Positions 1 to 64,000 of a stretch of DNA of 64,000 bases are shown one piece after another (position 1 is the stretch's first letter; each line of letters starts with the position of its first letter). A model generated the notes under the pieces. It saw only the letters and a list, made by a program, of their open reading frames with translations, was not told the DNA's origin and did no database searches. The position numbers and the translations under genes are program-made. This DNA is from Verrucomicrobiota bacterium (lineage in GTDB: Bacteria > Verrucomicrobiota > Verrucomicrobiae > Limisphaerales > UBA11358): NCBI GenBank assembly GCA_014860005.1, contig JACZKP010000069.1, positions 28,691 through 92,690 of the forward strand. The letters are read 5' to 3'.

Positions 1-258
1 TCGCCTGCCCTCCAACCGCGTTGCACTGCTAGCTGATCTCGGTCTACACAGGAAGTGAAGCCTTCATGTCCAGAAACAAAGAACAGAATCCAACCAATTG
101 AAAGCGCGCTGCAAGGAGCTAAATGCCGGCTTATGTCGCCTTTACAGGGCTAAGGTCTTTTGACGTCTAACTGGAGGCGGCGCTCGCAGACTCGCTTTGC
201 CCTTGGATTTTCTTTGTCGGGCATTCAGCCCTTGGAGGTTAGGCTGTGCTGGATCGTA
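1..258. other. Window edge without a recognisable gene
   Basis: I see no convincing coding region, RNA gene or repeat here. Open frames on the plus strand run antisense to the DUF192 gene that follows and look like shadows. Confidence 0.5.
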
Positions 259-786
259 TCATCGCCGCTTCAAAAATGTTTCGGCCAGCGAGCCTTTCTC
301 CGTCCGCACGACCGCGCCGGTGCTGACGTTGTGCCGCTGAAACCAACCCTGGCTCGTCTCCAAAGCAAAGCGCACGTTCATGGCAGTCGAGAAGACGGAG
401 TTGGTGTTGTGCGGTTGAAGGTCGTGGATTTCGAGGATGACACCGTCGGTGTCGAGGTAGGCAATCGAGAGCGGGATGAGGCAATTCTTCATCCAGTAAC
501 TGGCCTGACGCGGCACGGGATGCACGAAGAGCATGGCTTCGTTCTCGGCGATGTTGGTGCGCCACATCATGCCAGTCATTTGCTGTTCGCCGGTCAAAGC
601 CAGTTCGGTAATGAGTTCTTCCGCGCCCAGCCACAGCTTGATCGTGGGCAGTTTGGGCTGGGCCTGTTTGGGCAACAGGTCCTCGATCGTGACGGGCGGC
701 GGAGTCGCTGGGGGCGATTTTTTCTTGCAGCCATTGAACAGGCTCATGGCGATAAACAGGCAGGCAAGGATTTTCACGGACTTCAT
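259..786 (-). CDS. DUF192 family lipoprotein
   Basis: This 175-residue protein belongs to the DUF192 family, small exported proteins of unknown biochemical role. The N-terminus is a lipoprotein signal with lipobox LFNGC (Cys20), so it should be anchored in a membrane facing the periplasm. A Pro-rich linker (about residues 24-47) precedes the domain. The family signature is visible: TGMMWR at 71-76, AMLFV at 84-88, YWMKN at 97-101 and the following LIPLSIAYLD. The length fits one domain plus the lipid anchor. It lies just upstream of the acyltransferase gene on the same strand, with a 16 bp gap. Family membership is clear; function is not known. Confidence 0.85.
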   Translation of the reverse strand: MKSVKILACLFIAMSLFNGCKKKSPPATPPPVTIEDLLPKQAQPKLPTIKLWLGAEELITELALTGEQQMTGMMWRTNIAENEAMLFVHPVPRQASYWMKNCLIPLSIAYLDTDGVILEIHDLQPHNTNSVFSTAMNVRFALETSQGWFQRHNVSTGAVVRTEKGSLAETFLKRR

Positions 787-802
787 TTAGATCTAAAAGC
801 GC

Positions 803-2032
803 CTAGAATTTCACGAACCATTTTTTCCGGTACATCAGATGCGCGACACCATACAGCAGCAGGACAAACATCAAGGCCCACAGCAGCGACGCGTTCATGG
901 GACTGGCCAGCGGGACGAACAGATTTTTGTACAAGAGAGTTTTCAGCGCCACGGATTCATCCGCGCCCGCGGGGATCTTGATTTCCACCAGCAGCCGCCC
1001 GAGCACGCCGGCCAGCACAAACACCGTGATCGCGTTCATGCCGTAAATGGCGAATGGCTTGACCAGCGTGCGGCAGCCCTTCACGTCTATGAACCAGTAA
1101 CCAACCCCGAAACAAACCATCGCCAGTCCCGCCATGAACACGGCGTAGGAACTCGTCCAGAGGCTTTTGTTGATGGGCAGCGCGAGATTCAGCAATTCAC
1201 CGAGCCACATGAGCAGCGCGCCCGTGACCATGAGCCAGGCGGTTTTCTCCGATTGGCTCCGCCGCGCACGCAGCAGGTGGCCGGTCAGGATGCCGAAGAG
1301 GCAGGTGGCGATCGCCGGCAGCGTGCTCACGATGCCTTCCGGATCCCAGGTTTTGGTGGTCCGCCATACATGCGTGCCGATGACGGGGCCGTTGAGCACA
1401 AGATTATCCACGTAGTTGGAGAAATTGTGACCCTTCTCGAACAGGCCATAGATGTAGCGCGTTTCCCCATGCACGTTCACCGGGAACGGCGCAAATGCCA
1501 TGATCAGCCAGTAAACCGCGAGCAACCCAACGGTCCAGAGAATCTGCCCGCGCAGGTTGGTGCCGAGAAAAATCACGGTGGCGATGAAGTAACAGACCGC
1601 GATGCGCTGTAACACGCCGGGGAGACGGACGTTGGTGAGGTAGTGATGCAGCCAGTCGCCAATGCCCAGCCGCACCAGTGAACCGTCAATGAAGTAACCG
1701 AACGAATTCAGAAACAAACCCAGCCCGAAGATGATGATCGCGCGACGCAGGGCGTGCTGAAGCAGTTCCCGGCGACGCTGGCCCAGTTCGAGCCGGCGCG
1801 ACGTTGAGAGCGGGATCGCCACGCCGACGATCCAGATGAAGAAAGGGAAGATCACATCCGTGAACGTCCAACCGTGCCAGTCCGCGTGCAGCAGCGGCGG
1901 ATACGCCGCGCTCCAGTTGCCCGGATTGTTCACGAGCATCATTGAAGCGATGGTGATTCCGCGGAACACATCCAGCGACATCAGTCGCCCGAGGGCGGGC
2001 GTGTTTGACTGAAGTGCGGCGGGATCGCTCAT
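803..2032 (-). CDS. HGSNAT/NagX-like membrane acyltransferase (DUF5009 type)
   Basis: This is a polytopic membrane protein of 409 residues with about ten hydrophobic segments. It starts with the family hallmark [13 protein letters not shown] followed by [16 protein letters not shown], as in heparan-alpha-glucosaminide N-acetyltransferase relatives and DUF5009 proteins. These are thought to move acetyl groups across the membrane onto amino sugars; the substrate here is unknown. I chose the ATG at 2032. An upstream start at 2119 would add 29 polar residues and overlap the exonuclease III gene. The neighbours (DUF192 lipoprotein, xth) do not form an obvious pathway with it. Confidence 0.8.
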
Positions 2033-2084
2033 GCGCGCGACGCTAAGGGCAATCAGGCGGGAAGGGAATTCTTTTTCACGCGAC

Positions 2085-2837
2085 TCATTTAATTTCAAGC
2101 CCGACCGGACAATGGTCACTACCCATGATCCCGGGCCGGATGAAGGCGCGTTTCAAGCGCGGGCGCAACGCGGCGCTGATGAGGAAATAGTCAATGCGCC
2201 AGCCAATGTTCCGAGCGCGGACGCCGGGCATCTGGCTCCACCACGTGTAATGCCCGCCGCGTTTCTCGAACTCCCGGAAGGTGTCGAGAAAGCCGGCCTT
2301 CACCGTGGCGTCAAAGCCGGCACGCTCCTCCGGGGTGAAGCCGTGATTGCCGACGTTGGCTTTGGGATTTGCCAGGTCCAGTTCCGTGTGGGCCACGTTC
2401 AAGTCGCCGCAAAAGATCACCGGTTTCATCCGCTCAAGCTTCTTCAAGTAATGGAGGAAAGCGCGGTCCCATTGCTGGCGATACGCCAGCCGGGTGAGTT
2501 CGCGCTGCGAGTTCGGGACGTAAACGTTCACGAGAAAGAAATCCGCGAATTCGGCGGTCAGTACCCGGCCCTCCTGGTCGTGTTCGGCAACGCCGATGCC
2601 CAGGGTGACTTTCAATGGTCGCACTTTGGTGAAGATCGCTGTGCCGGCGTAGCCTTTCTTCTGCGCTGAGTTCCAGTAAGTCGTGTAACGCGCAGGCCAC
2701 AACTGCTCGACATCGTTCGGGCTGCATTTGGTTTCCTGAAGGCAAAGCACATCGGGTTTCTCGGCGTCGAGGAATTCCAGAAAGTTTTTTCGCAACACGG
2801 CGCGCAGGCCGTTGACGTTCCAGGAAATGAGTTTCAC
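2085..2837 (-). CDS. xth: Exodeoxyribonuclease III (AP endonuclease)
   Basis: A 250-residue exonuclease III of the exonuclease/endonuclease/phosphatase fold, acting at abasic sites in base excision repair. The N-terminus KLISWNVNGLRA, the metal-binding Glu35 in LQETK, the GDLNVAH motif and the C-terminal GSDHCPV (catalytic His242) are all present. I prefer the GTG start at 2837, because the family begins directly with this beta strand; the ATG at 2969 would add 44 residues of unrelated sequence. There is no clear Shine-Dalgarno before the GTG. It is divergent from the secreted-protein gene at 2998. Confidence 0.93.
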   Translation of the reverse strand: MKLISWNVNGLRAVLRKNFLEFLDAEKPDVLCLQETKCSPNDVEQLWPARYTTYWNSAQKKGYAGTAIFTKVRPLKVTLGIGVAEHDQEGRVLTAEFADFFLVNVYVPNSQRELTRLAYRQQWDRAFLHYLKKLERMKPVIFCGDLNVAHTELDLANPKANVGNHGFTPEERAGFDATVKAGFLDTFREFEKRGGHYTWWSQMPGVRARNIGWRIDYFLISAALRPRLKRAFIRPGIMGSDHCPVGLEIK

Positions 2838-2997
2838 GGGGCAGAGATTATCCAGCCGGCCCGGCAACACCAGCGCGGTCCCCGCGCGCCGGGTGAATCT
2901 CGCGTGTAACGCAACTTGACCGGGTGGCGGATGGGTTGGGCTGAAACTCCAGTCTTGCCGAATCGCCACTCAGAGGCCATGTAATGCCGGTCAACTC

Positions 2998-3726
2998 ATG
3001 AGATTTTACTCGAAATGGTTTGCGCTCATGGTCCTGGCATGGTGGCCGAACATGCTGCCCGCCACGAGCAGCGAGTCGTCCCCGCTGCCGTCGGCGGAAA
3101 CCGTTTTGCAGTGGGTGCTGGCCCGGGCCGAGCGGGACAGCGATCCCGAGCACGAGTTCAATCAGTCCTACCGCTACACCCGCACGCGCATCACCGAGCA
3201 CCGTGATGGGAAGGGCGGGTTGAAGAAGCGCGAAGAGAAGACCAGCGTCCAGCATCCCGGGCTTGCGGCCAGCCCGACGAATTCGACGGCCCGCAATCGC
3301 GCATACGAGAAGGGTGATTTTCCCCAGAACGAGGATCTGATCAAACGATTTGATTTTACGCTGGCAAGCCGGGAAGTAGTCAACGGCCGGCCGGCATTGG
3401 TGCTGGATTTCAAGCCAGCCAGTTCGCAGCCGGCCGCGCGGAATCTCAAGGAGCGGTTCATCAATCGAATCGCCGGGCGTGTCTGGGTGGATGAAACGGA
3501 TCATGTCCTGACCAAAGCCACGCTGCGGCTCACGGAAAAAGTCAACGTTATCGGCGGTTTGGTGGGCAATGTCACCCGGATGGATTTTTCCTTTGACCGC
3601 GAGCGGACGGCCGAGGGGCTATGGTTTACGCGCCGGTCGAACTGGCATCTGGCCGGACGCGAACTCTTCAGCCAGCGCACCATTGACTCTCGGGAGGAGA
3701 AGACCGACTTGCAGAAGGCGGAATAG
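2998..3726 (+). CDS. Secreted protein, possibly LolA/outer-membrane-lipoprotein-sorting-like
   Basis: A 242-residue protein with a hydrophobic N-terminal export signal (about residues 1-22). The mature part has alternating strands. Phrases such as GRPALVLDFKP, GRVWVDETDHVLTKATLRL and GLWFTRRSNWHLAGRELFSQRTI resemble the half-barrel of LolA-like or DUF-type verrucomicrobial proteins that carry fatty or lipid ligands. That fold is inferred only from the pattern of the sequence. No catalytic motif is visible. It stands alone between the divergent xth gene and the Fe-S assembly genes, 80 bp before the next gene. Confidence 0.7.
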   Translation: MRFYSKWFALMVLAWWPNMLPATSSESSPLPSAETVLQWVLARAERDSDPEHEFNQSYRYTRTRITEHRDGKGGLKKREEKTSVQHPGLAASPTNSTARNRAYEKGDFPQNEDLIKRFDFTLASREVVNGRPALVLDFKPASSQPAARNLKERFINRIAGRVWVDETDHVLTKATLRLTEKVNVIGGLVGNVTRMDFSFDRERTAEGLWFTRRSNWHLAGRELFSQRTIDSREEKTDLQKAE

Positions 3727-3806
3727 CGTGTCCGATGCAGCCTGCCCAAGTCATCGGTTACGTTGACGGTGAGCGGGCCAGCGGCTAGCTTGCTACCAGT
3801 TCAAAG

Positions 3807-4190
3807 ATGATTGCCAATACACAAGTGAAGCCGATCACGGCCCCGACGTTCCGAACCGGAGACGAGCGGCTGATCAAACTGACGGAAAACGCCGGGAGCA
3901 AAGTCGGCACCCTGCTCACCAAGCAAGGCCGACCCACCGGCGTGCTGCGCGTGGCCGTGGTGGGCGGCGGTTGTTCCGGGCTGCAATACAAGATGGATTT
4001 GCAGGACGGCCCGGCGAATCGGGATTTCCTCGTCGAAACCGCCGGGGTACGCGTGGTCGTGGACCCCAAGAGCGCGCTGTACGTCACGGGCAGCGAACTG
4101 GATTACATTGATGCGCTGGATGGCGGATTCAAGGTGACGAATCCGAACGCGGCCACCAGTTGTTCCTGCGGGGAAAGTTTCAGCGCCTAG
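3807..4190 (+). CDS. Iron-sulfur cluster assembly accessory protein, IscA/ErpA type
   Basis: A 127-residue A-type carrier protein that accepts Fe-S clusters and hands them to apo-proteins. The three conserved cysteines are present: Cys56 in GGGCSGLQY and Cys119/Cys121 in the C-terminal SCSCGESF. The family is normally 105-120 residues; the extra length is an N-terminal leader of about 15 residues. The next gene, 9 bp downstream, is an HscB-type co-chaperone, so the pair is a small Fe-S maturation operon. No IscS, IscU or HscA is in the window. Assignment to IscA versus ErpA cannot be decided from sequence alone. Confidence 0.93.
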   Translation: MIANTQVKPITAPTFRTGDERLIKLTENAGSKVGTLLTKQGRPTGVLRVAVVGGGCSGLQYKMDLQDGPANRDFLVETAGVRVVVDPKSALYVTGSELDYIDALDGGFKVTNPNAATSCSCGESFSA

Positions 4191-4199
4191 CCGGCCGGC

Positions 4200-4811
4200 A
4201 TGACCGATTACTTCGCCCTGCTCAACGTACCGCGCCGGCCCTGGCTGGACACGGCGGCACTCAAAGCCACCTTCCTCACCCGGTCAACCAGCCAGCATCC
4301 GGACCGGGTTCACAATGCCGGCGACGCTGAGAAGACTGCCAGCGCCCAACTCTACGCCGGGTTGAATGCGGCGTACCAGTGCCTGCGCGAACCGAAGGAT
4401 CGCTTGCGACATTTGCTGGAGCTTGAACTGGGGCGCAAACCAGAAGAGGTTCAGGAAATTCCACCCGAACTCGCCAACTGGTTCATTGAAATCGCGCAAC
4501 TCTGCCGACAGGTGAACGCTTTTCTCGCGGAGAAAGCCAGCGTCACCTCGCCGTTGCTGCATGTGCAACGCTTCGAACGCGGAGAGGAATGGAACGACCG
4601 GCTCACCGCCGTGCAAAAACGACTGACCGAACGCCAAGCGGTGTTGCTCGAGGAACTAAAAGCCCTCGACGCGGAATGGTTGGGCACCGCCGCCGGGTCG
4701 CCTGCACGCGGGCCGTTGCTTGGCCGACTGGAGAAACTGCATCGGCAATTGAACTACCATGCGCGATGGAGTTCGCATATCCAGGAGGCCAAAGTGCAAC
4801 TCACGTTGTAA
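4200..4811 (+). CDS. hscB: Fe-S assembly co-chaperone HscB (J-domain protein)
   Basis: A 203-residue J-domain protein. The N-terminal J domain (about residues 1-80) has the HPD motif at 33-35 and the fold start MTDYFALLNVPRRP typical of HscB. The C-terminal half is an alpha-helical, charged region corresponding to the HscB C-terminal oligomerisation/IscU-binding domain. It would stimulate the Hsp70 partner in cluster transfer. The usual length is about 170 residues, so this one is slightly long. It is coupled to the IscA-like gene upstream, and the next gene starts 2 bp after its stop codon. Confidence 0.85.
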   Translation: MTDYFALLNVPRRPWLDTAALKATFLTRSTSQHPDRVHNAGDAEKTASAQLYAGLNAAYQCLREPKDRLRHLLELELGRKPEEVQEIPPELANWFIEIAQLCRQVNAFLAEKASVTSPLLHVQRFERGEEWNDRLTAVQKRLTERQAVLLEELKALDAEWLGTAAGSPARGPLLGRLEKLHRQLNYHARWSSHIQEAKVQLTL

Positions 4812-4812
4812 A

Positions 4813-5508
4813 ATGACACGAAATCTTTTCACGATTTCTATGCTGTTGGTTTGCCTCTGCATTTCAGCGCAAGCTGGAACGTGGAGCAGTGAACTTCACC
4901 AGATGCCGCTCGGCAGCAACGCGCGGGAACTGAATCGCACGAATTGCGTGCCGCTGATGCTCAACGCCTTTCCATCCAACGCCACCGTCAAGGCGCTGAT
5001 CTTTATGCCAGGCGCCACGGATGAGTTGTATTTCTTCCGCCGGGTGAAGGTGACATTGACGAATGAAAGTCCGTCCTTGTTGGATGCGGTGGTGGCACTG
5101 ACCAACCAGTCGCCGTTGCGCGCCACCTTCCGCCCGCCGTTTCTGTTGCTGCACTCGGATGAAGACGTGCTCGACCTGATCGTGGACACCCAACACCCGC
5201 CGACCGCCGCGAAATTGCGGCAGCGCGGTCCCATGCCGCGCTGGATGTTCAATGACCGCGACTGGGATGAACTGCTCGCCGTCATCAGGAAGCCCGTGCG
5301 GACCGCGCTCCGCCCTTACGCGCGTTCAATGGACTCGTGGGATTTCTACCGCCACAGTTTTGCGGCCTGGAATTTGACCGCGTGGGAAACCCTCGAAGCC
5401 GCTGCGCTCGCCGGCAAGACGAAGATGACCGTGCGTCGGGGCGTGGTGGAATTCAAGTTGGACCAACGCATTGGGGTCCTGCCAAAGCTGGAGCATTACC
5501 CCCGGTAG
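4813..5508 (+). CDS. Hypothetical secreted protein
   Basis: I do not recognise this 231-residue protein. It starts with a clear Sec signal (about residues 1-21, ending AQA) when the ATG at 4813 is used; a frame start at 4759 would lie inside hscB. The mature protein has no known catalytic motif and no cysteine cluster. It contains short hydrophobic strands and a Trp/Tyr-rich segment (SMDSWDFYRHSFAAWN). It follows hscB by one base, so it is probably co-transcribed, but nothing in it suggests a role in Fe-S assembly. Confidence 0.65.
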   Translation: MTRNLFTISMLLVCLCISAQAGTWSSELHQMPLGSNARELNRTNCVPLMLNAFPSNATVKALIFMPGATDELYFFRRVKVTLTNESPSLLDAVVALTNQSPLRATFRPPFLLLHSDEDVLDLIVDTQHPPTAAKLRQRGPMPRWMFNDRDWDELLAVIRKPVRTALRPYARSMDSWDFYRHSFAAWNLTAWETLEAAALAGKTKMTVRRGVVEFKLDQRIGVLPKLEHYPR

Positions 5509-5768
5509 CAGGACACTTTGACTGAAACTTGGGCGCGCGTGTCTCCTAGGTGGACACAAAAGGACTATTTCCAGTTGTGAAAATGCGTCCCAAGCACTTG
5601 GTATATGGGCTGCTTTTCTGGATGTCATGCAGATGATACAAAGTCCAACAATGTCGGATCTTGTATTTCCCTCCGCCTTCACCGTCAAGGTGCTGGCGAA
5701 ACGCCTCTTGACTCCGCTGGTATGTGTCGGGTCTGTGACCTGATGCTCTTCTCTACTGGGTTTGGTTT
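5509..5768 (+). other. Gene-free stretch ahead of a strong terminator; possible small RNA
   Basis: This 260 bp region has no convincing reading frame. It ends exactly at a perfect intrinsic terminator pointing in the plus direction. The distance from the previous stop codon is long for a simple 3' untranslated region, so an independent small RNA is possible. I cannot match it to 6S, tmRNA or another known RNA family by eye. Confidence 0.3.
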
Positions 5769-5804
5769 ACTGGCGGCTGGCTCGCACCAGCCGCCAGTTT
5801 TTTT
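5769..5804 (+). terminator. Intrinsic terminator
   Basis: A perfect 12 bp stem (ACTGGCGGCTGG paired with CCAGCCGCCAGT) closes a 6-nt loop and is followed by a run of seven T. It points in the plus direction, ending the 3.8-5.5 kb transcript or a small RNA. Confidence 0.85.
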
Positions 5805-5901
5805 GGGCGACACGCGGAACAAAGGTATCCTTGCGTTGAAAAGTAAACGCGCCTGAATTGCCGCCTTTCGGTTCCAAAGCTGACGTGACCTTGCAGCCGG
5901 C

Positions 5902-8187
5902 TCAACGCTCAGGCTGGAAAACCACGACGCTGAGCGGCGGCAGCGTAAACTCGGCGGAACACGGCTGGCCGTGACAGGGGAGAGCTTCGGCGGTCACTCC
6001 GCCCAGGTTGCCCACATTGCTGCCGCCATAATTTGCGGCATCGCTGTTAAGCGCCTCGCGCCAGCGACCAGGGTGCGGCAGGCCAACACGATAGCGCAGT
6101 TGTACCCGGGGCGTGAGGTTCAGAATCGCCACCAGCTCACTGACTCCTTCATCGTCCCGCCGGGCGAATGACAACACACTATGTTCGTGGTCGGCGCAGT
6201 CAATCCACCGGAAACCCGCGTCATCGTAGTCGGAACGCCACAAAGCCGGCGTGCCCTTGTAGAGCCGGTTCAAGTCGGCGACGAAACGTAGCAGACCGCA
6301 ATGAAATGGACCCTCCTGGAGCAACCGCCAATCAAGCCCCGCGTCCGCATTCCATTCGCCGCGCTGGCCGAATTCACAGCCCATGAACAGCAGCGGTTTG
6401 CCGGGGAACAGCCATTGATACGCCAACAGCACGCGCAGGTTCGCGAACTTCTGCCAGTCATCGCCCGGCATCCGGCCCAGCAACGAACTCTTGCCATGCA
6501 CCACTTCATCATGCGAGAGCGGCAAAATGAAGTTCTCGTGATGATGATACAGCATCGCAAAAGTCAGATCGTTCTGATGATACTTGCGATGGATCGGATC
6601 GCGCTTGAAGTAGCCCAGCGTGTCGTGCATCCAACCCATGTTCCACTTGAAGGAGAAACCCAGCCCGCCCAGATACGGTGGACGTGTCACCAGGGGCCAA
6701 GCGGTTGACTCCTCGGCAATGGTCATGACTCCGGGGAATTCCGTATGCGTCAAGTGATTGAACTTCTTCAAAAACTCAATCGCCTCCAGGTTTTCCCGGC
6801 CCCCGAACTGGTTCGGCAACCACTCGCCTTCCTTGCGCGAGTAATCGAGATAAAGCATCGAAGCCACTGCATCCACGCGCAAGCCGTCAATGTGAAAGCG
6901 GTCGCACCAGAACAGCGCATTGGCGGCCAGAAAATTCACCACCTCATGCCGGCCATAGTTGAAAATCAACGTGCCCCAGTCCTGATGGGCGCCCTGGCGC
7001 GGATCTTCGTGTTCGTAAAGCGCGGTGCCATCGAACCGCGCCAGCGCCCAGTCGTCGCGCGGAAAGTGCGCGGGCACCCAGTCCACAATTACTCCGATCC
7101 CGGCTTCGTGCAGGGCGTTGACCAGGTATTGAAAATCGTCGGGTGTGCCATAGCGGCTGGTGGGCGCATAGAAACCAGTAACTTGATAGCCCCACGATGG
7201 GTAATAGGCGTGCTCGGCCACCGGCAGAAACTCCACGTGCGTGAAGCCGGTTTGCTTCAAGTAATCCACCAGCAATCCAGCCAGTTCGCGGTAGGTGAAC
7301 GACTCGGCCGCCGACTTCTTACGCCACGAACCGAGATGCACTTCGTAAATGCTCATGGGCGAGCGCAGAATTTTGTCGCCCTCTCCCCCCTCCACCCCCC
7401 TCTCCCGCAGGGCTAACCCCGGGAGAGGAGGGTGGTCGGGAGGGGGGAGAGGGCCATCGGTCGCCCGCTGACGCCGCTCCAGCCAGGCCTGATCCGTCCA
7501 AGCGAACTTGCGGTTGTTCCAGACGATGGCCGCGTTCTTGGGGGAGGTCTCGAAAAAGAACCCGTACGGGTCGGTCTTCAAACCGATTTTACTGTGGATG
7601 TCTTCCACCTCAAACTTGTAGTGAGCACCCACGCCCACATCCGGAATAAAAATCTCCCACACTCCCGACACACCCAACAACCGCATCGGATGCCGCCTCC
7701 CGTCCCACTGGTTGAAATTCCCGACCACACTAACGCGCCGGGCATTCGGCGCCCAGACGGCGAAACTCGTCCCGGCGATGCCGTCCACCGTGCGCAACTG
7801 CGCCCCCAGTTTCTCGTAAAGGCGCCGCTCGTCGCCTTTGCCAAAGAGATACAGGTCCGGTTCGCTCAACGTGGGCAGGAACGAATACGGGTCTCGCGAG
7901 CACCGGACCTGACCATCATGTCCCGTTACCAGCAAGTCATAGGCGTAAACGCGTTTGATCTCTTTCGTCATGCCCTCGAACAAGCCGGCCCCATGCACCC
8001 GCTTCAGCTTGAGCCGGGGCAGAGTCTTTTCGTGAGTGGGCTGGATTTCGATGGCGCTGGCATCCGGCACCAACGCGCGCACCACCACGCCGCTGCCATC
8101 CCCCAACGGATGCATGCCCAGCAATTGGTGGGGTGAGCGGTGCTTCAGTCCGACCAGACTCTGCAGTTCATCAGGCGAGAGGATCAT
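5902..8187 (-). CDS. glgB: 1,4-alpha-glucan branching enzyme (GH13)
   Basis: A 761-residue glycogen branching enzyme. It makes alpha-1,6 branches by transferring cut alpha-1,4 chains. An N-terminal carbohydrate-binding region precedes the CBM48 domain (VVGNFNQWDG) and the GH13 barrel. Catalytic-site motifs are GLRVDAVASMLYLD (nucleophile Asp), MTIAEEST (acid/base Glu) and LSHDEVVHGK. The family is normally 630-740 residues. An odd Pro/Gly-rich linker of about 25 residues between the CBM48 region and the barrel is encoded by a palindromic repeat at 7379-7453. No other glg genes are adjacent. Confidence 0.95.
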   Translation of the reverse strand: MILSPDELQSLVGLKHRSPHQLLGMHPLGDGSGVVVRALVPDASAIEIQPTHEKTLPRLKLKRVHGAGLFEGMTKEIKRVYAYDLLVTGHDGQVRCSRDPYSFLPTLSEPDLYLFGKGDERRLYEKLGAQLRTVDGIAGTSFAVWAPNARRVSVVGNFNQWDGRRHPMRLLGVSGVWEIFIPDVGVGAHYKFEVEDIHSKIGLKTDPYGFFFETSPKNAAIVWNNRKFAWTDQAWLERRQRATDGPLPPPDHPPLPGLALRERGVEGGEGDKILRSPMSIYEVHLGSWRKKSAAESFTYRELAGLLVDYLKQTGFTHVEFLPVAEHAYYPSWGYQVTGFYAPTSRYGTPDDFQYLVNALHEAGIGVIVDWVPAHFPRDDWALARFDGTALYEHEDPRQGAHQDWGTLIFNYGRHEVVNFLAANALFWCDRFHIDGLRVDAVASMLYLDYSRKEGEWLPNQFGGRENLEAIEFLKKFNHLTHTEFPGVMTIAEESTAWPLVTRPPYLGGLGFSFKWNMGWMHDTLGYFKRDPIHRKYHQNDLTFAMLYHHHENFILPLSHDEVVHGKSSLLGRMPGDDWQKFANLRVLLAYQWLFPGKPLLFMGCEFGQRGEWNADAGLDWRLLQEGPFHCGLLRFVADLNRLYKGTPALWRSDYDDAGFRWIDCADHEHSVLSFARRDDEGVSELVAILNLTPRVQLRYRVGLPHPGRWREALNSDAANYGGSNVGNLGGVTAEALPCHGQPCSAEFTLPPLSVVVFQPER
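7379..7453. repeat. In-frame palindromic element inside glgB
   Basis: A C/T-rich arm (7379-7406) and a G/A-rich arm (7421-7453) form a long imperfect inverted repeat around a 14-nt centre. The span of 75 bp is 25 codons, so glgB stays open through it and gains a linker containing PLPGLALRERG. Confidence 0.8.
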
Positions 8188-8313
8188 CGTGTGGCGAGAA
8201 TATCAGTCACCACCGCGAAAGGGAAATGTTTCCGGTGAAGGATGATCGGAATGAGGACACCTGCACAGCGCCAAGCTATCTGGCTGACCAACTTAAGCCA
8301 CCTCCGTGAGGAG

Positions 8314-8841
8314 TCATGCCGGCGAACGCAAGGCCCGCACAATCGTGGCAAGCAATTCGGGATAGGGCACCGGTTTTTGAAAGAAAGCCACGGCGCCTCC
8401 AGTCAGGGATTTTTGCTGGTTGTTTTCAGAACCATCACCACTGATCAGAATCACCGGAATTCTGGCCAATTCGGGAAATCGGCGCAGCCACTGCATGACG
8501 GTAAACCCGCTCCAATCCAGGGCTACCCCTGGCGGAAAATTGATGTCGAGAATGATCAACTCCGCACCACTGGCCTCGGCAATACTGGCAACACCCGCTG
8601 CGTTTGAGGTCGTGGATACCTCAAATCCACAGGCCTTCAACTTGAGCTCAAAAGCCTTAAGAACCACCGGGTTGTCGTCCACCACGAGTATCTTCCGGTC
8701 CTGCCCGACAGTGGCCGGCGGTTGCGGATCGGCTGATTCCGTGGCGTTGTCCGGCAGAAAGGGAAGTTTCTCCTTCAGCTTGAACACTGCGGATTTGGCA
8801 GGCTGCTTGGCTTCCCCTTTAAGTTTCAATGTTATTGGCAT
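8314..8841 (-). CDS. Stand-alone response regulator receiver protein
   Basis: A 175-residue protein with one CheY-like receiver domain (about residues 50-172) and no output domain. Visible receiver features are KILVVDDNP (acidic pocket), LIILDINFPPG (phosphoacceptor Asp), VILISGDGS (switch region) and FFQKPVP (conserved Lys). The first 45 residues are a basic, disordered tail. I used the ATG at 8841; a GTG two codons upstream is equally possible. There is no histidine kinase nearby, so the partner is unknown. Confidence 0.88.
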   Translation of the reverse strand: MPITLKLKGEAKQPAKSAVFKLKEKLPFLPDNATESADPQPPATVGQDRKILVVDDNPVVLKAFELKLKACGFEVSTTSNAAGVASIAEASGAELIILDINFPPGVALDWSGFTVMQWLRRFPELARIPVILISGDGSENNQQKSLTGGAVAFFQKPVPYPELLATIVRALRSPA

Positions 8842-9050
8842 AGTCACCCGTTCACGCCCCCGGCCATGTCCCGAAACATGTCACACCTGCACACTGCCCA
8901 GACATCATGCCGGGAGAAATTCAATCGTAGCCCGTTCACCCCACCGTTGCCGGCTGTTCGAGGCAATCCAGCGCCTATCATGCCACGCTGGGTATGACTG
9001 GAGGCCACGAGGCCGCTGCCGTGGATAGGGCGCAGGGCCACTTTTGGTGA

Positions 9051-9635
9051 TTAAATACCTGCAATGACGCGGTCGAGTTGTTCGCCATGCACATCCAGAC
9101 CAGCTTCGGTCCAGATGACGCGATGCGAGAGTGCCATTTTCTGCTCAATTGGCCATTGGGCGGCGATGCGGTTTGTGACCTCACTGTCTGTCCATCCGCG
9201 CGCCCGCAAACGCTGCCACTGGGTCACCGCCGTGCAGGCTACGCAGATCACGGTATCGAACTGAGTCTCGGCCTGGGTTTCAAACAACAACGGGATGACA
9301 ACCAGGGCAAGCGGTCGGCCTTCGTTCCGCCATGTCACGACTTGGGTATACCACAATTCGCGGATTCGGGGATGCAGGATGGCTTCAAGTCTTCTTCTCG
9401 CTACCGCGTCGGCAAAAACCAACTTCGCCAGTTCGTCACGCCGCAAATGCCCGTCCGGCCCAACGATGTCCGATCCGAATTCATTTTGGACTTCAGCCAG
9501 CGCCGGTTGTCCGGGCATCACGATCTGGCGCGCCAGCTCATCGGTGTCCACAACCGACGCACCGCGCGCCTGAAGCAAGTCAGCCGAAGTGGATTTGCCC
9601 ATGCCCACCCCGCCCGTGAGTCCGAAGACTTTCAT
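9051..9635 (-). CDS. coaE: Dephospho-CoA kinase
   Basis: A 194-residue P-loop kinase for the last step of coenzyme A synthesis (phosphorylation of the 3'-hydroxyl of dephospho-CoA). The Walker A motif GGVGMGKST is at residues 8-16, followed by VVDTDELAR and the lid region LEAILHPRI. I chose the ATG at 9635, since it places KVFGLTGG at the N-terminus as in the family; the frame extends upstream to 9701 without similarity. The length is typical. It is not in an obvious operon. Confidence 0.93.
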   Translation of the reverse strand: MKVFGLTGGVGMGKSTSADLLQARGASVVDTDELARQIVMPGQPALAEVQNEFGSDIVGPDGHLRRDELAKLVFADAVARRRLEAILHPRIRELWYTQVVTWRNEGRPLALVVIPLLFETQAETQFDTVICVACTAVTQWQRLRARGWTDSEVTNRIAAQWPIEQKMALSHRVIWTEAGLDVHGEQLDRVIAGI

Positions 9636-9967
9636 CTTAGATTCATGCTTGCGCGATCCTTCCGAAGCAAGCCTCAAACTCACCAGCCCCAGCCAACCCA
9701 CTCAGAGTTGCGGGGAACATCGCCCGGTGGCATGAGTCCGGCCATTCAGGTGGACTGCGCCACGTTTGCCCCCTGTTTTGTCACATAATTTTTCTTTGTG
9801 CTGGATTCTATTCTTGCGATTCCGAACAATCTTACGGTAGCTTCTTTTCACTCGAAATGGCCTTTGGTTGGTTGGTTGCTTTCTTGAACAATTGCATTTC
9901 AACCAAAATTTACGGGCGTTTCGAGTCTTTTCGTTTTTTCAATCAAGAAATCACACTTGTTGAAGGA

Positions 9968-10519
9968 CTAGTGACAATGCTCGGCGTGGCTGGATTCACC
10001 GCAGGTGCAATCCAGGCAACCGTGCTTGCTGCAAGCCCGGCAGTTGTTGGAGAGCAAGTCGCGCAGATGTTTGCGGGCCCGATGCAGCCGCACCGTCAGA
10101 TTGTTCTTCGTCAAACCCAGTTGCGCGGCCACCACGGCGGGGTCGTTGTCGTCCAGGTCAATTTGTTGCAGCAGTTCCCGATACTGTGCGGGCACGGACG
10201 GCAACAGCCGACGAAAACATTGGCACAGCAGTCGTTCATCGGCGGCGCTGGGCGTTTCGGGAAGTTCAGCCTCGAATCGGGCCAGTGCGCGGCTACGGGC
10301 ATCATTGCGCCGATATAGGTCAATGATCGAGCGGCGCAAAATCCGGTAAAACCACGCCACAGAATCCTCGGCCTTGGCTGGTTTCCGATCAGCGGAGAGC
10401 ACTTTCACGAGACTGTCCTGCACCGCATCTTCGGCGAGATGCGGATCGCCCACGCGCTTGCGCGCAAACGCCACGAAAGCGTTCAGGTTTGCGAGCAAGG
10501 CGTCTTCGGCATTGGCCAT
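9968..10519 (-). CDS. CorE-like ECF sigma factor with Cys-rich tail (copy 1)
   Basis: A 183-residue ECF RNA polymerase sigma factor. Region 2 spans about residues 8-75 (core DLYRRNDARSRA) and region 4 about 105-155 (LGLTKNNLTVRLHRARKHLRD). Two metal-sensing features of Myxococcus CorE (ECF44 group) are seen: a CxC in the linker (Cys99-Gln-Cys101) and a C-terminal Cys-rich tail with Cys160, 163, 168, 171, 173 and 182 plus three His. In CorE, bound Cu(II) switches the factor on without an anti-sigma factor. I use the ATG at 10519, because the paralogue at 18605-19156 has the same length from there. It is divergent from the metal genes at 10.7 kb. Confidence 0.9.
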   Translation of the reverse strand: MANAEDALLANLNAFVAFARKRVGDPHLAEDAVQDSLVKVLSADRKPAKAEDSVAWFYRILRRSIIDLYRRNDARSRALARFEAELPETPSAADERLLCQCFRRLLPSVPAQYRELLQQIDLDDNDPAVVAAQLGLTKNNLTVRLHRARKHLRDLLSNNCRACSKHGCLDCTCGESSHAEHCH

Positions 10520-10695
10520 GACCGGACGGTAGCGATTTTCAAGCACTCCGGCAATCGCTGGAGTTACCACTGCTGGCCTCGCCCTTTCAAGGTATTCCGG
10601 GTCTTTTCGCGCTGATCCTCTATGGGGGTTATACCCTATAGCGAAGCCGCCCGCGCGTGCGCAAAGTTAGAGCAAGCCGAACGAAAGCACAAAAC
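10520..10695. promoter_or_regulatory. Divergent spacer between sigma factor 1 and the metal-protein genes
   Basis: The spacer should contain promoters for both directions. At 10620-10641 there is an imperfect 22 bp dyad with arms CTATGGGG and CCCTATAG around a 6-nt AT-rich centre. Its position suits an operator, but I cannot assign a regulator. Confidence 0.4.
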
Positions 10696-10758
10696 ATGAA
10701 GGCCATTAACAAGAAGATATTCTTGGGTGCAGGCATGGCAATCACGATGGCAATTTAG
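10696..10758 (+). CDS. Possible 20-residue leader peptide or signal-peptide remnant
   Basis: A short frame encodes a 20-residue peptide beginning MKAINKKIFLGAG, which looks like the first part of an export signal and then stops. It sits 12 bp before the His-rich protein gene. It could be a leader peptide or the remnant of a lost gene. Support is weak. Confidence 0.25.
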   Translation: MKAINKKIFLGAGMAITMAI

Positions 10759-10770
10759 GGGACTAAACGC

Positions 10771-11281
10771 ATGACGAACCGCCAACAAAAGCTTCCGCCC
10801 GCCCTCCGCATCACTGCGGCGGGATGTATCGGGCTTTGGTTGCTGGCGGTTTCGTGTTGCAGCATCGGGTATCTGTGCAGCGACGATCATCATGCGAAAG
10901 CAGACGCTCCCGAGACAGTCGCTCATCACGAGAACGACCACTCCCAAGAAGCGGACGCTGCGGAACACGCGCACGGCGAAGCGAGCCATCCGCATGATTC
11001 CGAGCAGTCCTCACACGATTCGCACCCCTGGTGAGGGCGGCGGCGACTCCTGTTGCTCCACGCTGATGGCAACAGCTCAAATCGCCAAGCCTTTCAGTGC
11101 CGCCCAGCCACTCCTTGAATCGTTCAAATTTCCCTGCACGGTTCTTCAAGCGCGCGATCCAATGCTGGCCGCGCCCGAAGCCAAACCGTTGAGCCAAGCT
11201 AAAGACCACGATTTGGTTCTCACGCCTGTAGTGTGTCTTGGGCCGGCGCACCGCAGCCTCGCTCCTCCCTCGTTCGCCTGA
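10771..11281 (+). pseudogene. His/Cys-rich metal-island protein, frameshifted
   Basis: The first frame (10771-11034) encodes an N-terminal membrane segment followed by a His-rich stretch (repeated HH, HAHGE and SHPHDSE motifs) suited to metal binding. It stops after DSHPW. Removing one C from the CCCC run at about 11026-11029 would continue in the next frame as GEGGGDSCCST and onward to 11281, ending APPSFA. The second part is protein-like, with a CC pair and a C-terminal CLGPAHRS motif. I read this as one gene of about 170 residues with a single-base frameshift, either real decay or a base-calling error. Function is unknown; its place next to a CorE-like sigma suggests a metal-responsive role. 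Confidence 0.6.
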
Positions 11282-11465
11282 GTTGAATCCTTGGCGCACG
11301 CGTGTGCGCCTGATTCAACGCTTCCGTTTGCCCTGCGTCGTTGGAACGCGCGGAAACGTTTCATCCACGATCCATGCCCGGTGGAACGACCGTGATTGAT
11401 GACCGGAAAAGAAACACGACCACAAAAACCAAAGTGCAATGACCGAAACCTAGAAAGAGAAAATA

Positions 11466-11651
11466 ATGGAAGAATCAAAATCCGTGACCAAAGACCCCCT
11501 CTGCGGAATGACCGTGGACGAAGCCACCGCTCTCCACGCCGACCGCGATGGAAAGACATTTTACTTTTGCAGCGACCACTGCCGGCAAAAGTTTCTGTCC
11601 ACCCCCGACGGCGCGAAGCCGGTGGAAAAGTCGGGCGGCTGTTGTGGATGA
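11466..11651 (+). CDS. YHS-domain metal-binding protein
   Basis: A 61-residue protein made of one YHS domain: KDPLCGMTVDE, then FYFCSDHCRQKFLS, ending in GGCCG. YHS domains bind heavy metals and often accompany copper transporters. The same module forms the N-terminus of the P-type ATPase at 19448, so this may act as a soluble counterpart or be a separate copy of that module. It lies in the first metal cluster, 184 bp after the frameshifted His-rich gene. Cys count and length fit a complete small protein. Confidence 0.85.
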   Translation: MEESKSVTKDPLCGMTVDEATALHADRDGKTFYFCSDHCRQKFLSTPDGAKPVEKSGGCCG

Positions 11652-11757
11652 CATCCCTGCACATGAGCCAGGCGACCCAGCAAGAAATGAATTTGCGAGC
11701 ACGACGCTCGCAGCAACAACAAACAAAAACTCAACAAGTAGAAAGAAAGCCACAGTT

Positions 11758-12208
11758 ATGAAAACAAACATCAGCATCATCAAGACCACCGCCATCACCA
11801 TCACCATCATCGCCGCAGTCGCCGTCTTCGGCTCAGCCGGTCATCTCAACGCGCAGGAGAAAGGCTCGGCCAAGGGAGGCGCGCACCAGTTGATGTCAAA
11901 ACCCGTCAAAACCTTGGAGGATTTGTCCGCCGTTAAACCGGGCGACATGATGGTCATAGCCTGCCCGAAGTGCAAAGACGTGACCGTCCACTATGTAAAA
12001 CCGACGTTCAAAGCGACGGAACCCAAGGACAAGGTGAAAACCCGGCACGAATGCCCCCGGCTGCGAACATAAGATCGTGTCCGAAGGCCATGGCAAAATG
12101 AAGACGGACAAAATTGTTCACGCGTGCAAACACTGCGGCAGCGAAGACGCGTTTTGTTGCGAGATGAAAAAGGGTGCCGGCGCGACAGCCGGAATGGAAA
12201 AGAAGTAA
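11758..12208 (+). pseudogene. Cys-rich exported protein, frameshifted
   Basis: The gene starts at the ATG at 11758 with a Sec signal (about residues 1-30, ending NAQ). The first frame carries CPKC and then stops at 12072 after ECPRLRT. Removing one C from the CCCCC run at about 12053-12057 gives CPGCEHKIVSEGHG, CKHCGSEDAFCCEMKK and a natural end at 12208. The restored protein (about 149 residues) would have CPKC, CPGC, CKHC and CC motifs and would plausibly bind metal. An intrinsic terminator lies 20 bp after the restored stop codon. I do not recognise the family. Confidence 0.65.
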
Positions 12209-12579
12209 TTCTCCAACCAAACTCAATCGGGAGAGCTTTCGCAGCTCTCCCGTTTTTTGTTTATGTCAATCCTCGCAGGTGCAATCAACTAGGCGTTGCT
12301 TCGCGCAATTGCTATCAGAGCCTTATCTGGCCGGTTAATCAGCCCGCTTCGCATCCTGTGCTTCAGAATTCTGCAGGCCACAGCGACCTGCGGTTTCGAT
12401 CAGGTTTCGAATCAAGGGGATTACCTGCTCAAGAGCCGATCCCGTCACGACGCTCGGCGGAAGGGGAATCAACCCCGCATCAAACTTCCCGTGTAATGAA
12501 CTTCGCTCGGTTGCGTTAGCCCGGACAGAAACGCGCAATTGTTCGCGCCCGACAACAACAAATCAAAGACGACAACCGT
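12209..12579. other. Gene-free spacer between the first metal cluster and the RND operon
   Basis: After the terminator, this spacer holds no supported gene. It should carry the promoter of the RND operon. The octamer GTGTAATG at 12491-12498 also occurs at 19211-19218 upstream of the copper ATPase. Confidence 0.5.
12228..12258 (+). terminator. Intrinsic terminator after the Cys-rich gene
   Basis: A perfect 10 bp stem (CGGGAGAGCT with AGCTCTCCCG) around a 5-nt loop is followed by six T. It closes the 10.7-12.2 kb transcript. Confidence 0.9.
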
Positions 12580-13953
12580 ATGAAAACCGATTCCCTGCTA
12601 GATGTGGCAATGCCCGAAGAGACCGCTTGGCGCGACCGCCGGAAGACTTTACGAATCAGCAATCCGCCGGTGCAACTGGCGAGCAATCATGAGCGACCCG
12701 TGATTTCGCCGGAGATGCTCACGGCTCTCCGCGAGGCAGAGTTTGCTCATTGGCAAGCCACGGGGGGTGATTTCCTCTCCAGCGCATATCAAACCAGCAG
12801 GGACAAGCGAAAAATTGGAGGCTGGCGATCAACCCGGTTATGGTTACTGGCGTTCGCTGGAATATCTGTGGCCCTGTTGACCGGTTGCTCTGGCTCATAC
12901 GCAAAATCCCCGGCTGCCCCAGTGCCGCCGCCGGAAGTACCTGTTCAGCGGGTGGTCGAACAGGCGATCCCATTGCGCTTCGAATTTACCGGGCACACGA
13001 TCGCCGCGCATCAGGTCGACGTTCGCGCCCGGGTGGGTGGCTATGTCATCAACGCCTCGTTTGGCGAGGGTGATTTCATCAAGGCGGGCACGCTGTTGTT
13101 CGAGATTGACCCCCGGCCGTTCACCGCAATTCACGCCAAAGCGGAAGCCGAGGTGGCCCGCGCCAAAGCGGCGACGGACCTGGCCCGGCAGGAACTCGCC
13201 CGCGCCGAACGACTCGGCCAAACCGACGCCATTGCCGTTGAGGAATTGGAGCGGAAGCGAACGGCTTGGGATACAGCGGGCGCAACCTTTTCCGCCGCTA
13301 TCGCCCAACGGGAAACGGCGGCTTTGGAGGTGGAGTTCACCAAGGTCAAAGCGCCGGTTGACGGTCGCATCGGGCGCGCCCTCGTGAAGCCAGGCAACCT
13401 CGTTTCCGGCGGCGATGCCAACGGCACCTTGCTGACCACGCTCGTTACCGTCAGTCCGATGCACGTCTTGTTCAACCTCGACGAACCGGCCTACCAGCAA
13501 CTCACTGCACTTCGTGCGACCGGCAAGACTTTGGCGGCGGAATTGAAACTCGGACACGGCGACGAAGTGTTGGCCGGGCACATTGATTATCTCGCCCCGA
13601 CCCTGGACGCCCGCTCCGGAACCGCTCAAGCCCGGGTGGTCGTGGCCAACGCGGATGGACGACTGTCCCCCGGCCTGTTCGCCCGCGTCACCGTCCTGGC
13701 CCAAACGGAACGAGCCCGCGTGATTGTCCCCGAAAGCGCCATTGGCGCATTTCAAGGAGGCCGCTTCGTGCTTGTCGTGGATGAACATAACAAATTGGCG
13801 CACCGCCAAGTAAGTCTCGGTGAACGTCGCGGTGCTGAGCGCCTGGTGCTGGCAGGCTTGTCCGCCGGGGAATCCATCGTGGTCAATGGACTGCAACGTG
13901 TGCGCCCCGGCATGTCTGTGCAACCCGTGCCCGCCCCGTTGGCCCGCAACTAA
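12580..13953 (+). CDS. RND efflux periplasmic adaptor (membrane fusion protein)
   Basis: A 457-residue AcrA/MexE-type adaptor linking an inner-membrane RND pump to an outer-membrane channel. From about residue 125 the order is barrel-sandwich/lipoyl half (VGGYVINASFGEGDFIKAG), alpha-hairpin with Ala/Glu repeats, second lipoyl half (VKAPVDGRIGRALVKPGNLV) and beta-barrel (RSGTAQARVVVANADGRLSPG). A lipobox LLTGC sits near residue 107. That leaves about 85 unexplained residues before the export signal, so the true start may be internal (no ATG is available) or the N-terminus is a fusion. It forms an operon with the permease (24 bp gap) and the outer-membrane gene. Confidence 0.88.
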   Translation: MKTDSLLDVAMPEETAWRDRRKTLRISNPPVQLASNHERPVISPEMLTALREAEFAHWQATGGDFLSSAYQTSRDKRKIGGWRSTRLWLLAFAGISVALLTGCSGSYAKSPAAPVPPPEVPVQRVVEQAIPLRFEFTGHTIAAHQVDVRARVGGYVINASFGEGDFIKAGTLLFEIDPRPFTAIHAKAEAEVARAKAATDLARQELARAERLGQTDAIAVEELERKRTAWDTAGATFSAAIAQRETAALEVEFTKVKAPVDGRIGRALVKPGNLVSGGDANGTLLTTLVTVSPMHVLFNLDEPAYQQLTALRATGKTLAAELKLGHGDEVLAGHIDYLAPTLDARSGTAQARVVVANADGRLSPGLFARVTVLAQTERARVIVPESAIGAFQGGRFVLVVDEHNKLAHRQVSLGERRGAERLVLAGLSAGESIVVNGLQRVRPGMSVQPVPAPLARN

Positions 13954-13976
13954 CCAATCTTCCCCGAGGACCTCCT

Positions 13977-16900
13977 ATGAACTTCTCCGACTACTTCATC
14001 CGTCGACCGATTGTTGCGGCCGTGCTTTCGATTCTCATCGTCATTGCCGGCGGGCTCGCGTTCTTCGGGCTGCCCGTGACCGAGTATCCGCAGGTGGCGC
14101 CCACGACCGTCATGGTCCGGGCGAGTTATCCAGGCGCTGACGCCGAGGTTATGGCGGAAACCGTCGCCGCGCCGTTGGAACAAGCCATTAACGGAGTCGA
14201 GGACATGCTTTATATGAGCAGTCAGGCCGCGACGGATGGCACGCTGCAATTGACAGTGACTTTCGCGCAGGGCACTGACCCAGATCTGGCGCAGATCAAC
14301 GTGCAGAATCGGGTGGCTCGGGCCCTGCCGCGGCTGCCAGCGGAAGTGCAGGCGCTCGGGGTCGTGACGGAAAAAACCTCGCCCGACATGCTGATGGTCG
14401 TTCACCTGATCTCACCCGGGGAGCGCTACGATGCGCTGCATCTCGTGAACTACGCTCTCCTCAACGTGCGCGATACGCTGGCGCGGCTTCCCGGCGTGAA
14501 TGACGTGCGGGTGTGGGGTGCCGGGGAATACAGCCTGCGCGTGTGGCTGGACCCGGAGAAACTTGCAGCCCGCGAACTCACGGCCCCCGAAATCGTCACG
14601 GCGATTCGCGAACAAAACGTGCAAGTGGCCGCGGGCACGCTCGGACAGCCGCCCCAGACTGGTGCGCCGTTTCAACTGACCGTAAAAGCTCCCGGGCGTC
14701 TGAAGTCCACGGAGGAATTCGCGGACATTGTCGTGAAGGCGGGCGCCAGCGGTGAATTGACCCGCTTGCGGGATGTGGCCCGGGTGGAGCTCGGCGCCGA
14801 TCAGTATGCGATGCGCAGCCTGCTCAACAACCAACCTGCCGCAGCCATTCAAATTGTTCAAAAGCCGGGTACGAGCGCGTTGGAAGTCGCGCAACGGGTC
14901 CGCGAAACCATGCAGGAACTCGAACGTGGTTTTCCCGAAAGCATCAGCCACCGGATTGCCTACGACCCGACCATTTTCGTGCGGGCCTCGCTGCGATCGG
15001 TAATCATCACCTTGGGCGAAGCCATTCTGCTCGTGGTGCTGGTTGTCGTGCTGTTCCTGCAATCCTGGCGGGCGTCGCTCATTCCGCTGGCCGCGGTGCC
15101 GGCGTCCTTGATCGGCACGTTCGCCATCATGCATTTGTTTGGATTCTCGCTGAACACGCTCTCCCTCTTCGGACTGGTGTTGTCGATTGGCATTGTCGTG
15201 GATGACGCGATTGTCGTTGTTGAAAACGTGGAGCGGCATCTGGCGCGAGGTCTGTCCCCCACGGAGGCCACTCGGGCGGCCATGCGCGAGGTTACCGGTC
15301 CGATCATTGCGATCACTTCCGTGCTGGTGGCGGTGTTTGTCCCCACGGCCTTTCTAAGTGGGTTGACCGGGCAATTCTATCAACAGTTTGCCCTCACCAT
15401 CGCCATCTCCACCATCCTGTCGGCGATCAATTCGCTGACCCTCAGTCCGGCGCTTGCCGCGATACTGCTCAAACCGCATCAGGCCACAACCGATGCCCCG
15501 AGAGGCTGGATGGGGGTTGCGCTGGGCTGGCTGTTCCGTCCCTTCAACCACTTCTTTGATCGCGCGGCGGTTCGCTACGTTGGAGGGGTGCGCCGCTTCG
15601 CGCGGGTCGGAGCGGTGGCCGCCGTGCTTTACCTCGGGCTTGGCGCGCTGACGTATCTCGGCTTCATGCGGACACCGGTGGGTTTCGTTCCCGCCCAGGA
15701 CAAATACTACCTCGTCGGCATTGCCCAGCTCCCGGATGCGGCTTCACTCGACCGCACGGAAGCCGTGGCGCGACAGATGACGGACATCCTGCGGGCGGAG
15801 CCGGGCGTGGACAATGTCGTCGCGTTCCCGGGGCTCTCGATAAATGGATTTGCAAGCATCCCTAACGCCGCCGTGGTTTTCGTCATGCTCGATCCCTTCG
15901 ATCAACGCGCCTCGCCCGAACTCGCGGCGGGCGCCATTGCCGGCCGCGTGAATCAAAAGCTCGGCGCCATTCAGGAAGGCTTCGCCGCGGTATTTCCGCC
16001 TCCGCCAGTGCCCGGGCTCGGCGCCCTGGGCGGCTTCAAGATGGAGGTCCAGGACCGCGGTGGGCACGGATCGGTGGCGTTGTTTGAGGCGACGCAAAAG
16101 CTGCTGACCGCAGCCAGCCAGCGCTCGGAGCTCGTCGGTTTGTTCTCCAGTTTCCAGGTCAACGTTCCGCAAGTCGGCCTGGATGTGGATCGCGACCGCG
16201 TGAAGGCGTATGGTTTGGCGTTGAGCGACGTGCATGCGGCGCTGCAAGCCAACCTTGGCTCGTTGTATGTGAACGACGTCACCTTCTTTGGGCGAATCTA
16301 TCGGGTGTTTGTGCAGGCAGATGCAACCTTCCGTTCTGACGAATCCGCCCTGCAACATCTCAAGGTGCGCAACCGCGAGGGCCAGTTCATTCCGCTCGCC
16401 TCCGTCGTCCAGGTGAAGACCGCCACCGGCCCGGATCGCATTATCCGCCACAATGCGTATCCGTCCGCCGACCTCAACGGCAACGCGGCGCCGGGCGTCA
16501 GCACCGGGCAGGCCCAAGCGTTGATGGAACAGCTCGCGCGGGAAGTTCTGCCCGCCGGGTTTTCGTTCGAGTGGACGGATCTGGCTTACCAGCAAAAACT
16601 CGCCGGTCAGAGTGGTGTGTGGATTTTCGGCCTGTGTGTGCTGTTCGCCTATCTGATTCTCGCGGCGCAGTACAACAGTTGGTCGCTGCCGCTGGCGGTC
16701 CTGCTCATCGTGCCACTGACGTTGCTCAGTGCGCTGGTGGGCGTGTGGCTCACTGGCGGCGACAATAATCTCTTCACGCAGATCGGCCTGGTCGTGCTGG
16801 TCGGACTCGCCGCGAAGAACGCCATCCTTATCGTCGAATTCGCCCGCGCCCGGGAAGACGAAGGCCTGGAACCGTTGGCGGCCGCTTTAGAGGCGTGCCG

Positions 16901-17156
16901 CCTGCGGCTGCGGCCCATCTTGATGACCTCGCTGGCCTTCATCATGGGCGTGGTGCCCTTGGTGTTGGCGAGTGGGGCGGGCGCAGAGATGCGTCACGCC
17001 ATGGGCGTGGCGGTCTTTGCCGGCATGCTGGGCGTGACGTTGTTCGGCTTGTTCTTCACGCCCCTGTTCTATGTCGCGATTCGCAAGTTGGCTGGGAAAA
17101 CCCAGCCGGTTGCTCAAACTCAACCCACTTCCACGGAGATCTTGAACCATGTATAA
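13977..17156 (+). CDS. RND multidrug-type efflux permease (HAE1 family)
   Basis: A 1059-residue AcrB/MexF-like proton-driven pump. It has twelve expected membrane segments in two repeats, each followed by a large periplasmic domain. Typical marks are the N-terminus MNFSDYFIRRPIVAAVLS, FGLPVTEYPQV, and the TM4 proton relay in GIVVDDAIVVVENVERHL; a second repeat has GLAAKNAILIVEFARARED. The length is normal for HAE1. It exports hydrophobic compounds rather than metal by family, so its place in a metal island is of interest. The stop overlaps the next gene start by 8 bp, showing tight coupling to the outer-membrane factor. Confidence 0.95.
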   Translation: MNFSDYFIRRPIVAAVLSILIVIAGGLAFFGLPVTEYPQVAPTTVMVRASYPGADAEVMAETVAAPLEQAINGVEDMLYMSSQAATDGTLQLTVTFAQGTDPDLAQINVQNRVARALPRLPAEVQALGVVTEKTSPDMLMVVHLISPGERYDALHLVNYALLNVRDTLARLPGVNDVRVWGAGEYSLRVWLDPEKLAARELTAPEIVTAIREQNVQVAAGTLGQPPQTGAPFQLTVKAPGRLKSTEEFADIVVKAGASGELTRLRDVARVELGADQYAMRSLLNNQPAAAIQIVQKPGTSALEVAQRVRETMQELERGFPESISHRIAYDPTIFVRASLRSVIITLGEAILLVVLVVVLFLQSWRASLIPLAAVPASLIGTFAIMHLFGFSLNTLSLFGLVLSIGIVVDDAIVVVENVERHLARGLSPTEATRAAMREVTGPIIAITSVLVAVFVPTAFLSGLTGQFYQQFALTIAISTILSAINSLTLSPALAAILLKPHQATTDAPRGWMGVALGWLFRPFNHFFDRAAVRYVGGVRRFARVGAVAAVLYLGLGALTYLGFMRTPVGFVPAQDKYYLVGIAQLPDAASLDRTEAVARQMTDILRAEPGVDNVVAFPGLSINGFASIPNAAVVFVMLDPFDQRASPELAAGAIAGRVNQKLGAIQEGFAAVFPPPPVPGLGALGGFKMEVQDRGGHGSVALFEATQKLLTAASQRSELVGLFSSFQVNVPQVGLDVDRDRVKAYGLALSDVHAALQANLGSLYVNDVTFFGRIYRVFVQADATFRSDESALQHLKVRNREGQFIPLASVVQVKTATGPDRIIRHNAYPSADLNGNAAPGVSTGQAQALMEQLAREVLPAGFSFEWTDLAYQQKLAGQSGVWIFGLCVLFAYLILAAQYNSWSLPLAVLLIVPLTLLSALVGVWLTGGDNNLFTQIGLVVLVGLAAKNAILIVEFARAREDEGLEPLAAALEACRLRLRPILMTSLAFIMGVVPLVLASGAGAEMRHAMGVAVFAGMLGVTLFGLFFTPLFYVAIRKLAGKTQPVAQTQPTSTEILNHV

Positions 17157-18567
17157 GCTTGTCCTCATCCCTATCCTTGGCGCCGTCCTCACCGGCTGCG
17201 CCGTCGGCCCCAACTACCAACCACCGACCACCGCGACGCCGGCCACATTTGGCCGGGCGGCCACCAATCAGTTTGCGCCCGCCAACCCTGAGGCTCATTG
17301 GTGGGCAATGTTCGCGGATCCGACCTTGAACGAGTTGATCGCGCGCGCGGCGAAAAAGAATCACGACGTGAAGATTGCGGAAGCTCACTTGAACGAAGCG
17401 CGCGCGCTCCGCCGCGGGGCGCTTTGGGCCTTCGCCCCGCAGGGGGGAGTTTCAGGAAGATTCCAGCGCCGACAACTGGCGCTCCCCGAAGTGGCGGGCG
17501 CGAATCTCCCCTCGCGCCTCGGGAACACCTGGTCCACCGGCTTCGATGCCACCTGGGAAATTGACCTCTTCGGTCGGTTGCGGCGGTCAGCGGAAGCCGC
17601 TTCGGCCGAAGTGGGCGTAACAGGCGCACAACTCCGCGATGTGCAAGTGGCGCTACTGGCAGAAGTGGCGGCCAATTATTTCGGCCTCCAGGGCGCCCGC
17701 GATACGGTCGGACTCTTGCGACAACAACGGGAGTTGCTCGAACGCAGTTTGAACACCACGCAACTCCGCGTGGCCGCCGGCCGGGGCAGCGCCCTCGACA
17801 CGGCGCGGGCGCAGGCGTTGCTGAAGGAAACGGAAGCCGCCGTGCCGCTGGCCGAACGCGAGGAAGCGCAGCATTTGCACCGGCTGGCCGTTTTGCTGGG
17901 GGAGCAGCCGGGTACATTCTCGTTGGCATTTGGTCCGCGTGAGACGGTCCAACCCGCCCGCCAGATTGCGATCGGGACCCCAGCGGAACTGCTGCGGCGC
18001 CGGCCCGACGTTTCTGCGGCGGAACGACAACTCGCTGCCGCCACCGCGCGGCTGGGCGTTCGCACGGCGGAGATGTTTCCCGAAGTCAGTGTCAGTGGAT
18101 TCATCCGCTTGATCGGTAGCGAGGGGGTCAGCTTGGGTTCGGCGGCCAGTCAGGCGTGGGGAGTCGCGCCAACTGCGACGTGGCATGTGCTCAGTCTGGG
18201 AAGGTTGAACGCCGTTCGCAACGCCAGTCGGTTCCAAGTCAATGCGGCGGTTGACCACTACGAGCAAACCGTGCTCCGCGCCTTGGAGGACATGGAAAAC
18301 TCATTGCTGCGTTATCGCACGGCCGATGAACGGTTGCGGCTGCTCGGCGAGCGGCAGTCGGCGGCGGACCGCGCCCACCGCATCGCCCAGGACCAATACC
18401 AGGCCGGGGCCATCAGCTCCCTCGAAGCAACCGACGCCGAACGGACCGCCCTCGCGGCGGCCCGCGAAACCACGGTTGCCGCCACAGAGCATCGACTCGC
18501 CGTGGTGGCCGTTTACAAAGCGCTCGGTGGTGGATGGAATGATGAACAACTTTGGGCCCGCAAATGA
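17149..18567 (+). CDS. Outer-membrane efflux lipoprotein, NodT/OprM family
   Basis: A 472-residue TolC-type channel subunit with a lipobox (VLTGC, Cys17) followed by AVGPNYQPP, the standard OprM/NodT start. Two TolC-type alpha/beta repeats follow, with ELLRRRPDVSAAERQLAAA in the second half. It completes the adaptor-permease-channel operon begun at 12580. The length is typical. It ends 37 bp before the 3' end of the convergent sigma factor gene. Confidence 0.94.
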   Translation: MYKLVLIPILGAVLTGCAVGPNYQPPTTATPATFGRAATNQFAPANPEAHWWAMFADPTLNELIARAAKKNHDVKIAEAHLNEARALRRGALWAFAPQGGVSGRFQRRQLALPEVAGANLPSRLGNTWSTGFDATWEIDLFGRLRRSAEAASAEVGVTGAQLRDVQVALLAEVAANYFGLQGARDTVGLLRQQRELLERSLNTTQLRVAAGRGSALDTARAQALLKETEAAVPLAEREEAQHLHRLAVLLGEQPGTFSLAFGPRETVQPARQIAIGTPAELLRRRPDVSAAERQLAAATARLGVRTAEMFPEVSVSGFIRLIGSEGVSLGSAASQAWGVAPTATWHVLSLGRLNAVRNASRFQVNAAVDHYEQTVLRALEDMENSLLRYRTADERLRLLGERQSAADRAHRIAQDQYQAGAISSLEATDAERTALAAARETTVAATEHRLAVVAVYKALGGGWNDEQLWARK

Positions 18568-18604
18568 GCGGCACTGCGCGCACTCCCAAAATGCCGCCGA
18601 TGAA

Positions 18605-19156
18605 TCAGTGGCAATGCGCCGCTTCACCGGACTCGCCGCACGTGCAATCCAGACAGCCATGTTTGCTGCAGGCGCGGCAGTTTTGGGCGAGGATTTCCCG
18701 CAAATGCTTCCGGGCGCGATGCAGGCGGACGGTGAGGTTGTTTTTCGTCACGCCGAGCTGGGCGGCAACGTCCGCAATCTCTTTGCCCTCCAGATCAATT
18801 TGTTGCAGGAGTTCGCGATATTGCTCGGGCACCGCGGGCAGCAGCCGCTTGAAACACTGGCAGAGCAGGCGTTCGTCGGCAGCGGTGGGCGCGTCCGGAA
18901 GTTCGTCCGCAAATCGTTCCAAGGCCCGACTGCGCACATCCCTGCGCCGGTAGAGATCAATGATGGAACGGCGCAAGATCCGGTAGAACCAGGCCACTGT
19001 GTCCTCCTCGTCCACCGGCTTTCGGTCTGCCGCCAACGCCTTTACAAGACTTTCTTGCACGAGATCCTCGGCCAGATGCGTGTCGCCGATGCGTTTGCGC
19101 GCGAATCCAATGAAAGTCTGCAGATTCTTCAAGAGGGAATCTTCGACGTGATGCAT
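18605..19156 (-). CDS. CorE-like ECF sigma factor with Cys-rich tail (copy 2)
   Basis: A 183-residue paralogue of the sigma factor at 9968-10519, co-linear over the whole length. It keeps the same linker CxC (Cys99, Cys101) and the same tail cysteines (160, 163, 168, 171, 173, 182). Region 2 contains DLYRRRDVRSRA and region 4 LGVTKNNLTVRLHRARKHLRE. Two His of copy 1 are replaced or shifted in the tail, which could change metal preference. It is divergent from the copper ATPase gene and convergent with the RND operon. By analogy with CorE/CorE2 of Myxococcus, the two copies may answer different metals or redox states; this is inference. Confidence 0.9.
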   Translation of the reverse strand: MHHVEDSLLKNLQTFIGFARKRIGDTHLAEDLVQESLVKALAADRKPVDEEDTVAWFYRILRRSIIDLYRRRDVRSRALERFADELPDAPTAADERLLCQCFKRLLPAVPEQYRELLQQIDLEGKEIADVAAQLGVTKNNLTVRLHRARKHLREILAQNCRACSKHGCLDCTCGESGEAAHCH

Positions 19157-19447
19157 GAGGTCATCTTAGGCGTGGCGTTTCCGGCGGGCAAGTTTAACGA
19201 GCAATTTGCCGTGTAATGGAATAATCATTGACGGTTGGTGGAACTGGAGTAGCACTGGTGAGGCCCTCCGCGCCTCCCGAATCTCCAGACCGAGCCACGA
19301 AGCTGAGCACGGACTTGAGCGTTGTTATCATGGCCGGATCGCTTTGTTTCAATAACTTACGTGGACGGTGTAATAGAAATGACGGGTCTGCGTTTCCAGA
19401 GGTAAGAGAAGCACAAAAAGCTTCGACAACGAATAAAAGCACAGCCC
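19157..19447. promoter_or_regulatory. Divergent promoter region between sigma factor 2 and copA
   Basis: This 291 bp spacer must serve both directions. GTGTAATG occurs at 19211-19218 and the related GTGTAATA at 19368-19375, both in the copA direction. They may be parts of metal-sigma promoters, but the upstream -35 elements do not line up convincingly. Confidence 0.4.
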
Positions 19448-22042
19448 ATGAAAACTGATCCAATCTGCGGAATGACGGTGGACGAAACGACGGCGCTCCG
19501 TGCCGAGCGCGAGGGTGAGACGTTCTACTTTTGCAGCGAGCACTGCCGGAAGAAGTTCCTTTCGCAAAGCACGCCTGCCACAACGGACGGCGGTTGTTGC
19601 GGTGGAACGAAGGCCAAACCGTCCGATGCATCCGGGGATTGCTGCGGCGGCAAAGATGAGCACGACGACCACGTCAGCCACGAACACAAGCATGGGGCAA
19701 AGGAACATTCCTGCTGCAGCGGGAAGGTGAGTGGTGAAGCTCACACTCACGCGCACCACGACCATTCTCATCACGATCACGACCATGCCGCGGTAACGCC
19801 TTCCGCCGCAGCGAAATACTTTTGCCCGATGTGTCCCGGAGTGGAATCCGACAAGCCGGGTGATTGTCCGAAATGCGGCATGGCGTTGGAACGTAATCCC
19901 GCGTGGAAACCCGCAGCGAAAACCATCTACACCTGCCCGATGCATCCCGAGATCGAACAGGATCATCCCGGGGATTGCCCGAAGTGCGGCATGGCGCTCG
20001 AACCCAAAACCGTCGTCGCCGAAAGTGATGTTGAAGAGGACAACTCCGAATTGCGCGACATGACGCGCCGCTTTTGGATCGGCGGGGCTTTGGCATTGCC
20101 CGTTTTCCTCGTGGCGATGGCCCATCTCGTGCCGGCCTGGCGACATGCGGAATGGGCGGCTGGCGACGTTTCGCGCTGGGGACAATTTTTGCTGAGCACG
20201 CCGGTGGTGCTGTGGGCCGGCTGGCCGTTCTTTGTGCGCGGTTGGCGTTCTTTGCGGAATCGGAGTCTGAACATGTTTACGTTGATCGCCATCGGTGTTG
20301 GCGCGGCCTATGTCTTCAGCGCAGTTGCAATGTTCTTCCCGCAAGTGTTTCCGGCCGGCTCGGGACATGGCGGCAAACCCGCACTCTATTTTGAAGCCGC
20401 GGCCGTCATCACCGTGCTGGTGTTGCTCGGTCAGATGCTCGAACTCCGCGCCCGCCAACGCACCAGCGGCGCCATAAAAGCCTTGCTCGGTTTGGCGCCA
20501 AAAACCGCGCGTCGGGTCACGCCCGCAGGCGATGAGGAGGTTTCGTTGGATGTTGTGCAACCGGGCGACCAACTCCGCGTGCGTCCCGGCGAGAAGATTC
20601 CCGTGGATGGCGAAGTCGTGGAAGGCCGCACGTCCGTGGATGAATCCATGCTCACTGGCGAACCGCTGCCAGTGGAGAAAACGGTCGGAGCGAAAGTTTC
20701 CGGCGGCACGGTGAACACCACCGGCGGGATGATAATGCGGGCCGAACGCGTCGGCAGCGAAACGCTGCTGGCGCAGATCGTGAACCTCGTGGCGCAGGCG
20801 CAGCGAAGTCGCGCACCGATTCAAGCTCTGGCCGACAAGGTCGCGGCGTGGTTTGTGCCCGCCGTGCTCGTAATTTCCGCACTCACATTTGCCGCGTGGA
20901 TGATTTGGGGACCAGAACCGCGCCTCGCCTATGCGATTACCAACGCCGTGGCGGTTCTCATCATTGCGTGTCCCTGCGCGCTCGGATTGGCTACGCCCAT
21001 GAGTGTGATGGTCGGCATTGGCCGCGGCGCGCAAATCGGAGTGCTCATTCGCAACGCCGAAGCTATTGAGAAGCTGGCTCAACTGAACACGCTGGCGGTG
21101 GACAAAACAGGCACGCTCACGGAAGGCAAACCGAAGCTCGTGCAAATTTTGCCGGTGAATGGATTCTCCGATACGGATCTCCTGCGACTCGCCGCATCAT
21201 TGGAGCAGAGCAGTGAACATCCGCTGGCTCACGCGGTCGTGATGGCCGCTCGTGAACGACAGCTTCCGCTTGAAAGTGCTGTTGATTTTCAATCCACCAC
21301 CGCCGGCGGCGTGACCGGCACCATCGGCGGATGTTTGGTGGCGGTTGGAAAAGCGGATTTCCTGCGCGACATCGGAGTGGCCGAAATCAGTGCGCTTGAA
21401 TCACTGGCCGCCCCGCATCAAGCCGAAGGGGCCACCGCGATTCTGGTCGCCATCGCGGGCCGCCCGGCGGGAGTCCTGACGATCGCCGATCCCGTGAAAG
21501 CCACGACGCCGGAAGCGCTGGCGGAATTGCGCAAGCTTGGCGTGCAGGTGCTCATGCTCACCGGCGACAATCCGCGCACGGCCGAAGCCGTCGCCCGCAA
21601 GCTCGGTATTCAAGACTTTCAGGCTGGCGTCACGCCGCACGACAAACACGAGAAGGTAAAAGCCCTCAAAGCAGCGGGCCGGATTGTCGGCATGGCGGGC
21701 GACGGCATCAATGACGCCCCCGCACTCGCGGCGGCGGATGTCGGTATCGCCATGGGCACCGGGACGGACATTGCCATGGAAAGCGCCGGCGTCACGCTGG
21801 TGAAGGGTGATCTCATGGGCATCGTTCGCGCGATCCGACTGGGCCGGGCGATGATGCGAAACATCCGCCAGAACTTGGTGTTTGCCTTCGGCTACAATGC
21901 GCTCGGAATTCCGGTCGCCGCGGGCGTGCTCTATCCATTTTTCGGCGCGCTGCTCAGTCCCATCATTGCTGGCGCGGCCATGAGCTTGAGTTCTGTCTCG
22001 GTCATCGGCAATGCCCTCCGGCTGCGAAAGGCAAAGCTATGA
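19448..22042 (+). CDS. copA: Cu+-exporting P1B-type ATPase with YHS, His-rich and double HMBD N-terminus
   Basis: An 864-residue copper pump. The first 170 residues are a chain of metal modules: a YHS domain (about 1-40), CCGG/DCCGG clusters, a His/Asp-rich stretch (about 68-115) and two heavy-metal-binding domains (CPMCPG...CPKCGMALE and CPMHPE...CPKCGMALE). The catalytic core follows, with TGEP, the membrane CPC motif ([11 protein letters not shown]), DKTGT (phosphorylated Asp), SEHPLAH and GDGINDAP. The final segment with [16 protein letters not shown] fits the Cu+ (P1B-1) type. No classical ferredoxin-like HMA domain is present. It is divergent from sigma factor 2. Confidence 0.95.
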
Positions 22043-22251
22043 AGCACCTGCTTTGCTCTCGCGGAAAATGCTTATCTCGCGGCTGTTCAGGCTGGTGCAT
22101 ATTGTGCATGAAATTTCCTGATTGCCAGCGCCCGGCAATGGGGCGAAGATTTTTGCGGGATTTGGGCCGGACCGGGGTATGACAGGGGTGAGGCGCGGAA
22201 TGAAGCGCTCCATCGAATTGAAGATTAAAAATTAACAAGCACATCAAACAC

Positions 22252-22578
22252 ATGAAAAACATTACCAAGTTCATCTGCCTGACTTTAGGGGCCGCACTCA
22301 TCGCCACCGCCTCGGTGGCGCAGGCGGAATCCAAACCAATCGCCGACAAGGCCAAACCTGAAGCGAAGGCCAAGGCTTATCCCCTCGACACCTGTATCGT
22401 TTCCGATGAAAAGCTCGGCGCCGACCCGGCCATGAAAACCTTTGTATTCACCCATGCAGGTCAGGAAATCAAACTGTGCTGCAAGTCCTGCCAAAAGACG
22501 TTTAACAAGCACACCGCCAAGTATCTCAAGAAACTTGCAGCCGCCGAAAAAGCCAAAAAGTCCGGCGACAAGAAGTGA
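22252..22578 (+). CDS. Small exported Cys protein (TRASH/YHS-like), copy 1
   Basis: A 108-residue protein with a Sec signal (about 1-24, ending AQA). The core is YPLDTCIVSDEKLG followed by GQEIKLCCKSCQKTF, a Cys arrangement like TRASH/YHS metal-binding domains. The C-terminus is Lys-rich. A paralogue with the same core lies at 31624-31905, so the pair brackets the Cus-type pump genes. A periplasmic metal chaperone or buffer role is an inference from the cysteines and the position. Confidence 0.75.
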   Translation: MKNITKFICLTLGAALIATASVAQAESKPIADKAKPEAKAKAYPLDTCIVSDEKLGADPAMKTFVFTHAGQEIKLCCKSCQKTFNKHTAKYLKKLAAAEKAKKSGDKK

Positions 22579-22634
22579 CGTGTGAATGCCAAGCGCGGAT
22601 TTGCCGCGCGAAGCAACTCCATTAGATTATCACC

Positions 22635-22988
22635 ATGAAACGGGCAGCCGCCTTTATCCTCAGCCTGACAGTGATCTGGCTCCAGATGATGGCGTCTGCC
22701 CAAACGCTTTCCGGGGCGCACGCTTCCGGGGTCGAGCCGAAATGCGACTGTTGTGTGCAGAAAGAAGTTTGCCGCTGCTGCTGCGTCGCGCCAGTTGAAC
22801 CAGACGCCAAACCGCTCCCCGCGGTTCCGGTAGTCCCGAGTGCGACCTTTGATGTTTCCCTCCTGTTGCCCAAGCAAGTCGCTTGGCTGCTACCTGTGAG
22901 TGCGCCGGCAATTGTTTCTTCCGCTGACAGTTCTTTCTTGTCTCCCGCCGTGCCGCTGTTCACGCGACATTGCGCCTTGCTGATCTGA
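22635..22988 (+). CDS. Hypothetical exported Cys-rich protein
   Basis: A 117-residue protein with an N-terminal export signal (about 1-22). It has a dense cysteine block (CDCCVQKEVCRCCCV, about residues 36-50) and a hydrophobic C-terminal half ending in PLFTRHCALLI. I do not recognise a family. Its place between the small Cys protein and the TolC-like gene suggests a metal-binding accessory of the Cus-type pump. The general layout (metal-binding N-terminal part, short conserved tail) resembles the frameshifted protein at 10771. Confidence 0.65.
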   Translation: MKRAAAFILSLTVIWLQMMASAQTLSGAHASGVEPKCDCCVQKEVCRCCCVAPVEPDAKPLPAVPVVPSATFDVSLLLPKQVAWLLPVSAPAIVSSADSSFLSPAVPLFTRHCALLI

Positions 22989-23076
22989 TTCTTTCCCTGT
23001 AACGCCTGCAGTGTGTACCGCGCCGGTGCATTGCGTCCGTCCGTGTCGTTCGGCGCCGGAAGAAATCTAGATCCGC

Positions 23077-24582
23077 ATGAAAACAAAACTATTTTGCAGT
23101 CTGTTGGTGCTCGTGGCGTTGAACGCCGCGTTTGGAGCGCCGGTCTCCGACCCGGCGCGAAGTGAGCGCCTTGCGAACCACTTCGATTTGAAACACGGAG
23201 CATGGATGCTCCGTGAACCCGCGGGCAAGGATGCCCGCGTTACGCGCGTAGCGCAGGCATCCTTGCCTGCGGGTTCTGGTGGCATCTTGCCGCCAGTTTC
23301 TGAACCGACCTCACAACGAGCCGGGCCGGAGGCCGGCGCTCCACCGCTGCAACTCACGCCGGAATTGATCACGCAATTCGCCGAGGAGATGGCGACCAAT
23401 CATCCGAGTTTGCTCGCGGCCCGCGCCCGGACGAATGCCGCCGCTGCCAACGTCAAATCCGTCCGCACCTGGGAAGACCCGATGGCCACCGTCGGTGTCA
23501 TGGCGGCGGAACGCATGATGCGCATGGAGGATGGCGACATCGCGTATGGCGTCGAACAAAAACTGCCGTTGTTTGGCAAACCCGGGGCGATGCGCAAAAT
23601 GGCCGCCGCGGAACTCTCGGTGGAAGTCGCGGTTGAAGATTTGAAATTTCAAACGCTCCGCAGCGATCTGGCGAAAGCGCTGTTTCGCGCCGCGCTCGCT
23701 GACGAAATGCTGGTCATCGCGGAGCAGGACCTCGAATGGCTGGCCGTCACTACCAAAGTGGTTGAAGAAGGTTATCGCTCTGGCACGGCGCGACTCATGG
23801 ATGTGTTGACGCTGCAAAACGAGCAAAGCAAACGCGTCGAGCAGTTGCAGACCGACCGGGACAATCGCGCCCAGGCCTTGCTCGTGGTAAATCGTTTTTT
23901 GAATCGCGAGCTCGCCGCGCCGTGGCCGGCGCTCCAACTACCGGCGTTGGCCGACGAAATCCGGTTCAGCCCCAGCATCCTGGGTTACGCGATTGCTCAA
24001 GCGCCCGAGTTGCGCAAGATGCGCGAAGAATTCCGCATGACCGAAGCCGCCGTCAACGTCGCGCGCAAAGAACGCTGGCCCGAGGTGAGTGTTGGTTTTG
24101 AAAATCGCGTTTATGCGCGCGACAACGATCTGCGTTCCACCGACTTCATGGTCGGTTTCAACATTCCGCTGGGTAACAGTTCCAAATATCGCGCGGCGAT
24201 TCGACGTGAGGAGGAAAAGCGGCGGGCGGTCGAATTTGAAACTCGCAACATGGAGCAAGCCGTCCGTGAAGAAATCCACGGACTGTTTGTGAAAATCTCC
24301 GCCGCACGCCGGGAAGCGGTGCTGTATCGCGATCAAATCATCCCCCGCAGTGAACAGGCGCTTGCCAGTGCCCGGGCGATGTTTGAGTCTGGCGGCCTGT
24401 TGCGCGATGTGCTGGATGCGCGCCGCATGTTGCTCGAAGGAAAATTGATGTATGCCCGCGCTGTGGCCGAGCAATACGAAATGATTGCCGAACTCATCCT
24501 CTGCTGCGGCCTGGGCGATCTCGAAGCACTGCAAATGATTGGCGTTGGCTCTGATTCGCAAACTGAAACTCCCAAACCTTGA
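23077..24582 (+). CDS. Outer-membrane efflux protein, TolC/CusC type, with repeat-encoded segment
   Basis: A 501-residue TolC-family protein with a signal peptide (about 1-20). The alpha-hairpin repeats start near residue 95, with ANHPSLLAARARTNAA-like helices, EQKLPLFGKPG and VGFNIPLGNSSKYRA, as in metal-efflux channel proteins. Residues about 40-67 are encoded by repeat DNA (hairpins at 23194-23215 and 23215-23276) and look like filler between signal and domain. It is the probable outer-membrane partner of the CusB/CusA-like genes downstream. Confidence 0.88.
   Translation: MKTKLFCSLLVLVALNAAFGAPVSDPARSERLANHFDLKHGAWMLREPAGKDARVTRVAQASLPAGSGGILPPVSEPTSQRAGPEAGAPPLQLTPELITQFAEEMATNHPSLLAARARTNAAAANVKSVRTWEDPMATVGVMAAERMMRMEDGDIAYGVEQKLPLFGKPGAMRKMAAAELSVEVAVEDLKFQTLRSDLAKALFRAALADEMLVIAEQDLEWLAVTTKVVEEGYRSGTARLMDVLTLQNEQSKRVEQLQTDRDNRAQALLVVNRFLNRELAAPWPALQLPALADEIRFSPSILGYAIAQAPELRKMREEFRMTEAAVNVARKERWPEVSVGFENRVYARDNDLRSTDFMVGFNIPLGNSSKYRAAIRREEEKRRAVEFETRNMEQAVREEIHGLFVKISAARREAVLYRDQIIPRSEQALASARAMFESGGLLRDVLDARRMLLEGKLMYARAVAEQYEMIAELILCCGLGDLEALQMIGVGSDSQTETPKP
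23194..23276. repeat. Two adjoining hairpins inside the TolC-like gene
   Basis: The first hairpin has 9 bp arms CACGGAGCA/TGCTCCGTG (23194-23215). The second has 25 bp arms (23215-23239 and 23252-23276) that pair at 23 of 25 positions. Both are translated in frame. Confidence 0.85.
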
Positions 24583-24595
24583 ACTATTGAAACCT

Positions 24596-24883
24596 ATGAA
24601 ATTCATCGCCCGTTATCTCAATCTCATTGGACTACTCCTGCTCGCATCCTTCGTGACTGCGGCGGCGGGACTATATTTCCAGGTGCCGGAACGACTTCAA
24701 GCCAAGCGTGGCCAAGCGACCGTCGCCGCAGCGAAACAAGCGGACAATATGGCGCCGTCTGACGCTGGTTGTTGTGCGGCAAAAGCGCCTGCGCCCGAAC
24801 CACCACCCGCGGCGACTTGTCCACACTTGGCGGCGCAGGCAGCAAAGGAATCTTCCTGCTGCCCTCAGCCTGCGAACCCCTGA
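24596..24883 (+). CDS. Small membrane-anchored Cys/Pro/Ala-rich protein
   Basis: A 95-residue protein with one N-terminal membrane segment (about residues 8-27) and a low-complexity tail containing GCCAAKAP, ATCPHLA and SSCCPQP. The cysteine pairs suggest metal binding. It begins 13 bp after the TolC-like gene and ends 7 bp before the adaptor gene, so it is part of the operon. I do not recognise a family; a periplasmic metal-holding role is possible. Confidence 0.6.
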   Translation: MKFIARYLNLIGLLLLASFVTAAAGLYFQVPERLQAKRGQATVAAAKQADNMAPSDAGCCAAKAPAPEPPPAATCPHLAAQAAKESSCCPQPANP

Positions 24884-24890
24884 CACGAAT

Positions 24891-26969
24891 ATGAAAGACC
24901 AAGAATTATTTCAGGCCGCGATTGTGGATAGTAGAGCGACCGAGAACCCGCCAGGTCTTGGACTGCGGCAGCCCTCTGCCGCTTTTTCACCGCAGGCTGG
25001 TGGTGGAAAAGCGGTGGAGGGCCACCGCACTCCAAGACGCTCCCGCGTCGCATCCAGCGCGTTTGCCAAAACCCAGCTATGGGTTCTCTGTGCCATCATT
25101 GCGGGCGCGAGCCTGATGTTGACGGGCTGCGGCCGAAAGGGCGACTCCCACGCGGCCCACAACCAGACATCTACAACCGATAACCAACAACCGACTATTT
25201 ACTCCTGCCCCATGCATCCGCAAATCCGGCAGCCCATGATGGGCCGGTGTCCGATTTGCGGCATGGAACTCACGCCGATTGGGGCGGACGATGAGGATGA
25301 CGATGCGGAAGCGCCCGTGCTCCGCGTGAGCCGTCGCGCCGCCGCGCTCATGGAGGTTCAGACCGCACCCGCCGAACGTCGGCACGTCGAGGCCGAGCGG
25401 CGTTTCCTCGGCAAATTCGTTTATGACGAGACGCGGCTCACCGACATCGCGCTGCGCACCGACGGACAGATCGAGCGGTTGTTTGTCAATTACACCGGTG
25501 TGCCGGTGCGCCAGGGCGAACATATCGCCGAGATTTACAGCCCGGAGTTTTTCGCAGCCACGCGGGAATTGCTCGTGACCGGCCGGGGTAACGATGCCGC
25601 GATGGTGGAGTCCGCGCGACTCCGGCTGCGGTTGCTGGATGTCACTGACGATCAGATTGAGGGCATCCTGCGTGGCGAGGAGCCGAAAAGCAGCTTCACG
25701 CTGTTCAGCCCCGTCACCGGCGTGCTCACCGAACTGGGCGGGCGTCAGGGCGGCTGGTTGATGCGTGGCGAACGCCTTGCGCAGATTGCCGACCTTTCCT
25801 CGCTCTGGGTGCTGCTCGATGCCTACGAGTCGGACATCGCGCTGATTCATTACGGCCAGCAGGTGAAGCTGGACGTGCCGGCGTTTCCCGGACGCGAATT
25901 CACGGGGTTCGTCGCTTACGTCGCGCCCGATCTCGACGAGCGCACGCGCACGATCAAGGTGCGCCTCAACGTGCCGAATCCCGACGGCCGGCTGCGGCCC
26001 GGCATGTTCGCGCGCGCGGAACTCAAAGTGCCGCTGACCGCCGACGGTTCGGTTTACGGGCCGGAGCTGGCGGGCAAGTGGATTTGTCCCATGCACCCGG
26101 AAATCACCGGCGACGAACCCGGCGCGTGCAGCTTATGCGACATGCCGTTGGAGGCGGCGGAGAAACTTGGCTATGTCCGCACGGAGGAAAAAGTCGAGTT
26201 GCCGCTCGTGATTCCGGCCAGCGCGCCACTGATCACCGGCCGACGCGCGGTGGTCTATGTGCAGTTGCCCGACACGGAGCGCCCGACGTTCGAGGGCCGC
26301 AACATCCAGCTCGGGCCGCGCGCGGGCGATTACTACCTCGTGCTCGACGGCATCAAAGAAGGCGAGCGCGTGGTGACGGAGGGGAACTTCAAAATTGACA
26401 GTGAACTCCAGATTCGCGGCCGGCCCAGCATGATGGCGGGGGAAGGGGCGTGGGAACGAAAGGGTTCGGGGTTGTTGGTTGAGGGTGAGGCTGCGCGCGT
26501 GAAAGCGCGGGCCGATGTGCCGGCGGGATTTGGCGAACAGGTCGAAAAACTGGCGAAGGCGTATCTCGCGTTAGCCACGGCGCTGGCGGGGGATGACTTC
26601 GAGAAGTCCCGTGCCGCCGCCAGCGCGATGGACGATCTTTTGCACCAGTTCGATTCCAGCGCGCTGCCGGAGGAGGCGGCGAGCGCGTGGAAATTGCTGG
26701 AAACGGAATTGCACAAACCGCTGCACGCGATGCGCGAGGTGGCGGACATCGCCGCGATGCGCGAACAACTCGTGCCGCTGACGCACCACACCGAGCACGT
26801 CGCAGTCGCCTTCGGTGCAGGGCAGGTCGGCAAGTTGTATGTCGCGCACTGTCCAATGGCCTTTGGCAACAAGGGCGCAAGCTGGCTGCAAGCCGACGAA
26901 ACCATTGCCAACCCGTATTTCGGCGCGCGGATGTTCCGGTGCGGGGAAATTGAAAGGACGTTGGAGTGA
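24891..26969 (+). CDS. cusB: CusB-type RND adaptor with two HMBD modules and DUF3347
   Basis: A 692-residue heavy-metal RND adaptor. After a repeat-encoded N-terminal stretch (residues about 22-49) comes a membrane segment with lipobox MLTGC. Next is a first heavy-metal-binding domain (YSCPMHPQ...CPICGMELTP, about 102-128). The lipoyl and beta-barrel parts follow. A second such domain (WICPMHPE...CSLCDMPLE) is inserted at about residues 395-420. The C-terminal DUF3347 domain ends with HCPMAFGNKGASWLQ and NPYFGARMFRCGE. E. coli CusB has about 400 residues, so this is a metal-handling fusion. A G/T-rich repeat lies at 26460-26489. I chose the ATG at 24891; earlier in-frame starts overlap the preceding gene. 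Confidence 0.9.
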   Translation: MKDQELFQAAIVDSRATENPPGLGLRQPSAAFSPQAGGGKAVEGHRTPRRSRVASSAFAKTQLWVLCAIIAGASLMLTGCGRKGDSHAAHNQTSTTDNQQPTIYSCPMHPQIRQPMMGRCPICGMELTPIGADDEDDDAEAPVLRVSRRAAALMEVQTAPAERRHVEAERRFLGKFVYDETRLTDIALRTDGQIERLFVNYTGVPVRQGEHIAEIYSPEFFAATRELLVTGRGNDAAMVESARLRLRLLDVTDDQIEGILRGEEPKSSFTLFSPVTGVLTELGGRQGGWLMRGERLAQIADLSSLWVLLDAYESDIALIHYGQQVKLDVPAFPGREFTGFVAYVAPDLDERTRTIKVRLNVPNPDGRLRPGMFARAELKVPLTADGSVYGPELAGKWICPMHPEITGDEPGACSLCDMPLEAAEKLGYVRTEEKVELPLVIPASAPLITGRRAVVYVQLPDTERPTFEGRNIQLGPRAGDYYLVLDGIKEGERVVTEGNFKIDSELQIRGRPSMMAGEGAWERKGSGLLVEGEAARVKARADVPAGFGEQVEKLAKAYLALATALAGDDFEKSRAAASAMDDLLHQFDSSALPEEAASAWKLLETELHKPLHAMREVADIAAMREQLVPLTHHTEHVAVAFGAGQVGKLYVAHCPMAFGNKGASWLQADETIANPYFGARMFRCGEIERTLE
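24955..25038. repeat. In-frame palindromic element at the start of cusB
   Basis: Arms of about 37 bp beginning GTCTTGGACTGCGG and ending CCGCACTCCAAGAC pair with a few mismatches. The 84 bp span equals 28 codons and adds a basic, Gly/Ser-rich segment ahead of the lipobox. Confidence 0.85.
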
Positions 26970-26995
26970 TGGAGTTTTGGAGTTTTGGAGTAATG
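26961..26995. repeat. Octamer tandem repeat at the cusB stop codon
   Basis: About four imperfect 8 bp units related to TTGGAGTT. The array begins inside the last two codons of cusB and supplies its TGA stop. An array of the inverted type lies at 27391-27435. Confidence 0.75.
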
Positions 26996-27390
26996 AAAAT
27001 CTCACGTCAATTCGAGCGTTGTTGCCGGCTGGAGCGCCGACGTGTCGTCGGCTTAAGGCGGTCGGGTGTTATCCGGTGTGAGCCACAAGTGAAAGTGGAC
27101 ACGAAACGCAGCGCGGACACGGTAAGCCGGTCAGAGACCGGCGCTCCGTTCGCGCGGAGCGCGGGCTTCAGCCCGCTTCAACGCCGTAGAAATCAATGCC
27201 TGCCGAGCCGTTCCACACCACACCGCATTTGGAAGTTGAAGCGGCATGAATGCCGCGCTCCTTATTCGCTTCTCCAAGCCTCGGTTTTGAATCCCGACCA
27301 TCTCGACGAAGCAGGCGCGCTGCGGCTGGTGCTTCGCACACAGCCGCGCTCCGGGAGATTTGTGCGACCACGCCATTGCACAAATCCATT
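26996..27390. repeat. Cluster of hairpin modules in the cusB-cusA spacer
   Basis: No gene is supported here. The spacer holds successive small palindromes: 27036-27052 (GCCGAC arms), 27126-27142 (GCCGGTC arms), 27161-27176 (GCGGGCT arms), 27241-27256 (GCGGCAT arms), and a 35 bp unit at 27318-27352 that recurs inverted at 42450-42484. Several are followed by or end in GCTCC. Confidence 0.8.
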
Positions 27391-27435
27391 ATTCCATCAC
27401 TCCATCACTCCAATGCTCCACCACTCCACCACTCC
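27391..27435. repeat. Octamer tandem repeat just before cusA
   Basis: Imperfect 8 bp units (CATCACTC, CACCACTC) run to 13 bp before the cusA start. They are the reverse-complement type of the array at 26961-26995, so the two arrays bracket the hairpin cluster. Confidence 0.75.
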
Positions 27436-27447
27436 GCCCTCAGTCCC

Positions 27448-30400
27448 ATGAACAACCCTCCACCTAACTTGCTTGATCGGCTGATTCGGTTTTGTTTGGA
27501 GCAAAAGCTCATCGTCGCCCTCCTCGTGCTGTTCATCTTCGGCTGGGGCATGATGGTGGCGCCGTTTGACTGGCGCATTCCCGGACTCGAACGCCGGCCC
27601 GTCGCGGTGGACGCCATTCCCGACCTGGGCGAAAACCAGCAGATCGTTTTCACCGAATGGATGGGCCGCTCGCCGCAGGACGTCCAGGACCAGATCACGT
27701 ATCCGCTGACTGTGTCGTTGCTGGGTGTGCCGGGCGTGAAGACGATTCGCAGTACCTCGATGTTCGGGTTCTCGTCCATTTACATCATCTTCGACGACAC
27801 AATTGATTTCTACTGGGGGCGCACGCGGATTCTCGAAAAGCTCAACAGCCTCCCCGCCGGTCTGCTGCCTCCCGACGTCCAACCCGCCCTCGGCCCCGAC
27901 GCCACCGCGATGGGCCAGGTGTATTGGTACACCCTCGAAGGACGCGATCCCGACGGCCAGCCCGTGGGCGGATGGGATTTGCACGAGTTACGCAGCATGC
28001 AGGATTGGCAGGTGCGATATGCGTTGCAGGCGGCGGACGGCATTGCCGAGGTCGCGTCGGTCGGCGGGTTTGTGCGCGAATACCAGGTGGACGTTGATCC
28101 CGACGCGATGCGCGCTCACAACGTCACGCTCGAACAGGTCTTCGAGGCGGTGCGGAAATCCAATCTCGACGTCGGCGCGCGCACCATCGAGATCAACCGC
28201 GTTGAATATCTCGTTCGCGGACTCGGCTTCATCCGGTCGCTCGAAGACCTCGAACTCGCTGTGGTAAAGACCGAGGACTTCGTGCCCATTCGCATCAAGG
28301 ACGTGGCGCATGTGTCGCTCGGGCCGGCGTTGCGCACCGGTGCGCTCGACAAGGAAGGCGCGGAAGCCGTGGGCGGCGTGGTGGTGGTGCGGCACGGCTA
28401 CAATCCGTTGGAGGCCATCCACAATGTAAAAGCGCAGAAGACGCGGCTCAGTCCCGCGTTGCCGGCGCGCCCGGTGATTGATTGGAACAAGACCAGTCGC
28501 ACGGAAGTGGAACGGTTCGCCGAGCGCGCCGGGTTTGCTGCGTATGAGGGCAACTCGCCACGGTTGGACGAGGACGCCTGGCTCAAGTGGCTGCGCGGCA
28601 ACTCGCGCGACCGCTGGCCCGAATGGGTCACCATCAGCCAGGTGAGCATCGTGCCGTTCTACGACCGCACCGGCCTGATCCAGGAAACGCTCGGCACGTT
28701 GAACAAGGCGCTGATCGAGCAGGCGCTGGTGACGATCATCGTGGTGATCGTGATGGTGCTGCATCTGCGCAGTTCGCTGCTCATCAGTGGCATGTTGCCG
28801 CTGGCAGTGTTGATGACGTTCATCGCGATGAAACTCTTCGGTGTCGAAGCCAACGTCGTCGCCCTCGCCGGGATCGCCATCGCCATCGGCACGATTGTGG
28901 ACATGGGCATCATCGTGAGTGAGAACGTGCTCAAGCATCTCGAAGAGGCAAAGTTGTCGGTTGGAGGTGATGGGTCATCGGCTGAAGGCGCGTCCGACAA
29001 CCCACAACCCACAACCCACAACCCACAACCTGAATCCGGAAGCCCACAACCTAAAACCCAAAACCCAAAACCTATTTCGTCCCTCGAAGTGGTCTTCCGC
29101 GCCACGTCCGAAGTCGGCTCGGCTGTGCTCACGGCCATTGCCACCACCGTCATCAGCTTTCTGCCGGTGTTCACCATGACCGGGATGGAAGGGAAACTGT
29201 TCAAGCCGCTCGCGTTCACCAAGACGTTCGTACTGATCGCGTCGGTGGTCGCGGCGCTGGCCATCATTCCAGCGGCGGCGCACATCATCCTGGCCGGGCG
29301 GGTGGATCGGCGTGGAGTGAAGCGGACGTTGCTCGTGGGGTTGTTGGTTTTGGGTTTGGGGTTGTTGGTGGCGGGTTTCGTGTTGAAGTCGTTCATCGTG
29401 GCGCTGGGCGGGCTGTTTGTGATGGGAGCGGGCGCGTATTATTTGCTCGCGGAAAAGCTGCCCGAAATCTGGCGCAAGATCGGGCCGTGGGCGGCGAGCG
29501 CGGTGGCGGTGTTGCTGGTCGGGTGGATGCTCACCGAACGCTGGCTGCCGCTCGGACCGGAACGCGGCTTCACGCGCAATCTCATCTTCGTGGGCCTCAT
29601 CGTGGGCGGGGCACTGGTTTTCTTCCGCCTGTTCGAGCGCGCTTATGGCGTGATCCTTCGCTGGTGTCTCGATCACAAGGCTGTGTTTCTGGCTGTTCCG
29701 CTCGTGCTGATCATTGTGGGCCTCTGTTCGTGGCTGGGGTTTGACCGGGTGTTCGGCATCGGGCCGCGCATGCTGGCGAAGGTCGGCATCAAGGAAGATT
29801 GGGTTCGCCTCAGTCCGCCCTGGGTGTGGGCCAAGCACGCCTTCCCCGGCCTCGGCCGTGAATTCATGCCGGCGCTCGATGAAGGCTCTTTCCTCTACAT
29901 GCCGTCCGCCCTGCCGCACGCCTCGCTCGGTGAATCGCTCGATTATCTCTCGAAACAAAACCTGCTCATTCGCGCCATCCCCGAAGTGGATCAGGTGGTC
30001 GGCAAAATTGGCCGCGTCGAAAGTGCGCTTGATCCCGCACCCGTTGGCATGGTGGAAACGGTTATCAACTACAAACCCGAGTTCATCGCCGACGAAAACG
30101 GTTACCCGCTTCGTTTCAAATACGACCGCAAGAAAAACGAATTCATCCGGGACGCACATGGCGAATTGATTCCCGATCCCAAGGGCCGCCCGTACCGCCA
30201 GTGGCGCGAACACATTCGCACGCCGGACGACATCTGGAACGAGATCGTGAAAGAGGCGGCGATCCCCGGCGCGACCGGCGTGTCGAAGTTGCAGCCCATC
30301 GAAACGCGCCGCGTGATGCTCCAGAGTGGCATCCGTGCGCGCATGGCCGTCGAGATCAAGGGCGACAACCTCGAAACCATCAACGACCTCGTGTTGCGCG

Positions 30401-31527
30401 TGGAACAACTGCTGCGCAGCGGCGAAATCCCCGGCATCAACCTCGACAGCGTCATCGCCGACCGCATCGTCGGCAAACCTTACCTCGAGATTCAACTCGA
30501 CCGCCACGCGCTCGCCCGTTACGGCCTGCGCGTGAATGACGTGCAGGAGGTGATTGAAGTCGCCATCGGTGGCCGGCCCATCACCACCACGGTGGAGGGC
30601 CGCGAACGGTATCCGGTGCGCGTGCGTTATCAACGCGAGTTGCGCGGCAACATCGAAGACCTCGAACGCGTGCTCGTCTCGACGATGGACGGCGTGAAGA
30701 TCCCGCTGTCGCACCTGGCGGAAATCCGTTACGTACGCGGGCCGGAAGCAATCAAGAGCGAGGACACGTTTCTAATCGGTTACGTGTTGTTCGACAAGCT
30801 CGCCGCGTTTCCCGAGGTGGACGTGGTCGAGGCGGCGGACCGTTATTTGCGCCAGAAGATTGACACCGGCGAACTCGCGTGGCCGGGCGGTTACACCTAC
30901 AGCTTCGCCGGCGATTACGAAAACCAGCTTCGCGCCCAGCGCACGTTGATGCTCGTGCTGCCGCTGGCGTTGTTCATCATTTTCTTGCTGCTGTATTTTC
31001 AGTTCCGCTCGACGGTGACGACCGCGATCGTGTTCAGCGGCATTGCGGTGGCATGGGCCGGCGGCTTCACCATGATCTGGCTTTACGGGCAGGACTGGTT
31101 CGCGAACTTCGCCGTGCTGGGTGTGAACCTGCGCGAGTTGTTTCAGTTGCACCAGATCAACTTGAGTGTGGCCGTTTGGGTTGGTTTCCTCGCATTGTTC
31201 GGCATCGCGTCGGATGACGGTGTGGTGATTGCGACGTACCTGCGACAGAGCTTTGCCAAACGCACCACGGAAACCATCGCGCAAATCCGCGAAGCCACCG
31301 TCGCCGCCGGCTTGCGCCGCGTGCGACCGTGCCTGATGACCACCGGCACGACGACCCTGGCGTTGCTGCCCGTGCTGACCAGCACGGGTCGCGGCGCGGA
31401 CATCATGATCCCAATGGCCATTCCGATTTTTGGCGGGATGACGCTCGTTTATCTGACCATGTTCACCGTGCCGGTGCTCTATTCGCTGGTGGAGGAATGG
31501 AAGCTGAGGACGCGCGGTGGGAGTTGA
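27448..31527 (+). CDS. cusA: CusA-type heavy-metal RND permease, enlarged
   Basis: A 1359-residue inner-membrane metal efflux pump; E. coli CusA is about 1050. Typical marks are LERRPVAVDAIPDLGENQ, the TM4 relay GTIVDMGIIVSENVLKHL, and the three methionines matching the CusA copper site (FLYMP, PVGMVETV and RRVMLQSG). The extra length comes from an insertion before VPFYDRTGL, a repeat-coded NPQP-rich linker (28996-29073), and an extended hydrophobic region in mid-protein that includes a G/T-rich repeat (29337-29376). I chose the ATG at 27448 after the octamer array; the upstream frame is repeat DNA. It would work with the CusB- and TolC-like proteins to expel Cu+/Ag+ from the periplasm. Confidence 0.93.
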   Translation: MNNPPPNLLDRLIRFCLEQKLIVALLVLFIFGWGMMVAPFDWRIPGLERRPVAVDAIPDLGENQQIVFTEWMGRSPQDVQDQITYPLTVSLLGVPGVKTIRSTSMFGFSSIYIIFDDTIDFYWGRTRILEKLNSLPAGLLPPDVQPALGPDATAMGQVYWYTLEGRDPDGQPVGGWDLHELRSMQDWQVRYALQAADGIAEVASVGGFVREYQVDVDPDAMRAHNVTLEQVFEAVRKSNLDVGARTIEINRVEYLVRGLGFIRSLEDLELAVVKTEDFVPIRIKDVAHVSLGPALRTGALDKEGAEAVGGVVVVRHGYNPLEAIHNVKAQKTRLSPALPARPVIDWNKTSRTEVERFAERAGFAAYEGNSPRLDEDAWLKWLRGNSRDRWPEWVTISQVSIVPFYDRTGLIQETLGTLNKALIEQALVTIIVVIVMVLHLRSSLLISGMLPLAVLMTFIAMKLFGVEANVVALAGIAIAIGTIVDMGIIVSENVLKHLEEAKLSVGGDGSSAEGASDNPQPTTHNPQPESGSPQPKTQNPKPISSLEVVFRATSEVGSAVLTAIATTVISFLPVFTMTGMEGKLFKPLAFTKTFVLIASVVAALAIIPAAAHIILAGRVDRRGVKRTLLVGLLVLGLGLLVAGFVLKSFIVALGGLFVMGAGAYYLLAEKLPEIWRKIGPWAASAVAVLLVGWMLTERWLPLGPERGFTRNLIFVGLIVGGALVFFRLFERAYGVILRWCLDHKAVFLAVPLVLIIVGLCSWLGFDRVFGIGPRMLAKVGIKEDWVRLSPPWVWAKHAFPGLGREFMPALDEGSFLYMPSALPHASLGESLDYLSKQNLLIRAIPEVDQVVGKIGRVESALDPAPVGMVETVINYKPEFIADENGYPLRFKYDRKKNEFIRDAHGELIPDPKGRPYRQWREHIRTPDDIWNEIVKEAAIPGATGVSKLQPIETRRVMLQSGIRARMAVEIKGDNLETINDLVLRVEQLLRSGEIPGINLDSVIADRIVGKPYLEIQLDRHALARYGLRVNDVQEVIEVAIGGRPITTTVEGRERYPVRVRYQRELRGNIEDLERVLVSTMDGVKIPLSHLAEIRYVRGPEAIKSEDTFLIGYVLFDKLAAFPEVDVVEAADRYLRQKIDTGELAWPGGYTYSFAGDYENQLRAQRTLMLVLPLALFIIFLLLYFQFRSTVTTAIVFSGIAVAWAGGFTMIWLYGQDWFANFAVLGVNLRELFQLHQINLSVAVWVGFLALFGIASDDGVVIATYLRQSFAKRTTETIAQIREATVAAGLRRVRPCLMTTGTTTLALLPVLTSTGRGADIMIPMAIPIFGGMTLVYLTMFTVPVLYSLVEEWKLRTRGGS
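28996..29073. repeat. In-frame heptamer tandem repeat in cusA (C/A-rich)
   Basis: Units of 7 bp, ACAACCC then AAAACCC, fill 78 bp (26 codons) and code for a Pro/Asn/Gln-rich cytoplasmic linker after TM4. Confidence 0.85.
29337..29376. repeat. In-frame G/T-rich repeat in cusA, opposite orientation
   Basis: GGGGTTG and TTTTGGG units are the reverse-complement type of the array at 28996-29073. Here they code for a hydrophobic Gly/Leu/Val stretch within a membrane segment. Confidence 0.6.
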
Positions 31528-31623
31528 TGCTCAGCCGGTGAAGAAGAATCCCGGCATCCCGGCAGAAAAGATTTGATCATCTTAACCATACAATCTAAAA
31601 ATACAGGCAAACACAGAGAAACC

Positions 31624-31905
31624 ATGAAACACATTCAACACCTTTGCATTGGCATGGCGGCGGGCTTGCTCCTGCTGGCTGGCTGCGGCAAGACGCACGA
31701 TCACGATCACGGCGCGGCGACCGGCACGGCCGAGGCCAAGCCGTATCCGCTCGATGTCTGTATTGTGGCCGATGAGAAGCTTGGCTCAATGGGCGATCCC
31801 ATTGTCCGGGTACATGCCGGTCAGGAAGTGAAGTTCTGCTGCAAGGACTGCGTGGGTGAGTTTGAGGCCGACCCGGAGAAGTATCTGGCGAAGCTCAAGC
31901 CGTGA
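31624..31905 (+). CDS. Small Cys lipoprotein (TRASH/YHS-like), copy 2
   Basis: A 93-residue lipoprotein with lipobox LLAGC (Cys21) and a short His-rich linker (DHDHG). The core YPLDVCIVADEKLG and GQEVKFCCKDCVGEF matches the protein at 22252-22578. The ATG at 31624 is preferred; the upstream frame start at 31573 has no export signal. It follows cusA by 96 bp and is the last plus-strand gene of the metal island. A periplasmic metal buffer or donor for the pump is likely but inferred. Confidence 0.75.
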   Translation: MKHIQHLCIGMAAGLLLLAGCGKTHDHDHGAATGTAEAKPYPLDVCIVADEKLGSMGDPIVRVHAGQEVKFCCKDCVGEFEADPEKYLAKLKP

Positions 31906-31995
31906 ATTCGCGGACGGATTGCGCCACCCGCGCTGTCCCGCCATGTCCGTTGGCGGCTTGACACCCGCGGTTGCCTGGCCGCCCGCCGATTGCAA

Positions 31996-33378
31996 TCAAG
32001 CCCCGAGCTGGCGCTTGAGGGCTTCCCCGATTTTCTGCGACCACTTTTCGAGCACTTTGTGGTCGCGGCCTTCAACCAGCAGCCGGGCCTTGGGTTCGGT
32101 GCCTGAGTAACGCAGCAACAACCGCCCGCCTTGCGCCTGGAGTTCCGTCTCCGCTTCGGCGGCGAGCGCGGTCATGCCGTCCAGTTTCTCAAACGGGATC
32201 TTCTCGCGCACGACCACGTTGGTGACGATTTGCGGGAAGCGCGTCCAGCAATTCACCAGTTCACTCAAGGGTTTGCCGGTCGTGCGCATGATTCGCAGAA
32301 CTTGCAGTGCCGCCACCAAGCCGTCGCCCGTGGTGCTGAACTCGCGGAAGATTAAATGGCCGCTCTGTTCGCCGCCAAGGTTAAAGCCCTCGCGCAGCAT
32401 CTCGTCAATGATATGGCGGTCGCCCACGGGCGTGTAAACGACCCGCCCGCCCGCCGCCTTGACTGACGCCTCCAGCCCCGCATTGCTCATCACCGTGGCT
32501 ACCAGGGTTTTATTTTCGAGTGCGCCCCTGGCCAGTAAATCCAGCGCCGCGATGGCCATGATGTCGTCCCCGTCAATCAGCCGTCCCTGTTCATCGCACA
32601 GCAGCACGCGGTCGGCGTCCCCGTCGTGGGCAAAGCCAACGTCGGCCCGGAACTCGCGCACGCGCTGGCAAAGCTGTTGCGGATGCATGGAGCCGCAGTC
32701 TTTGTTGATATTCTTCCCATCGGGTTGGTTGCCAAAGACGAAGACTTCGGCCCCCAGTTCCCGGAGGACACAGGGCGTGGATTTGTAGGCGGCGCCGTTG
32801 GCGCAATCCACCACGATGCGCATGCCTTCCAGCGTCAGGCCGCGGGGGAAGGATGCCTTGGCAAATTCAATGTAGCGGCCCAGGGCATCGTCAATGCGCA
32901 CCGCCTTGCCAATCTCCTCGGCGGTGGGCCGGAGGTTCTCGATTTCACCGCCGAAAACGAGTTCCTCCACCTGGGCCTCAATTTTATCATCCAGCTTGTA
33001 ACCGTCCGCGCGAAAGAACTTGATGCCATTGTCGGCATAAGGATTGTGTGAAGCGGTGATGACCATGCCGGCGTCCGCCCGCAGACTGCGCGTGACGTAG
33101 GCCACGCCCGGCGTTGGCAGCGGGCCGATAAACAATACGTCCACCCCCATCGAAAGAATCCCGGAGGACAGGGCATTTTCGATCATGTAACCGGACAGGC
33201 GCGTGTCCTTGCCAATGACGATACGATGCCGGCCCCGGCCCCGCGACTCGGTCTCCAGATTCTTAAAAATGTGGGCGGCGGCGCGTCCCAGCTTGAGGGC
33301 GGTTTCGGCAGTGACGGGTTCAATGTTGGCGATACCGCGCACGCCGTCGGTGCCAAAGATTTTCCGGGGTTTGCTCAT
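31996..33378 (-). CDS. glmM: Phosphoglucosamine mutase
   Basis: A 460-residue enzyme converting glucosamine-6-phosphate to glucosamine-1-phosphate for peptidoglycan and LPS. The active serine is Ser110 in TASHNP, with the metal-binding DGDADR loop and the C-terminal phosphate-binding RYSGTEPKAR. The length is close to the usual 445-455. Its start overlaps the stop of the YbbR-domain gene by 4 bp (ATGA), as in the conserved cdaA-cdaR-glmM cluster, where GlmM is known to bind and restrain the diadenylate cyclase. Last gene of the minus-strand operon. Confidence 0.96.
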   Translation of the reverse strand: MSKPRKIFGTDGVRGIANIEPVTAETALKLGRAAAHIFKNLETESRGRGRHRIVIGKDTRLSGYMIENALSSGILSMGVDVLFIGPLPTPGVAYVTRSLRADAGMVITASHNPYADNGIKFFRADGYKLDDKIEAQVEELVFGGEIENLRPTAEEIGKAVRIDDALGRYIEFAKASFPRGLTLEGMRIVVDCANGAAYKSTPCVLRELGAEVFVFGNQPDGKNINKDCGSMHPQQLCQRVREFRADVGFAHDGDADRVLLCDEQGRLIDGDDIMAIAALDLLARGALENKTLVATVMSNAGLEASVKAAGGRVVYTPVGDRHIIDEMLREGFNLGGEQSGHLIFREFSTTGDGLVAALQVLRIMRTTGKPLSELVNCWTRFPQIVTNVVVREKIPFEKLDGMTALAAEAETELQAQGGRLLLRYSGTEPKARLLVEGRDHKVLEKWSQKIGEALKRQLGA

Positions 33379-33845
33379 GGGTTTGAATCGGTCGGAATCG
33401 GTATGAATACCTCCACCTCCGGCGGCACCACTTCCATGACCGTGAAGCCCGGCGGGAGGGCAACCCGCACCCGCTTCCGCGAGTCCTTCGGCTGCTCGAA
33501 GTTGGTGAGGTCAACCATCACGCGCAGGTCGCTCTCCTGGAGTGTGATCAGGGCATCGGCACGGCCACCGATGACGATATCCACGATTTTGGGATTCACC
33601 TTGAAGTCGCGCACATCGCCCGTGCCGGAAACAGCGAGCACTGGAACATTCGGGAAAGTGCGGGTCTTTATACTGTCCTGCGATTTTAAGATTGTGGGTC
33701 GTTCGGTCGAAGTGGTCACTTCCTCCAAGGGCCTCGGACTCCCGGAACGCTCCGTGCGCGTGGTTTGCACCGTCAACCAGATGACCACGGCCAAGGCTAC
33801 GGAAAACAGCTTCCAAGCAAAATCTTTCGTGACGATTTCACGCAT
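33375..33845 (-). CDS. YbbR-domain protein (CdaR-like), short form
   Basis: A 156-residue protein with one N-terminal membrane anchor (about residues 9-26) and roughly one and a half YbbR-type beta repeats after it. CdaR proteins of Firmicutes have three to four repeats and regulate CdaA at the membrane. The position between cdaA and glmM supports the same role, but the short length means fewer YbbR repeats. It begins 9 bp after cdaA and overlaps glmM by 4 bp. Confidence 0.85.
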   Translation of the reverse strand: MREIVTKDFAWKLFSVALAVVIWLTVQTTRTERSGSPRPLEEVTTSTERPTILKSQDSIKTRTFPNVPVLAVSGTGDVRDFKVNPKIVDIVIGGRADALITLQESDLRVMVDLTNFEQPKDSRKRVRVALPPGFTVMEVVPPEVEVFIPIPTDSNP

Positions 33846-33854
33846 AATCAGGTT

Positions 33855-34715
33855 TTACTTTGGCGGGGGTGGACGCGGCTCATGCCGGGTAACGACCACC
33901 GGCCCGGGCTTGGGTCGTTCCGCGGTCCACAATCGCAGCCAGGCGAGAATGCCGCGCGATTCCTCCGACCGTACCAGCACTGAAGTGAGGAAGGCGCGCA
34001 ATTCCTCGAGTGTTACCCCGCGCACCAATTGCCCTTTGTAAGCGTAGGAAACACCACCCGTCTCCTCAGACACCACCACGATCACTGCGTCCGTTTCCTC
34101 GCTCAACCCGAGCGCCGCGCGATGTCGTGTGCCCAGCGACTTGTTCAAACCCTGCCGCTGCGTGAGCGGAAAGATGCAGGCAGCGTGGGTGATGCGGTCA
34201 CCTTTGATCAGCACGCCGCCGTCGTGAATGGCGTTGTTCGGAAAAAAAATCGCTTCGAGCATTTCCGGCGTGGCCTCACAATCCACCGGTATGCCGGATT
34301 CGACGGCCTCCTCCAGTTGGATGGATTGCTCGATCGCAATAAGCGCGCCGATGCGCACTTCCGCGAGGCGTTCGCAGGTCTGGATGATGATTTCGATGTT
34401 CTCGCGCTGCTCGTGGGCGGTGGCAAACCGTGGCAGGCTGCCCAGTTCGGCAAGCATACGGCGCAGTTCGGGCTGGAAGATCACCAATGCCCCCAGCGCA
34501 ATGAAGAAGTAGGCGTTCCCCAACAACCATTGCAACACCTTCAGATCCAGCACCGTGGTCAACAGGGTCAACGCAATCAGCAGAACCGCAAAGCCAATCA
34601 CCACCGGCCAGCCGCGCGTCCCGCGCACAAAGCGGGTGGTGTAGTAGATTCCCACCGCGAGGATGAGAATCTCGAGCGCGGGCCCCCAGGCCTTTTGAAT
34701 GAATTCCCAGATCAT
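33855..34715 (-). CDS. cdaA: Diadenylate cyclase CdaA
   Basis: A 286-residue membrane enzyme that joins two ATP to make c-di-AMP. Three membrane helices fill residues about 12-80. The DAC domain follows, with HDGG at 164-167 (usually DGA) and GTRHRAALG at 195-203, the two active-site motifs. A Pro-rich tail closes the protein. The start overlaps the folP stop by 4 bp. The gene indicates that this Gram-negative-type organism uses c-di-AMP, normally tied to osmotic and cell-wall control. Confidence 0.94.
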   Translation of the reverse strand: MIWEFIQKAWGPALEILILAVGIYYTTRFVRGTRGWPVVIGFAVLLIALTLLTTVLDLKVLQWLLGNAYFFIALGALVIFQPELRRMLAELGSLPRFATAHEQRENIEIIIQTCERLAEVRIGALIAIEQSIQLEEAVESGIPVDCEATPEMLEAIFFPNNAIHDGGVLIKGDRITHAACIFPLTQRQGLNKSLGTRHRAALGLSEETDAVIVVVSEETGGVSYAYKGQLVRGVTLEELRAFLTSVLVRSEESRGILAWLRLWTAERPKPGPVVVTRHEPRPPPPK

Positions 34716-35554
34716 TTGGTTTGCCGCCCCAGCATGGCTTCGGCCATGCGCACCGCTTGCACGGTTTCGGCCACGTCATGGGTGCGGATGATTTGCACAC
34801 CGTCCGCCACCGCCAAGGTGGCACACGCCAGCGACGCCGGCAGCCGCTCCGGCATCCCGGCCCCCAGCAATTTTCCGATAAACGACTTTCGCGAAACCCC
34901 AAGCAACAACGGACGTTGCCCACATGTAAAACCACGCAGCCCGGCGAGCAACTGCAAATTGTGCTCCAAGGTCTTTCCGAAGCCGATTCCTACATCCAGC
35001 ACCACCTGCTCGGGCTTGACTCCACACGCTTCCAGCCGCCGCAGTCGGTCGCTAAAAAACTCGCCCACTTCGCGCTTAACGTCGGTATAAACGGGATTTG
35101 CCTGCATGGTTTGCGGGGTGCCCTGCATGTGCATGCACACGTATCCAGCGCCGGCCTCCGCGACCACCCGCCACATGGTATCGTCGGCCCGATTCGCCGC
35201 GATGTCGTTCACGAGGCTGGCGCCCGCCCGCAACGCAGCGCGGGCCACGGCGGGTTTCACGGTATCAATCGAGAGGGGCGTTTTTACCTGCGACGCCAAT
35301 TGTTCGATCACCGGAATTACCCGGCGCAGTTCTTCGCTTTCGCTGACCGGTTCGGCTCCGGGGCGGGTGGATTCGCCGCCAATATCCAGCAGGTCCGCGC
35401 CCTGCGCCACCAGTTCGCGCGCGTGCGCCACTGCCTGATCCGCGTCGAAGAACCGTCCACCGTCGGAGAAGGAATCCGGCGTCACGTTCACAACGCCCAT
35501 GATCAGCGTCGGTCGCGGGAACGTGAATTCAAACTGGCGGGCGCGCAGGAGCAT
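34712..35554 (-). CDS. folP: Dihydropteroate synthase
   Basis: A 280-residue TIM-barrel enzyme joining pterin pyrophosphate and p-aminobenzoate for folate. Signature motifs: IMGVVNVTPDSFSDGG, LLDIGGESTRPGA, SIDTVKPAVA, and the C-terminal LLLGVSRKSFIG. I chose the ATG at 35554, which gives the usual length; the frame runs on to 35689 through a palindromic repeat and should not be included. It heads the folP-cdaA-ybbR-glmM operon. Confidence 0.95.
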   Translation of the reverse strand: MLLRARQFEFTFPRPTLIMGVVNVTPDSFSDGGRFFDADQAVAHARELVAQGADLLDIGGESTRPGAEPVSESEELRRVIPVIEQLASQVKTPLSIDTVKPAVARAALRAGASLVNDIAANRADDTMWRVVAEAGAGYVCMHMQGTPQTMQANPVYTDVKREVGEFFSDRLRRLEACGVKPEQVVLDVGIGFGKTLEHNLQLLAGLRGFTCGQRPLLLGVSRKSFIGKLLGAGMPERLPASLACATLAVADGVQIIRTHDVAETVQAVRMAEAMLGRQTK

Positions 35555-35567
35555 TGGGGAAAATAGC

Positions 35568-35649
35568 CAATTACCCAGGCACCCAGGGAATGTAGCGGGT
35601 GGATATCCGGCGGTTTGGCGCTTTGGGTATTTGGGTGCTTGGGTAATTG
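35568..35649. repeat. Palindromic element upstream of folP
   Basis: Two 18 bp arms (35568-35585 and 35632-35649) pair with one mismatch around a 46 bp centre. The right side contains 8 bp-spaced TTGGGT units. It lies in the leader of the folP operon. Confidence 0.85.
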
Positions 35650-35698
35650 AGTCTTGGTCTTTGGTTGATCGCGATCTCGTATCCGGCAACTCCTCCGT

Positions 35699-36100
35699 TC
35701 AATACTCCGCGCCGTCCTTGCCACGCTGCATCAGTTCGATCTCGTATCCTTCCGGGGCGTCAATGAACGCGAAGCCGCTGCCGTCGGCGCGGATGTGCGG
35801 TTCATCGGAAAACTTGAGGCCCAGGGTGGCCAGGTGCTTGCCAAATGCCTCCAGGCTGTCCACCTCGAACGCCAGATGCGTGAGGTCCGCCTGGACCTGC
35901 ACCGGCCCGCTGCTGGGGAACGAACAGATCTCGATGAGTTCCGCACTCTCCGGCGCCTTGAGGAAAACCAGCTCCGAACCGCGCGGTGACTTGTGCCGGC
36001 GCACCTCCTCAAGTCCGAGAACTTCGCGATAGAATTTGACGGTGCGGTCCAGATCGTTCACGCGATAGCGCGTGTGCAGAAGTTTCTTGGCCAAGCTCAT
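35699..36100 (-). CDS. VOC-family protein, glyoxalase I-like
   Basis: A 133-residue vicinal-oxygen-chelate protein. The start KLLHTRYRVNDLDRTVKFYREVLGL and the end FAFIDAPEGYEIELMQ match lactoylglutathione lyase (GloA), including His and Glu positions expected for metal binding (LLHTRYRV, AELIEIC, LTHLAFEV, YEIELMQ). It would detoxify methylglyoxal; a methylmalonyl-CoA epimerase-like role is the alternative. I chose the ATG at 36100, since the 48 codons upstream lack similarity. Confidence 0.85.
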   Translation of the reverse strand: MSLAKKLLHTRYRVNDLDRTVKFYREVLGLEEVRRHKSPRGSELVFLKAPESAELIEICSFPSSGPVQVQADLTHLAFEVDSLEAFGKHLATLGLKFSDEPHIRADGSGFAFIDAPEGYEIELMQRGKDGAEY

Positions 36101-36439
36101 GGGCGCAGCATACTGCGCGGGGTTGGGCGAGGCCAAGAGGCAAATCAAGCAGCGGCGTATGGCTGGGTGTGGATGGTCCTCAATTGTTTTGCCTCCTTGA
36201 ATCCGCTTGCCGCGTAAAGTTGTTTCCGTTAGGAACGCAGACATGTCAAGACTGAGGCGTTACGCTGGCTGGCTCTGTTTCCTGCCGCTGGCGGTGACAG
36301 CCCAAATTGACCCGTTGAAGCGCGGTCTGTTGCCGTTTGGCTTCGACCCGGAAGATCCGGGTTGCTGGCGCGGATGGCAGCGGCTGTTCGGAATTTGAAC
36401 CGGTTGTATGGCGCTCCGACTTTTTATGCTCGAATGTTT
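36101..36439. other. Spacer with one doubtful short frame
   Basis: The only candidate is a 51-residue frame at 36243-36398 on the plus strand, starting MSRLRRYAGWLCFLPLAV, which resembles an export signal followed by 30 residues without recognised features. It may be a small secreted peptide or the truncated start of a lost gene. Promoters for the two divergent flanking genes should be here. Confidence 0.4.
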
Positions 36440-38293
36440 ATGAAGTCTTTGCCCGGACTTTTGGTGATTGCCACCAGCCTCGGTTTTATAGGCGCTGGCT
36501 GTGGCAAAGCGCCACCGCGTCAGCCTGGCGCCGGCCACGCTTTGCCCGCGCCCTTCGTGGCCCAATGTGAACCCGGTCAAGCGGGCGGACGGTTGCACCT
36601 TGTCACCAGCGGCGCACCGCAGACCTTCAATCCGGTCCTGGCGGGCGACGCTGGCGCGGCCTACGCGGTGGTGCGGTTGTTATTTGCGCCATTGGTGCAA
36701 ATGGATTTCACCACGCAGCAGCCCACGCCGGGCCTCGCCGAATCGTGGACGGTGGAGCCGGACCAGAAATCCTGGACCTTCAAGTTGCGTCCGGGATTGC
36801 GCTGGAGCGACGGTCACCCGCTCACAGCCGATGATGTGGTGTTCACCTGGAACGAAGTAATGTTTAACCCGGCGGTGAACGTTTCGAGCCATGACCTGTT
36901 CCAGATTGGCGGGACGAATTGTTCCGTGTTCAAAATGGACGAGCAAACCGTGCGCTTCGTGACGCCGGAAGTCTTCGCTCCGTTTCTCGAATTATTCGGT
37001 TGTGTGCCGATTCTACCGGCGCACACCTTGGGGCCGGCGGTGCGCGAGCGGCGGTTTCTCTCGGCCTACAGTCTGCAAACGCGCCCGGAAAAAATCGTGG
37101 GCGCCGGTCCGTTCCGCGTGAAGGAAGTCCAGCCCGGTCGCGCCGTCGGGCTGGAGCGGAATCCCGAATACTGGGTGGTGGACCGGCAGAACCGCCGTCT
37201 GCCGTATTTCGACGAGGTGCTGCTGACCGCGACCAGTGGCGCGGCGGGAGCGTCGCTGTTTCTGGCCACGCACGCCGCACTGCCGCGTCCGGTGGAGCTA
37301 CCCGCCGAAGCGAAGAACGACGTGTTTGAATCAGGCCGCCCGGAAGAGTTTGGGCCGTTCAAGACGGCGGCGGATGCGAAGCAAATCCGGGTGATGGAAC
37401 TGGGCAGCGGCACGGAACGCGATTTCTTGTGGTTCAATTTGAATCCCGGAAACAACGCCGGCGGACAGCCGTACGTGAACCCGGCCCGGCTCAACTGGTT
37501 TCAGAACCGGGAATTCCGCCAGGCGATTTCGTGTGCCATTGATCGCGACCGGCTCGTGCGCGAGGTCTATGGCGGACGCGCCCGGCCCATTCACACTTTC
37601 GTTTCCACCGAAGACCACCGCTGGAATAATCCCGATGTGCCCGTATTCGCGTATGATCCCGCCCGCGCCCGCGCATTGCTGGCGGAGGCCGGCTTCGTGG
37701 ATCGCGACGGTGACGGCGTGCTGGAAGACTCCAGCGGCAAGAAGGTGCAGTTCACGCTCAATTCCAACGCAGGAAATCCGCTGCGCGAACGTTGCGCGGT
37801 GTTGATTGCTGAAGACCTGGGCAAGCTAGGTCTGAAAGTGAATCTGCAATTATTGCCCTTTGCCGAGTTGTTGGATCGCATTGGCCGGACGTTCTCTTAC
37901 GACTGCATCCTGATGGGTCTGGGTGGCGGCGGCGCGGATCCGGCGGCGCAAATCCACGTCCTCAAATCCAATGGCGCACTCCATCAGTGGTTTCCCAATC
38001 AACCAACGCCGGCCACGGAATGGGAAGCCCGGATTGATGCGCTCATGGACGCCCAGGTGCGGACGCTGGATTACGCGGCGCGCAAACGCGCTTTCGACGA
38101 GGTGCAGGCGATCCTCGCGGAGGAATTGCCCATGATCTACACCGTGGCGCCATTCCAGTTCGCCGCAACGCGGACTGACATCGGGAATCTGCGCCCGTCT
38201 GAATTTACACCCTTTCGCGTGACGTGGAATGTGCAGGAATTGTTCTTCAGGAAGCCGGGTGATCAGCCGGGATACGGACAGGAAAATGAATGA
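36440..38293 (+). CDS. Peptide-type ABC transporter substrate-binding lipoprotein (SBP_bac_5)
   Basis: A 617-residue solute-binding protein of the DppA/OppA class. The lipobox is near residue 21 (FIGAGC). The fold is recognised from TFNPVLAGD, LAESWTVEPDQKSWTFKLRPGLRWSDGHPLTADDVVFTW, GAGPFRVKE and FRQAISCAIDRDRLV. The calcium-loop-like DRDGDGVLED near residue 430 is also usual in this family. It probably binds oligopeptides or a similar solute in the periplasm. No permease or ATPase genes follow in this window; the next gene overlaps its end by 8 bp. The ATG at 36434 is an equal start option. Confidence 0.9.
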   Translation: MKSLPGLLVIATSLGFIGAGCGKAPPRQPGAGHALPAPFVAQCEPGQAGGRLHLVTSGAPQTFNPVLAGDAGAAYAVVRLLFAPLVQMDFTTQQPTPGLAESWTVEPDQKSWTFKLRPGLRWSDGHPLTADDVVFTWNEVMFNPAVNVSSHDLFQIGGTNCSVFKMDEQTVRFVTPEVFAPFLELFGCVPILPAHTLGPAVRERRFLSAYSLQTRPEKIVGAGPFRVKEVQPGRAVGLERNPEYWVVDRQNRRLPYFDEVLLTATSGAAGASLFLATHAALPRPVELPAEAKNDVFESGRPEEFGPFKTAADAKQIRVMELGSGTERDFLWFNLNPGNNAGGQPYVNPARLNWFQNREFRQAISCAIDRDRLVREVYGGRARPIHTFVSTEDHRWNNPDVPVFAYDPARARALLAEAGFVDRDGDGVLEDSSGKKVQFTLNSNAGNPLRERCAVLIAEDLGKLGLKVNLQLLPFAELLDRIGRTFSYDCILMGLGGGGADPAAQIHVLKSNGALHQWFPNQPTPATEWEARIDALMDAQVRTLDYAARKRAFDEVQAILAEELPMIYTVAPFQFAATRTDIGNLRPSEFTPFRVTWNVQELFFRKPGDQPGYGQENE

Positions 38294-38717
38294 CCGGAGA
38301 ATAGATCAGGCATCCGTCGTGACGAACCAGCGCGACCTAGTTCCGCGGTCCAGGCGGCGGACTTGGACCTGGCTTTGCGCGCTTGGCCCATGCTTCCTGG
38401 TGCTGGCCTTCGTCACGTTTGGGCTGCATCTGCGGTTGACGTGCGGTGAGTGGCCGGACGGAGACTGGAAAAGCCTTCACTTCACCTTTCAAGAGAACTT
38501 TCTCTTGCGCCTCCATCAAGGTGTCCTGGATGCCGCGCTCCTCTTTGCAGCCTTTGCGGCCCTGCCGCTGTGGTTGGGGTTTCTGTGTTTTCGTTCCCTG
38601 CGGTTGTCGGCGCGGGAACACGGAATGCAGGTGTTGGCCGGGGTCTTGGGTTGGTGCGCCATGCTCGCCACGGTGCTGATCGCGCCCCCGAAGTACCTCG
38701 CGTGGTTTCTGACTTGA
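38286..38717 (+). CDS. Hypothetical membrane protein
   Basis: A 143-residue protein with three hydrophobic segments (about residues 30-50, 80-100 and 118-138) and Arg-rich flanks at the N-terminus. No known motif. Its ATG overlaps the end of the substrate-binding protein gene, which suggests translational coupling and possibly a shared function, though it is too small for an ABC permease. Confidence 0.6.
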   Translation: MNDRRIDQASVVTNQRDLVPRSRRRTWTWLCALGPCFLVLAFVTFGLHLRLTCGEWPDGDWKSLHFTFQENFLLRLHQGVLDAALLFAAFAALPLWLGFLCFRSLRLSAREHGMQVLAGVLGWCAMLATVLIAPPKYLAWFLT

Positions 38718-38809
38718 ACGACTGCATGGCGGAATGGATTGGCCTGGAACGTCGTCAGGGAATTGCCTTGCGCGCCGCGCCGGGGCTTGATTCATTATGC
38801 GTGGAAATT

Positions 38810-38894
38810 GCGCATGTGGCGAAATTGGCAGACGCGCTACTTTGAGGTGGTAGTGCCGCAAGGCGTGCAGGTTCAAGTCCTGCCATGCGCACCA
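38810..38894 (+). tRNA. tRNA-Leu(GAG)
   Basis: A complete class II tRNA. Acceptor arms GCGCATG and CATGCGC pair perfectly, the D-arm contains AAATTGGCAGA, and the anticodon stem CTACT/GGTAG encloses loop TTGAGGT with anticodon GAG. A long variable arm (TGCCGCAAGGCG) marks leucine, and the T-arm is GCAGG-TTCAAGT-CCTGC. The CCA end is encoded. Confidence 0.97.
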
Positions 38895-38930
38895 AAATCA
38901 ATCCAACCGCCCGCAGTCAAACGGTTCATT

Positions 38931-39173
38931 ATGAAAACAACCCTGTTCCTGTTGCTGTTGTCCGCCGTGTTGCTGACGGGTTGCGCCCGCCGATACGTCA
39001 TCACTCTCAGCAACGGCACGCGCCTCACCGCCGTTGGCAAACCGCAGTTTCAGGATGGCCAATATTTCTTCAAGGATGCCAGCGGGCGGACGGGAAGCCT
39101 TCCCGCCGGACGCGTGCGCGAGATTGCTCCCGCGTCCATGGCCCGGGAAAAGGATTCGCAATTCATCAAGTAG
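38931..39173 (+). CDS. YgdI/YgdR-like small lipoprotein
   Basis: An 80-residue lipoprotein with lipobox LLTGC (Cys17) followed by ARRYVITLSNGTRL, then a DGQYFFKDASGR strand pair. This matches the small SH3-like YgdI/YgdR (DUF903) family of outer-membrane lipoproteins, whose function is unknown. The ATG lies 36 bp after the tRNA, so it may be read from the tRNA transcript. Its 3' end overlaps the convergent ribE gene by 8 bp. Confidence 0.8.
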   Translation: MKTTLFLLLLSAVLLTGCARRYVITLSNGTRLTAVGKPQFQDGQYFFKDASGRTGSLPAGRVREIAPASMAREKDSQFIK

Positions 39174-39774
39174 TCCGGGCCGCCAGGAATTTCTCCACGT
39201 ATTTGCCCAAAAGGTCGGCCTCCAGATTCACCGCGTCGCCCACCCGGCGCTCCCGCAATGCCGTCAGGTCGTAGGTGTGCGGAATGATCCAGATGCGAAA
39301 GCCCTGCCGGGTCACGGCGGCGACCGTGAGGCTGATGCCGTCCACGGCTACCGATCCCTTGTGGACCAGATAGCGCCGGACAGCCGGTGGCGCCGCGATG
39401 TCCAGCACGTGATCCCGTCCCACGCGTTCCCACTTGGTGATCTTCCCCAGTCCATCCACGTGGCCGGTGACGAAGTGCCCGCCCAGTTCGCCGCTCGCCC
39501 GCAAGGAACGCTCCAGATTCACCAGTGAACCGGTTTTGGCGAACTGCAGGTTCGTCAACCGCCACGACTCTTGCAGCAAATCGAACTGGATAAGCTTGTC
39601 CTTGCCCCGCGAGGCGATGCTAACTGCGGTGAGGCAGCAACCATTTACGGCCACACTCGCGCCGGGTTTCAACCCACACCCGCAAACGCGCGCCCGCAAG
39701 ATGAGTTGGATGGATTTTGCGGCGGGCTTGATGGATTCAACCCTGCCTGCTTCCTCGACAATGCCGGTGAACAT
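39166..39774 (-). CDS. ribE: Riboflavin synthase alpha chain
   Basis: A 202-residue enzyme converting two lumazine molecules to riboflavin. It starts MFTGIVEEAG and has the two lumazine-binding repeats, each with a VAVNGCCLT- or VAVDGISLT-type strand and a GHFVTGHVDG turn. The length is typical (about 200). ribD lies 1.35 kb away on the same strand, separated by a prepilin gene on the other strand. I see no FMN riboswitch upstream. Confidence 0.95.
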   Translation of the reverse strand: MFTGIVEEAGRVESIKPAAKSIQLILRARVCGCGLKPGASVAVNGCCLTAVSIASRGKDKLIQFDLLQESWRLTNLQFAKTGSLVNLERSLRASGELGGHFVTGHVDGLGKITKWERVGRDHVLDIAAPPAVRRYLVHKGSVAVDGISLTVAAVTRQGFRIWIIPHTYDLTALRERRVGDAVNLEADLLGKYVEKFLAARTT

Positions 39775-40117
39775 GATGTTTAGTCCTTCGTCCTGAACTG
39801 CTTGGCATTATGCCCACCCCAACCAACTTTGGCAATCTCTGGCAGCAGTCTCGCTTTCGGACTTCGATGATGCTGTTTCTCGAGTTCAGGCTGACTGCAC
39901 CGGGCCGCGTTAATCTTCCGCCGAACCTGCCATGCCCGACGGCTGCGCCTCGTCTCGCTGGGCTGTAGTGTCGTGTAAATTCACGACAACGAATCCTCCG
40001 ACGGTTAAAGGTAACGTTTGACACCCAACGGAATTCGAGGCAACTATTTGACAGCACTGTGGCTGAAACCAGTGCCTCAGTGCGCGCTGAAGAATGGGCA
40101 AACGGATTAGTAAGAAC
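39775..40117. promoter_or_regulatory. Divergent spacer ribE-prepilin with a perfect inverted repeat
   Basis: No gene is supported. A perfect 7 bp inverted repeat, TGTCGTG and CACGACA around TAAATT, lies at 39969-39988, about 130 bp before the prepilin gene. Its symmetry suggests a dimeric regulator site. Confidence 0.5.
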
Positions 40118-41065
40118 ATGAAAACCAGCACCCCCTCCCCAACCGGACTTCGTACCCCACTGCTGCCTTGGCCTGTCCGCCAGCGTGGGTTTACCCTGAT
40201 CGAACTGCTCGTCGTAATTGCGATCATCGCGATTCTGGCGGCGATGCTCCTGCCGGCCCTGGCCAAATCAAAGACCAAGGCGCAAGGCATCAGTTGCCTC
40301 AACAACACCAAGCAGTTGATGCTCGCGAATCACATGTACCAGGGTGATAACGCGGACAATTTCCCCATGGCGTTTCATGGGGGATACACGCCTTCGGCAA
40401 ATGATGTGAATAAGCCATGGGTGTCGGGCTGGTTGGATTGGGGGGCAAATCCCGGCACCGGCTTTCCGGGATCCGATAATACCAACGTGGTCAAACTCCT
40501 GGATCCACAGTATGCCGTCCTGGCGAGTTATTTCGGCAAACAGAAGAACATCTATAAATGCCCGGCCGACAATTTCGCCAGCGGAATCCAAAGGACGCGA
40601 GGCTGGGAGTCGCGAGTTCGCAGTGTTTCAGGCAACATCTACGTGGGCAAAGGAAATGGCTGGGCGACTGTTGGAGGCGGCCCGAGCGGTCCGTACAACA
40701 TTTCCACTGCGAATGGCTATAGAGGGGCAGCCAAAGCGGGGGATTTGCTCATTCCCGGGCCGGCCCAGTCTTGGGTTTACATGGACGAGCACCCGGACAG
40801 CATCAACGACGCGGGCGCCTTCCCGCCCAATACCGCCAGCAACATCCCGGATGCACCGGCCACGTATCATAATGGTGCCGCCGGATTCGCGTTTGCCGAC
40901 GGCCATTCGGAGATCAAGAAATGGCGAGGTTCGACGATGACCGGAGTTCTGAGGAATGTCACCTATAACGCGCGAAACAACTTTGGCACTGGAGTAGGCG
41001 ACCCCGATCTTTTGTGGCTTTCCTACCACAGTCCGCGTTTCACCGCGCGCACCGTCGCCAACTAA
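40118..41065 (+). CDS. Type II secretion-like prepilin of the Verrucomicrobia/Planctomycete type
   Basis: A 315-residue protein with a prepilin leader of 24 residues, cleavage at [11 protein letters not shown], and a hydrophobic N-terminal helix ending [13 protein letters not shown]. The large C-terminal domain has a [17 protein letters not shown] motif, the H-X9-DG-type signature of this lineage. Such proteins are abundant in Verrucomicrobiota and Planctomycetota and are thought to form pseudopili or surface structures. No assembly genes adjoin it; PilT is at 60.7 kb. I prefer the ATG at 40118; another start at 40094 is possible. Confidence 0.92.
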
Positions 41066-41083
41066 AGACCCTCGCTCCAATTA

Positions 41084-41130
41084 CCCACCCCCGGCGCGGC
41101 AAAGACGCCGCAGCGGGGGTGGTTGTTTTT
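41084..41130. terminator. Bidirectional-type terminator between prepilin and ribD
   Basis: A long stem (CCACCCCCG with CGGGGGTGG, extended by GCGGC/GCCGC) is followed on the plus strand by GTTTTT. It lies between two convergent genes. Confidence 0.7.
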
Positions 41131-42373
41131 ATGCGAGCGGTGAATCAGCCGCGACATTGCGCATCCGTGCCAACTTTCGCAATGGATTGATGCGCGCCAA
41201 CAGCAATAAGTCCTCGCCCACCCGCCGCCATTGCAAATCGCGCAGTTGCACCACCTCGGTGAGCCGTTGCGAACCAACCCCTGCGACGGCTTTCCGCGCG
41301 TCACGCCCCCCGAGAATCTTCGGCGCGTAAAAAAACGCCACACGTTGAGCGTAACCGCCGAGCAGGAACGAAGCGTTCACTTCCCCACCGCCTTCAACGA
41401 GCAGACTGGTGACATTCTGCGCTCCAAGCTTTTTGAGCAGCCAGGGCAGGTCAATTGCCGATTGCCGATTGACGAGTGCCGATTTGACCAGCGGCGCGAC
41501 CAGCACATTGACGCGTCTCGCCAGGGCCGTCACGCGTGACATGGGCGCACGGCGGCCAACCACAATCGTCGTCAACGCCGCAAGATCATCGGTCACGACT
41601 TTTGCGGTGAGCGGCGTGCGCGCCCGTGAATCCAGGATAATTCTGCGCAGTCGGCAACTTTCGACCTTGGCCTTTGGACCTCCAGCGGATCGAACCGTCA
41701 GACTCGGATCGTCCATAAGGATTGTATTAATCCCAACGAGAATGGCGTCGCTGCCCTGCCGCAATTTCATGCCGTAAGCCCGCGCCGGCTCGCCCGTAAT
41801 CCATTTGGACTCGCCCGAAGCCGTGGCAATTTTGCCATCCAGAGTCATGGCGGCTTTCACCGTCACGAACGGGGTGCGGCGGACGATCCAGTGGTTGAAC
41901 GCCTGGTTTAAGTGCAGGCAGTCCTCGGCAAGTTTCTGGTGGGGCAAGCGTCCTCGTGAGCCGGAGTGCGGCTCGTCACCGATCTCGCCCCAACAATCCA
42001 CCGCAATGCCCGAACGCCGCAGAATCTCAACGCCCTTTCCCCTGTGTTTGGGATTTGGATCCGTCGCGCCTACGACCACGCGCCTGACTCCCGCAGAAAT
42101 GATGGCGTCCGTGCAAGGCGGGGTCCGCCCGTGCGTGCAACACGGTTCGAGCGTCACATAAAGCGTCGCGCCGCGTGTCGAGTGGCCGCGCTTTTGCGCG
42201 TCGCGTAGCGCCTCGATTTCCGCGTGTGGTCCGCCCGCGCGCCGATGACAACCGCGCCCGATGATTTTTCCGCTTTTCACCAGCACCGCGCCCACCATCG
42301 GGTTCGGCGAGGTTGTGCCGTAGCCGCGCCGGGCGAGGCGCAGGGCGAGCCGCATGAATCCGGCTTCATTCAT
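41129..42373 (-). CDS. ribD: Bifunctional riboflavin deaminase-reductase
   Basis: A 414-residue enzyme for the second and third steps of riboflavin synthesis. The deaminase domain (about 1-145) has the zinc site GGPHAEIEAL and PCCTHGRTPPC. The reductase domain follows from FVTVKAAMTLDGKIA to LLVEGGGEVNASFL. It is longer than the usual 360-380. Two places look inserted: about residues 131-148 (GDEPHSGSRGRLPHQK) and about 297-307 (SALVNRQSAIDLP), the latter coded by a heptamer repeat. Confidence 0.94.
   Translation of the reverse strand: MNEAGFMRLALRLARRGYGTTSPNPMVGAVLVKSGKIIGRGCHRRAGGPHAEIEALRDAQKRGHSTRGATLYVTLEPCCTHGRTPPCTDAIISAGVRRVVVGATDPNPKHRGKGVEILRRSGIAVDCWGEIGDEPHSGSRGRLPHQKLAEDCLHLNQAFNHWIVRRTPFVTVKAAMTLDGKIATASGESKWITGEPARAYGMKLRQGSDAILVGINTILMDDPSLTVRSAGGPKAKVESCRLRRIILDSRARTPLTAKVVTDDLAALTTIVVGRRAPMSRVTALARRVNVLVAPLVKSALVNRQSAIDLPWLLKKLGAQNVTSLLVEGGGEVNASFLLGGYAQRVAFFYAPKILGGRDARKAVAGVGSQRLTEVVQLRDLQWRRVGEDLLLLARINPLRKLARMRNVAADSPLA
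41453..41485. repeat. In-frame heptamer repeat in ribD
   Basis: GCCGATT units at 7 bp and nearby spacing, read on the minus strand as AATCGGC. The array is translated as part of a surface segment of the reductase domain. Confidence 0.6.
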
Positions 42374-42449
42374 ATCCCCTGCGTTGTAGCAGCCGGCGTG
42401 AGGCGGCTCAAATCAAACCCGAAGCAGTCGGCACTTCGTTACATTTTGT

Positions 42450-42553
42450 GGAGCGCGGCTGTGTGCGAAGCACCAGCCGCAGCGGGTGGGATGGTCAAAC
42501 GGCTGGAATTCAGTGGGACACGCTGCGGCTGGTCGGGACGACACAGTCGCTCC
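42450..42553. repeat. Palindromic element between ribD and the next gene
   Basis: A left arm (42450-42484) and a right arm (42521-42553) are near reverse complements, both with GGAGCG ends and a CCAGCCGCAGCG core. The left arm is identical over 35 bp to the reverse complement of 27318-27352. Confidence 0.85.
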
Positions 42554-42638
42554 GGTTAATCTTAGAATTGCTGAAGCACGGAACTTGACGACCGGCTGAA
42601 GTTCTGGAAGGGTGCCAATGTCCGGAAAGGCTGATTTT

Positions 42639-44036
42639 ATGAACACTCGACGCTTTCCTCCCGCGGTGGTTGCTATCGTGAGTCTCACACTTTGGGTTCA
42701 TCTCGCGGCATCCGTCGCCGCCCAGGAAGCTGGCACGCCGGCCAGCGTTCCCGGCGCTGCGGCGCCCACCCAATTAAACCAGGGCGCTGCCGACATCCTG
42801 AAACTTGTGCGCGCCAAGATCCATGACGACGTCACCGAGGCGTTCATCCGGAATGGCGACCGCCACTACAGCCTGACCGCAAACGAGATCGTTTTTCTGC
42901 GCCAGGAAGGCGTGTCTGACCGGGTGCTGACCGCCATGCTCAACCAGCAACCCCAAACCGGCGCCGCGTTGTTGCTCCAGGAAGCCGCGCCGACCACGGT
43001 CTTTAGCGACAGCGCCCCGCAATACGATACGCCGCCCCCAACGACGACAGTGTTCGAGACCGCGCCGGCTTCGACGGTTTATGTGGTGCCCAGCACGCCA
43101 ACCTACTACTCATTCTATGACCCGTGGCCTTATTGGTATAGTGCGTGGCCTTACTGGGGTCCCTATGTCTCTTTTGGGTTTTACTGGGGTTGGAACAATT
43201 GGAACAGGGATTGTTACTGGGGCGGCGATTACCGTCGCAACGTTTACTACCAGCACAACCGGTACGATCAGCACAACGGCAAACCGCATCCGCCCAATGG
43301 GAAACCACCCCCGAATCGCAATCCCCCACCTCCCGGCGGAAACCCTGCCAGCACCGGCAAGTCTGGAATGCTGGCCGGCGAAAGGTCGCGCACGGGCGTT
43401 GATCAGACGGCGTTCAACCGAGGAGCGAACACCAGCGCCGGCACGCCGACAACGGCGAGGCCCACCAGTCAATCGAGCCAAACCGGCAGTCAATCTGTCA
43501 CCTCACGAACCGGGGAAAGACAGGCCAATGCGGCTTCCGCCCGCAGCGGTCAGGGTGCCGGGCCGACGAGTGTCTGGAGTAGTGGGGCCAATAATCGAAC
43601 CGCGGCTGCTAGTCCGAATGCAAGTCCGGCCGCCCCCCAATTCGCGGGCGGTGCCAACAACTCAAGTCCCACCCGAGTGTGGACCAGCAGTGCCAGCCAG
43701 CGGACAACCCCGCGCCCTGCTGCCGTTGCGCCCTCCACCCGCGTCAATCCCAGCCCAACCACTGCGTGGAACCGATCGGCCAGCCAGTCGGCGAACCGTT
43801 CAGTTGCCAGACCTGCTGCAAGCTATCAGCGCAACAGCAACCCAAGCTACAGCCCACGCCCCGGGGTAAGTGCCCCCAACATCAGCCGTCCAAGCATGAG
43901 TTCTTCCGTTCGCAGCATGGGGAACGCGAGCGCATTCCGGGGTGGAAGCAGCTTCGGCGGGAGTGGCGCTCCCCGCATGTCGCCAGGTGGTGGCGGCTCC
44001 CGTGGCGGCGGTGGTGGTGGCGGACGGTCTCGTTGA
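42639..44036 (+). CDS. Secreted Trp/Tyr/Pro-rich low-complexity protein
   Basis: A 465-residue exported protein (signal about 1-25, ending VAAQ). Residues about 40-110 form a small helical domain (ILKLVRAKIHDDVTEAFIRN, then LRQEGVSDRVLTAML). Next is an aromatic segment (about 145-190) with YSFYDPWPYWYSAWPYWGP. The rest is Asn/Pro, Ser/Thr/Gln-rich and ends in a Gly-rich GGGGGGGRSR tail. The pattern resembles DUF3300-like or matrix-type surface proteins, but I cannot assign a family. It may be extracellular or RNA/polysaccharide-associated; this is a guess. Confidence 0.75.
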   Translation: MNTRRFPPAVVAIVSLTLWVHLAASVAAQEAGTPASVPGAAAPTQLNQGAADILKLVRAKIHDDVTEAFIRNGDRHYSLTANEIVFLRQEGVSDRVLTAMLNQQPQTGAALLLQEAAPTTVFSDSAPQYDTPPPTTTVFETAPASTVYVVPSTPTYYSFYDPWPYWYSAWPYWGPYVSFGFYWGWNNWNRDCYWGGDYRRNVYYQHNRYDQHNGKPHPPNGKPPPNRNPPPPGGNPASTGKSGMLAGERSRTGVDQTAFNRGANTSAGTPTTARPTSQSSQTGSQSVTSRTGERQANAASARSGQGAGPTSVWSSGANNRTAAASPNASPAAPQFAGGANNSSPTRVWTSSASQRTTPRPAAVAPSTRVNPSPTTAWNRSASQSANRSVARPAASYQRNSNPSYSPRPGVSAPNISRPSMSSSVRSMGNASAFRGGSSFGGSGAPRMSPGGGGSRGGGGGGGRSR

Positions 44037-44210
44037 GGGAATGGAAGTTCACAAGGTTGGGTTTATGTCCGTGCAGCAGTCGGAGCGCGCGTGACACTCA
44101 GACCCCGCCGGCCAGACGGAGGGCGAACTGTACGAAACTGACGAGGTTCTGACCCGCCCAAGCCGTTTTATTCTCGATGAAGCCGCGGCGCGCTCTTAGC
44201 CTGCAAGGCT

Positions 44211-45365
44211 GTGAAACATCAACCTCCCGTTCGCCAGCCGATGGGCTGGCTCGTTGAAGTGATTGTTTATCTGCTCGCGGCCAGCGTTGTGTTCGCGGTC
44301 GGCGCATTCGTGAACGCCTTCGCCGCTTTCCTGCTCCTGCCCATCGCCGTCGGAATTTGCGCGGTGCGATTCTTCCGCCGCCGATCGCGGCGCGCTTTGC
44401 CGGTCACCTGGCCCGCTCTCCTGACCGGAAACGGCCTGATCCTTGCCTTCCTCTTGAGCCTGCTGTTCCTGGGCTTTGAAATCTATTACCGCTTCGTTTG
44501 CGACCAGACCGACGCCATGACGAACACGTTGGTTTCCAACGCCTGGTCTGCCCGCCATTTCCACACGAACGCGGCCGGCTTCCGCGACAACGTGGATTAC
44601 CCGAACGCACGGACTCCGGGGCGACGGCGCGTGACATTCGTCGGCGACTCCTTCACTGCCGGCTTCGGGGTGAAGGACGTGGAGGACCGTTTCGTGAACC
44701 GCATTCGCCAAATGAATCCGGACTGGGAAGTCCACGCGATCGCCAAACCCGGGCTGGACACTTCGACCGAGGTCGAGATCATGCACAAGCTCACTGTCAA
44801 CCACGGCTACCAGCTCGATCAGCTCGTCCTGGTTTACTGCATAAATGACATCGGAGAGGTGATGCCCGGGTGGGTGGAGGGCTACAAAAAGATGATGGCC
44901 GACCCCTTTCGCCAGAGCTGGCTGTGCCAGAACAGCTACTTTGTGAACCTGTTCTACCACCGCTGGCAACTCCGGCGGAATTCCTACATGCGCAACTATT
45001 ATGACGAGGTGGAAGCCGCCTACCGTGGCCCACTGTGGGAGATCGAGAAGATCGGGCTGACCGCATTCGGCAACATGACTCGCATCCGCGGTGGCCGGTT
45101 GCTGGTCGTGACCTTCCCGTACATGGACTTGGCGTTGAGATTCAAGTCCGTCCACGAGCAACTGGATCAATTCTGGCAGGAGCAAGGGATTCCGCACCTG
45201 GACCTTCTCCCGGTCTTCAGCAATCTTCCGCCGTCAAAGCTGGTGGTGAACCGGCACGATTCGCATCCCAACGAGTACGCCCACGCGCTGGCCGCCGAGG
45301 CGATTCATGTGTTTCTGAGGCGGCATATCACCGAACCGGAGGTGGGCGATGACGAAATGCCGTAG
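44211..45365 (+). CDS. Membrane-anchored SGNH/GDSL hydrolase
   Basis: A 384-residue protein with two to three N-terminal membrane segments (about 12-50 and 68-92) and an SGNH hydrolase domain. The catalytic Ser is in TFVGDSFTAGFG. The oxyanion Asn is in CINDIGE, and the Asp-His pair is in NRHDSHPNEYAHA. Such proteins deacetylate or de-esterify sugars, for example on exopolysaccharide; the substrate is unknown. The domain follows a short AGFRDN segment typical of bacterial SGNH proteins. It stands alone. Confidence 0.85.
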   Translation: MKHQPPVRQPMGWLVEVIVYLLAASVVFAVGAFVNAFAAFLLLPIAVGICAVRFFRRRSRRALPVTWPALLTGNGLILAFLLSLLFLGFEIYYRFVCDQTDAMTNTLVSNAWSARHFHTNAAGFRDNVDYPNARTPGRRRVTFVGDSFTAGFGVKDVEDRFVNRIRQMNPDWEVHAIAKPGLDTSTEVEIMHKLTVNHGYQLDQLVLVYCINDIGEVMPGWVEGYKKMMADPFRQSWLCQNSYFVNLFYHRWQLRRNSYMRNYYDEVEAAYRGPLWEIEKIGLTAFGNMTRIRGGRLLVVTFPYMDLALRFKSVHEQLDQFWQEQGIPHLDLLPVFSNLPPSKLVVNRHDSHPNEYAHALAAEAIHVFLRRHITEPEVGDDEMP

Positions 45366-45700
45366 CTGCGACATCACGGTAAGTGATCTTGGTTGAACAA
45401 TGAGGCTTGCGCCTCTTCAGATGACCTCAAACGAAACGCGCGCGATGTGCTTAAAGCTGGATCAACTGGCAAGGAGAGTTTTCGAGTGCCGACAGTTTGT
45501 CGAGCAGATCACGGGTGAGGGTAGTTTTCGGTGGCAATTCGTCACTGCCTATTCCTTTACCCATCGCAGCCGTGCGATCCGAATGCCGTCAAAGTCCAAA
45601 TTGGGCGCGGCTCGTGCCATACAACAGCGCACAATCCAGGCGTGCGCAAGCTCCGGCTTTTCTTTTTCACGCGGGCCAGGCTCGGTTAGGCTCTTGCGGA
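45366..45700. other. Gene-free spacer
   Basis: No convincing gene. A short hairpin GAGGC-TTGC-GCCTC at 45402-45415 follows the SGNH gene but lacks a clear T-run. Overlapping frames here have unlikely composition. Confidence 0.45.
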
Positions 45701-46933
45701 ATGGAAACTGAACGCGTGATCGTGGTCGGCGGCGGAGCAGCGGGATTTTTCGCCGCCATCAGTTGCGCCGAGGCGACGCCGCGGAAGGAAGTAATGCTGC
45801 TCGAACGCGGGCGGGATTTTCTTTCCAAAGTACGCATTTCCGGCGGTGGTCGCTGCAACGTCACGCACGCGTGTTTCGACGCGCGCGAATTCGCAGCACG
45901 GTTTCCGCGCGGCGGCCAGGCGTTGATCGGCCCCTTCCAACGATTCCAGGCACGCGACACGGTGGCGTGGTTCGAGCAACGCGGCGTGAAGTTGAAGGCG
46001 GAAGGTGACGGTCGCATGTTTCCCGTCACGGACTCTTCGCAGACCATCATTGACTGTCTGCTGCGTGCGGCGCAGTCGGCCGGCGTAAACCTGCGCCTGA
46101 ACGCTGGCGTGGAACGCGTGAGGCGCGCGGCGGACGGATTGGAGCTTGTGGTGAATGAAGGAGGGAACAGCACTGCCATCCGCTGTGATCGGCTGCTGCT
46201 GGCCACTGGCGGTTGCCGGGCGGCGGCGGCAGGTCAACTTGCGGTTTCGTTGGGCCACACCTTGGAGACACCCGTGCCTTCGTTGTTCACGTTTCACATC
46301 GAGAGTGCCTGGTTGCGCGAGCTGGCGGGGATTTCGGTTGCCGAAGCCGAGGCAGCTGTGCCCGGCACGAAACTGCGCGAGCGTGGCGCGTTGCTGGCCA
46401 CCCACTGGGGATTGAGCGGTCCGGCGATTCTCCGCCTGTCAGCCTGGGGTGCGCGGACGTTGCACAGTTTGAACTACAATTTCCCGTTGCACGTGAACTG
46501 GCTGCCGCGATTCAGCTCGGAATCGCTCGCGGCTCAATTCCAGATTCAGCGGAAATCGCAAGCGGCGAAGTTTATCGTCAACACACCGCTTGCGTCGTTA
46601 CCCGCCCGGTTGTGGGAACAACTTGCCCTCGCGTCCGGCGTGGCGCGCGACACGCGCTGGTCGGCGCTCGCCCGGGCGGGGCAACATCAATTCATCCAGC
46701 AACTGCTGCGCACGGAACTTCAAGTCACCGGCAAGAGTTTGAACAAGGATGAGTTCGTCACCTGCGGCGGCGTGCGATTAAACGAAGTGGAATTCAGGAC
46801 GATGGAAAGCCGCGTTTGTCCCGGCCTGTACTTCGCCGGGGAATTGCTGGACATTGACGGCATTACCGGTGGATTCAACTTCCAAGCCGCGTGGACCACC
46901 GGGTGGCTGGCGGGCAGGGCCATGGCGCGCTGA
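45701..46933 (+). CDS. NAD(P)/FAD-dependent oxidoreductase, BaiN/HI0933 family
   Basis: A 410-residue flavoprotein. The N-terminus has a dinucleotide-binding fold VIVVGGGAAGFFAA, and the following SGGGRCNVTH is the HI0933 family signature. The C-terminal ELLDIDGITGGFNFQAAWTTG closes the FAD site. BaiN acts on bile-acid enones in gut bacteria; many relatives have unknown substrates. I chose the ATG at 45701 directly before the FAD motif; an upstream start at 45497 adds 68 residues without similarity. Convergent with the YebC gene. Confidence 0.93.
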   Translation: METERVIVVGGGAAGFFAAISCAEATPRKEVMLLERGRDFLSKVRISGGGRCNVTHACFDAREFAARFPRGGQALIGPFQRFQARDTVAWFEQRGVKLKAEGDGRMFPVTDSSQTIIDCLLRAAQSAGVNLRLNAGVERVRRAADGLELVVNEGGNSTAIRCDRLLLATGGCRAAAAGQLAVSLGHTLETPVPSLFTFHIESAWLRELAGISVAEAEAAVPGTKLRERGALLATHWGLSGPAILRLSAWGARTLHSLNYNFPLHVNWLPRFSSESLAAQFQIQRKSQAAKFIVNTPLASLPARLWEQLALASGVARDTRWSALARAGQHQFIQQLLRTELQVTGKSLNKDEFVTCGGVRLNEVEFRTMESRVCPGLYFAGELLDIDGITGGFNFQAAWTTGWLAGRAMAR

Positions 46934-46979
46934 ATTGGGAATTCTCTGCCTAGCGACGAAATTCCCGCCACTCGGAAGC

Positions 46980-47702
46980 TTACTTCATCGCGGCGTACAC
47001 GCGATGCACATCCTCGTGATCGTCGAGCGCGTTCAGAAAATCAATGACCTCCTGGCGCGCGGCATCATCCACTTGGCGGAATTCCTTGGCGAGATAACGG
47101 ATTTCCGCGGCGATGACATTCCATCCGGCCGCCTTTAGAGCCTTGGACACGGCGTCGAGGTCTTTGATCTCCGTAAAGAAGCGCGCTCCCTTGGTGCCGG
47201 CGGGTGTTTCCTCGGCTTCCAGCGGCTCAAATTCCTGCGCGCCGGACTCGATGGCGTCCGCCTCCGCATCGCGGGCCGGGTCATTATGAGTGGCCTCGAC
47301 CACGCCGAGATGGTTGAAAAAAAACGCGACGCTGCCTGGCTGGCCCATGGAACCCGCCTTGAAGAGATTGCGAATCTCCGGCGCGGTGCGGTTACGGTTG
47401 TCGGTGAGACATTCCACGACGATGGGCACTTTGTGCGGCGCGAAACCTTCGTAGGTGACGAGTTCGTAGCTGATCTTTTCCTCGGTCAGCCCGGCGCCTT
47501 TCTTGATCGCGCGCTCGATGGTGTCTTTATAGACGGACGCCTTCTTGGCTTTCTCGACCGCAGCGGTAAGACGGGGATTGAGATCGGGGTCTGGTCCGCC
47601 CAGTTTGGCCGCGACCATGATTTCGCGGACCAGCTTGGCGGTCATCTGCCCTTTTTTCTGCGCGCTGGCTTCGCGCCCGGCTTGTTTCCATTGTGCACCC
47701 AT
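46980..47702 (-). CDS. YebC/PmpR family regulatory protein
   Basis: A 240-residue protein of the YebC family, starting MGAQWKQAGREASAQKKGQ and continuing with KLVREIMVAAKLGGPDPDLNPRL and the acidic C-terminal domains. Family members act as DNA-binding regulators and, in recent work on other bacteria, in translation of proline stretches. The latter would suit the Pro-rich proteins here, but nothing in the sequence distinguishes the two roles. Length is typical. Confidence 0.93.
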   Translation of the reverse strand: MGAQWKQAGREASAQKKGQMTAKLVREIMVAAKLGGPDPDLNPRLTAAVEKAKKASVYKDTIERAIKKGAGLTEEKISYELVTYEGFAPHKVPIVVECLTDNRNRTAPEIRNLFKAGSMGQPGSVAFFFNHLGVVEATHNDPARDAEADAIESGAQEFEPLEAEETPAGTKGARFFTEIKDLDAVSKALKAAGWNVIAAEIRYLAKEFRQVDDAARQEVIDFLNALDDHEDVHRVYAAMK

Positions 47703-47787
47703 AGTGTGACCCGACTGTGCGGGAGTCCGCCGCCGTCTTCAACGCAAAACCTCCTTCCGCGGACGGACGAACCGGACGCCGCCGGGG

Positions 47788-49188
47788 TCAGTTGGCCGAG
47801 ATGCAATAGAGATTCTGGTGGCCGCGAATGAACAACTCCTTGCCGACCGCGGCAATCGAGGCATCCGAACGGTCATCCAGTTTGTTCGTGGCCAGAACCT
47901 CGAGCTGTGTTCCCTTCTTCAATACCAGGGTGGTGCCATCCCGTCCCAACACATACACCCGGTCTTTTGCCGCGACGGGTGAAGCGTAAATGCCGGACAA
48001 GCCTTCCAATCGTTCCTCTTCAAAATGCGCCTTGCCGGTCTTCGCGTCGAAACAGGAGAGCATCCCGGAGTTGACCTTGACCAGATAAAGCAGGTCGTCC
48101 ACGAGCAGTGGCGAGGGTACGTATGGCGTGTTGCGATTGTGACTCCAGCGAATGGCGTCCGTGCCGGTTAGGTCGCCGGTGCGTCCCAGCGCAATGGCAA
48201 ATAGCGCACTGCCGCGAAAACCGCTGGTCACATAAACCGTGCTGGCGTCCGCCACGGGGCTGGGAATCACATTGCCGGTCTGGCCGCCACAGGACCATAA
48301 CTCCTTGCTCGTCGTGAGATCGTAACTCCGGACCTTGTCGGTTGCATTGACCACCACCTGGGGTTTACCTCCGTGTTCCACGATCAGCGGTGTGGCCCAA
48401 GACGTGGCCTCGTTGCGCGGGTTTCGCCAAAGTTCCTTCCCGGTGCGTTTGTCGAGGGCGACGATGAAATCGTTGTCCGTCTCGTCGTCCCAGCAAACGA
48501 CCACCGTGTTGCCGTGCAGTGCAGGCGAAGATCCTTCGCCGAAGCTGTTGCGGGTCCGCATCTGGCCAAAGTCCTTCTGCCATTTCAGATTTCCCTCCAG
48601 ATCGTAACAGTGCAGGCCCCGCGATCCAAAATAAGCGAGCACCACCTCGCCATCGGTGACGGGCGAGGCCGAGGCGAAACCGTGATCCTGATGGTGCCCC
48701 TCATGGGGCACTTCCTCACGCGCCACTTTTTGCCAGAGGGTTTTGCCAGTGGCGCGGTCCAGACAGAGCACGGTGAACTGATGTGTCTCCGTCGGTCGCT
48801 CCGAACGGCCAAAACCCCCTCCGCCACCGCCGGGGCGACGGCGACCTTCGCCCTCGCCAGCGGGCGGGCGCTCGGGCGGCGCGGGTGAAGCTACGACCGC
48901 AGGCGTTTCCGCAGGTTGCCCGGTCTTGATGGCAGTGAGGATGAACACGCGATTCCCCCAGATGATCGGCGTCGAGGTGCCGAAGCCGGGAATTTTCGCC
49001 TTCCATTTGACGTTCTTACTTTCACTCCATTCCAACGGCGGGTCGGCGTCGGGCGCGACCCCGTTCACCAGCGGTCCGCGCCATTGCGGCCAGTTGCGCC
49101 GCGCTTCCTCGCCGACAGCAGCGGCGGAGAGGGTGAATAGAGTGATTGCGAGCGCACTCGCACCGACGGCTGAAAACATTACTTTCAT
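47788..49188 (-). CDS. Secreted PQQ-like beta-propeller protein
   Basis: A 466-residue exported protein (signal about 1-28) made of PQQ-type propeller blades. Repeats of the form LDRATGKTLWQK, LDKRTGKELWR, YDLTTSKELW and FDAKTGKAHFEE are visible. It begins with NWPQWRGPLVNGVA, the start common in Planctomycetes/Verrucomicrobia quinoprotein-like proteins. A low-complexity Pro/Gly insert lies at about residues 105-125. There are no clear dehydrogenase residues, so a BamB-like or binding role is as likely as an enzyme. Confidence 0.88.
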   Translation of the reverse strand: MKVMFSAVGASALAITLFTLSAAAVGEEARRNWPQWRGPLVNGVAPDADPPLEWSESKNVKWKAKIPGFGTSTPIIWGNRVFILTAIKTGQPAETPAVVASPAPPERPPAGEGEGRRRPGGGGGGFGRSERPTETHQFTVLCLDRATGKTLWQKVAREEVPHEGHHQDHGFASASPVTDGEVVLAYFGSRGLHCYDLEGNLKWQKDFGQMRTRNSFGEGSSPALHGNTVVVCWDDETDNDFIVALDKRTGKELWRNPRNEATSWATPLIVEHGGKPQVVVNATDKVRSYDLTTSKELWSCGGQTGNVIPSPVADASTVYVTSGFRGSALFAIALGRTGDLTGTDAIRWSHNRNTPYVPSPLLVDDLLYLVKVNSGMLSCFDAKTGKAHFEEERLEGLSGIYASPVAAKDRVYVLGRDGTTLVLKKGTQLEVLATNKLDDRSDASIAAVGKELFIRGHQNLYCISAN

Positions 49189-49332
49189 GGTTCAAACTTT
49201 GGACGGCCTGGTTGGCGAAACAGTTACGCCAGATTAGTGCGCAGGGCAAGTGGCCATCCGCAATAAATGTGTTCTGCGGGTGAGGCCCAGCCCCGACTGA
49301 TCTCCAGCGGCGGGCAGCAATTCCCAGGGAAA

Positions 49333-50604
49333 TTATTGAGAACCGGTGATGCGGCCTGTCGCCGCCGCGCCCTGCAATTCCGCTGCCACCCGCTCGGCGG
49401 CGCGCATTACGCGTATGACATTTAGCCCGGCCACTTTCTTGATTTCCTCGGGCGTGTAGCCGCGACGCTGCAACTCGGCCAGCAACGCGGGATACTTGGA
49501 GACATCTTCCAAACCCACGGGAGGATCGGAAAATCCTTCGTAGTCCGCGCCGATGCCGACGTGGTCAATGCCCGCCACTTTGCGAATGTGATCAATGTGG
49601 TCAGCCGCGTCGCTCAACGAAGCCCGGTTGCCGCGCTGCCGCAAACGCCGCCATTCAGTCATGCCGGCATCCACCTTGAGCGGATCGTCCTGATGGAGTT
49701 GCTGCAGCCGTTGCCGTTCCTCCATGCTGGCTTCAAAGTCCGCCCGGTCGCGCTCCGTAAGGTAGCCGGGCAGAAAGCACACCATCACCACGCCGCCATT
49801 GGTTTTGACCCGTTGCAACACCTCGTCGGGCACGTTGCGCGGGTGGTTGCACAAGGCGTAGGCCGAAGAATGGGAAAAGATCACCGGAGCTTTCGTCACA
49901 CGCAAGGCATCGCGCATGGTGTTGTCGGTCACATGCGATAAGTCCACCAACATGCCGAGCCAGTTCATTTCGCGCACGACATCCTCACCGAACGCGGTCA
50001 GCCCGCCGTGCTTTGCTTCATCGCCTGCGGCGTCGGCCCAATCGGTGTTCTTGGTGTGCGTCAGGGTCAGGTAACGGGCGCCAAGTTCGTAAGTCATGCG
50101 CAGCGCGGCCAGCGAATTGTTGATGGAATGTCCGCCTTCCATCCCGATGAGTGAGGCAATCCTGCCCTGACGATGAATCCGCTCCACGTCGTCCGCCGTG
50201 AGCGCCAGTTCAAACGTATCCGGGTAGCGGGCGCACAAGCGATGCACCACGTCAATCTGTTCCACGGTGGCTTGGAACGCTTCCGCTCCGGGCAGTTTGG
50301 CCGGCACATAAACAGACCAAAATTGTCCGCCCACTCCGCCGGCGCGCAGCCGCGGAATGTCGGTGACCCACGGGGGATTGAGATGGCTGGTGTCGCGCCG
50401 TAGATCAATCGCCGACAGATCGCCGCCGCGTTTGCGATACTGCCAGGGCAGATCATTGTGACCGTCAATCAACGGCACTTCGCGGAGCAACGCCTGCACT
50501 TCGGCCAAACGGCGTTCTGCCGCGTCATCCGCCAAACTGGTTGCTGGGAGAATCGAAGTTGTCATGCACACGCAGACAAGAATGGCGGGCCATGCGGTTT
50601 TCAT
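49333..50604 (-). CDS. Membrane dipeptidase (peptidase family M19)
   Basis: A 423-residue exported renal-dipeptidase-type zinc enzyme with a signal peptide (about 1-25). Metal-site motifs are IDGHNDLPW (His49, Asp51), IGMEGGHSI (bridging Glu), LTLTHTKNTDWAD and VIFSHSSAYALCNHPRN. It would cut dipeptides, including some with D-residues, in the periplasm. The usual length is about 370-420. A single-gene transcript appears likely. Confidence 0.93.
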   Translation of the reverse strand: MKTAWPAILVCVCMTTSILPATSLADDAAERRLAEVQALLREVPLIDGHNDLPWQYRKRGGDLSAIDLRRDTSHLNPPWVTDIPRLRAGGVGGQFWSVYVPAKLPGAEAFQATVEQIDVVHRLCARYPDTFELALTADDVERIHRQGRIASLIGMEGGHSINNSLAALRMTYELGARYLTLTHTKNTDWADAAGDEAKHGGLTAFGEDVVREMNWLGMLVDLSHVTDNTMRDALRVTKAPVIFSHSSAYALCNHPRNVPDEVLQRVKTNGGVVMVCFLPGYLTERDRADFEASMEERQRLQQLHQDDPLKVDAGMTEWRRLRQRGNRASLSDAADHIDHIRKVAGIDHVGIGADYEGFSDPPVGLEDVSKYPALLAELQRRGYTPEEIKKVAGLNVIRVMRAAERVAAELQGAAATGRITGSQ

Positions 50605-50667
50605 TGGTCTTGGGCCGCAGTGTGTCAGCGACGGTTCGGTCCGCCAAGCGAAAGATTGAATTCGTGC

Positions 50668-51468
50668 TCACGGCGCCGGTGAAGTCAAGGGCGGCAGCAA
50701 TTCCGCCAGGTGCGCCGGCAGTCCGAGGATGGCCGTGCCATTCAAAGACAACGCCAATTCATCAACATAAAGCTCCGTGGCCGACTCTGGATTGTCACTC
50801 CGAATCACCGGCGGGGAAGTGTTGTACAGGCTCGCTCCATCGAGCGTGTTCTTCCGTTGCGACGGCGGATGAGCAGAGCTTGAGGCGCAGGGAACAGCGG
50901 GCGTGTTGGTGAGTTGTTGCGAGGCCGTCGGCTGGTCCACATAATTGGTGACGCCCACCAGCGCGTAGCCGTTGAGGTTCAAGGTCAGCCGGCCCAGGTG
51001 CAAACGCAGTCCCTTTACCGGCGTGGCGCCAAACAGATTCGATCCCAGTGCAGGCAGGTTGGTGTGACTGACGACCAGTTGATTTGTGTCACCGTCTCCC
51101 ACTCGGATCACTCCTTCGCGCACTTCAATCCGCGACACCGTTTGTTTTACCGGCAACGACTGACCGGTTGCTCCGACCTCAATCGTCGCAAGCGGCGAGT
51201 CCGCAACGCTCTGCTCCGCGGTTGGCGCGGTCAGCGAGTTGGCCAGACCGACCATCGCGAAGCCGTTCAGATTCAGCGTCAAACTTTCCACGTGGACGCT
51301 GACGCCAAATTCACTCAACTGGCCGACCAGATTGGTCAGGAGATTGTAGGCGACTGTCTGGTTGGCGGTGATGCCGCCGGGAGCGGCGGGGTTCTCCGGT
51401 TCATCAGCCTGAGCGTTGCAGGCCAGACCGACGAACAATCCGAGGGTGAGGCAAGTGATCGGTTTCAT
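50668..51468 (-). CDS. Secreted protein with three LNLNG repeats
   Basis: A 266-residue protein with a signal peptide (about 1-21). It contains three related units: LTLNLNGFAMVGLANSL, LTLNLNGYALVGVTNYV and LALSLNGTAILGLP, spaced by about 85-95 residues. I do not recognise the family. The repeats may be beta-strand pairs of a surface or adhesin-like protein. I chose the ATG at 51468, which places the signal at the N-terminus. Confidence 0.6.
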   Translation of the reverse strand: MKPITCLTLGLFVGLACNAQADEPENPAAPGGITANQTVAYNLLTNLVGQLSEFGVSVHVESLTLNLNGFAMVGLANSLTAPTAEQSVADSPLATIEVGATGQSLPVKQTVSRIEVREGVIRVGDGDTNQLVVSHTNLPALGSNLFGATPVKGLRLHLGRLTLNLNGYALVGVTNYVDQPTASQQLTNTPAVPCASSSAHPPSQRKNTLDGASLYNTSPPVIRSDNPESATELYVDELALSLNGTAILGLPAHLAELLPPLTSPAP

Positions 51469-51839
51469 GGTGTTGAACTCATTTGACGTTCCATCGGAAA
51501 CCAGAGCAGATGCGGCGACGGGGTTCAATGCAATTCACCGGCGAAGTGTAAGCAAGGACAATGGCTATCAGCCCGTCGAAAACCCCTTCCTTTGTAGGAG
51601 ACGAGGTAACGAGTTTGCAGTTCTTGCGATCCCGCGGAGGCCTGCGAGAGACTCCTGACGTCGTCTCCTACATTTTTGACGGGCTGCTATCCCAACTACA
51701 TTCTTCGCCATAAGCGGGCTGCCATCTTGATCCGGAAGGCAAACATCACTTTGCCGGGCGGCATTACTGTAGACACGCCAACAATTGCGCGTTGAATTTT
51801 AATCTTTGAAGCCACCTGTCCCCGCTTTACCTTGCACTC
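51469..51839. other. Spacer holding a MITE-like element
   Basis: This stretch has no supported gene. It separates two divergent genes and contains the inverted-repeat element at 51566-51690. Confidence 0.6.
51566..51690. repeat. MITE-like element with terminal inverted repeats
   Basis: About 125 bp. The ends CTATCAGCCCGTCGAAAA and TTTTTGACGGGCTGCTAT are imperfect inverted repeats. An inner pair, TGTAGGAGACGA and TCGTCTCCTACA, is perfect. No coding capacity. Confidence 0.8.
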
Positions 51840-52526
51840 ATGAAACATGCGGGCAAAGCCCGGAGCGCCGCCTTTCGATTGATCCTGCTGGCGTTGATTG
51901 CGATGCTCGCCTTGGTGCTGGCTGGCTTCCTCGCCACGGTGATCGGCGCGTCCATCCTGGCGCTGTCGTCAGTGCTGGTCGCGCTCTGGCTGCTGTTTGT
52001 GGCCTTCACGCTGTATTTCTTTCGGGATCCGACGGCGCGCGTGCCGGCGGGCAAAGGCTTGGTGGTTTCGCCCGCCCACGGCACGGTGGATTTGATTGAC
52101 GAAACCACCGAGGCCGAGTTCATGGGCGGTCCCTGCCGGCGCATCTCCATTTTTCTCTCGGTGTTCAATGTCCATGTCCAGCAAGCGCCCGTCAGCGGTC
52201 ATCTGGTTTTCCACAAACATCAGGATGGCCAATACCTCAGTGCCACCCGGAGTGACTGTGGTTCGTTCAACGAAAATGTGCTGCTGGGAATTGTGCCAAC
52301 CGATTTCCCGGATCGGAAAATTGGCGTCCGACTCATTGCGGGATTGATTGCCCGGCGGATCATCGTGTGGGCGACCACGGGTGAGACGATCACGCAGGGC
52401 GAGCGTATCAGCCTGATTCAATTCGGCTCGCGAGCGCATGTTTACCTACCGCCCGGAACGAAACTTCAGGCCAAACTGGGTGACAAAGTGATCGGCGGCG
52501 AAACGGTCCTCGCAATCTTGGAGTGA
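51840..52526 (+). CDS. psd: Phosphatidylserine decarboxylase (short form)
   Basis: A 228-residue membrane-associated proenzyme. Two N-terminal membrane segments (about 10-60) precede FRDPTARVP and the decarboxylase domain with VSPAHGTVD and SVFNVHVQQAPVSG. The self-cleavage site is Gly196-Ser197 in LIQFGSRAHVYLP; the Ser becomes the pyruvoyl group. The product is phosphatidylethanolamine. The short form of about 210-230 residues is usual outside Enterobacteria. Followed after 8 bp by pssA, so both steps are in one operon. Confidence 0.95.
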   Translation: MKHAGKARSAAFRLILLALIAMLALVLAGFLATVIGASILALSSVLVALWLLFVAFTLYFFRDPTARVPAGKGLVVSPAHGTVDLIDETTEAEFMGGPCRRISIFLSVFNVHVQQAPVSGHLVFHKHQDGQYLSATRSDCGSFNENVLLGIVPTDFPDRKIGVRLIAGLIARRIIVWATTGETITQGERISLIQFGSRAHVYLPPGTKLQAKLGDKVIGGETVLAILE

Positions 52527-52534
52527 GAAACCCC

Positions 52535-53419
52535 ATGGCCACTGGTCCAACTCCACCTCCGTCCAACGGCGACGACCAGGACGCCAAACTGCGGATTTAT
52601 TTCCTGCCGAATCTGCTCACGGCCGGGAATCTGTTCTGCGGCTTCGTGGCGCTGACCAAGATCGTCGAGGCGGACCTCCGGGGCGGCAATTTCACCGACA
52701 TCAAGATCGCGTTGGCGTTCATCCTCGCGGCCTGCATCTTCGATTTGTTTGATGGACGTGTGGCGCGCCTGGGCGGACACGAAAGCCCCTTTGGGCGGGA
52801 GTTCGATTCGCTGGCCGATTTGATATCCTTTGGCGCGGCGCCGGCCTTTCTAGTGCATCGCATCGTCCTGAAGGACGTGTTTGCGAACCATGCTGAAATC
52901 GGCTGGTTCATTGCCTCGATTTATCTGGTGTGCGGCGCGTACCGCTTGGCGCGCTACAATGTGTTTTCCGCTCACGCGGGGCCGGGCGGCACCAACGAGT
53001 TTCTTGGTTTTCCAATTCCCTCGGCGGCCGGATTGGTCGCCTCGCTGACGCTGTTCATGATCTGGCTGAACGAAATCGGCTGGATGGAGGAACGGTTCAC
53101 CCGCAGCCGGTGGCGTTATGTGCTGCCCATTCTGATGCTGTTCCTCTCGTGGATGATGGTGAGCAAAGTGAAGTATCCGAGCTTCAAGTCGCTCGATTTC
53201 CGCGCGCGGCGCAAATTCTTTACCACGCTGATTGCCATCCTGTTCCTCGGCAGCGTGGTGGTTTCGCGGGGCAAGGTGCTCATTTTCGTGCTGCCGGTCT
53301 TCTTCACCGCGTATCTGGTTTACGGCTTCGTGCGCCCGCGCCTTTCCCGTACGTTGCGGCGCGAGATCGAGGAGGAAGATGAGGATGAAGAAGACGACGA
53401 ACCGCCCCGACCCGGTTAA
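52535..53419 (+). CDS. pssA: CDP-diacylglycerol-serine O-phosphatidyltransferase
   Basis: A 294-residue membrane enzyme forming phosphatidylserine. The CDP-alcohol phosphotransferase motif is complete: DGRVAR followed by G and then EFDSLAD in FDLFDGRVARLGG and FGREFDSLADLISFG. Several membrane helices follow, and the C-terminus is very acidic (EEEDEDEEDDE). I use the ATG at 52535; a GTG at 52523 overlaps the psd stop. It supplies the substrate of Psd. Confidence 0.94.
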   Translation: MATGPTPPPSNGDDQDAKLRIYFLPNLLTAGNLFCGFVALTKIVEADLRGGNFTDIKIALAFILAACIFDLFDGRVARLGGHESPFGREFDSLADLISFGAAPAFLVHRIVLKDVFANHAEIGWFIASIYLVCGAYRLARYNVFSAHAGPGGTNEFLGFPIPSAAGLVASLTLFMIWLNEIGWMEERFTRSRWRYVLPILMLFLSWMMVSKVKYPSFKSLDFRARRKFFTTLIAILFLGSVVVSRGKVLIFVLPVFFTAYLVYGFVRPRLSRTLRREIEEEDEDEEDDEPPRPG

Positions 53420-53425
53420 GCGTCC

Positions 53426-54115
53426 ATGCCGGAATTGTCGCCCATCTTTGTCGCTTGGTTGACTGGATTTGTCAGCGGCCTGCTGCTTTGCATTCCCGTA
53501 GGCCCGGTCAACCTCACCATCATGAACGAAGGCGCGCGGCGCGGCTTCAAGTGGGCTGCGTTGATCGGCGCGGGGGCCACGGTCATGGAGTTGATCTATT
53601 GCAGCATCGCGTTCACCGGCTTCGCGGTATTTTTTCAGAAGGGCGGGATCAAGGCTGCGATGGAGGTTTTCAGCTTCGCATTTCTGTTGTTCCTCGGCTT
53701 CAAGTTCCTGCTGGCAAAAAACGTCACCGCGCCGATGCACTTTGGCAAGGTGGCGGACAAAATCGAGGAGCGCATCGAGGAAAAGCTGCATCCACACTCG
53801 GCGTTCATGATTGGCTTTGTCCAGACGCTGGCCAATCCCGGCGTACTGCTGGGCTGGGTTATTATCGGAGCGAATTTCCTTGCGCGCGGCTGGGTGGAAC
53901 CGAATTGGGAGGGAAAACTCTCCTTCCTGAGCGGCGTGGCGCAGGGCGTGGGATTGTGGTTTCTCGGCCTTAGTTGGGCGATTTCACTTGGCCACAAGAA
54001 GATCAGCGAAAAGACGCTGCTCCGAATGCAGCGCGGCTCCGGCATCATGCTTTTGGCACTGGCCTTCGCTCACGGCGGCCACATTGCCTGGCAACTTGCA
54101 AAGGCCCGGATGTGA
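53426..54115 (+). CDS. LysE-family membrane transporter
   Basis: A 229-residue protein with six predicted membrane segments and the LysE/RhtB start GLLLCIPVGPVNLTIMNEGARRG. Such proteins export amino acids or related molecules. It begins 6 bp after pssA, so it is probably co-transcribed with the phospholipid genes, though a link to serine supply is only a guess. Length fits the family. Confidence 0.88.
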   Translation: MPELSPIFVAWLTGFVSGLLLCIPVGPVNLTIMNEGARRGFKWAALIGAGATVMELIYCSIAFTGFAVFFQKGGIKAAMEVFSFAFLLFLGFKFLLAKNVTAPMHFGKVADKIEERIEEKLHPHSAFMIGFVQTLANPGVLLGWVIIGANFLARGWVEPNWEGKLSFLSGVAQGVGLWFLGLSWAISLGHKKISEKTLLRMQRGSGIMLLALAFAHGGHIAWQLAKARM

Positions 54116-54274
54116 AGCGCCCCCACCGCCTCGCGGTTGCCGCTTCCGTCCAAGTGGACTTTGAGAAAATCTGCGTTGAAGCTTGCACACCGTTGGTTCC
54201 AGGAGTAAAAGGCCAGTGTAGTTGGGTTGACAGGTCAATCGGTAGATTTCATGGGCCACAACAGGAGCATTCTT

Positions 54275-55786
54275 ATGAACCATTCCCCTCACACACATCA
54301 TTGTCAGGGTTGTCTCTCGCGCCGGCGCTGCTTGCAGTTGATCTCCTCCGCCGCCGTCGGTTTGTCCATCAGCCGCAGCGTTGTCTCAGCGTTGGCCGCC
54401 TCACCGAAACCGGCGCCGGATTTCGTTGATCCGGCGAAACTGCGTCCGCATCCGCTCACACGGATCGAGGCCGCCTATTTGCAACAGCCACGACCGTACT
54501 GGCTGGGCTGGCCAGGCGCAGCGTATCCGCTCGACAAGGCACAGGCGGAATACAGTGCCAAGCTGAACGAATCTTGCGAACGACTGAAGCTGACGCTGCG
54601 CGCGGAAGCCAAACCCGTGGAAACCGAAGCCGAAATGGTCGCGTTCATCAACGGTATCAAGGATCGCCAACCCGACGGCGTTCTGCTCACGTTGCAACAC
54701 ATGCAATGCTGGGGCTGGGCGGATCGCGTCTCCCGCGAGACGGGCGTGCCGACCATCATCTTCGCCCCCATAGGCACGGCGTTCACCGGACATCTCGCGG
54801 GCATTTCACGACGGCAGGGCGTACACGTGATTTCATCGTTGGAATGGCCCGCGGTCGAGGACGGCCTGAGAATGATTCGCGCCAAACGCATGTTCGAGGA
54901 ATCGCGCATTCTGTGGATCAAAGGAAACGAACGCAACGAGACGGTGCTCGACCGCCTCGGCACGAAAGTCCGCGCCATCCCGCGCAACACGTTCAATCAA
55001 CTTTTCGACCAGATGCCCGCGAATGAGGAGGCGAAGGATATTGCGTCCACGTTCCGGCGAGGCGCGAAGAAGATCCTCGAACCGGACTGGGATGACAGCG
55101 TGAATTCCGCCCGGTGTTATACCGCGGCGAAACGTCTGCTCGACGACGAACAGGCGAACGCGCTCTCGATGGATTGCCTCGGCATGGTTCAGGCCAAACT
55201 CGTGCCCACTCCGCCGTGCGGTGCATGGACCATTTTGCAGGACGAAGGCATCACGGCAGGGTGTGAGGCCGATCTGCACGGCGCCACGTCCATGATGCTC
55301 ACCAGCTATTTGCTGGACCGGCCCAGCTACATGAATGATCCCGTGCCGGAAACCGCCAAGAACCTGCTCATTGTGTCGCATTGCACCTCGGGCACACGGC
55401 TCGATGGATTCGGCAAGGCCAGGGCAGACTACAACTTGCGCAGCCATTCGGAATCCGATCTCGGTGTTTCCGTGCAAGTGTTCTGGCCGGTTGGCGCACC
55501 CATCACTCTGGTGCGCTTCAGCAACACCAACGAGTTGATTGTGGACACCGGCACGGTGGTCAGCAACGTGGACACGCCGCCCGCCGGCGGCTGCCGCACG
55601 TCGGTCGAGGTGAAAATGGACAACGTCGAGGATTGCCGCGATGTGCTGGGGTTTCACCAATGCGTCACGCTCGGTAATCACCGGCGCACCGTCGAAGGCT
55701 TCTGCCAGCTTTACGGCATCAAGATCGTTCACTCGCCGCGCGAGGCGACGCACACGCATCTGAAAACCTCCTCCGCAACGGCCTGA
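54275..55786 (+). CDS. Fucose-isomerase-like protein with Tat-type signal
   Basis: A 503-residue protein. The N-terminus has a twin-arginine-like SRRRCLQLISSAAVGLS export signal. The body resembles L-fucose/L-arabinose isomerase-like proteins of Planctomycetes and Verrucomicrobia: VLLTLQHMQCWGWADR in the first domain, ALSMDCLGMVQAKLVPTPPCGAWTILQDEGI and HCTSGTRLDGFG later. I chose the ATG at 54275, which has AGGAG about 10 bases upstream. Export of an isomerase is unusual; it may bind or process sugars in the periplasm. The gene is followed directly by a secreted protein of unknown type. Confidence 0.75.
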   Translation: MNHSPHTHHCQGCLSRRRCLQLISSAAVGLSISRSVVSALAASPKPAPDFVDPAKLRPHPLTRIEAAYLQQPRPYWLGWPGAAYPLDKAQAEYSAKLNESCERLKLTLRAEAKPVETEAEMVAFINGIKDRQPDGVLLTLQHMQCWGWADRVSRETGVPTIIFAPIGTAFTGHLAGISRRQGVHVISSLEWPAVEDGLRMIRAKRMFEESRILWIKGNERNETVLDRLGTKVRAIPRNTFNQLFDQMPANEEAKDIASTFRRGAKKILEPDWDDSVNSARCYTAAKRLLDDEQANALSMDCLGMVQAKLVPTPPCGAWTILQDEGITAGCEADLHGATSMMLTSYLLDRPSYMNDPVPETAKNLLIVSHCTSGTRLDGFGKARADYNLRSHSESDLGVSVQVFWPVGAPITLVRFSNTNELIVDTGTVVSNVDTPPAGGCRTSVEVKMDNVEDCRDVLGFHQCVTLGNHRRTVEGFCQLYGIKIVHSPREATHTHLKTSSATA

Positions 55787-55787
55787 T

Positions 55788-56933
55788 ATGAAAACTAGTC
55801 AACGGCTCACAATTGCCACGCTGAGTCTGGCGGTTCTGGTTAACCCCGCCTTGATCGCCGAGGTGCAATTCACTTCACCGGGCTTTGCGCCGTCGAAAAT
55901 GGATGAGCGTGGTCGGCTGATCGAAAGCTGGGGTGCGCTGGATTTGAAAATCGCCAGCGCCGGGGCCTCGGATTCCATCGAGGTCAAATCCATCAGGCTC
56001 GATGACCTCATTCCTGCCGCGCAGGCGAATTCACACCACGGCAGCGTCCGCATCAGCCGCACGGCGTATCGCGCGCCGGTGTGGCCCTCGGGCCTCGATG
56101 TGCTGACCGTGCGCCTGGAAGAAACCTCCGGACGCGCGCAGTCCGTGCCGATCTCGCTCGTGCTGCCTGAAGGCGCGCGACTGGGAGCGCGCATGGCGTC
56201 GGTTGGCGGACGCGCGGTGGTCAGCCTGCCGGCGGACGCCCGGGCCAATCAGGCAAAACGCGACTGGGGTTGCTTCGACGATTCCACCGCCCTGCGCGGC
56301 TGGGCCAAACCAGCCATCGCCTGCGACCCGGCGTTCCGTAATATCCGCGCGGGCATGGGCGGCGTGCCAATTCATTATCGTTTCAAAGTTGAACCGAACG
56401 CAGTGCGGACGGTTGTGCTGGGCTTCTGCGAGAGCCATTGGGCAACGTCGGGCCAACGGCCCATGCTCTGTCGCGTGGAAGGCGCACCCGCGCAGTCGCT
56501 GGACTGCAATGCGAAATGGGGTCAACACCAGCCCGGAGCGCTTCAATTCATGGCGAAGGACGAAAACGGCGACGGTGAACTGGAGGTGACTGTGCTGCCG
56601 GCGGCTGGTGCGCCCGATCAGAATCCCATTCTGAATGTGCTCTGGGTATTTCCGGCTGATGTGCGTGGGGACTTGGCGCAAATTGTCGCCGGCCGGCAAA
56701 ATGGCCAGGCGCAGCACTACGTGGATGTCGGCGGGCCGTCCGATCAATCGCTCTTCACGGGTGCTGAACTGGAGTTCGCCGTCCAACTGCCAGCCCAGGG
56801 AACAAAGGAACTGCAATTCCTGGTTGCCACGGGGGGCGGGTCTGTGCCGCTACCGGAAAGCACTGCGTGGACGCCGGCCAAGTTGCGGCAGGCCGCGGCC
56901 CAAGTGTGGCGCGAGTGGCAGGATGCGCGCTGA
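55788..56933 (+). CDS. Hypothetical secreted protein paired with the isomerase-like gene
   Basis: A 381-residue protein with a signal peptide (about 1-24). It consists mainly of beta-strand-like segments and has Trp-rich turns (RDWGCFDDSTALRGWAKPA) and an acidic DENGDGELEVTV turn. I do not recognise the family; the pattern suggests one or two carbohydrate-binding-type beta-sandwiches. It starts one base after the stop of the preceding gene, so the two are made together and probably act on the same substrate. Confidence 0.6.
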   Translation: MKTSQRLTIATLSLAVLVNPALIAEVQFTSPGFAPSKMDERGRLIESWGALDLKIASAGASDSIEVKSIRLDDLIPAAQANSHHGSVRISRTAYRAPVWPSGLDVLTVRLEETSGRAQSVPISLVLPEGARLGARMASVGGRAVVSLPADARANQAKRDWGCFDDSTALRGWAKPAIACDPAFRNIRAGMGGVPIHYRFKVEPNAVRTVVLGFCESHWATSGQRPMLCRVEGAPAQSLDCNAKWGQHQPGALQFMAKDENGDGELEVTVLPAAGAPDQNPILNVLWVFPADVRGDLAQIVAGRQNGQAQHYVDVGGPSDQSLFTGAELEFAVQLPAQGTKELQFLVATGGGSVPLPESTAWTPAKLRQAAAQVWREWQDAR

Positions 56934-56954
56934 AACTGTGAGGAAGCATTTGTT

Positions 56955-57725
56955 CTATTCCCAGCGCAAGTCAGCCAGAAACGGCAATCCCTCCCGGTAC
57001 TTACGCAGGCTGGCGAGATCAAGTTTCACCTGAATAATGCCTTCGCACTCGCCGGCATCGGCCAGGATTTCGCCGTGCGGATCAACGATCAGCGAACGCC
57101 CGCAATAGGCGTAGTGCGGATCGTTGCCAACCCGGTTCACGCCCAGGACGTAAGCCTGATTCTCAATCGCCCGCGCCTGTAGTAGTCGCGTCCAGTGCTG
57201 AATCCGCTTCGCCGGCCAGTTGGCGATGATCACGATCAGTTCCGGCCGATGTGCCGCGACGGCTTCCCGAAAGAGTTCCGGGAAACGCAGATCGTAGCAA
57301 ATGAAGGGCGACACGGTGCAATCTTTCCAGCGGAATGCCACGGGTCGCTCGCCTGGCGTGTAATGCTCCGCCTCGCCACCGGGACTGAAAGGGCGCAACT
57401 TGGCGTAGGAGGTTAGCAATTCTCCCGCAGACGAAAACACCAGTGCTTCATTGCGCGCCTTGCCATCGCTTCCGCGCCGCGGAACCCCGGCAATCAGGCA
57501 AACACCCAAATCCTTCGTGGTACGCGCGAGGAATTGTTCCGTCGCCCCTCCGGCCGGTTCGGCCATGGCGTTCGCGTTCATGCTGAAGCCGGTGGCGAAC
57601 ATTTCCGGCAGCGCGACCAACGAACCCTGCTCCGGCGCGGCGATGGTCAACAGAAGGCGAACCTTCTCAAGATTTGCCGCCGGGTTCTCCCAAACGATGT
57701 CTGGTTGAACGGCAATGATATTCAC
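56955..57725 (-). CDS. Carbon-nitrogen hydrolase, omega-amidase (YafV/Nit2) type
   Basis: A 256-residue nitrilase-superfamily amidase. The catalytic triad is Glu41 (LVALPEMF), Lys109 (SYAKLRPF) and Cys143 (FICYDLRFP). The motif AKRIQHWTRLLQARAIENQ and the length fit the YafV/omega-amidase branch, which removes ammonia from 2-oxoglutaramate or 2-oxosuccinamate. Orphan gene between convergent neighbours. Confidence 0.9.
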   Translation of the reverse strand: MNIIAVQPDIVWENPAANLEKVRLLLTIAAPEQGSLVALPEMFATGFSMNANAMAEPAGGATEQFLARTTKDLGVCLIAGVPRRGSDGKARNEALVFSSAGELLTSYAKLRPFSPGGEAEHYTPGERPVAFRWKDCTVSPFICYDLRFPELFREAVAAHRPELIVIIANWPAKRIQHWTRLLQARAIENQAYVLGVNRVGNDPHYAYCGRSLIVDPHGEILADAGECEGIIQVKLDLASLRKYREGLPFLADLRWE

Positions 57726-57824
57726 ACGGGCAGTTTAAGTTGGTACGGGCCGGACGACGAGCCGCAATCAACGAAAGAAATGCAGGCAACGCCAAGCGGA
57801 GCACTCGAGTCATCAGTCCACTGG

Positions 57825-59201
57825 TTAAGCTTCCACAGCTTTCCCCGGCTGAGGCTGGATAACTTTGATTTTCGGATGGCGGGCGCGGATTTGTTCCTCG
57901 AACCATTGGCGCGAGTCCGCGCTGCCGTGGCCGAGCATGACAACACGGGGCGAAACCTGACCTACGAAATCCAAGAGTTCCCCGCGGTTGGCGTGGGCGG
58001 TCAGGTCGAATTCCTGGACGTTGCAGTGACGGGTGAGGCGGCCGGCGCCGGCGCTGAAGATGAATTCCTCGCCCGGTTGAGCGGCGCGCAGTCGTCCCGC
58101 GGGCGTGGCTGGATCAGCATAACCAACAAAGAAAATGGACTGGCGCTCATCGCCAATCATGCGGACGGCCAGGTCGTGCGCGGCGGTATTTTCGCTCATC
58201 ATACCGGCAGTGATGACGAAGATGCGTCCGCCGGAGAGCTTCATTATTCCGGCCTGGCCGGGGTCAAGTACGACGAGGTTGAGACTCTCGTGGAGTTGCA
58301 AATTGGTGTGCTGGCGGTGCGCGCGGTGTGCTTCCAGGTCGTAGATTTCCGTGTACACACGACCGAGTCCACCGATGAAAATGGGTTGAGGCTTGAGTTT
58401 GCCGGCATCCATCAGCAGCGCCAGCAGCGCGAGGATTTCCTGCGTGCGGCCCAGGGCGAATGAAGGAATCAGCACACAACCCTTGCGCTTGAGGGCGCCG
58501 TGGATGTCGGCAGTAAGGCGTTCGATTTCCGTCTCCCGCGTCACGCCTGCAGCCACGGCGCGGTTACCGCGGGTGGTTTCCAGGATGAGCACGTCGGCCT
58601 TCACGTCTTCAAAGCGGGCTGCGCGCAGAATGGTTTGATCGTGAAAGCAGACATCGCCGGTGTAGAACAGGGTTTCCTTTCTGCCGCGCACCATGATGCC
58701 CGCCGAACCGAGGGTATGCCCGGCATCGTAGAATTCGAGCGTGGGCGAGGCGAAACCCGCGCGGGTTTTCTGGTACGCGGCCCACTCGATTTCGCGGTTG
58801 TATTTGAAGCCCTGAAACACCGGGGCGAGGTCGTCCACTTCGTTGTGGCTGTAGAGCGGGTAATCTTTGATGCCCAGTTCGTCGCGCTGGCGGGTCATGA
58901 CGTTGACGGAATTGTGCAGGACGCGTTCAACGAGAAAATAACTCAACTCCGTCATCAGCACGTGCGCCTTGGGAAAATGCCGCAGCGCCACGGGCAGCGA
59001 TCCGACATGGTCGTGATGACAATGAGATATGGCGATGGCCTCCGCCTCCTCGTCGCGCACCGCGCCAAACAACGGCAGTCCCGCGCGGCCCTCGCGTTTG
59101 GGGTGCAAGCCCGAATCCATGAGCAAGCGGTGGCCGTCAAGGTCCACAAACCACGCGCTGGCGCCGATGTCGGTGTCGGGATTCAGATTGATGATGCGCA
59201 T
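57825..59201 (-). CDS. Metallo-beta-lactamase fold beta-CASP RNase/hydrolase
   Basis: A 458-residue protein of the beta-CASP group (CPSF73-like). The zinc site HxHxDH is at 60-65 (SHCHHDHVGS). Further motifs are DAGHTLGSAGIMV and YTGDVCFHDQTIL, then the beta-CASP part with ILETTRGNR, LIPSFALGRTQEIL and the C-terminal FDLTAHANRGELL and MLGHGSADS. It probably cuts RNA; some relatives act on DNA. It is a single gene with a typical length. Confidence 0.92.
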   Translation of the reverse strand: MRIINLNPDTDIGASAWFVDLDGHRLLMDSGLHPKREGRAGLPLFGAVRDEEAEAIAISHCHHDHVGSLPVALRHFPKAHVLMTELSYFLVERVLHNSVNVMTRQRDELGIKDYPLYSHNEVDDLAPVFQGFKYNREIEWAAYQKTRAGFASPTLEFYDAGHTLGSAGIMVRGRKETLFYTGDVCFHDQTILRAARFEDVKADVLILETTRGNRAVAAGVTRETEIERLTADIHGALKRKGCVLIPSFALGRTQEILALLALLMDAGKLKPQPIFIGGLGRVYTEIYDLEAHRAHRQHTNLQLHESLNLVVLDPGQAGIMKLSGGRIFVITAGMMSENTAAHDLAVRMIGDERQSIFFVGYADPATPAGRLRAAQPGEEFIFSAGAGRLTRHCNVQEFDLTAHANRGELLDFVGQVSPRVVMLGHGSADSRQWFEEQIRARHPKIKVIQPQPGKAVEA

Positions 59202-59312
59202 GGTTGAATTGGATTCACGATTTTAGATTAACGATGCGGCGGATTTTGCGTCCAATTCGCCGCTGCAGGCCCGCCTTCCCCGCCACGCGGCGGCTCCGCC
59301 AGCCAGGTTGAA

Positions 59313-60092
59313 CTACTTTGTTTCCGAAAGCGCGTCGCCCATGATTTTGGCCAGCACGCCCTGCATGAACGACTGCATGTCGGGGTATTCCTTGAAAGTC
59401 GCGGGCGGGTCGAACAATTTGGCTTCCGGCCTGGCTAGTTGGACCTGCCGATAGCGGGTGATGACAGTACCCTCATCCTGCTTTGTGAGAATCTGGACGG
59501 GAAAATCCTTAAGGTTGGAGGCGTTCCAGACGGTGAGTTCCTGTTTCTCGCCATTCACCGTAGTAAGGGTGACTTTATGTTTCACACACGGTTGGCCGTC
59601 GAGGGTTTCTGTACCCAGGCGCTCCTTGGTGGTTTTCGCCTTGGCCACGGCTTCCAGATTGTCCGGCGCCAACGGCAGCGTGACGTAAGATTGGAGTTTT
59701 GGATAAATGACGTGGAGCGATTTCTTGTCGGGTCGGACAATGCTGACGACCTGGTCCATGCCGAATTGCTGCAATTGATCCGCGATGCCCGCTGGCAGGT
59801 CCTTGTGCTTCATGTGCGTCATGTCAATCTCGCAGCGGGCTTTGTTGTCGAGATACGCAAAGTTCATCAGGGTGCTGACGGTTTCCTTGTGATCCTTGTC
59901 GTAAACGCGGATATCCGATTTGGCGGTAAAGCCGGTGTGACTGCCAAAGAGTCTTGCCAGGGTGGCCAGGTCCGCGCCGGATGCTGCGCCGCCACCGCCG
60001 AGATTCAGGCTGGGCAGTTGGGCCAACCCCGCAGGCGAGGAAACCAACAGCCCGAGCAGGGCCGCCATTCCGCACAGTGACGACAATTTCAT
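59313..60092 (-). CDS. Secreted DUF4412-like protein
   Basis: A 259-residue protein with a signal peptide (about 1-24, ending GLAQ) and a Gly-rich spacer. The body has the order seen in DUF4412/LolA-like outer-membrane sensors: strands such as SDIRVYDKDHKETV, SIVRPDKKSLHVIYPKLQSYVTLPL, then GTETLDGQPCVKHKVTLTTVNGEKQELTVWNA. The function is unknown; a lipoprotein or lipid-handling role in the periplasm is possible. It is divergent from the PilZ-like gene. Confidence 0.7.
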   Translation of the reverse strand: MKLSSLCGMAALLGLLVSSPAGLAQLPSLNLGGGGAASGADLATLARLFGSHTGFTAKSDIRVYDKDHKETVSTLMNFAYLDNKARCEIDMTHMKHKDLPAGIADQLQQFGMDQVVSIVRPDKKSLHVIYPKLQSYVTLPLAPDNLEAVAKAKTTKERLGTETLDGQPCVKHKVTLTTVNGEKQELTVWNASNLKDFPVQILTKQDEGTVITRYRQVQLARPEAKLFDPPATFKEYPDMQSFMQGVLAKIMGDALSETK

Positions 60093-60254
60093 ACGCGAAA
60101 ACCACCCGGACGATAGCCCTTGACGCTGGTTTCACCAGTCCAAATCGCGTCCGCCCTCGGCCAGTTTCGCGATGGTGGGCCGGTGGCGGACAATGCAGGA
60201 AAAGAAATGCTCGTTTGACGATTGGTGTCGGTATGTTAGGCTAATGGCGGATTT

Positions 60255-60584
60255 ATGAGTGCGAGAAAACTTGAAAGTATTGGTTCTTTACATCAACACG
60301 TAACGGTCGAGGCGCGCCAGGCGCGCCTGGTTTTGTCTCCGGATGCGGTGGTAATACACAAAGGGGGCATCGAATTCCGCAGCGAAACGCCCTTTGCCCG
60401 CTGGGTGGAAATGACCGTTTCACTACAGTCGCCGCATGACGACACCCGGGTTCATGGCACCGGCGTGGTGGTGGATTGCACGGGGAGCAAGCATGCCGGT
60501 TATCATGTCTCGATGATCTTCACGGGGCTTTCCAAACAAGCTGAAGCGCGCCTCAGCGCCATGGCGAGTTCGTCATTGGGTTAA
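60255..60584 (+). CDS. PilZ-like small domain protein
   Basis: A 109-residue protein with a strand pattern resembling PilZ: VRQAR-like start, ETPFARWVEMTVSLQ, GTGVVVDCTGSKHAGYHVSMIFTGLSKQAEARL. The canonical RxxxR c-di-GMP-binding motif is not evident, so binding is uncertain. It precedes pilT by 159 bp in the same direction, which fits a role in type IV pilus control. Confidence 0.65.
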   Translation: MSARKLESIGSLHQHVTVEARQARLVLSPDAVVIHKGGIEFRSETPFARWVEMTVSLQSPHDDTRVHGTGVVVDCTGSKHAGYHVSMIFTGLSKQAEARLSAMASSSLG

Positions 60585-60743
60585 ACGGGCAACGGCCCAG
60601 GCAGGAAGCAGTGTGCCGGTCCCGCCGGGGGCCGGTTTTTTCACGCCCGCTTCCAGGCGGCGTTTTATCGTCACCGTTCCCACTGTAGGAAGGCCGGTTT
60701 TTTTCCGCTTTGGCCGCCACGCCGCCGTTGGTAGTCTGCGCGC

Positions 60744-61832
60744 ATGGAATTGTTTTACAAGATCCTCAAGACCGCTGTGGACGGCGGCGCTTCGGACATT
60801 CACCTCAAGATCAACGGTCCGGTCGTGTTCCGCATCAATCGCGAACTCATCGCCATCGAATGCCCGTTTCCCACCGAGGAATGGATGAACAAGGCGGTGG
60901 ATGCCGTCACACCCGTGCATCTGCGCAAGCGGGTGGACGAGGAGCGTGAGGTGGATTTCTCCTATTTTGTGCCAGGCATCGGCCGGTTCCGCACGAATCT
61001 GTTTCAACAGCGCGGGCAATGGTGTCTGGCGATGCGCTACGTCAAGACCAACGTTCCCAGTTTCCTGGAACTCGGTTTGCTGGAGCAGATCAAGAAGATC
61101 GCCGAGTCTCCGCGCGGCATCGTGCTGGTGGCCGGCTCGACCGGTTGCGGCAAATCCACCACGCTGGCGGCGATGATCGAGCACATCAATGCCAACTTCA
61201 AAAAGCACATCATCACGTTGGAAGACCCGATTGAATATGTGTTCGAAGACAATCAGTGCGTGATCGAGCAGCGCGAAGTGGGTTTGGACACGCTCTCCTT
61301 CCATCACGCGCTCAAACACGTTCTGCGCCAGGACCCGGACATCATCATGATCGGCGAAATGCGCGACGACATCAGCTTCACCTCGGCCATGAGCGCGGCG
61401 GACACCGGGCATCTGGTGTTGTCCACCTTGCACACCACCAACGCCTCCCAGTCGGTCAACCGCATTCTGGATTTCTTTGCCGCCGACGAACGCGAACAAA
61501 TCCGGCGGCAGCTTGCCGGCACTTTGCAGGCGGTGGTATGCCAGCGCATGGTGCCGACCATTGCTGGCAGCATGACGCCTGCGTTGGAAATCATGATCAA
61601 CACGCCGACCGTGAAGAAGTTGATCGAGGAAAACCGTTTGGACAAACTGCCCGCCGCCATCGAAACCGGCAACGACGACGGAATGCTCAATTTCAATCAG
61701 GCACTCTTCCAGTTGGTCAAGGAAGGCAAGGTTACCGAACGCGAAGCCCTGGCCAAGGCGAGCAATCCGCAGGCGTTGGAGATGAATTTCAAGGGCATCT
61801 TCCTGGACGAAGGCCGCCGAATTCTTTCCTGA
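60744..61832 (+). CDS. pilT: Type IV pilus retraction ATPase PilT
   Basis: A 362-residue hexameric ATPase. It has the N-terminal SDIHLKINGPVVFRI, Walker A GSTGCGKST (131-139), the Asp box TLEDPIEYVF, Walker B IIMIGEMRD, and the His box GHLVLSTLHTTNA. The retraction-specific tail (AIETGNDDGM) matches the PilT AIRNLIRE-type region only loosely. Length is typical. Together with the prepilin at 40 kb it indicates type IV pilus or pseudopilus machinery elsewhere in the genome. Confidence 0.93.
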   Translation: MELFYKILKTAVDGGASDIHLKINGPVVFRINRELIAIECPFPTEEWMNKAVDAVTPVHLRKRVDEEREVDFSYFVPGIGRFRTNLFQQRGQWCLAMRYVKTNVPSFLELGLLEQIKKIAESPRGIVLVAGSTGCGKSTTLAAMIEHINANFKKHIITLEDPIEYVFEDNQCVIEQREVGLDTLSFHHALKHVLRQDPDIIMIGEMRDDISFTSAMSAADTGHLVLSTLHTTNASQSVNRILDFFAADEREQIRRQLAGTLQAVVCQRMVPTIAGSMTPALEIMINTPTVKKLIEENRLDKLPAAIETGNDDGMLNFNQALFQLVKEGKVTEREALAKASNPQALEMNFKGIFLDEGRRILS

Positions 61833-61856
61833 CGACGCCCACGCCGACGCCACGCG

Positions 61857-63185
61857 TTAACTGCGACCGACGACGTAAAACTCCCGGTGCTCCAGCCGGC
61901 TCACGATCATTTCGACCGTGCGCTCGATGGCCCCGAGGTTGGCACGAACGACCTTTAGGGCGTTCTGACCCAATTGTTCCCGGCGCGCCGGGTCGGACAG
62001 CAGTTGAGCGAGGGCGGATTCCAGTTCCGCCGCGTTCTGCACCTGCACCGCGCCGTCCTGGGCAACAAAATTGCGCACGACCTCGGCGAAGTTCTGCATG
62101 TTCGGACCAAATACCATTGGCTTGGCCAGCGCCCCCGGTTCGATGGGATTCTGTCCGCCCGCGGCCGTGAGACTCTTGCCGACGAAAATGACGGTGGCGT
62201 GTTCGTAAAAATATCTGAGTTCGCCGGTGGTGTTCACCACCAGACATTGCAGTTCACCAGGGTTGCGCTGGTACTTCGCCGTGATCTCGCTGCGGTAGGC
62301 GAACTTCACTCCGTGGGCATCCAGTTCGCGGCCGACCTCGCGGCTGCGCTCGAAATGGCGCGGGACGAGAATCAGGAACAAGTCCGGAAACCGCGAGCGC
62401 AACCGGAGGAATGTTTCCGCGAGGATGGCCTCCTCCCCCGCGTGCGTGCTGCCACCCACCAACAAGGGTGTGTTCGGTGGCACGCCCAGTTGTTGGAGCA
62501 GGGACGGGACGTTCAACAGCCGGCGTTCATTGAGCTTGGCGGCGTCGAATTTCATGCTGCCAACGACGTGGACGGCTTCCGGACGGCAGCCCAGCGTGCG
62601 CAACTTGGCGGCATCAGCTTCGTTCTGCGCCCCGACGCCGGCAAAGGTGCGGAAGAGTCGCCGAAACAGAAACGCACAAAGCCGGTAGCGCCGATACGAG
62701 CGATCCGACAAGCGCGCGTTCACCAGGAACAACGGGATGTCCTGGTTGCTCGCCCGCCAGATAAAGTTCGGCCAAATCTCGGCCTCAACGAGCACGACGG
62801 CTTCGGGTTTGACGGTGGCCAGCGCGCGGGCCACGTATCTCCGGCGGTCCAACGGATAGTAAATCTTGCTGATGTGCGTGGGCAGTTTCTTGTGCAATTC
62901 GCCCATGCCTGTGGTGGTGGTGGTGGAGACGACGATCTTGGCATTTGGCAGGCGCGGCTCCAAGGCGCGGATCAGTTGCGTGCAGATGTTGACCTCGCCG
63001 ACGCTAACCGCGTGAAACCAGATTACCCGCCGATTGGTGAGTGCCTGCTTGAGCTTCGGGTCGTACCGGCCAAACCGCTGCATGAAACCGTCCACCCAAT
63101 TGCCGCGCCGCCATAGTCGAAGAAAATAATACGGCGCCGACACGACGAAAAAAAACAGGAACAGAATGTTGTAAAGAGTCCTCAC
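61857..63185 (-). CDS. waaA: 3-deoxy-D-manno-octulosonic acid transferase (Kdo transferase)
   Basis: A 442-residue GT30 enzyme adding Kdo to lipid A in the inner membrane. An N-terminal membrane anchor (about 1-22) precedes the GT-B domains. Recognisable parts are IWFHAVSVGEVN, VLVEAEIWPNFIW, NARLSDRSYRRY, GSTHAGEEAIL, RHFERS and GGQNPIEPGALAKPMVFGPNMQNF. It shows that the organism makes LPS. Convergent with pilT. Confidence 0.95.
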   Translation of the reverse strand: MRTLYNILFLFFFVVSAPYYFLRLWRRGNWVDGFMQRFGRYDPKLKQALTNRRVIWFHAVSVGEVNICTQLIRALEPRLPNAKIVVSTTTTTGMGELHKKLPTHISKIYYPLDRRRYVARALATVKPEAVVLVEAEIWPNFIWRASNQDIPLFLVNARLSDRSYRRYRLCAFLFRRLFRTFAGVGAQNEADAAKLRTLGCRPEAVHVVGSMKFDAAKLNERRLLNVPSLLQQLGVPPNTPLLVGGSTHAGEEAILAETFLRLRSRFPDLFLILVPRHFERSREVGRELDAHGVKFAYRSEITAKYQRNPGELQCLVVNTTGELRYFYEHATVIFVGKSLTAAGGQNPIEPGALAKPMVFGPNMQNFAEVVRNFVAQDGAVQVQNAAELESALAQLLSDPARREQLGQNALKVVRANLGAIERTVEMIVSRLEHREFYVVGRS

Positions 63186-63500
63186 GCTAAGCTTGCATCA
63201 TCCGATTGTTTTGAATCTCCCGCAAACTCGTTCGTGGCGCAAAGAAAATGTTCAGCTTGAGGTAAAAATCTGCTCACTGAGAGTCGTCGAACCTCAGGCC
63301 GAAGCCTGTCCGTGGCCAGGAAGCGCGCACGGAACGGGATTCGCGCGGCTTCGTTTCAAATCGTGAAATCGTTGCATTCCGGCTTCACCACTGCGATCAG
63401 CGTGGAAAAACGTGGCGGCGATGGTGGCGCTGGTGAGGACGAAAAATCTATTCAGAAGGTTGGCATCCGGGCCCGGCCCGGGGCTACGGTTTCGCAAAAA
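63186..63500. other. Gene-free spacer
   Basis: I see no supported gene, RNA or repeat between waaA and the zinc-ribbon fragment. Confidence 0.45.
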
Positions 63501-64000
63501 TCAGAAATTAAATATACTGAGTACGCCTTCAATCACGACCTCAACAAGCGCATCAACGGCGCCATTGCCGACGGTTTCGTTGAACTTGGATGGAGCTTGG
63601 TAATCCACCCCGGAAATGGTTGTTCCGTGAACAAAGACGCCCTTGCAGGCTTGGCATTGATAGGCGTCAAAACCGTGATTGGAGCCTGGGATGAGGGTAT
63701 GGTCATTGCAGCGCGGGCAGGTCAACTGATCGGCTCGAGCGAAGATCATGCGTGGAGACCAAGGCGACGGAGGGAAGCGAGTGCGATTTGGGTGCGCGTC
63801 TCGGTAACTTTCGATCTCCCCAGCATCAAACCAAATTCCGCGACAAGCGGTGCAATGGTCTAGGAATTTGTCGGACTTAGAAAACCGATTGAAGGAGTGG
63901 AAACTATTGCGGTCCCCGGTCGCTGCTAATACCGAGGGTCTGCGGCCCGCTCGCCGGACTTCTGACTGCGTTCCCGGACGCGCCGGCGGGTCTTTCGCCG
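63501..64000 (-). CDS. TFIIB-type zinc-ribbon protein, extending to the window edge
   Basis: The 3' part (63501-63749, from an ATG) encodes 82 residues with one zinc ribbon: LTCPRCNDHTL and YQCQACKGVFVHG. The same frame stays open upstream to the edge and encodes HCTACRGIWFDAGEIESY, the second half of a zf-TFIIB motif. So the gene may be longer than the ATG frame suggests; no start codon is visible in the open part. These small proteins probably bind zinc; function is unknown. Confidence 0.55.
   Translation of the reverse strand, partial: AKDPPARPGTQSEVRRAGRRPSVLAATGDRNSFHSFNRFSKSDKFLDHCTACRGIWFDAGEIESYRDAHPNRTRFPPSPWSPRMIFARADQLTCPRCNDHTLIPGSNHGFDAYQCQACKGVFVHGTTISGVDYQAPSKFNETVGNGAVDALVEVVIEGVLSIFNF

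Follow-up and report, generated by a model that had tools for sequence, protein, structure and literature searches.

Two paralogous CorE-type ECF sigma factors, here termed Sig1 (9968..10519, reverse strand) and Sig2 (18605..19156, reverse strand), probably feed a single copper regulon that includes an RND efflux pump of the multidrug class. Both are encoded in the 64-kb stretch of DNA analyzed here (the window), in a region that is a copper-resistance gene island; the source is an uncultured bacterium and probably belongs to the Verrucomicrobiota. As one distinctive predicted promoter precedes both copA and the RND operon, the sequence suggests one copper response that is common to both factors. 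By analogy with CorE, each factor would become active only once copper, presumably as Cu(II), is bound by the C-terminal cysteine site acting together with the linker CxC; the metal-bound sigma would then let RNA polymerase start at the predicted TGTAA-N14-TGCGTT promoters, with copA (site at 19369) and the multidrug-class RND operon (site at 12492) as the predicted targets in the island. We infer that both factors may use both sites and that the RND pump would be induced by copper. CorE-type sigma factors sense the metal themselves, and a promoter signature from which their targets can be predicted would open the regulons of uncharacterized members to direct testing; if the reading is true, placing a multidrug-class pump under the control of a copper-type sigma would provide a concrete route from metal exposure to higher efflux capacity.

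Architecture of Sig1 and Sig2 and their comparison with CorE

Both factors have 183 residues and their cysteines coincide (linker 99 and 101; tail 160, 163, 168, 171, 173, and 182), as an earlier note on this DNA had stated. Sigma70_r2 and Sigma70_r4_2 are matched in each (Pfam), and both proteins consist of sigma2 and sigma4 only, followed by a short C-terminal extension. The 183-residue form of Sig1 starts at the ATG at 10519 and is the same as database form P0028; an in-frame GTG at 10570 is a possible alternative that would give 200 residues. Across 79 aligned sequences, which comprise 77 relatives besides the two window factors, C99, C101, C160, C163, C168, C171, and C173 are invariant. 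Homolog statistics cover the best 120 of 1364 matches listed in one search and the best 120 of 6862 in another. Among 121 entries (118 relatives; the other three represent the window's own pair of proteins), the tail pattern is present in all 121 and the linker CxC in 114 by a fixed-window test; six of the seven entries lacking the CxC in that test exceed 205 residues and one has 175. A profile search of all frames in the window returned Sig1 and Sig2 as the only matches, and a fold search with the sigma model ranked ECF sigma factors top; pLDDT falls below 50 for residues 162–183 of the predicted structure, so the tail metal site has no resolved model. The viral contigs searched contained no relative, and a PADLOC scan gave a single weak HTH match and nothing relevant.

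The earlier proposal that the factors are CorE-like is supported by their architecture, cysteine spacing, and linkage to copper genes, and by an identity of approximately 40% with a Myxococcus xanthus protein that has this pattern. This protein (P0136, M. xanthus according to NCBI), which is perhaps not CorE itself, gave identities of 40% and 41% over 171 and 175 residues, and its five tail cysteines are offset by 7 from the CorE numbering; it alone was returned when M. xanthus CorE was sought by whole-genome and protein searches, and the trees described below are rooted on it, which puts placement with CorE outside their scope. M. xanthus CorE is a copper-dependent ECF sigma factor (formerly of ECF44, now placed near ECF238), and one criterion for its class is copper-dependent promoter binding, switched on by Cu(II) and off by Cu(I). 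Like CorE, Sig1 and Sig2 combine sigma2 and sigma4 with a linker CxC, are linked to a copper P-type ATPase, and have no anti-sigma gene beside them among the neighboring genes and the part of the small frames that was scanned; one encoded farther away is conceivable. The tail C-x2-C-x4-C-x2-C-x-C published for copper-activated CorE, which there spans C181 to C194 and includes C189 as the main activating cysteine, recurs with equal spacing in both window factors. They differ from CorE in the last tail cysteine (at x8, compared with x11 in CorE), in being present as two copies within one island, and in predicted targets that take in a multidrug-class RND operon. CorE2 of M. xanthus shares the overall architecture but differs in the feature that sets its specificity: an extract from PMC9023288 gives the rule for Cd/Zn-responsive CorE2 as an extra cysteine directly following the second tail cysteine, and both Sig1 and Sig2 have Ser164 at this position and so fall outside the CorE2 subtype. 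According to an extract from a 2021 review (PMC8103513), no member of the group other than CorE and CorE2 has been studied by experiment.

The copper island and its predicted promoters

All other window genes described here are on the forward strand. Sig1 is divergent from a gene for a small His-rich protein that is probably exported and has no Pfam match (10771..11034), and Sig2 is divergent from copA, both arrangements having been correctly described in the earlier note. Inspection of the sequence between Sig1 and the 10771 gene revealed an imperfect G-tract inverted repeat (CTATGGGGGTTATACCCTATAG; 10620..10641), which is absent from the list of an ungapped repeat search and which we take to resemble a CsoR/RcnR-type operator. 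The frame adjacent to the 10771 gene, read by eye, holds a Cys-containing continuation, possibly the result of a frameshift. A stand-alone YHS-domain protein of 61 residues (11466..11651; Pfam) is encoded next, with a 94-nt stretch matching the beginning of copA at 83% identity, and then a small Cys-rich exported protein (11758..12072), the gene for which is probably frameshifted: in a comparison with relatives, they extend beyond its stop, and here the extension is found in another frame.

The RND operon (12580–18567) does lie between the two sigma genes, as noted previously, yet its permease belongs to the multidrug class (HAE1, OqxB-like). According to profile models, the operon encodes a MexE/OqxA-like periplasmic adaptor (12580..13953; the MexE model gave the best score, though below its cut-off), the permease (13977..17156), and a NodT-type outer-membrane efflux protein (17149..18567). 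The permease scores 1415.4 against NF000282 (multidrug HAE1), above the cut-off of 1250, whereas its scores of 1291.6 for the OqxB model (cut-off 2200) and 329.9 for TIGR00914 (metal CusA/CzcA; cut-off 701.45) are below threshold. In passing the NF000282 cut-off it resembles the HAE1 pumps of the OqxAB and MexEF type; unlike them, the window operon is set in a copper island with a CorE-type site in front. CopA itself (19448..22042; Pfam) is a copper P-type ATPase with an N-terminal YHS domain and two heavy-metal-binding (HMBD) stretches, and a CusC/CusB/CusA-like metal RND set lies downstream (23077..31527, comprising 23077–24582, 24708–26969, and 27250–31527), in front of which a matrix scan gave no CorE-type site.

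The strict motif TGTAA[T/G]-N14-TGCGTT occurs exactly twice in the 64 kb and in none of 60 dinucleotide shuffles. Both sites read TGTAAT-N14-TGCGTT on the forward strand: the predicted promoter of the RND operon (12492..12517) ends 62 nt upstream of the adaptor gene, and that of copA (19369..19394) ends 53 nt upstream of copA. A matrix built from 21 sites, all from other loci, scored them at 34.4 and 18.2, respectively, with 0.4 for the third-ranked position in the window. The copA site has CC after TGCGTTT, where most other sites have GC. The geometry is compatible with that of CorE promoters, for which 16–18 nt are stated between AAC and G; the corresponding distance in the window sites, counted between AAT and the G in CGT, is 17 nt. 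A difference from CorE lies in the putative −10 element, which is TGCGTT in the clade of the window factors and CGTC in most of the more distant relatives; the sigma–copA pair of Verrucomicrobium sp. BvORR034 (L022) has the CGTC form. With the relaxed pattern a third, unexplained match appears beyond the island, at 34037; it is probably due to chance.

Three promoter regions had been singled out in the earlier note, and the motif is present in those at 12.4 and 19.3 kb and absent from that at 10.5 kb. A special Sig1 promoter at 10.5–10.8 kb was considered and rejected, as neither the pattern nor the matrix gives a CorE-type site there. In the matrix scan, the stretches preceding Sig1, Sig2, and 10771 likewise lack such a site; autoregulation of either sigma gene is therefore unsupported, and no Sig1-specific target is assigned.

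Relationship between the two factors

In the tree, Sig1 falls within an eight-row clade (support 99/99) and Sig2 is paired with P0003 (support 96/98). A recent duplication is unsupported, with the two factors in separate lineages. Overall, they share 139 of 183 residues (76% identity), with dN 0.16 and dS 1.9, i.e. few replacement changes and saturated silent sites. In 17 of 28 genome loci, the sigma gene has a CopA match (at least 45% identity over at least 150 residues) no more than 1 kb away, and two other genomes, KLAP45 and SJ352, each carry two or three sigma–copA modules. The existence of such multiple modules also favors an explanation in which Sig1 is a relict or back-up, the copA partner of a second module having been lost to leave only the YHS domain and decaying small genes, while Sig2 does the work. 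The lack of a site near Sig1, the similarity between the beginning of copA and the YHS gene at 11466, and the apparent frameshifts in two neighboring small genes all point in this direction; however, Sig1 is intact and keeps all eight cysteines, replacement changes between the pair are few while silent sites are saturated, and, this being a metagenome contig, both frameshifts could stem from misassembly. We regard a relict Sig1 as possible but unlikely.

The earlier note had suggested instead a two-channel switch, with the factors sensing different metals or oxidation states and driving different neighbors. Their separate lineages, the 44 of 183 residues at which they differ, and the one additional histidine in the Sig1 tail (178) would be consistent with it. 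Against it, residues 160–176 are identical, the seven changes within residues 153–183 affect no cysteine, and segment 134–152 of sigma4, presumably the −35 recognition region, is identical at 18 of 19 positions. Furthermore, no promoter specific to Sig1 was found in the window, and in another genome (L004) a Sig1-clade gene is placed before a copA that carries the same motif. Because the extra cysteine of CorE2 is absent from both factors and residues 160–176 do not differ, two metals are unsupported, and different metals for each factor were dropped as the leading idea, the sensing core being identical; the switch is thus improbable. For the shared copper regulon, the near identity of the sensing core and of the −35 recognition segment indicates that Sig1 and Sig2 most likely serve the same promoters and answer to one metal, any difference between them lying in the timing of their production.

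The motif beyond the window

A scan of 45 sigma loci, which includes those where the motif was first spotted by eye and leaves out L002, L003, L139, and L149 (the last two being duplicates) and the short loci L032–L100, found 15 without a site within 320 nt. Fresh loci were then scanned with a relaxed pattern fixed beforehand. Sites were present at six of ten loci near related sigma genes (6 sites; 2, 1, 0, and 0 for four control patterns) and at 19 of 30 in a second set (21 sites; 0 for all four controls), which comprises relatives of one CorE-type protein (52–100% identity) with the tail assumed to be present at each locus. Two loci of the latter set overlap the earlier scan (L101 and L102, overlapping L147 and L148, with L101 repeating a site); their removal leaves 18 of 28. 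Nine of the 21 sites precede frames unrecognized by eye and one precedes an MFS-like frame. In a Myxococcota set, sites were found at only 4 of 29 loci (5 sites; controls 1, 0, 0, and 0), which weighs against the main reading, although that set combines CorE-type and other ECF factors. At the level of the order, 11 of 20 sigma-positive genomes carry the strict motif and nine lack it, set against 13/273, a comparison that is partly circular because the motif was itself defined with the help of many of these sigma-positive loci.

Ten genes behind sites were assigned using Pfam: metal P-type ATPases (L205, L206, L150), an HMA protein (L150), a multicopper oxidase (L116), cupredoxins (L104, L146), and two RND adaptors (L014, L007), with L207 unmatched. 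Except for RND and cupredoxin, these are the classes named in the CorE paper, as represented by its abstract. An alternative holds that the motif is no promoter and that shared ancestry alone has preserved it between divergent sigma and copA genes, as its many instances in orthologous intergenic regions might imply. This is hardly credible given control patterns close to zero, an unchanged spacing ahead of unrelated genes (RND adaptors, cupredoxins, the multicopper oxidase, the HMA protein, and Cys-rich peptides), and recurrence in Verrucomicrobiota, Lentisphaerota (L015), KSB1 (L019), Nitrospirota (L001), and Minicystis (L146).

Taking the motif as a predicted promoter, we lean toward a broader reading in which a code, TGTAA-N14/15-[GC]CGT[CT], is common to CorE-type sigmas of several phyla and makes their copper regulons readable from sequence, with a multidrug-class RND pump drawn into the copper response in this lineage and two redundant paralogous sensors serving it. 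Neither the promoter pattern nor the RND link was found in the literature searched; the motif is not claimed to be unpublished, the 2021 ECF re-classification being outside the scope of the search.

RND operons 79–85% identical to that of the window have a site of their own in L007 and L014. RND paralogs of at most 59% identity, from the same and other genomes, have no site nearby; among their contigs only G285:C176 carries a strict site, approximately 89 kb away. Several of the 14 sites classed as 'elsewhere' in the 45-locus scan also precede copper or RND genes.

The sigma factors and their cysteine pattern

The genes for the two 183-residue ECF sigma factors, Sig1 (9968–10519, minus strand) and Sig2 (18605–19156, minus strand), have the positions, orientation and cysteines that the earlier note had read from the window sequence. 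Sigma regions 2 and 4 are present in both (Pfam), and a profile search in all frames found no other family member in the 64-kb window. Of the 25 NCBIfam families listed per factor, the general ECF superfamily TIGR02937 was the only one above its cut-off; the closest named relatives of the window, among the matches listed, are Verrucomicrobiota. In the AlphaFold model (mean pLDDT 79.6, pTM 0.43) the sigma2 and sigma4 helices are confident and the tail is not resolved.

Both tails read C160-x2-C163-x4-C168-x2-C171-x-C173-x8-C182, with Ser at 164, and residues 160–176 are identical between the two. The accessible parts of the CorE study place the tail cysteines of this copper-dependent Myxococcus xanthus factor at 181, 184, 189, 192, 194 and 206, with C189 as the main residue in activation and copper-gene synteny in several C189-retaining members (PMC3107203). 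The spacings of the first five CorE tail cysteines are those of Sig1 and Sig2, and both have the C189 equivalent. In contrast, the Cd/Zn factor CorE2 has the tail order CC-x3-C-x2-C-x-C, its specificity being set by the second cysteine (PMC9023288, in part), which is absent from Sig1 and Sig2 (Ser164 instead). A review, in the portion available, describes the CxC and the tail as each essential, the CxC as retained only by the former ECF44 portion of ECF238, and CorE itself as unclassified in the newest scheme (PMC8999054).

The tail pattern occurs in 121 of 121 entries (118 relatives, drawn from the best 120 of 1364 listed matches); in an M. xanthus-like set (best 120 of 6862), 119 have the CorE form and one the CorE2 form. 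Across 79 aligned sequences, Myxococcus proteins included, C99, C101, C160, C163, C168, C171 and C173 are invariant. Every testable feature apart from direct placement against CorE supports assignment of Sig1 and Sig2 to the CorE type, as the earlier note proposed. By analogy with CorE, the apo-factor would be inactive, copper at the cysteine tail, jointly with the linker CxC, would make it competent, and RNA polymerase would then initiate at both copA and the RND operon.

The copper island and its predicted promoters

The island extends from Sig1 to ~31.9 kb and holds, in order, Sig1, a His-rich, a YHS and a Cys-rich protein, the RND operon (12580–18567, plus strand), Sig2, copA (19448–22042, plus strand), small proteins and, last, a CusCBA-like set. 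For the RND permease, the score is 1415 with a multidrug model (cut-off 1250) and only 330 with the CusA/CzcA model (cut-off 701). In 17 of 28 reference-genome loci, the sigma gene has a CopA match (at least 45% identity over at least 150 residues) no more than 1 kb away, in divergent or co-directional arrangement; in the other 11 the match is 8.8 kb away (L007) or absent (10 loci).

Side-by-side reading upstream of the relatives' sigma genes revealed a bipartite motif of fixed spacing, TGTAA[T/G]-N14-TGCGTT, which occurs exactly twice in the window, both times on the plus strand: at 12492, its end 62 nt ahead of the RND adaptor gene, and at 19369, its end 53 nt ahead of copA. A weight matrix built with 21 unique sites at other loci, the window excluded, scored these predicted promoters 34.4 and 18.2 and the rest of the window at most 0.4, and in 60 dinucleotide shuffles of the window the strict form never appeared and a looser form averaged 0.05. 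Orthologs of the RND operon in loci L007 and L014 (permease 79–85% identical) each have their own site, and no strict site lies near permease paralogs of at most 59% identity in nine genomes; one paralog contig (G285:C176) also bears the sigma gene's own strict site, ~89 kb off.

A third match, to the relaxed pattern defined below (34037–34062), lies outside the island and is probably due to chance. The stretch at 19213–19240 near the Sig2 start, a −35-like TGTAAT without a matching −10, is possibly a decayed promoter copy. The small secreted-type genes at 10771–11034 and 11758–12072 appear to continue in another frame; as the L137 and L138 relatives of the latter are intact and run on past the window's stop, a frameshift or assembly error is indicated there. 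A 94-nt stretch at 11500–11593, in the stand-alone YHS gene, matches 19464–19557, at the start of copA, with 83% identity.

The relaxed motif at other loci

A relaxed form, TGTAA[TCG]-N14/15-[GC]CGT[CT], was settled on 45 loci before use on loci unscanned until then. In the 45-locus set, discovery loci included, 30 loci have a site upstream of the sigma gene at a distance of up to 320 nt, 19 divergent from it (18 CGTT) and 11 in its direction (10 CGTC; 9 at 36–45 nt before the start). Elsewhere in the 726 kb there are 14 sites. Among previously unscanned loci, the form was found in 6 of 10 from a phylum-wide sample (6 sites; four reversed or scrambled control patterns gave 2, 1, 0 and 0) and in 19 of 30 that carry relatives of a CorE-type protein and come from the same class as G120, a genome sampled from the Minicystis rosea phylum (21 sites; controls 0, 0, 0 and 0). 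By eye, 5 of these 21 sites stand before the sigma gene itself and 6 before copper-type genes; of the other 10, one precedes an MFS-like frame and 9 precede frames without a recognisable identity. A further 29 loci, which mix CorE-type and other ECF factors, gave 5 sites in 4 loci (controls 1, 0, 0 and 0), and in genomes G125 and G104 two of three loci have sites, four in all. The sigma genes of L008, L009 and L011 have no upstream site and no copA match within the available DNA; in L008 and L011 a relaxed site stands directly behind the sigma gene.

Across 293 genomes of the order to which the genome of locus L004 belongs (sigma detection threshold 1e-40), the strict motif followed by [T/A]G occurs in 11 of 20 sigma-positive and 13 of 273 sigma-negative genomes (Fisher p ~1e-8), a test that is partly circular because the motif definition drew on many of the positive loci. 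Within positive genomes, 16 of 17 strict matches are on a contig with the sigma gene; with the pattern reversed there were 20 matches, one of them in a positive genome.

Ten selected genes behind sites, examined with Pfam, comprise three metal P-type ATPases, one HMA protein, one multicopper oxidase, two cupredoxins, two RND adaptors and a matchless fragment. The ATPase, HMA protein and multicopper oxidase classes are those of the CorE regulon, whose promoters have AAC in the −35 region, with a conserved G spaced 16–18 from it (PMC3107203, accessible parts); here, AAT is separated from the G of CGT by 17 nt. The advance lies in the promoter signature and in the finding that its predicted targets include a multidrug-class pump. 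Very Cys-rich short peptides also stand behind predicted CorE-type promoters; those at L007:9602–9763, L211:1205–1375 and L062 near 2335, directly behind the promoter, have 53–56 residues and look metallothionein-like by eye.

Paralogy and the two copies

In a maximum-likelihood tree of 54 rows, Sig1 falls inside an eight-row clade (support 99/99) that takes in an 85% identical L004 gene of another genome, and Sig2 pairs with protein P0003 (96/98); a 168-row FastTree is concordant. From these placements the two look like old paralogs. They are 76% identical overall (sigma2 48/64, sigma4 43/53, tail 24/31 residues), with saturated dS (~1.9) and a dN of 0.16 in one pairwise NG86 estimate; since silent sites are saturated and replacement sites are not, both seem to have been retained by selection.

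The earlier note had suggested a two-channel switch, which is not supported, as the sensing and recognition parts are near-identical; this argues instead for the same input and the same targets. Two copies may reflect dosage or a decaying second module, or could be kept through different timing, with the repeat at 10620–10641 as a separate operator. Elsewhere, two or three sigma–copA modules occur per genome (KLAP45: L010, L013; SJ352: L012, L014, L016). In L004 a Sig1-type gene lies ahead of copA and is followed by NodT remnants, the position of Sig2 in the window, and given these remnants that locus appears to have lost its RND operon. The remnants adjoin the sigma gene (L004:7297–11073), and the L004 copA, which matches as two pieces that adjoin each other, may carry a frameshift.

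The 10620–10641 element, located between Sig1 and the His-rich gene, is a G-tract inverted repeat of imperfect symmetry and presumably resembles CsoR/RcnR-type operators. Upstream of the L143 sigma gene, near L143:8004, there is a similar palindrome that is perfect, TGGGGTAAATACCCCA.
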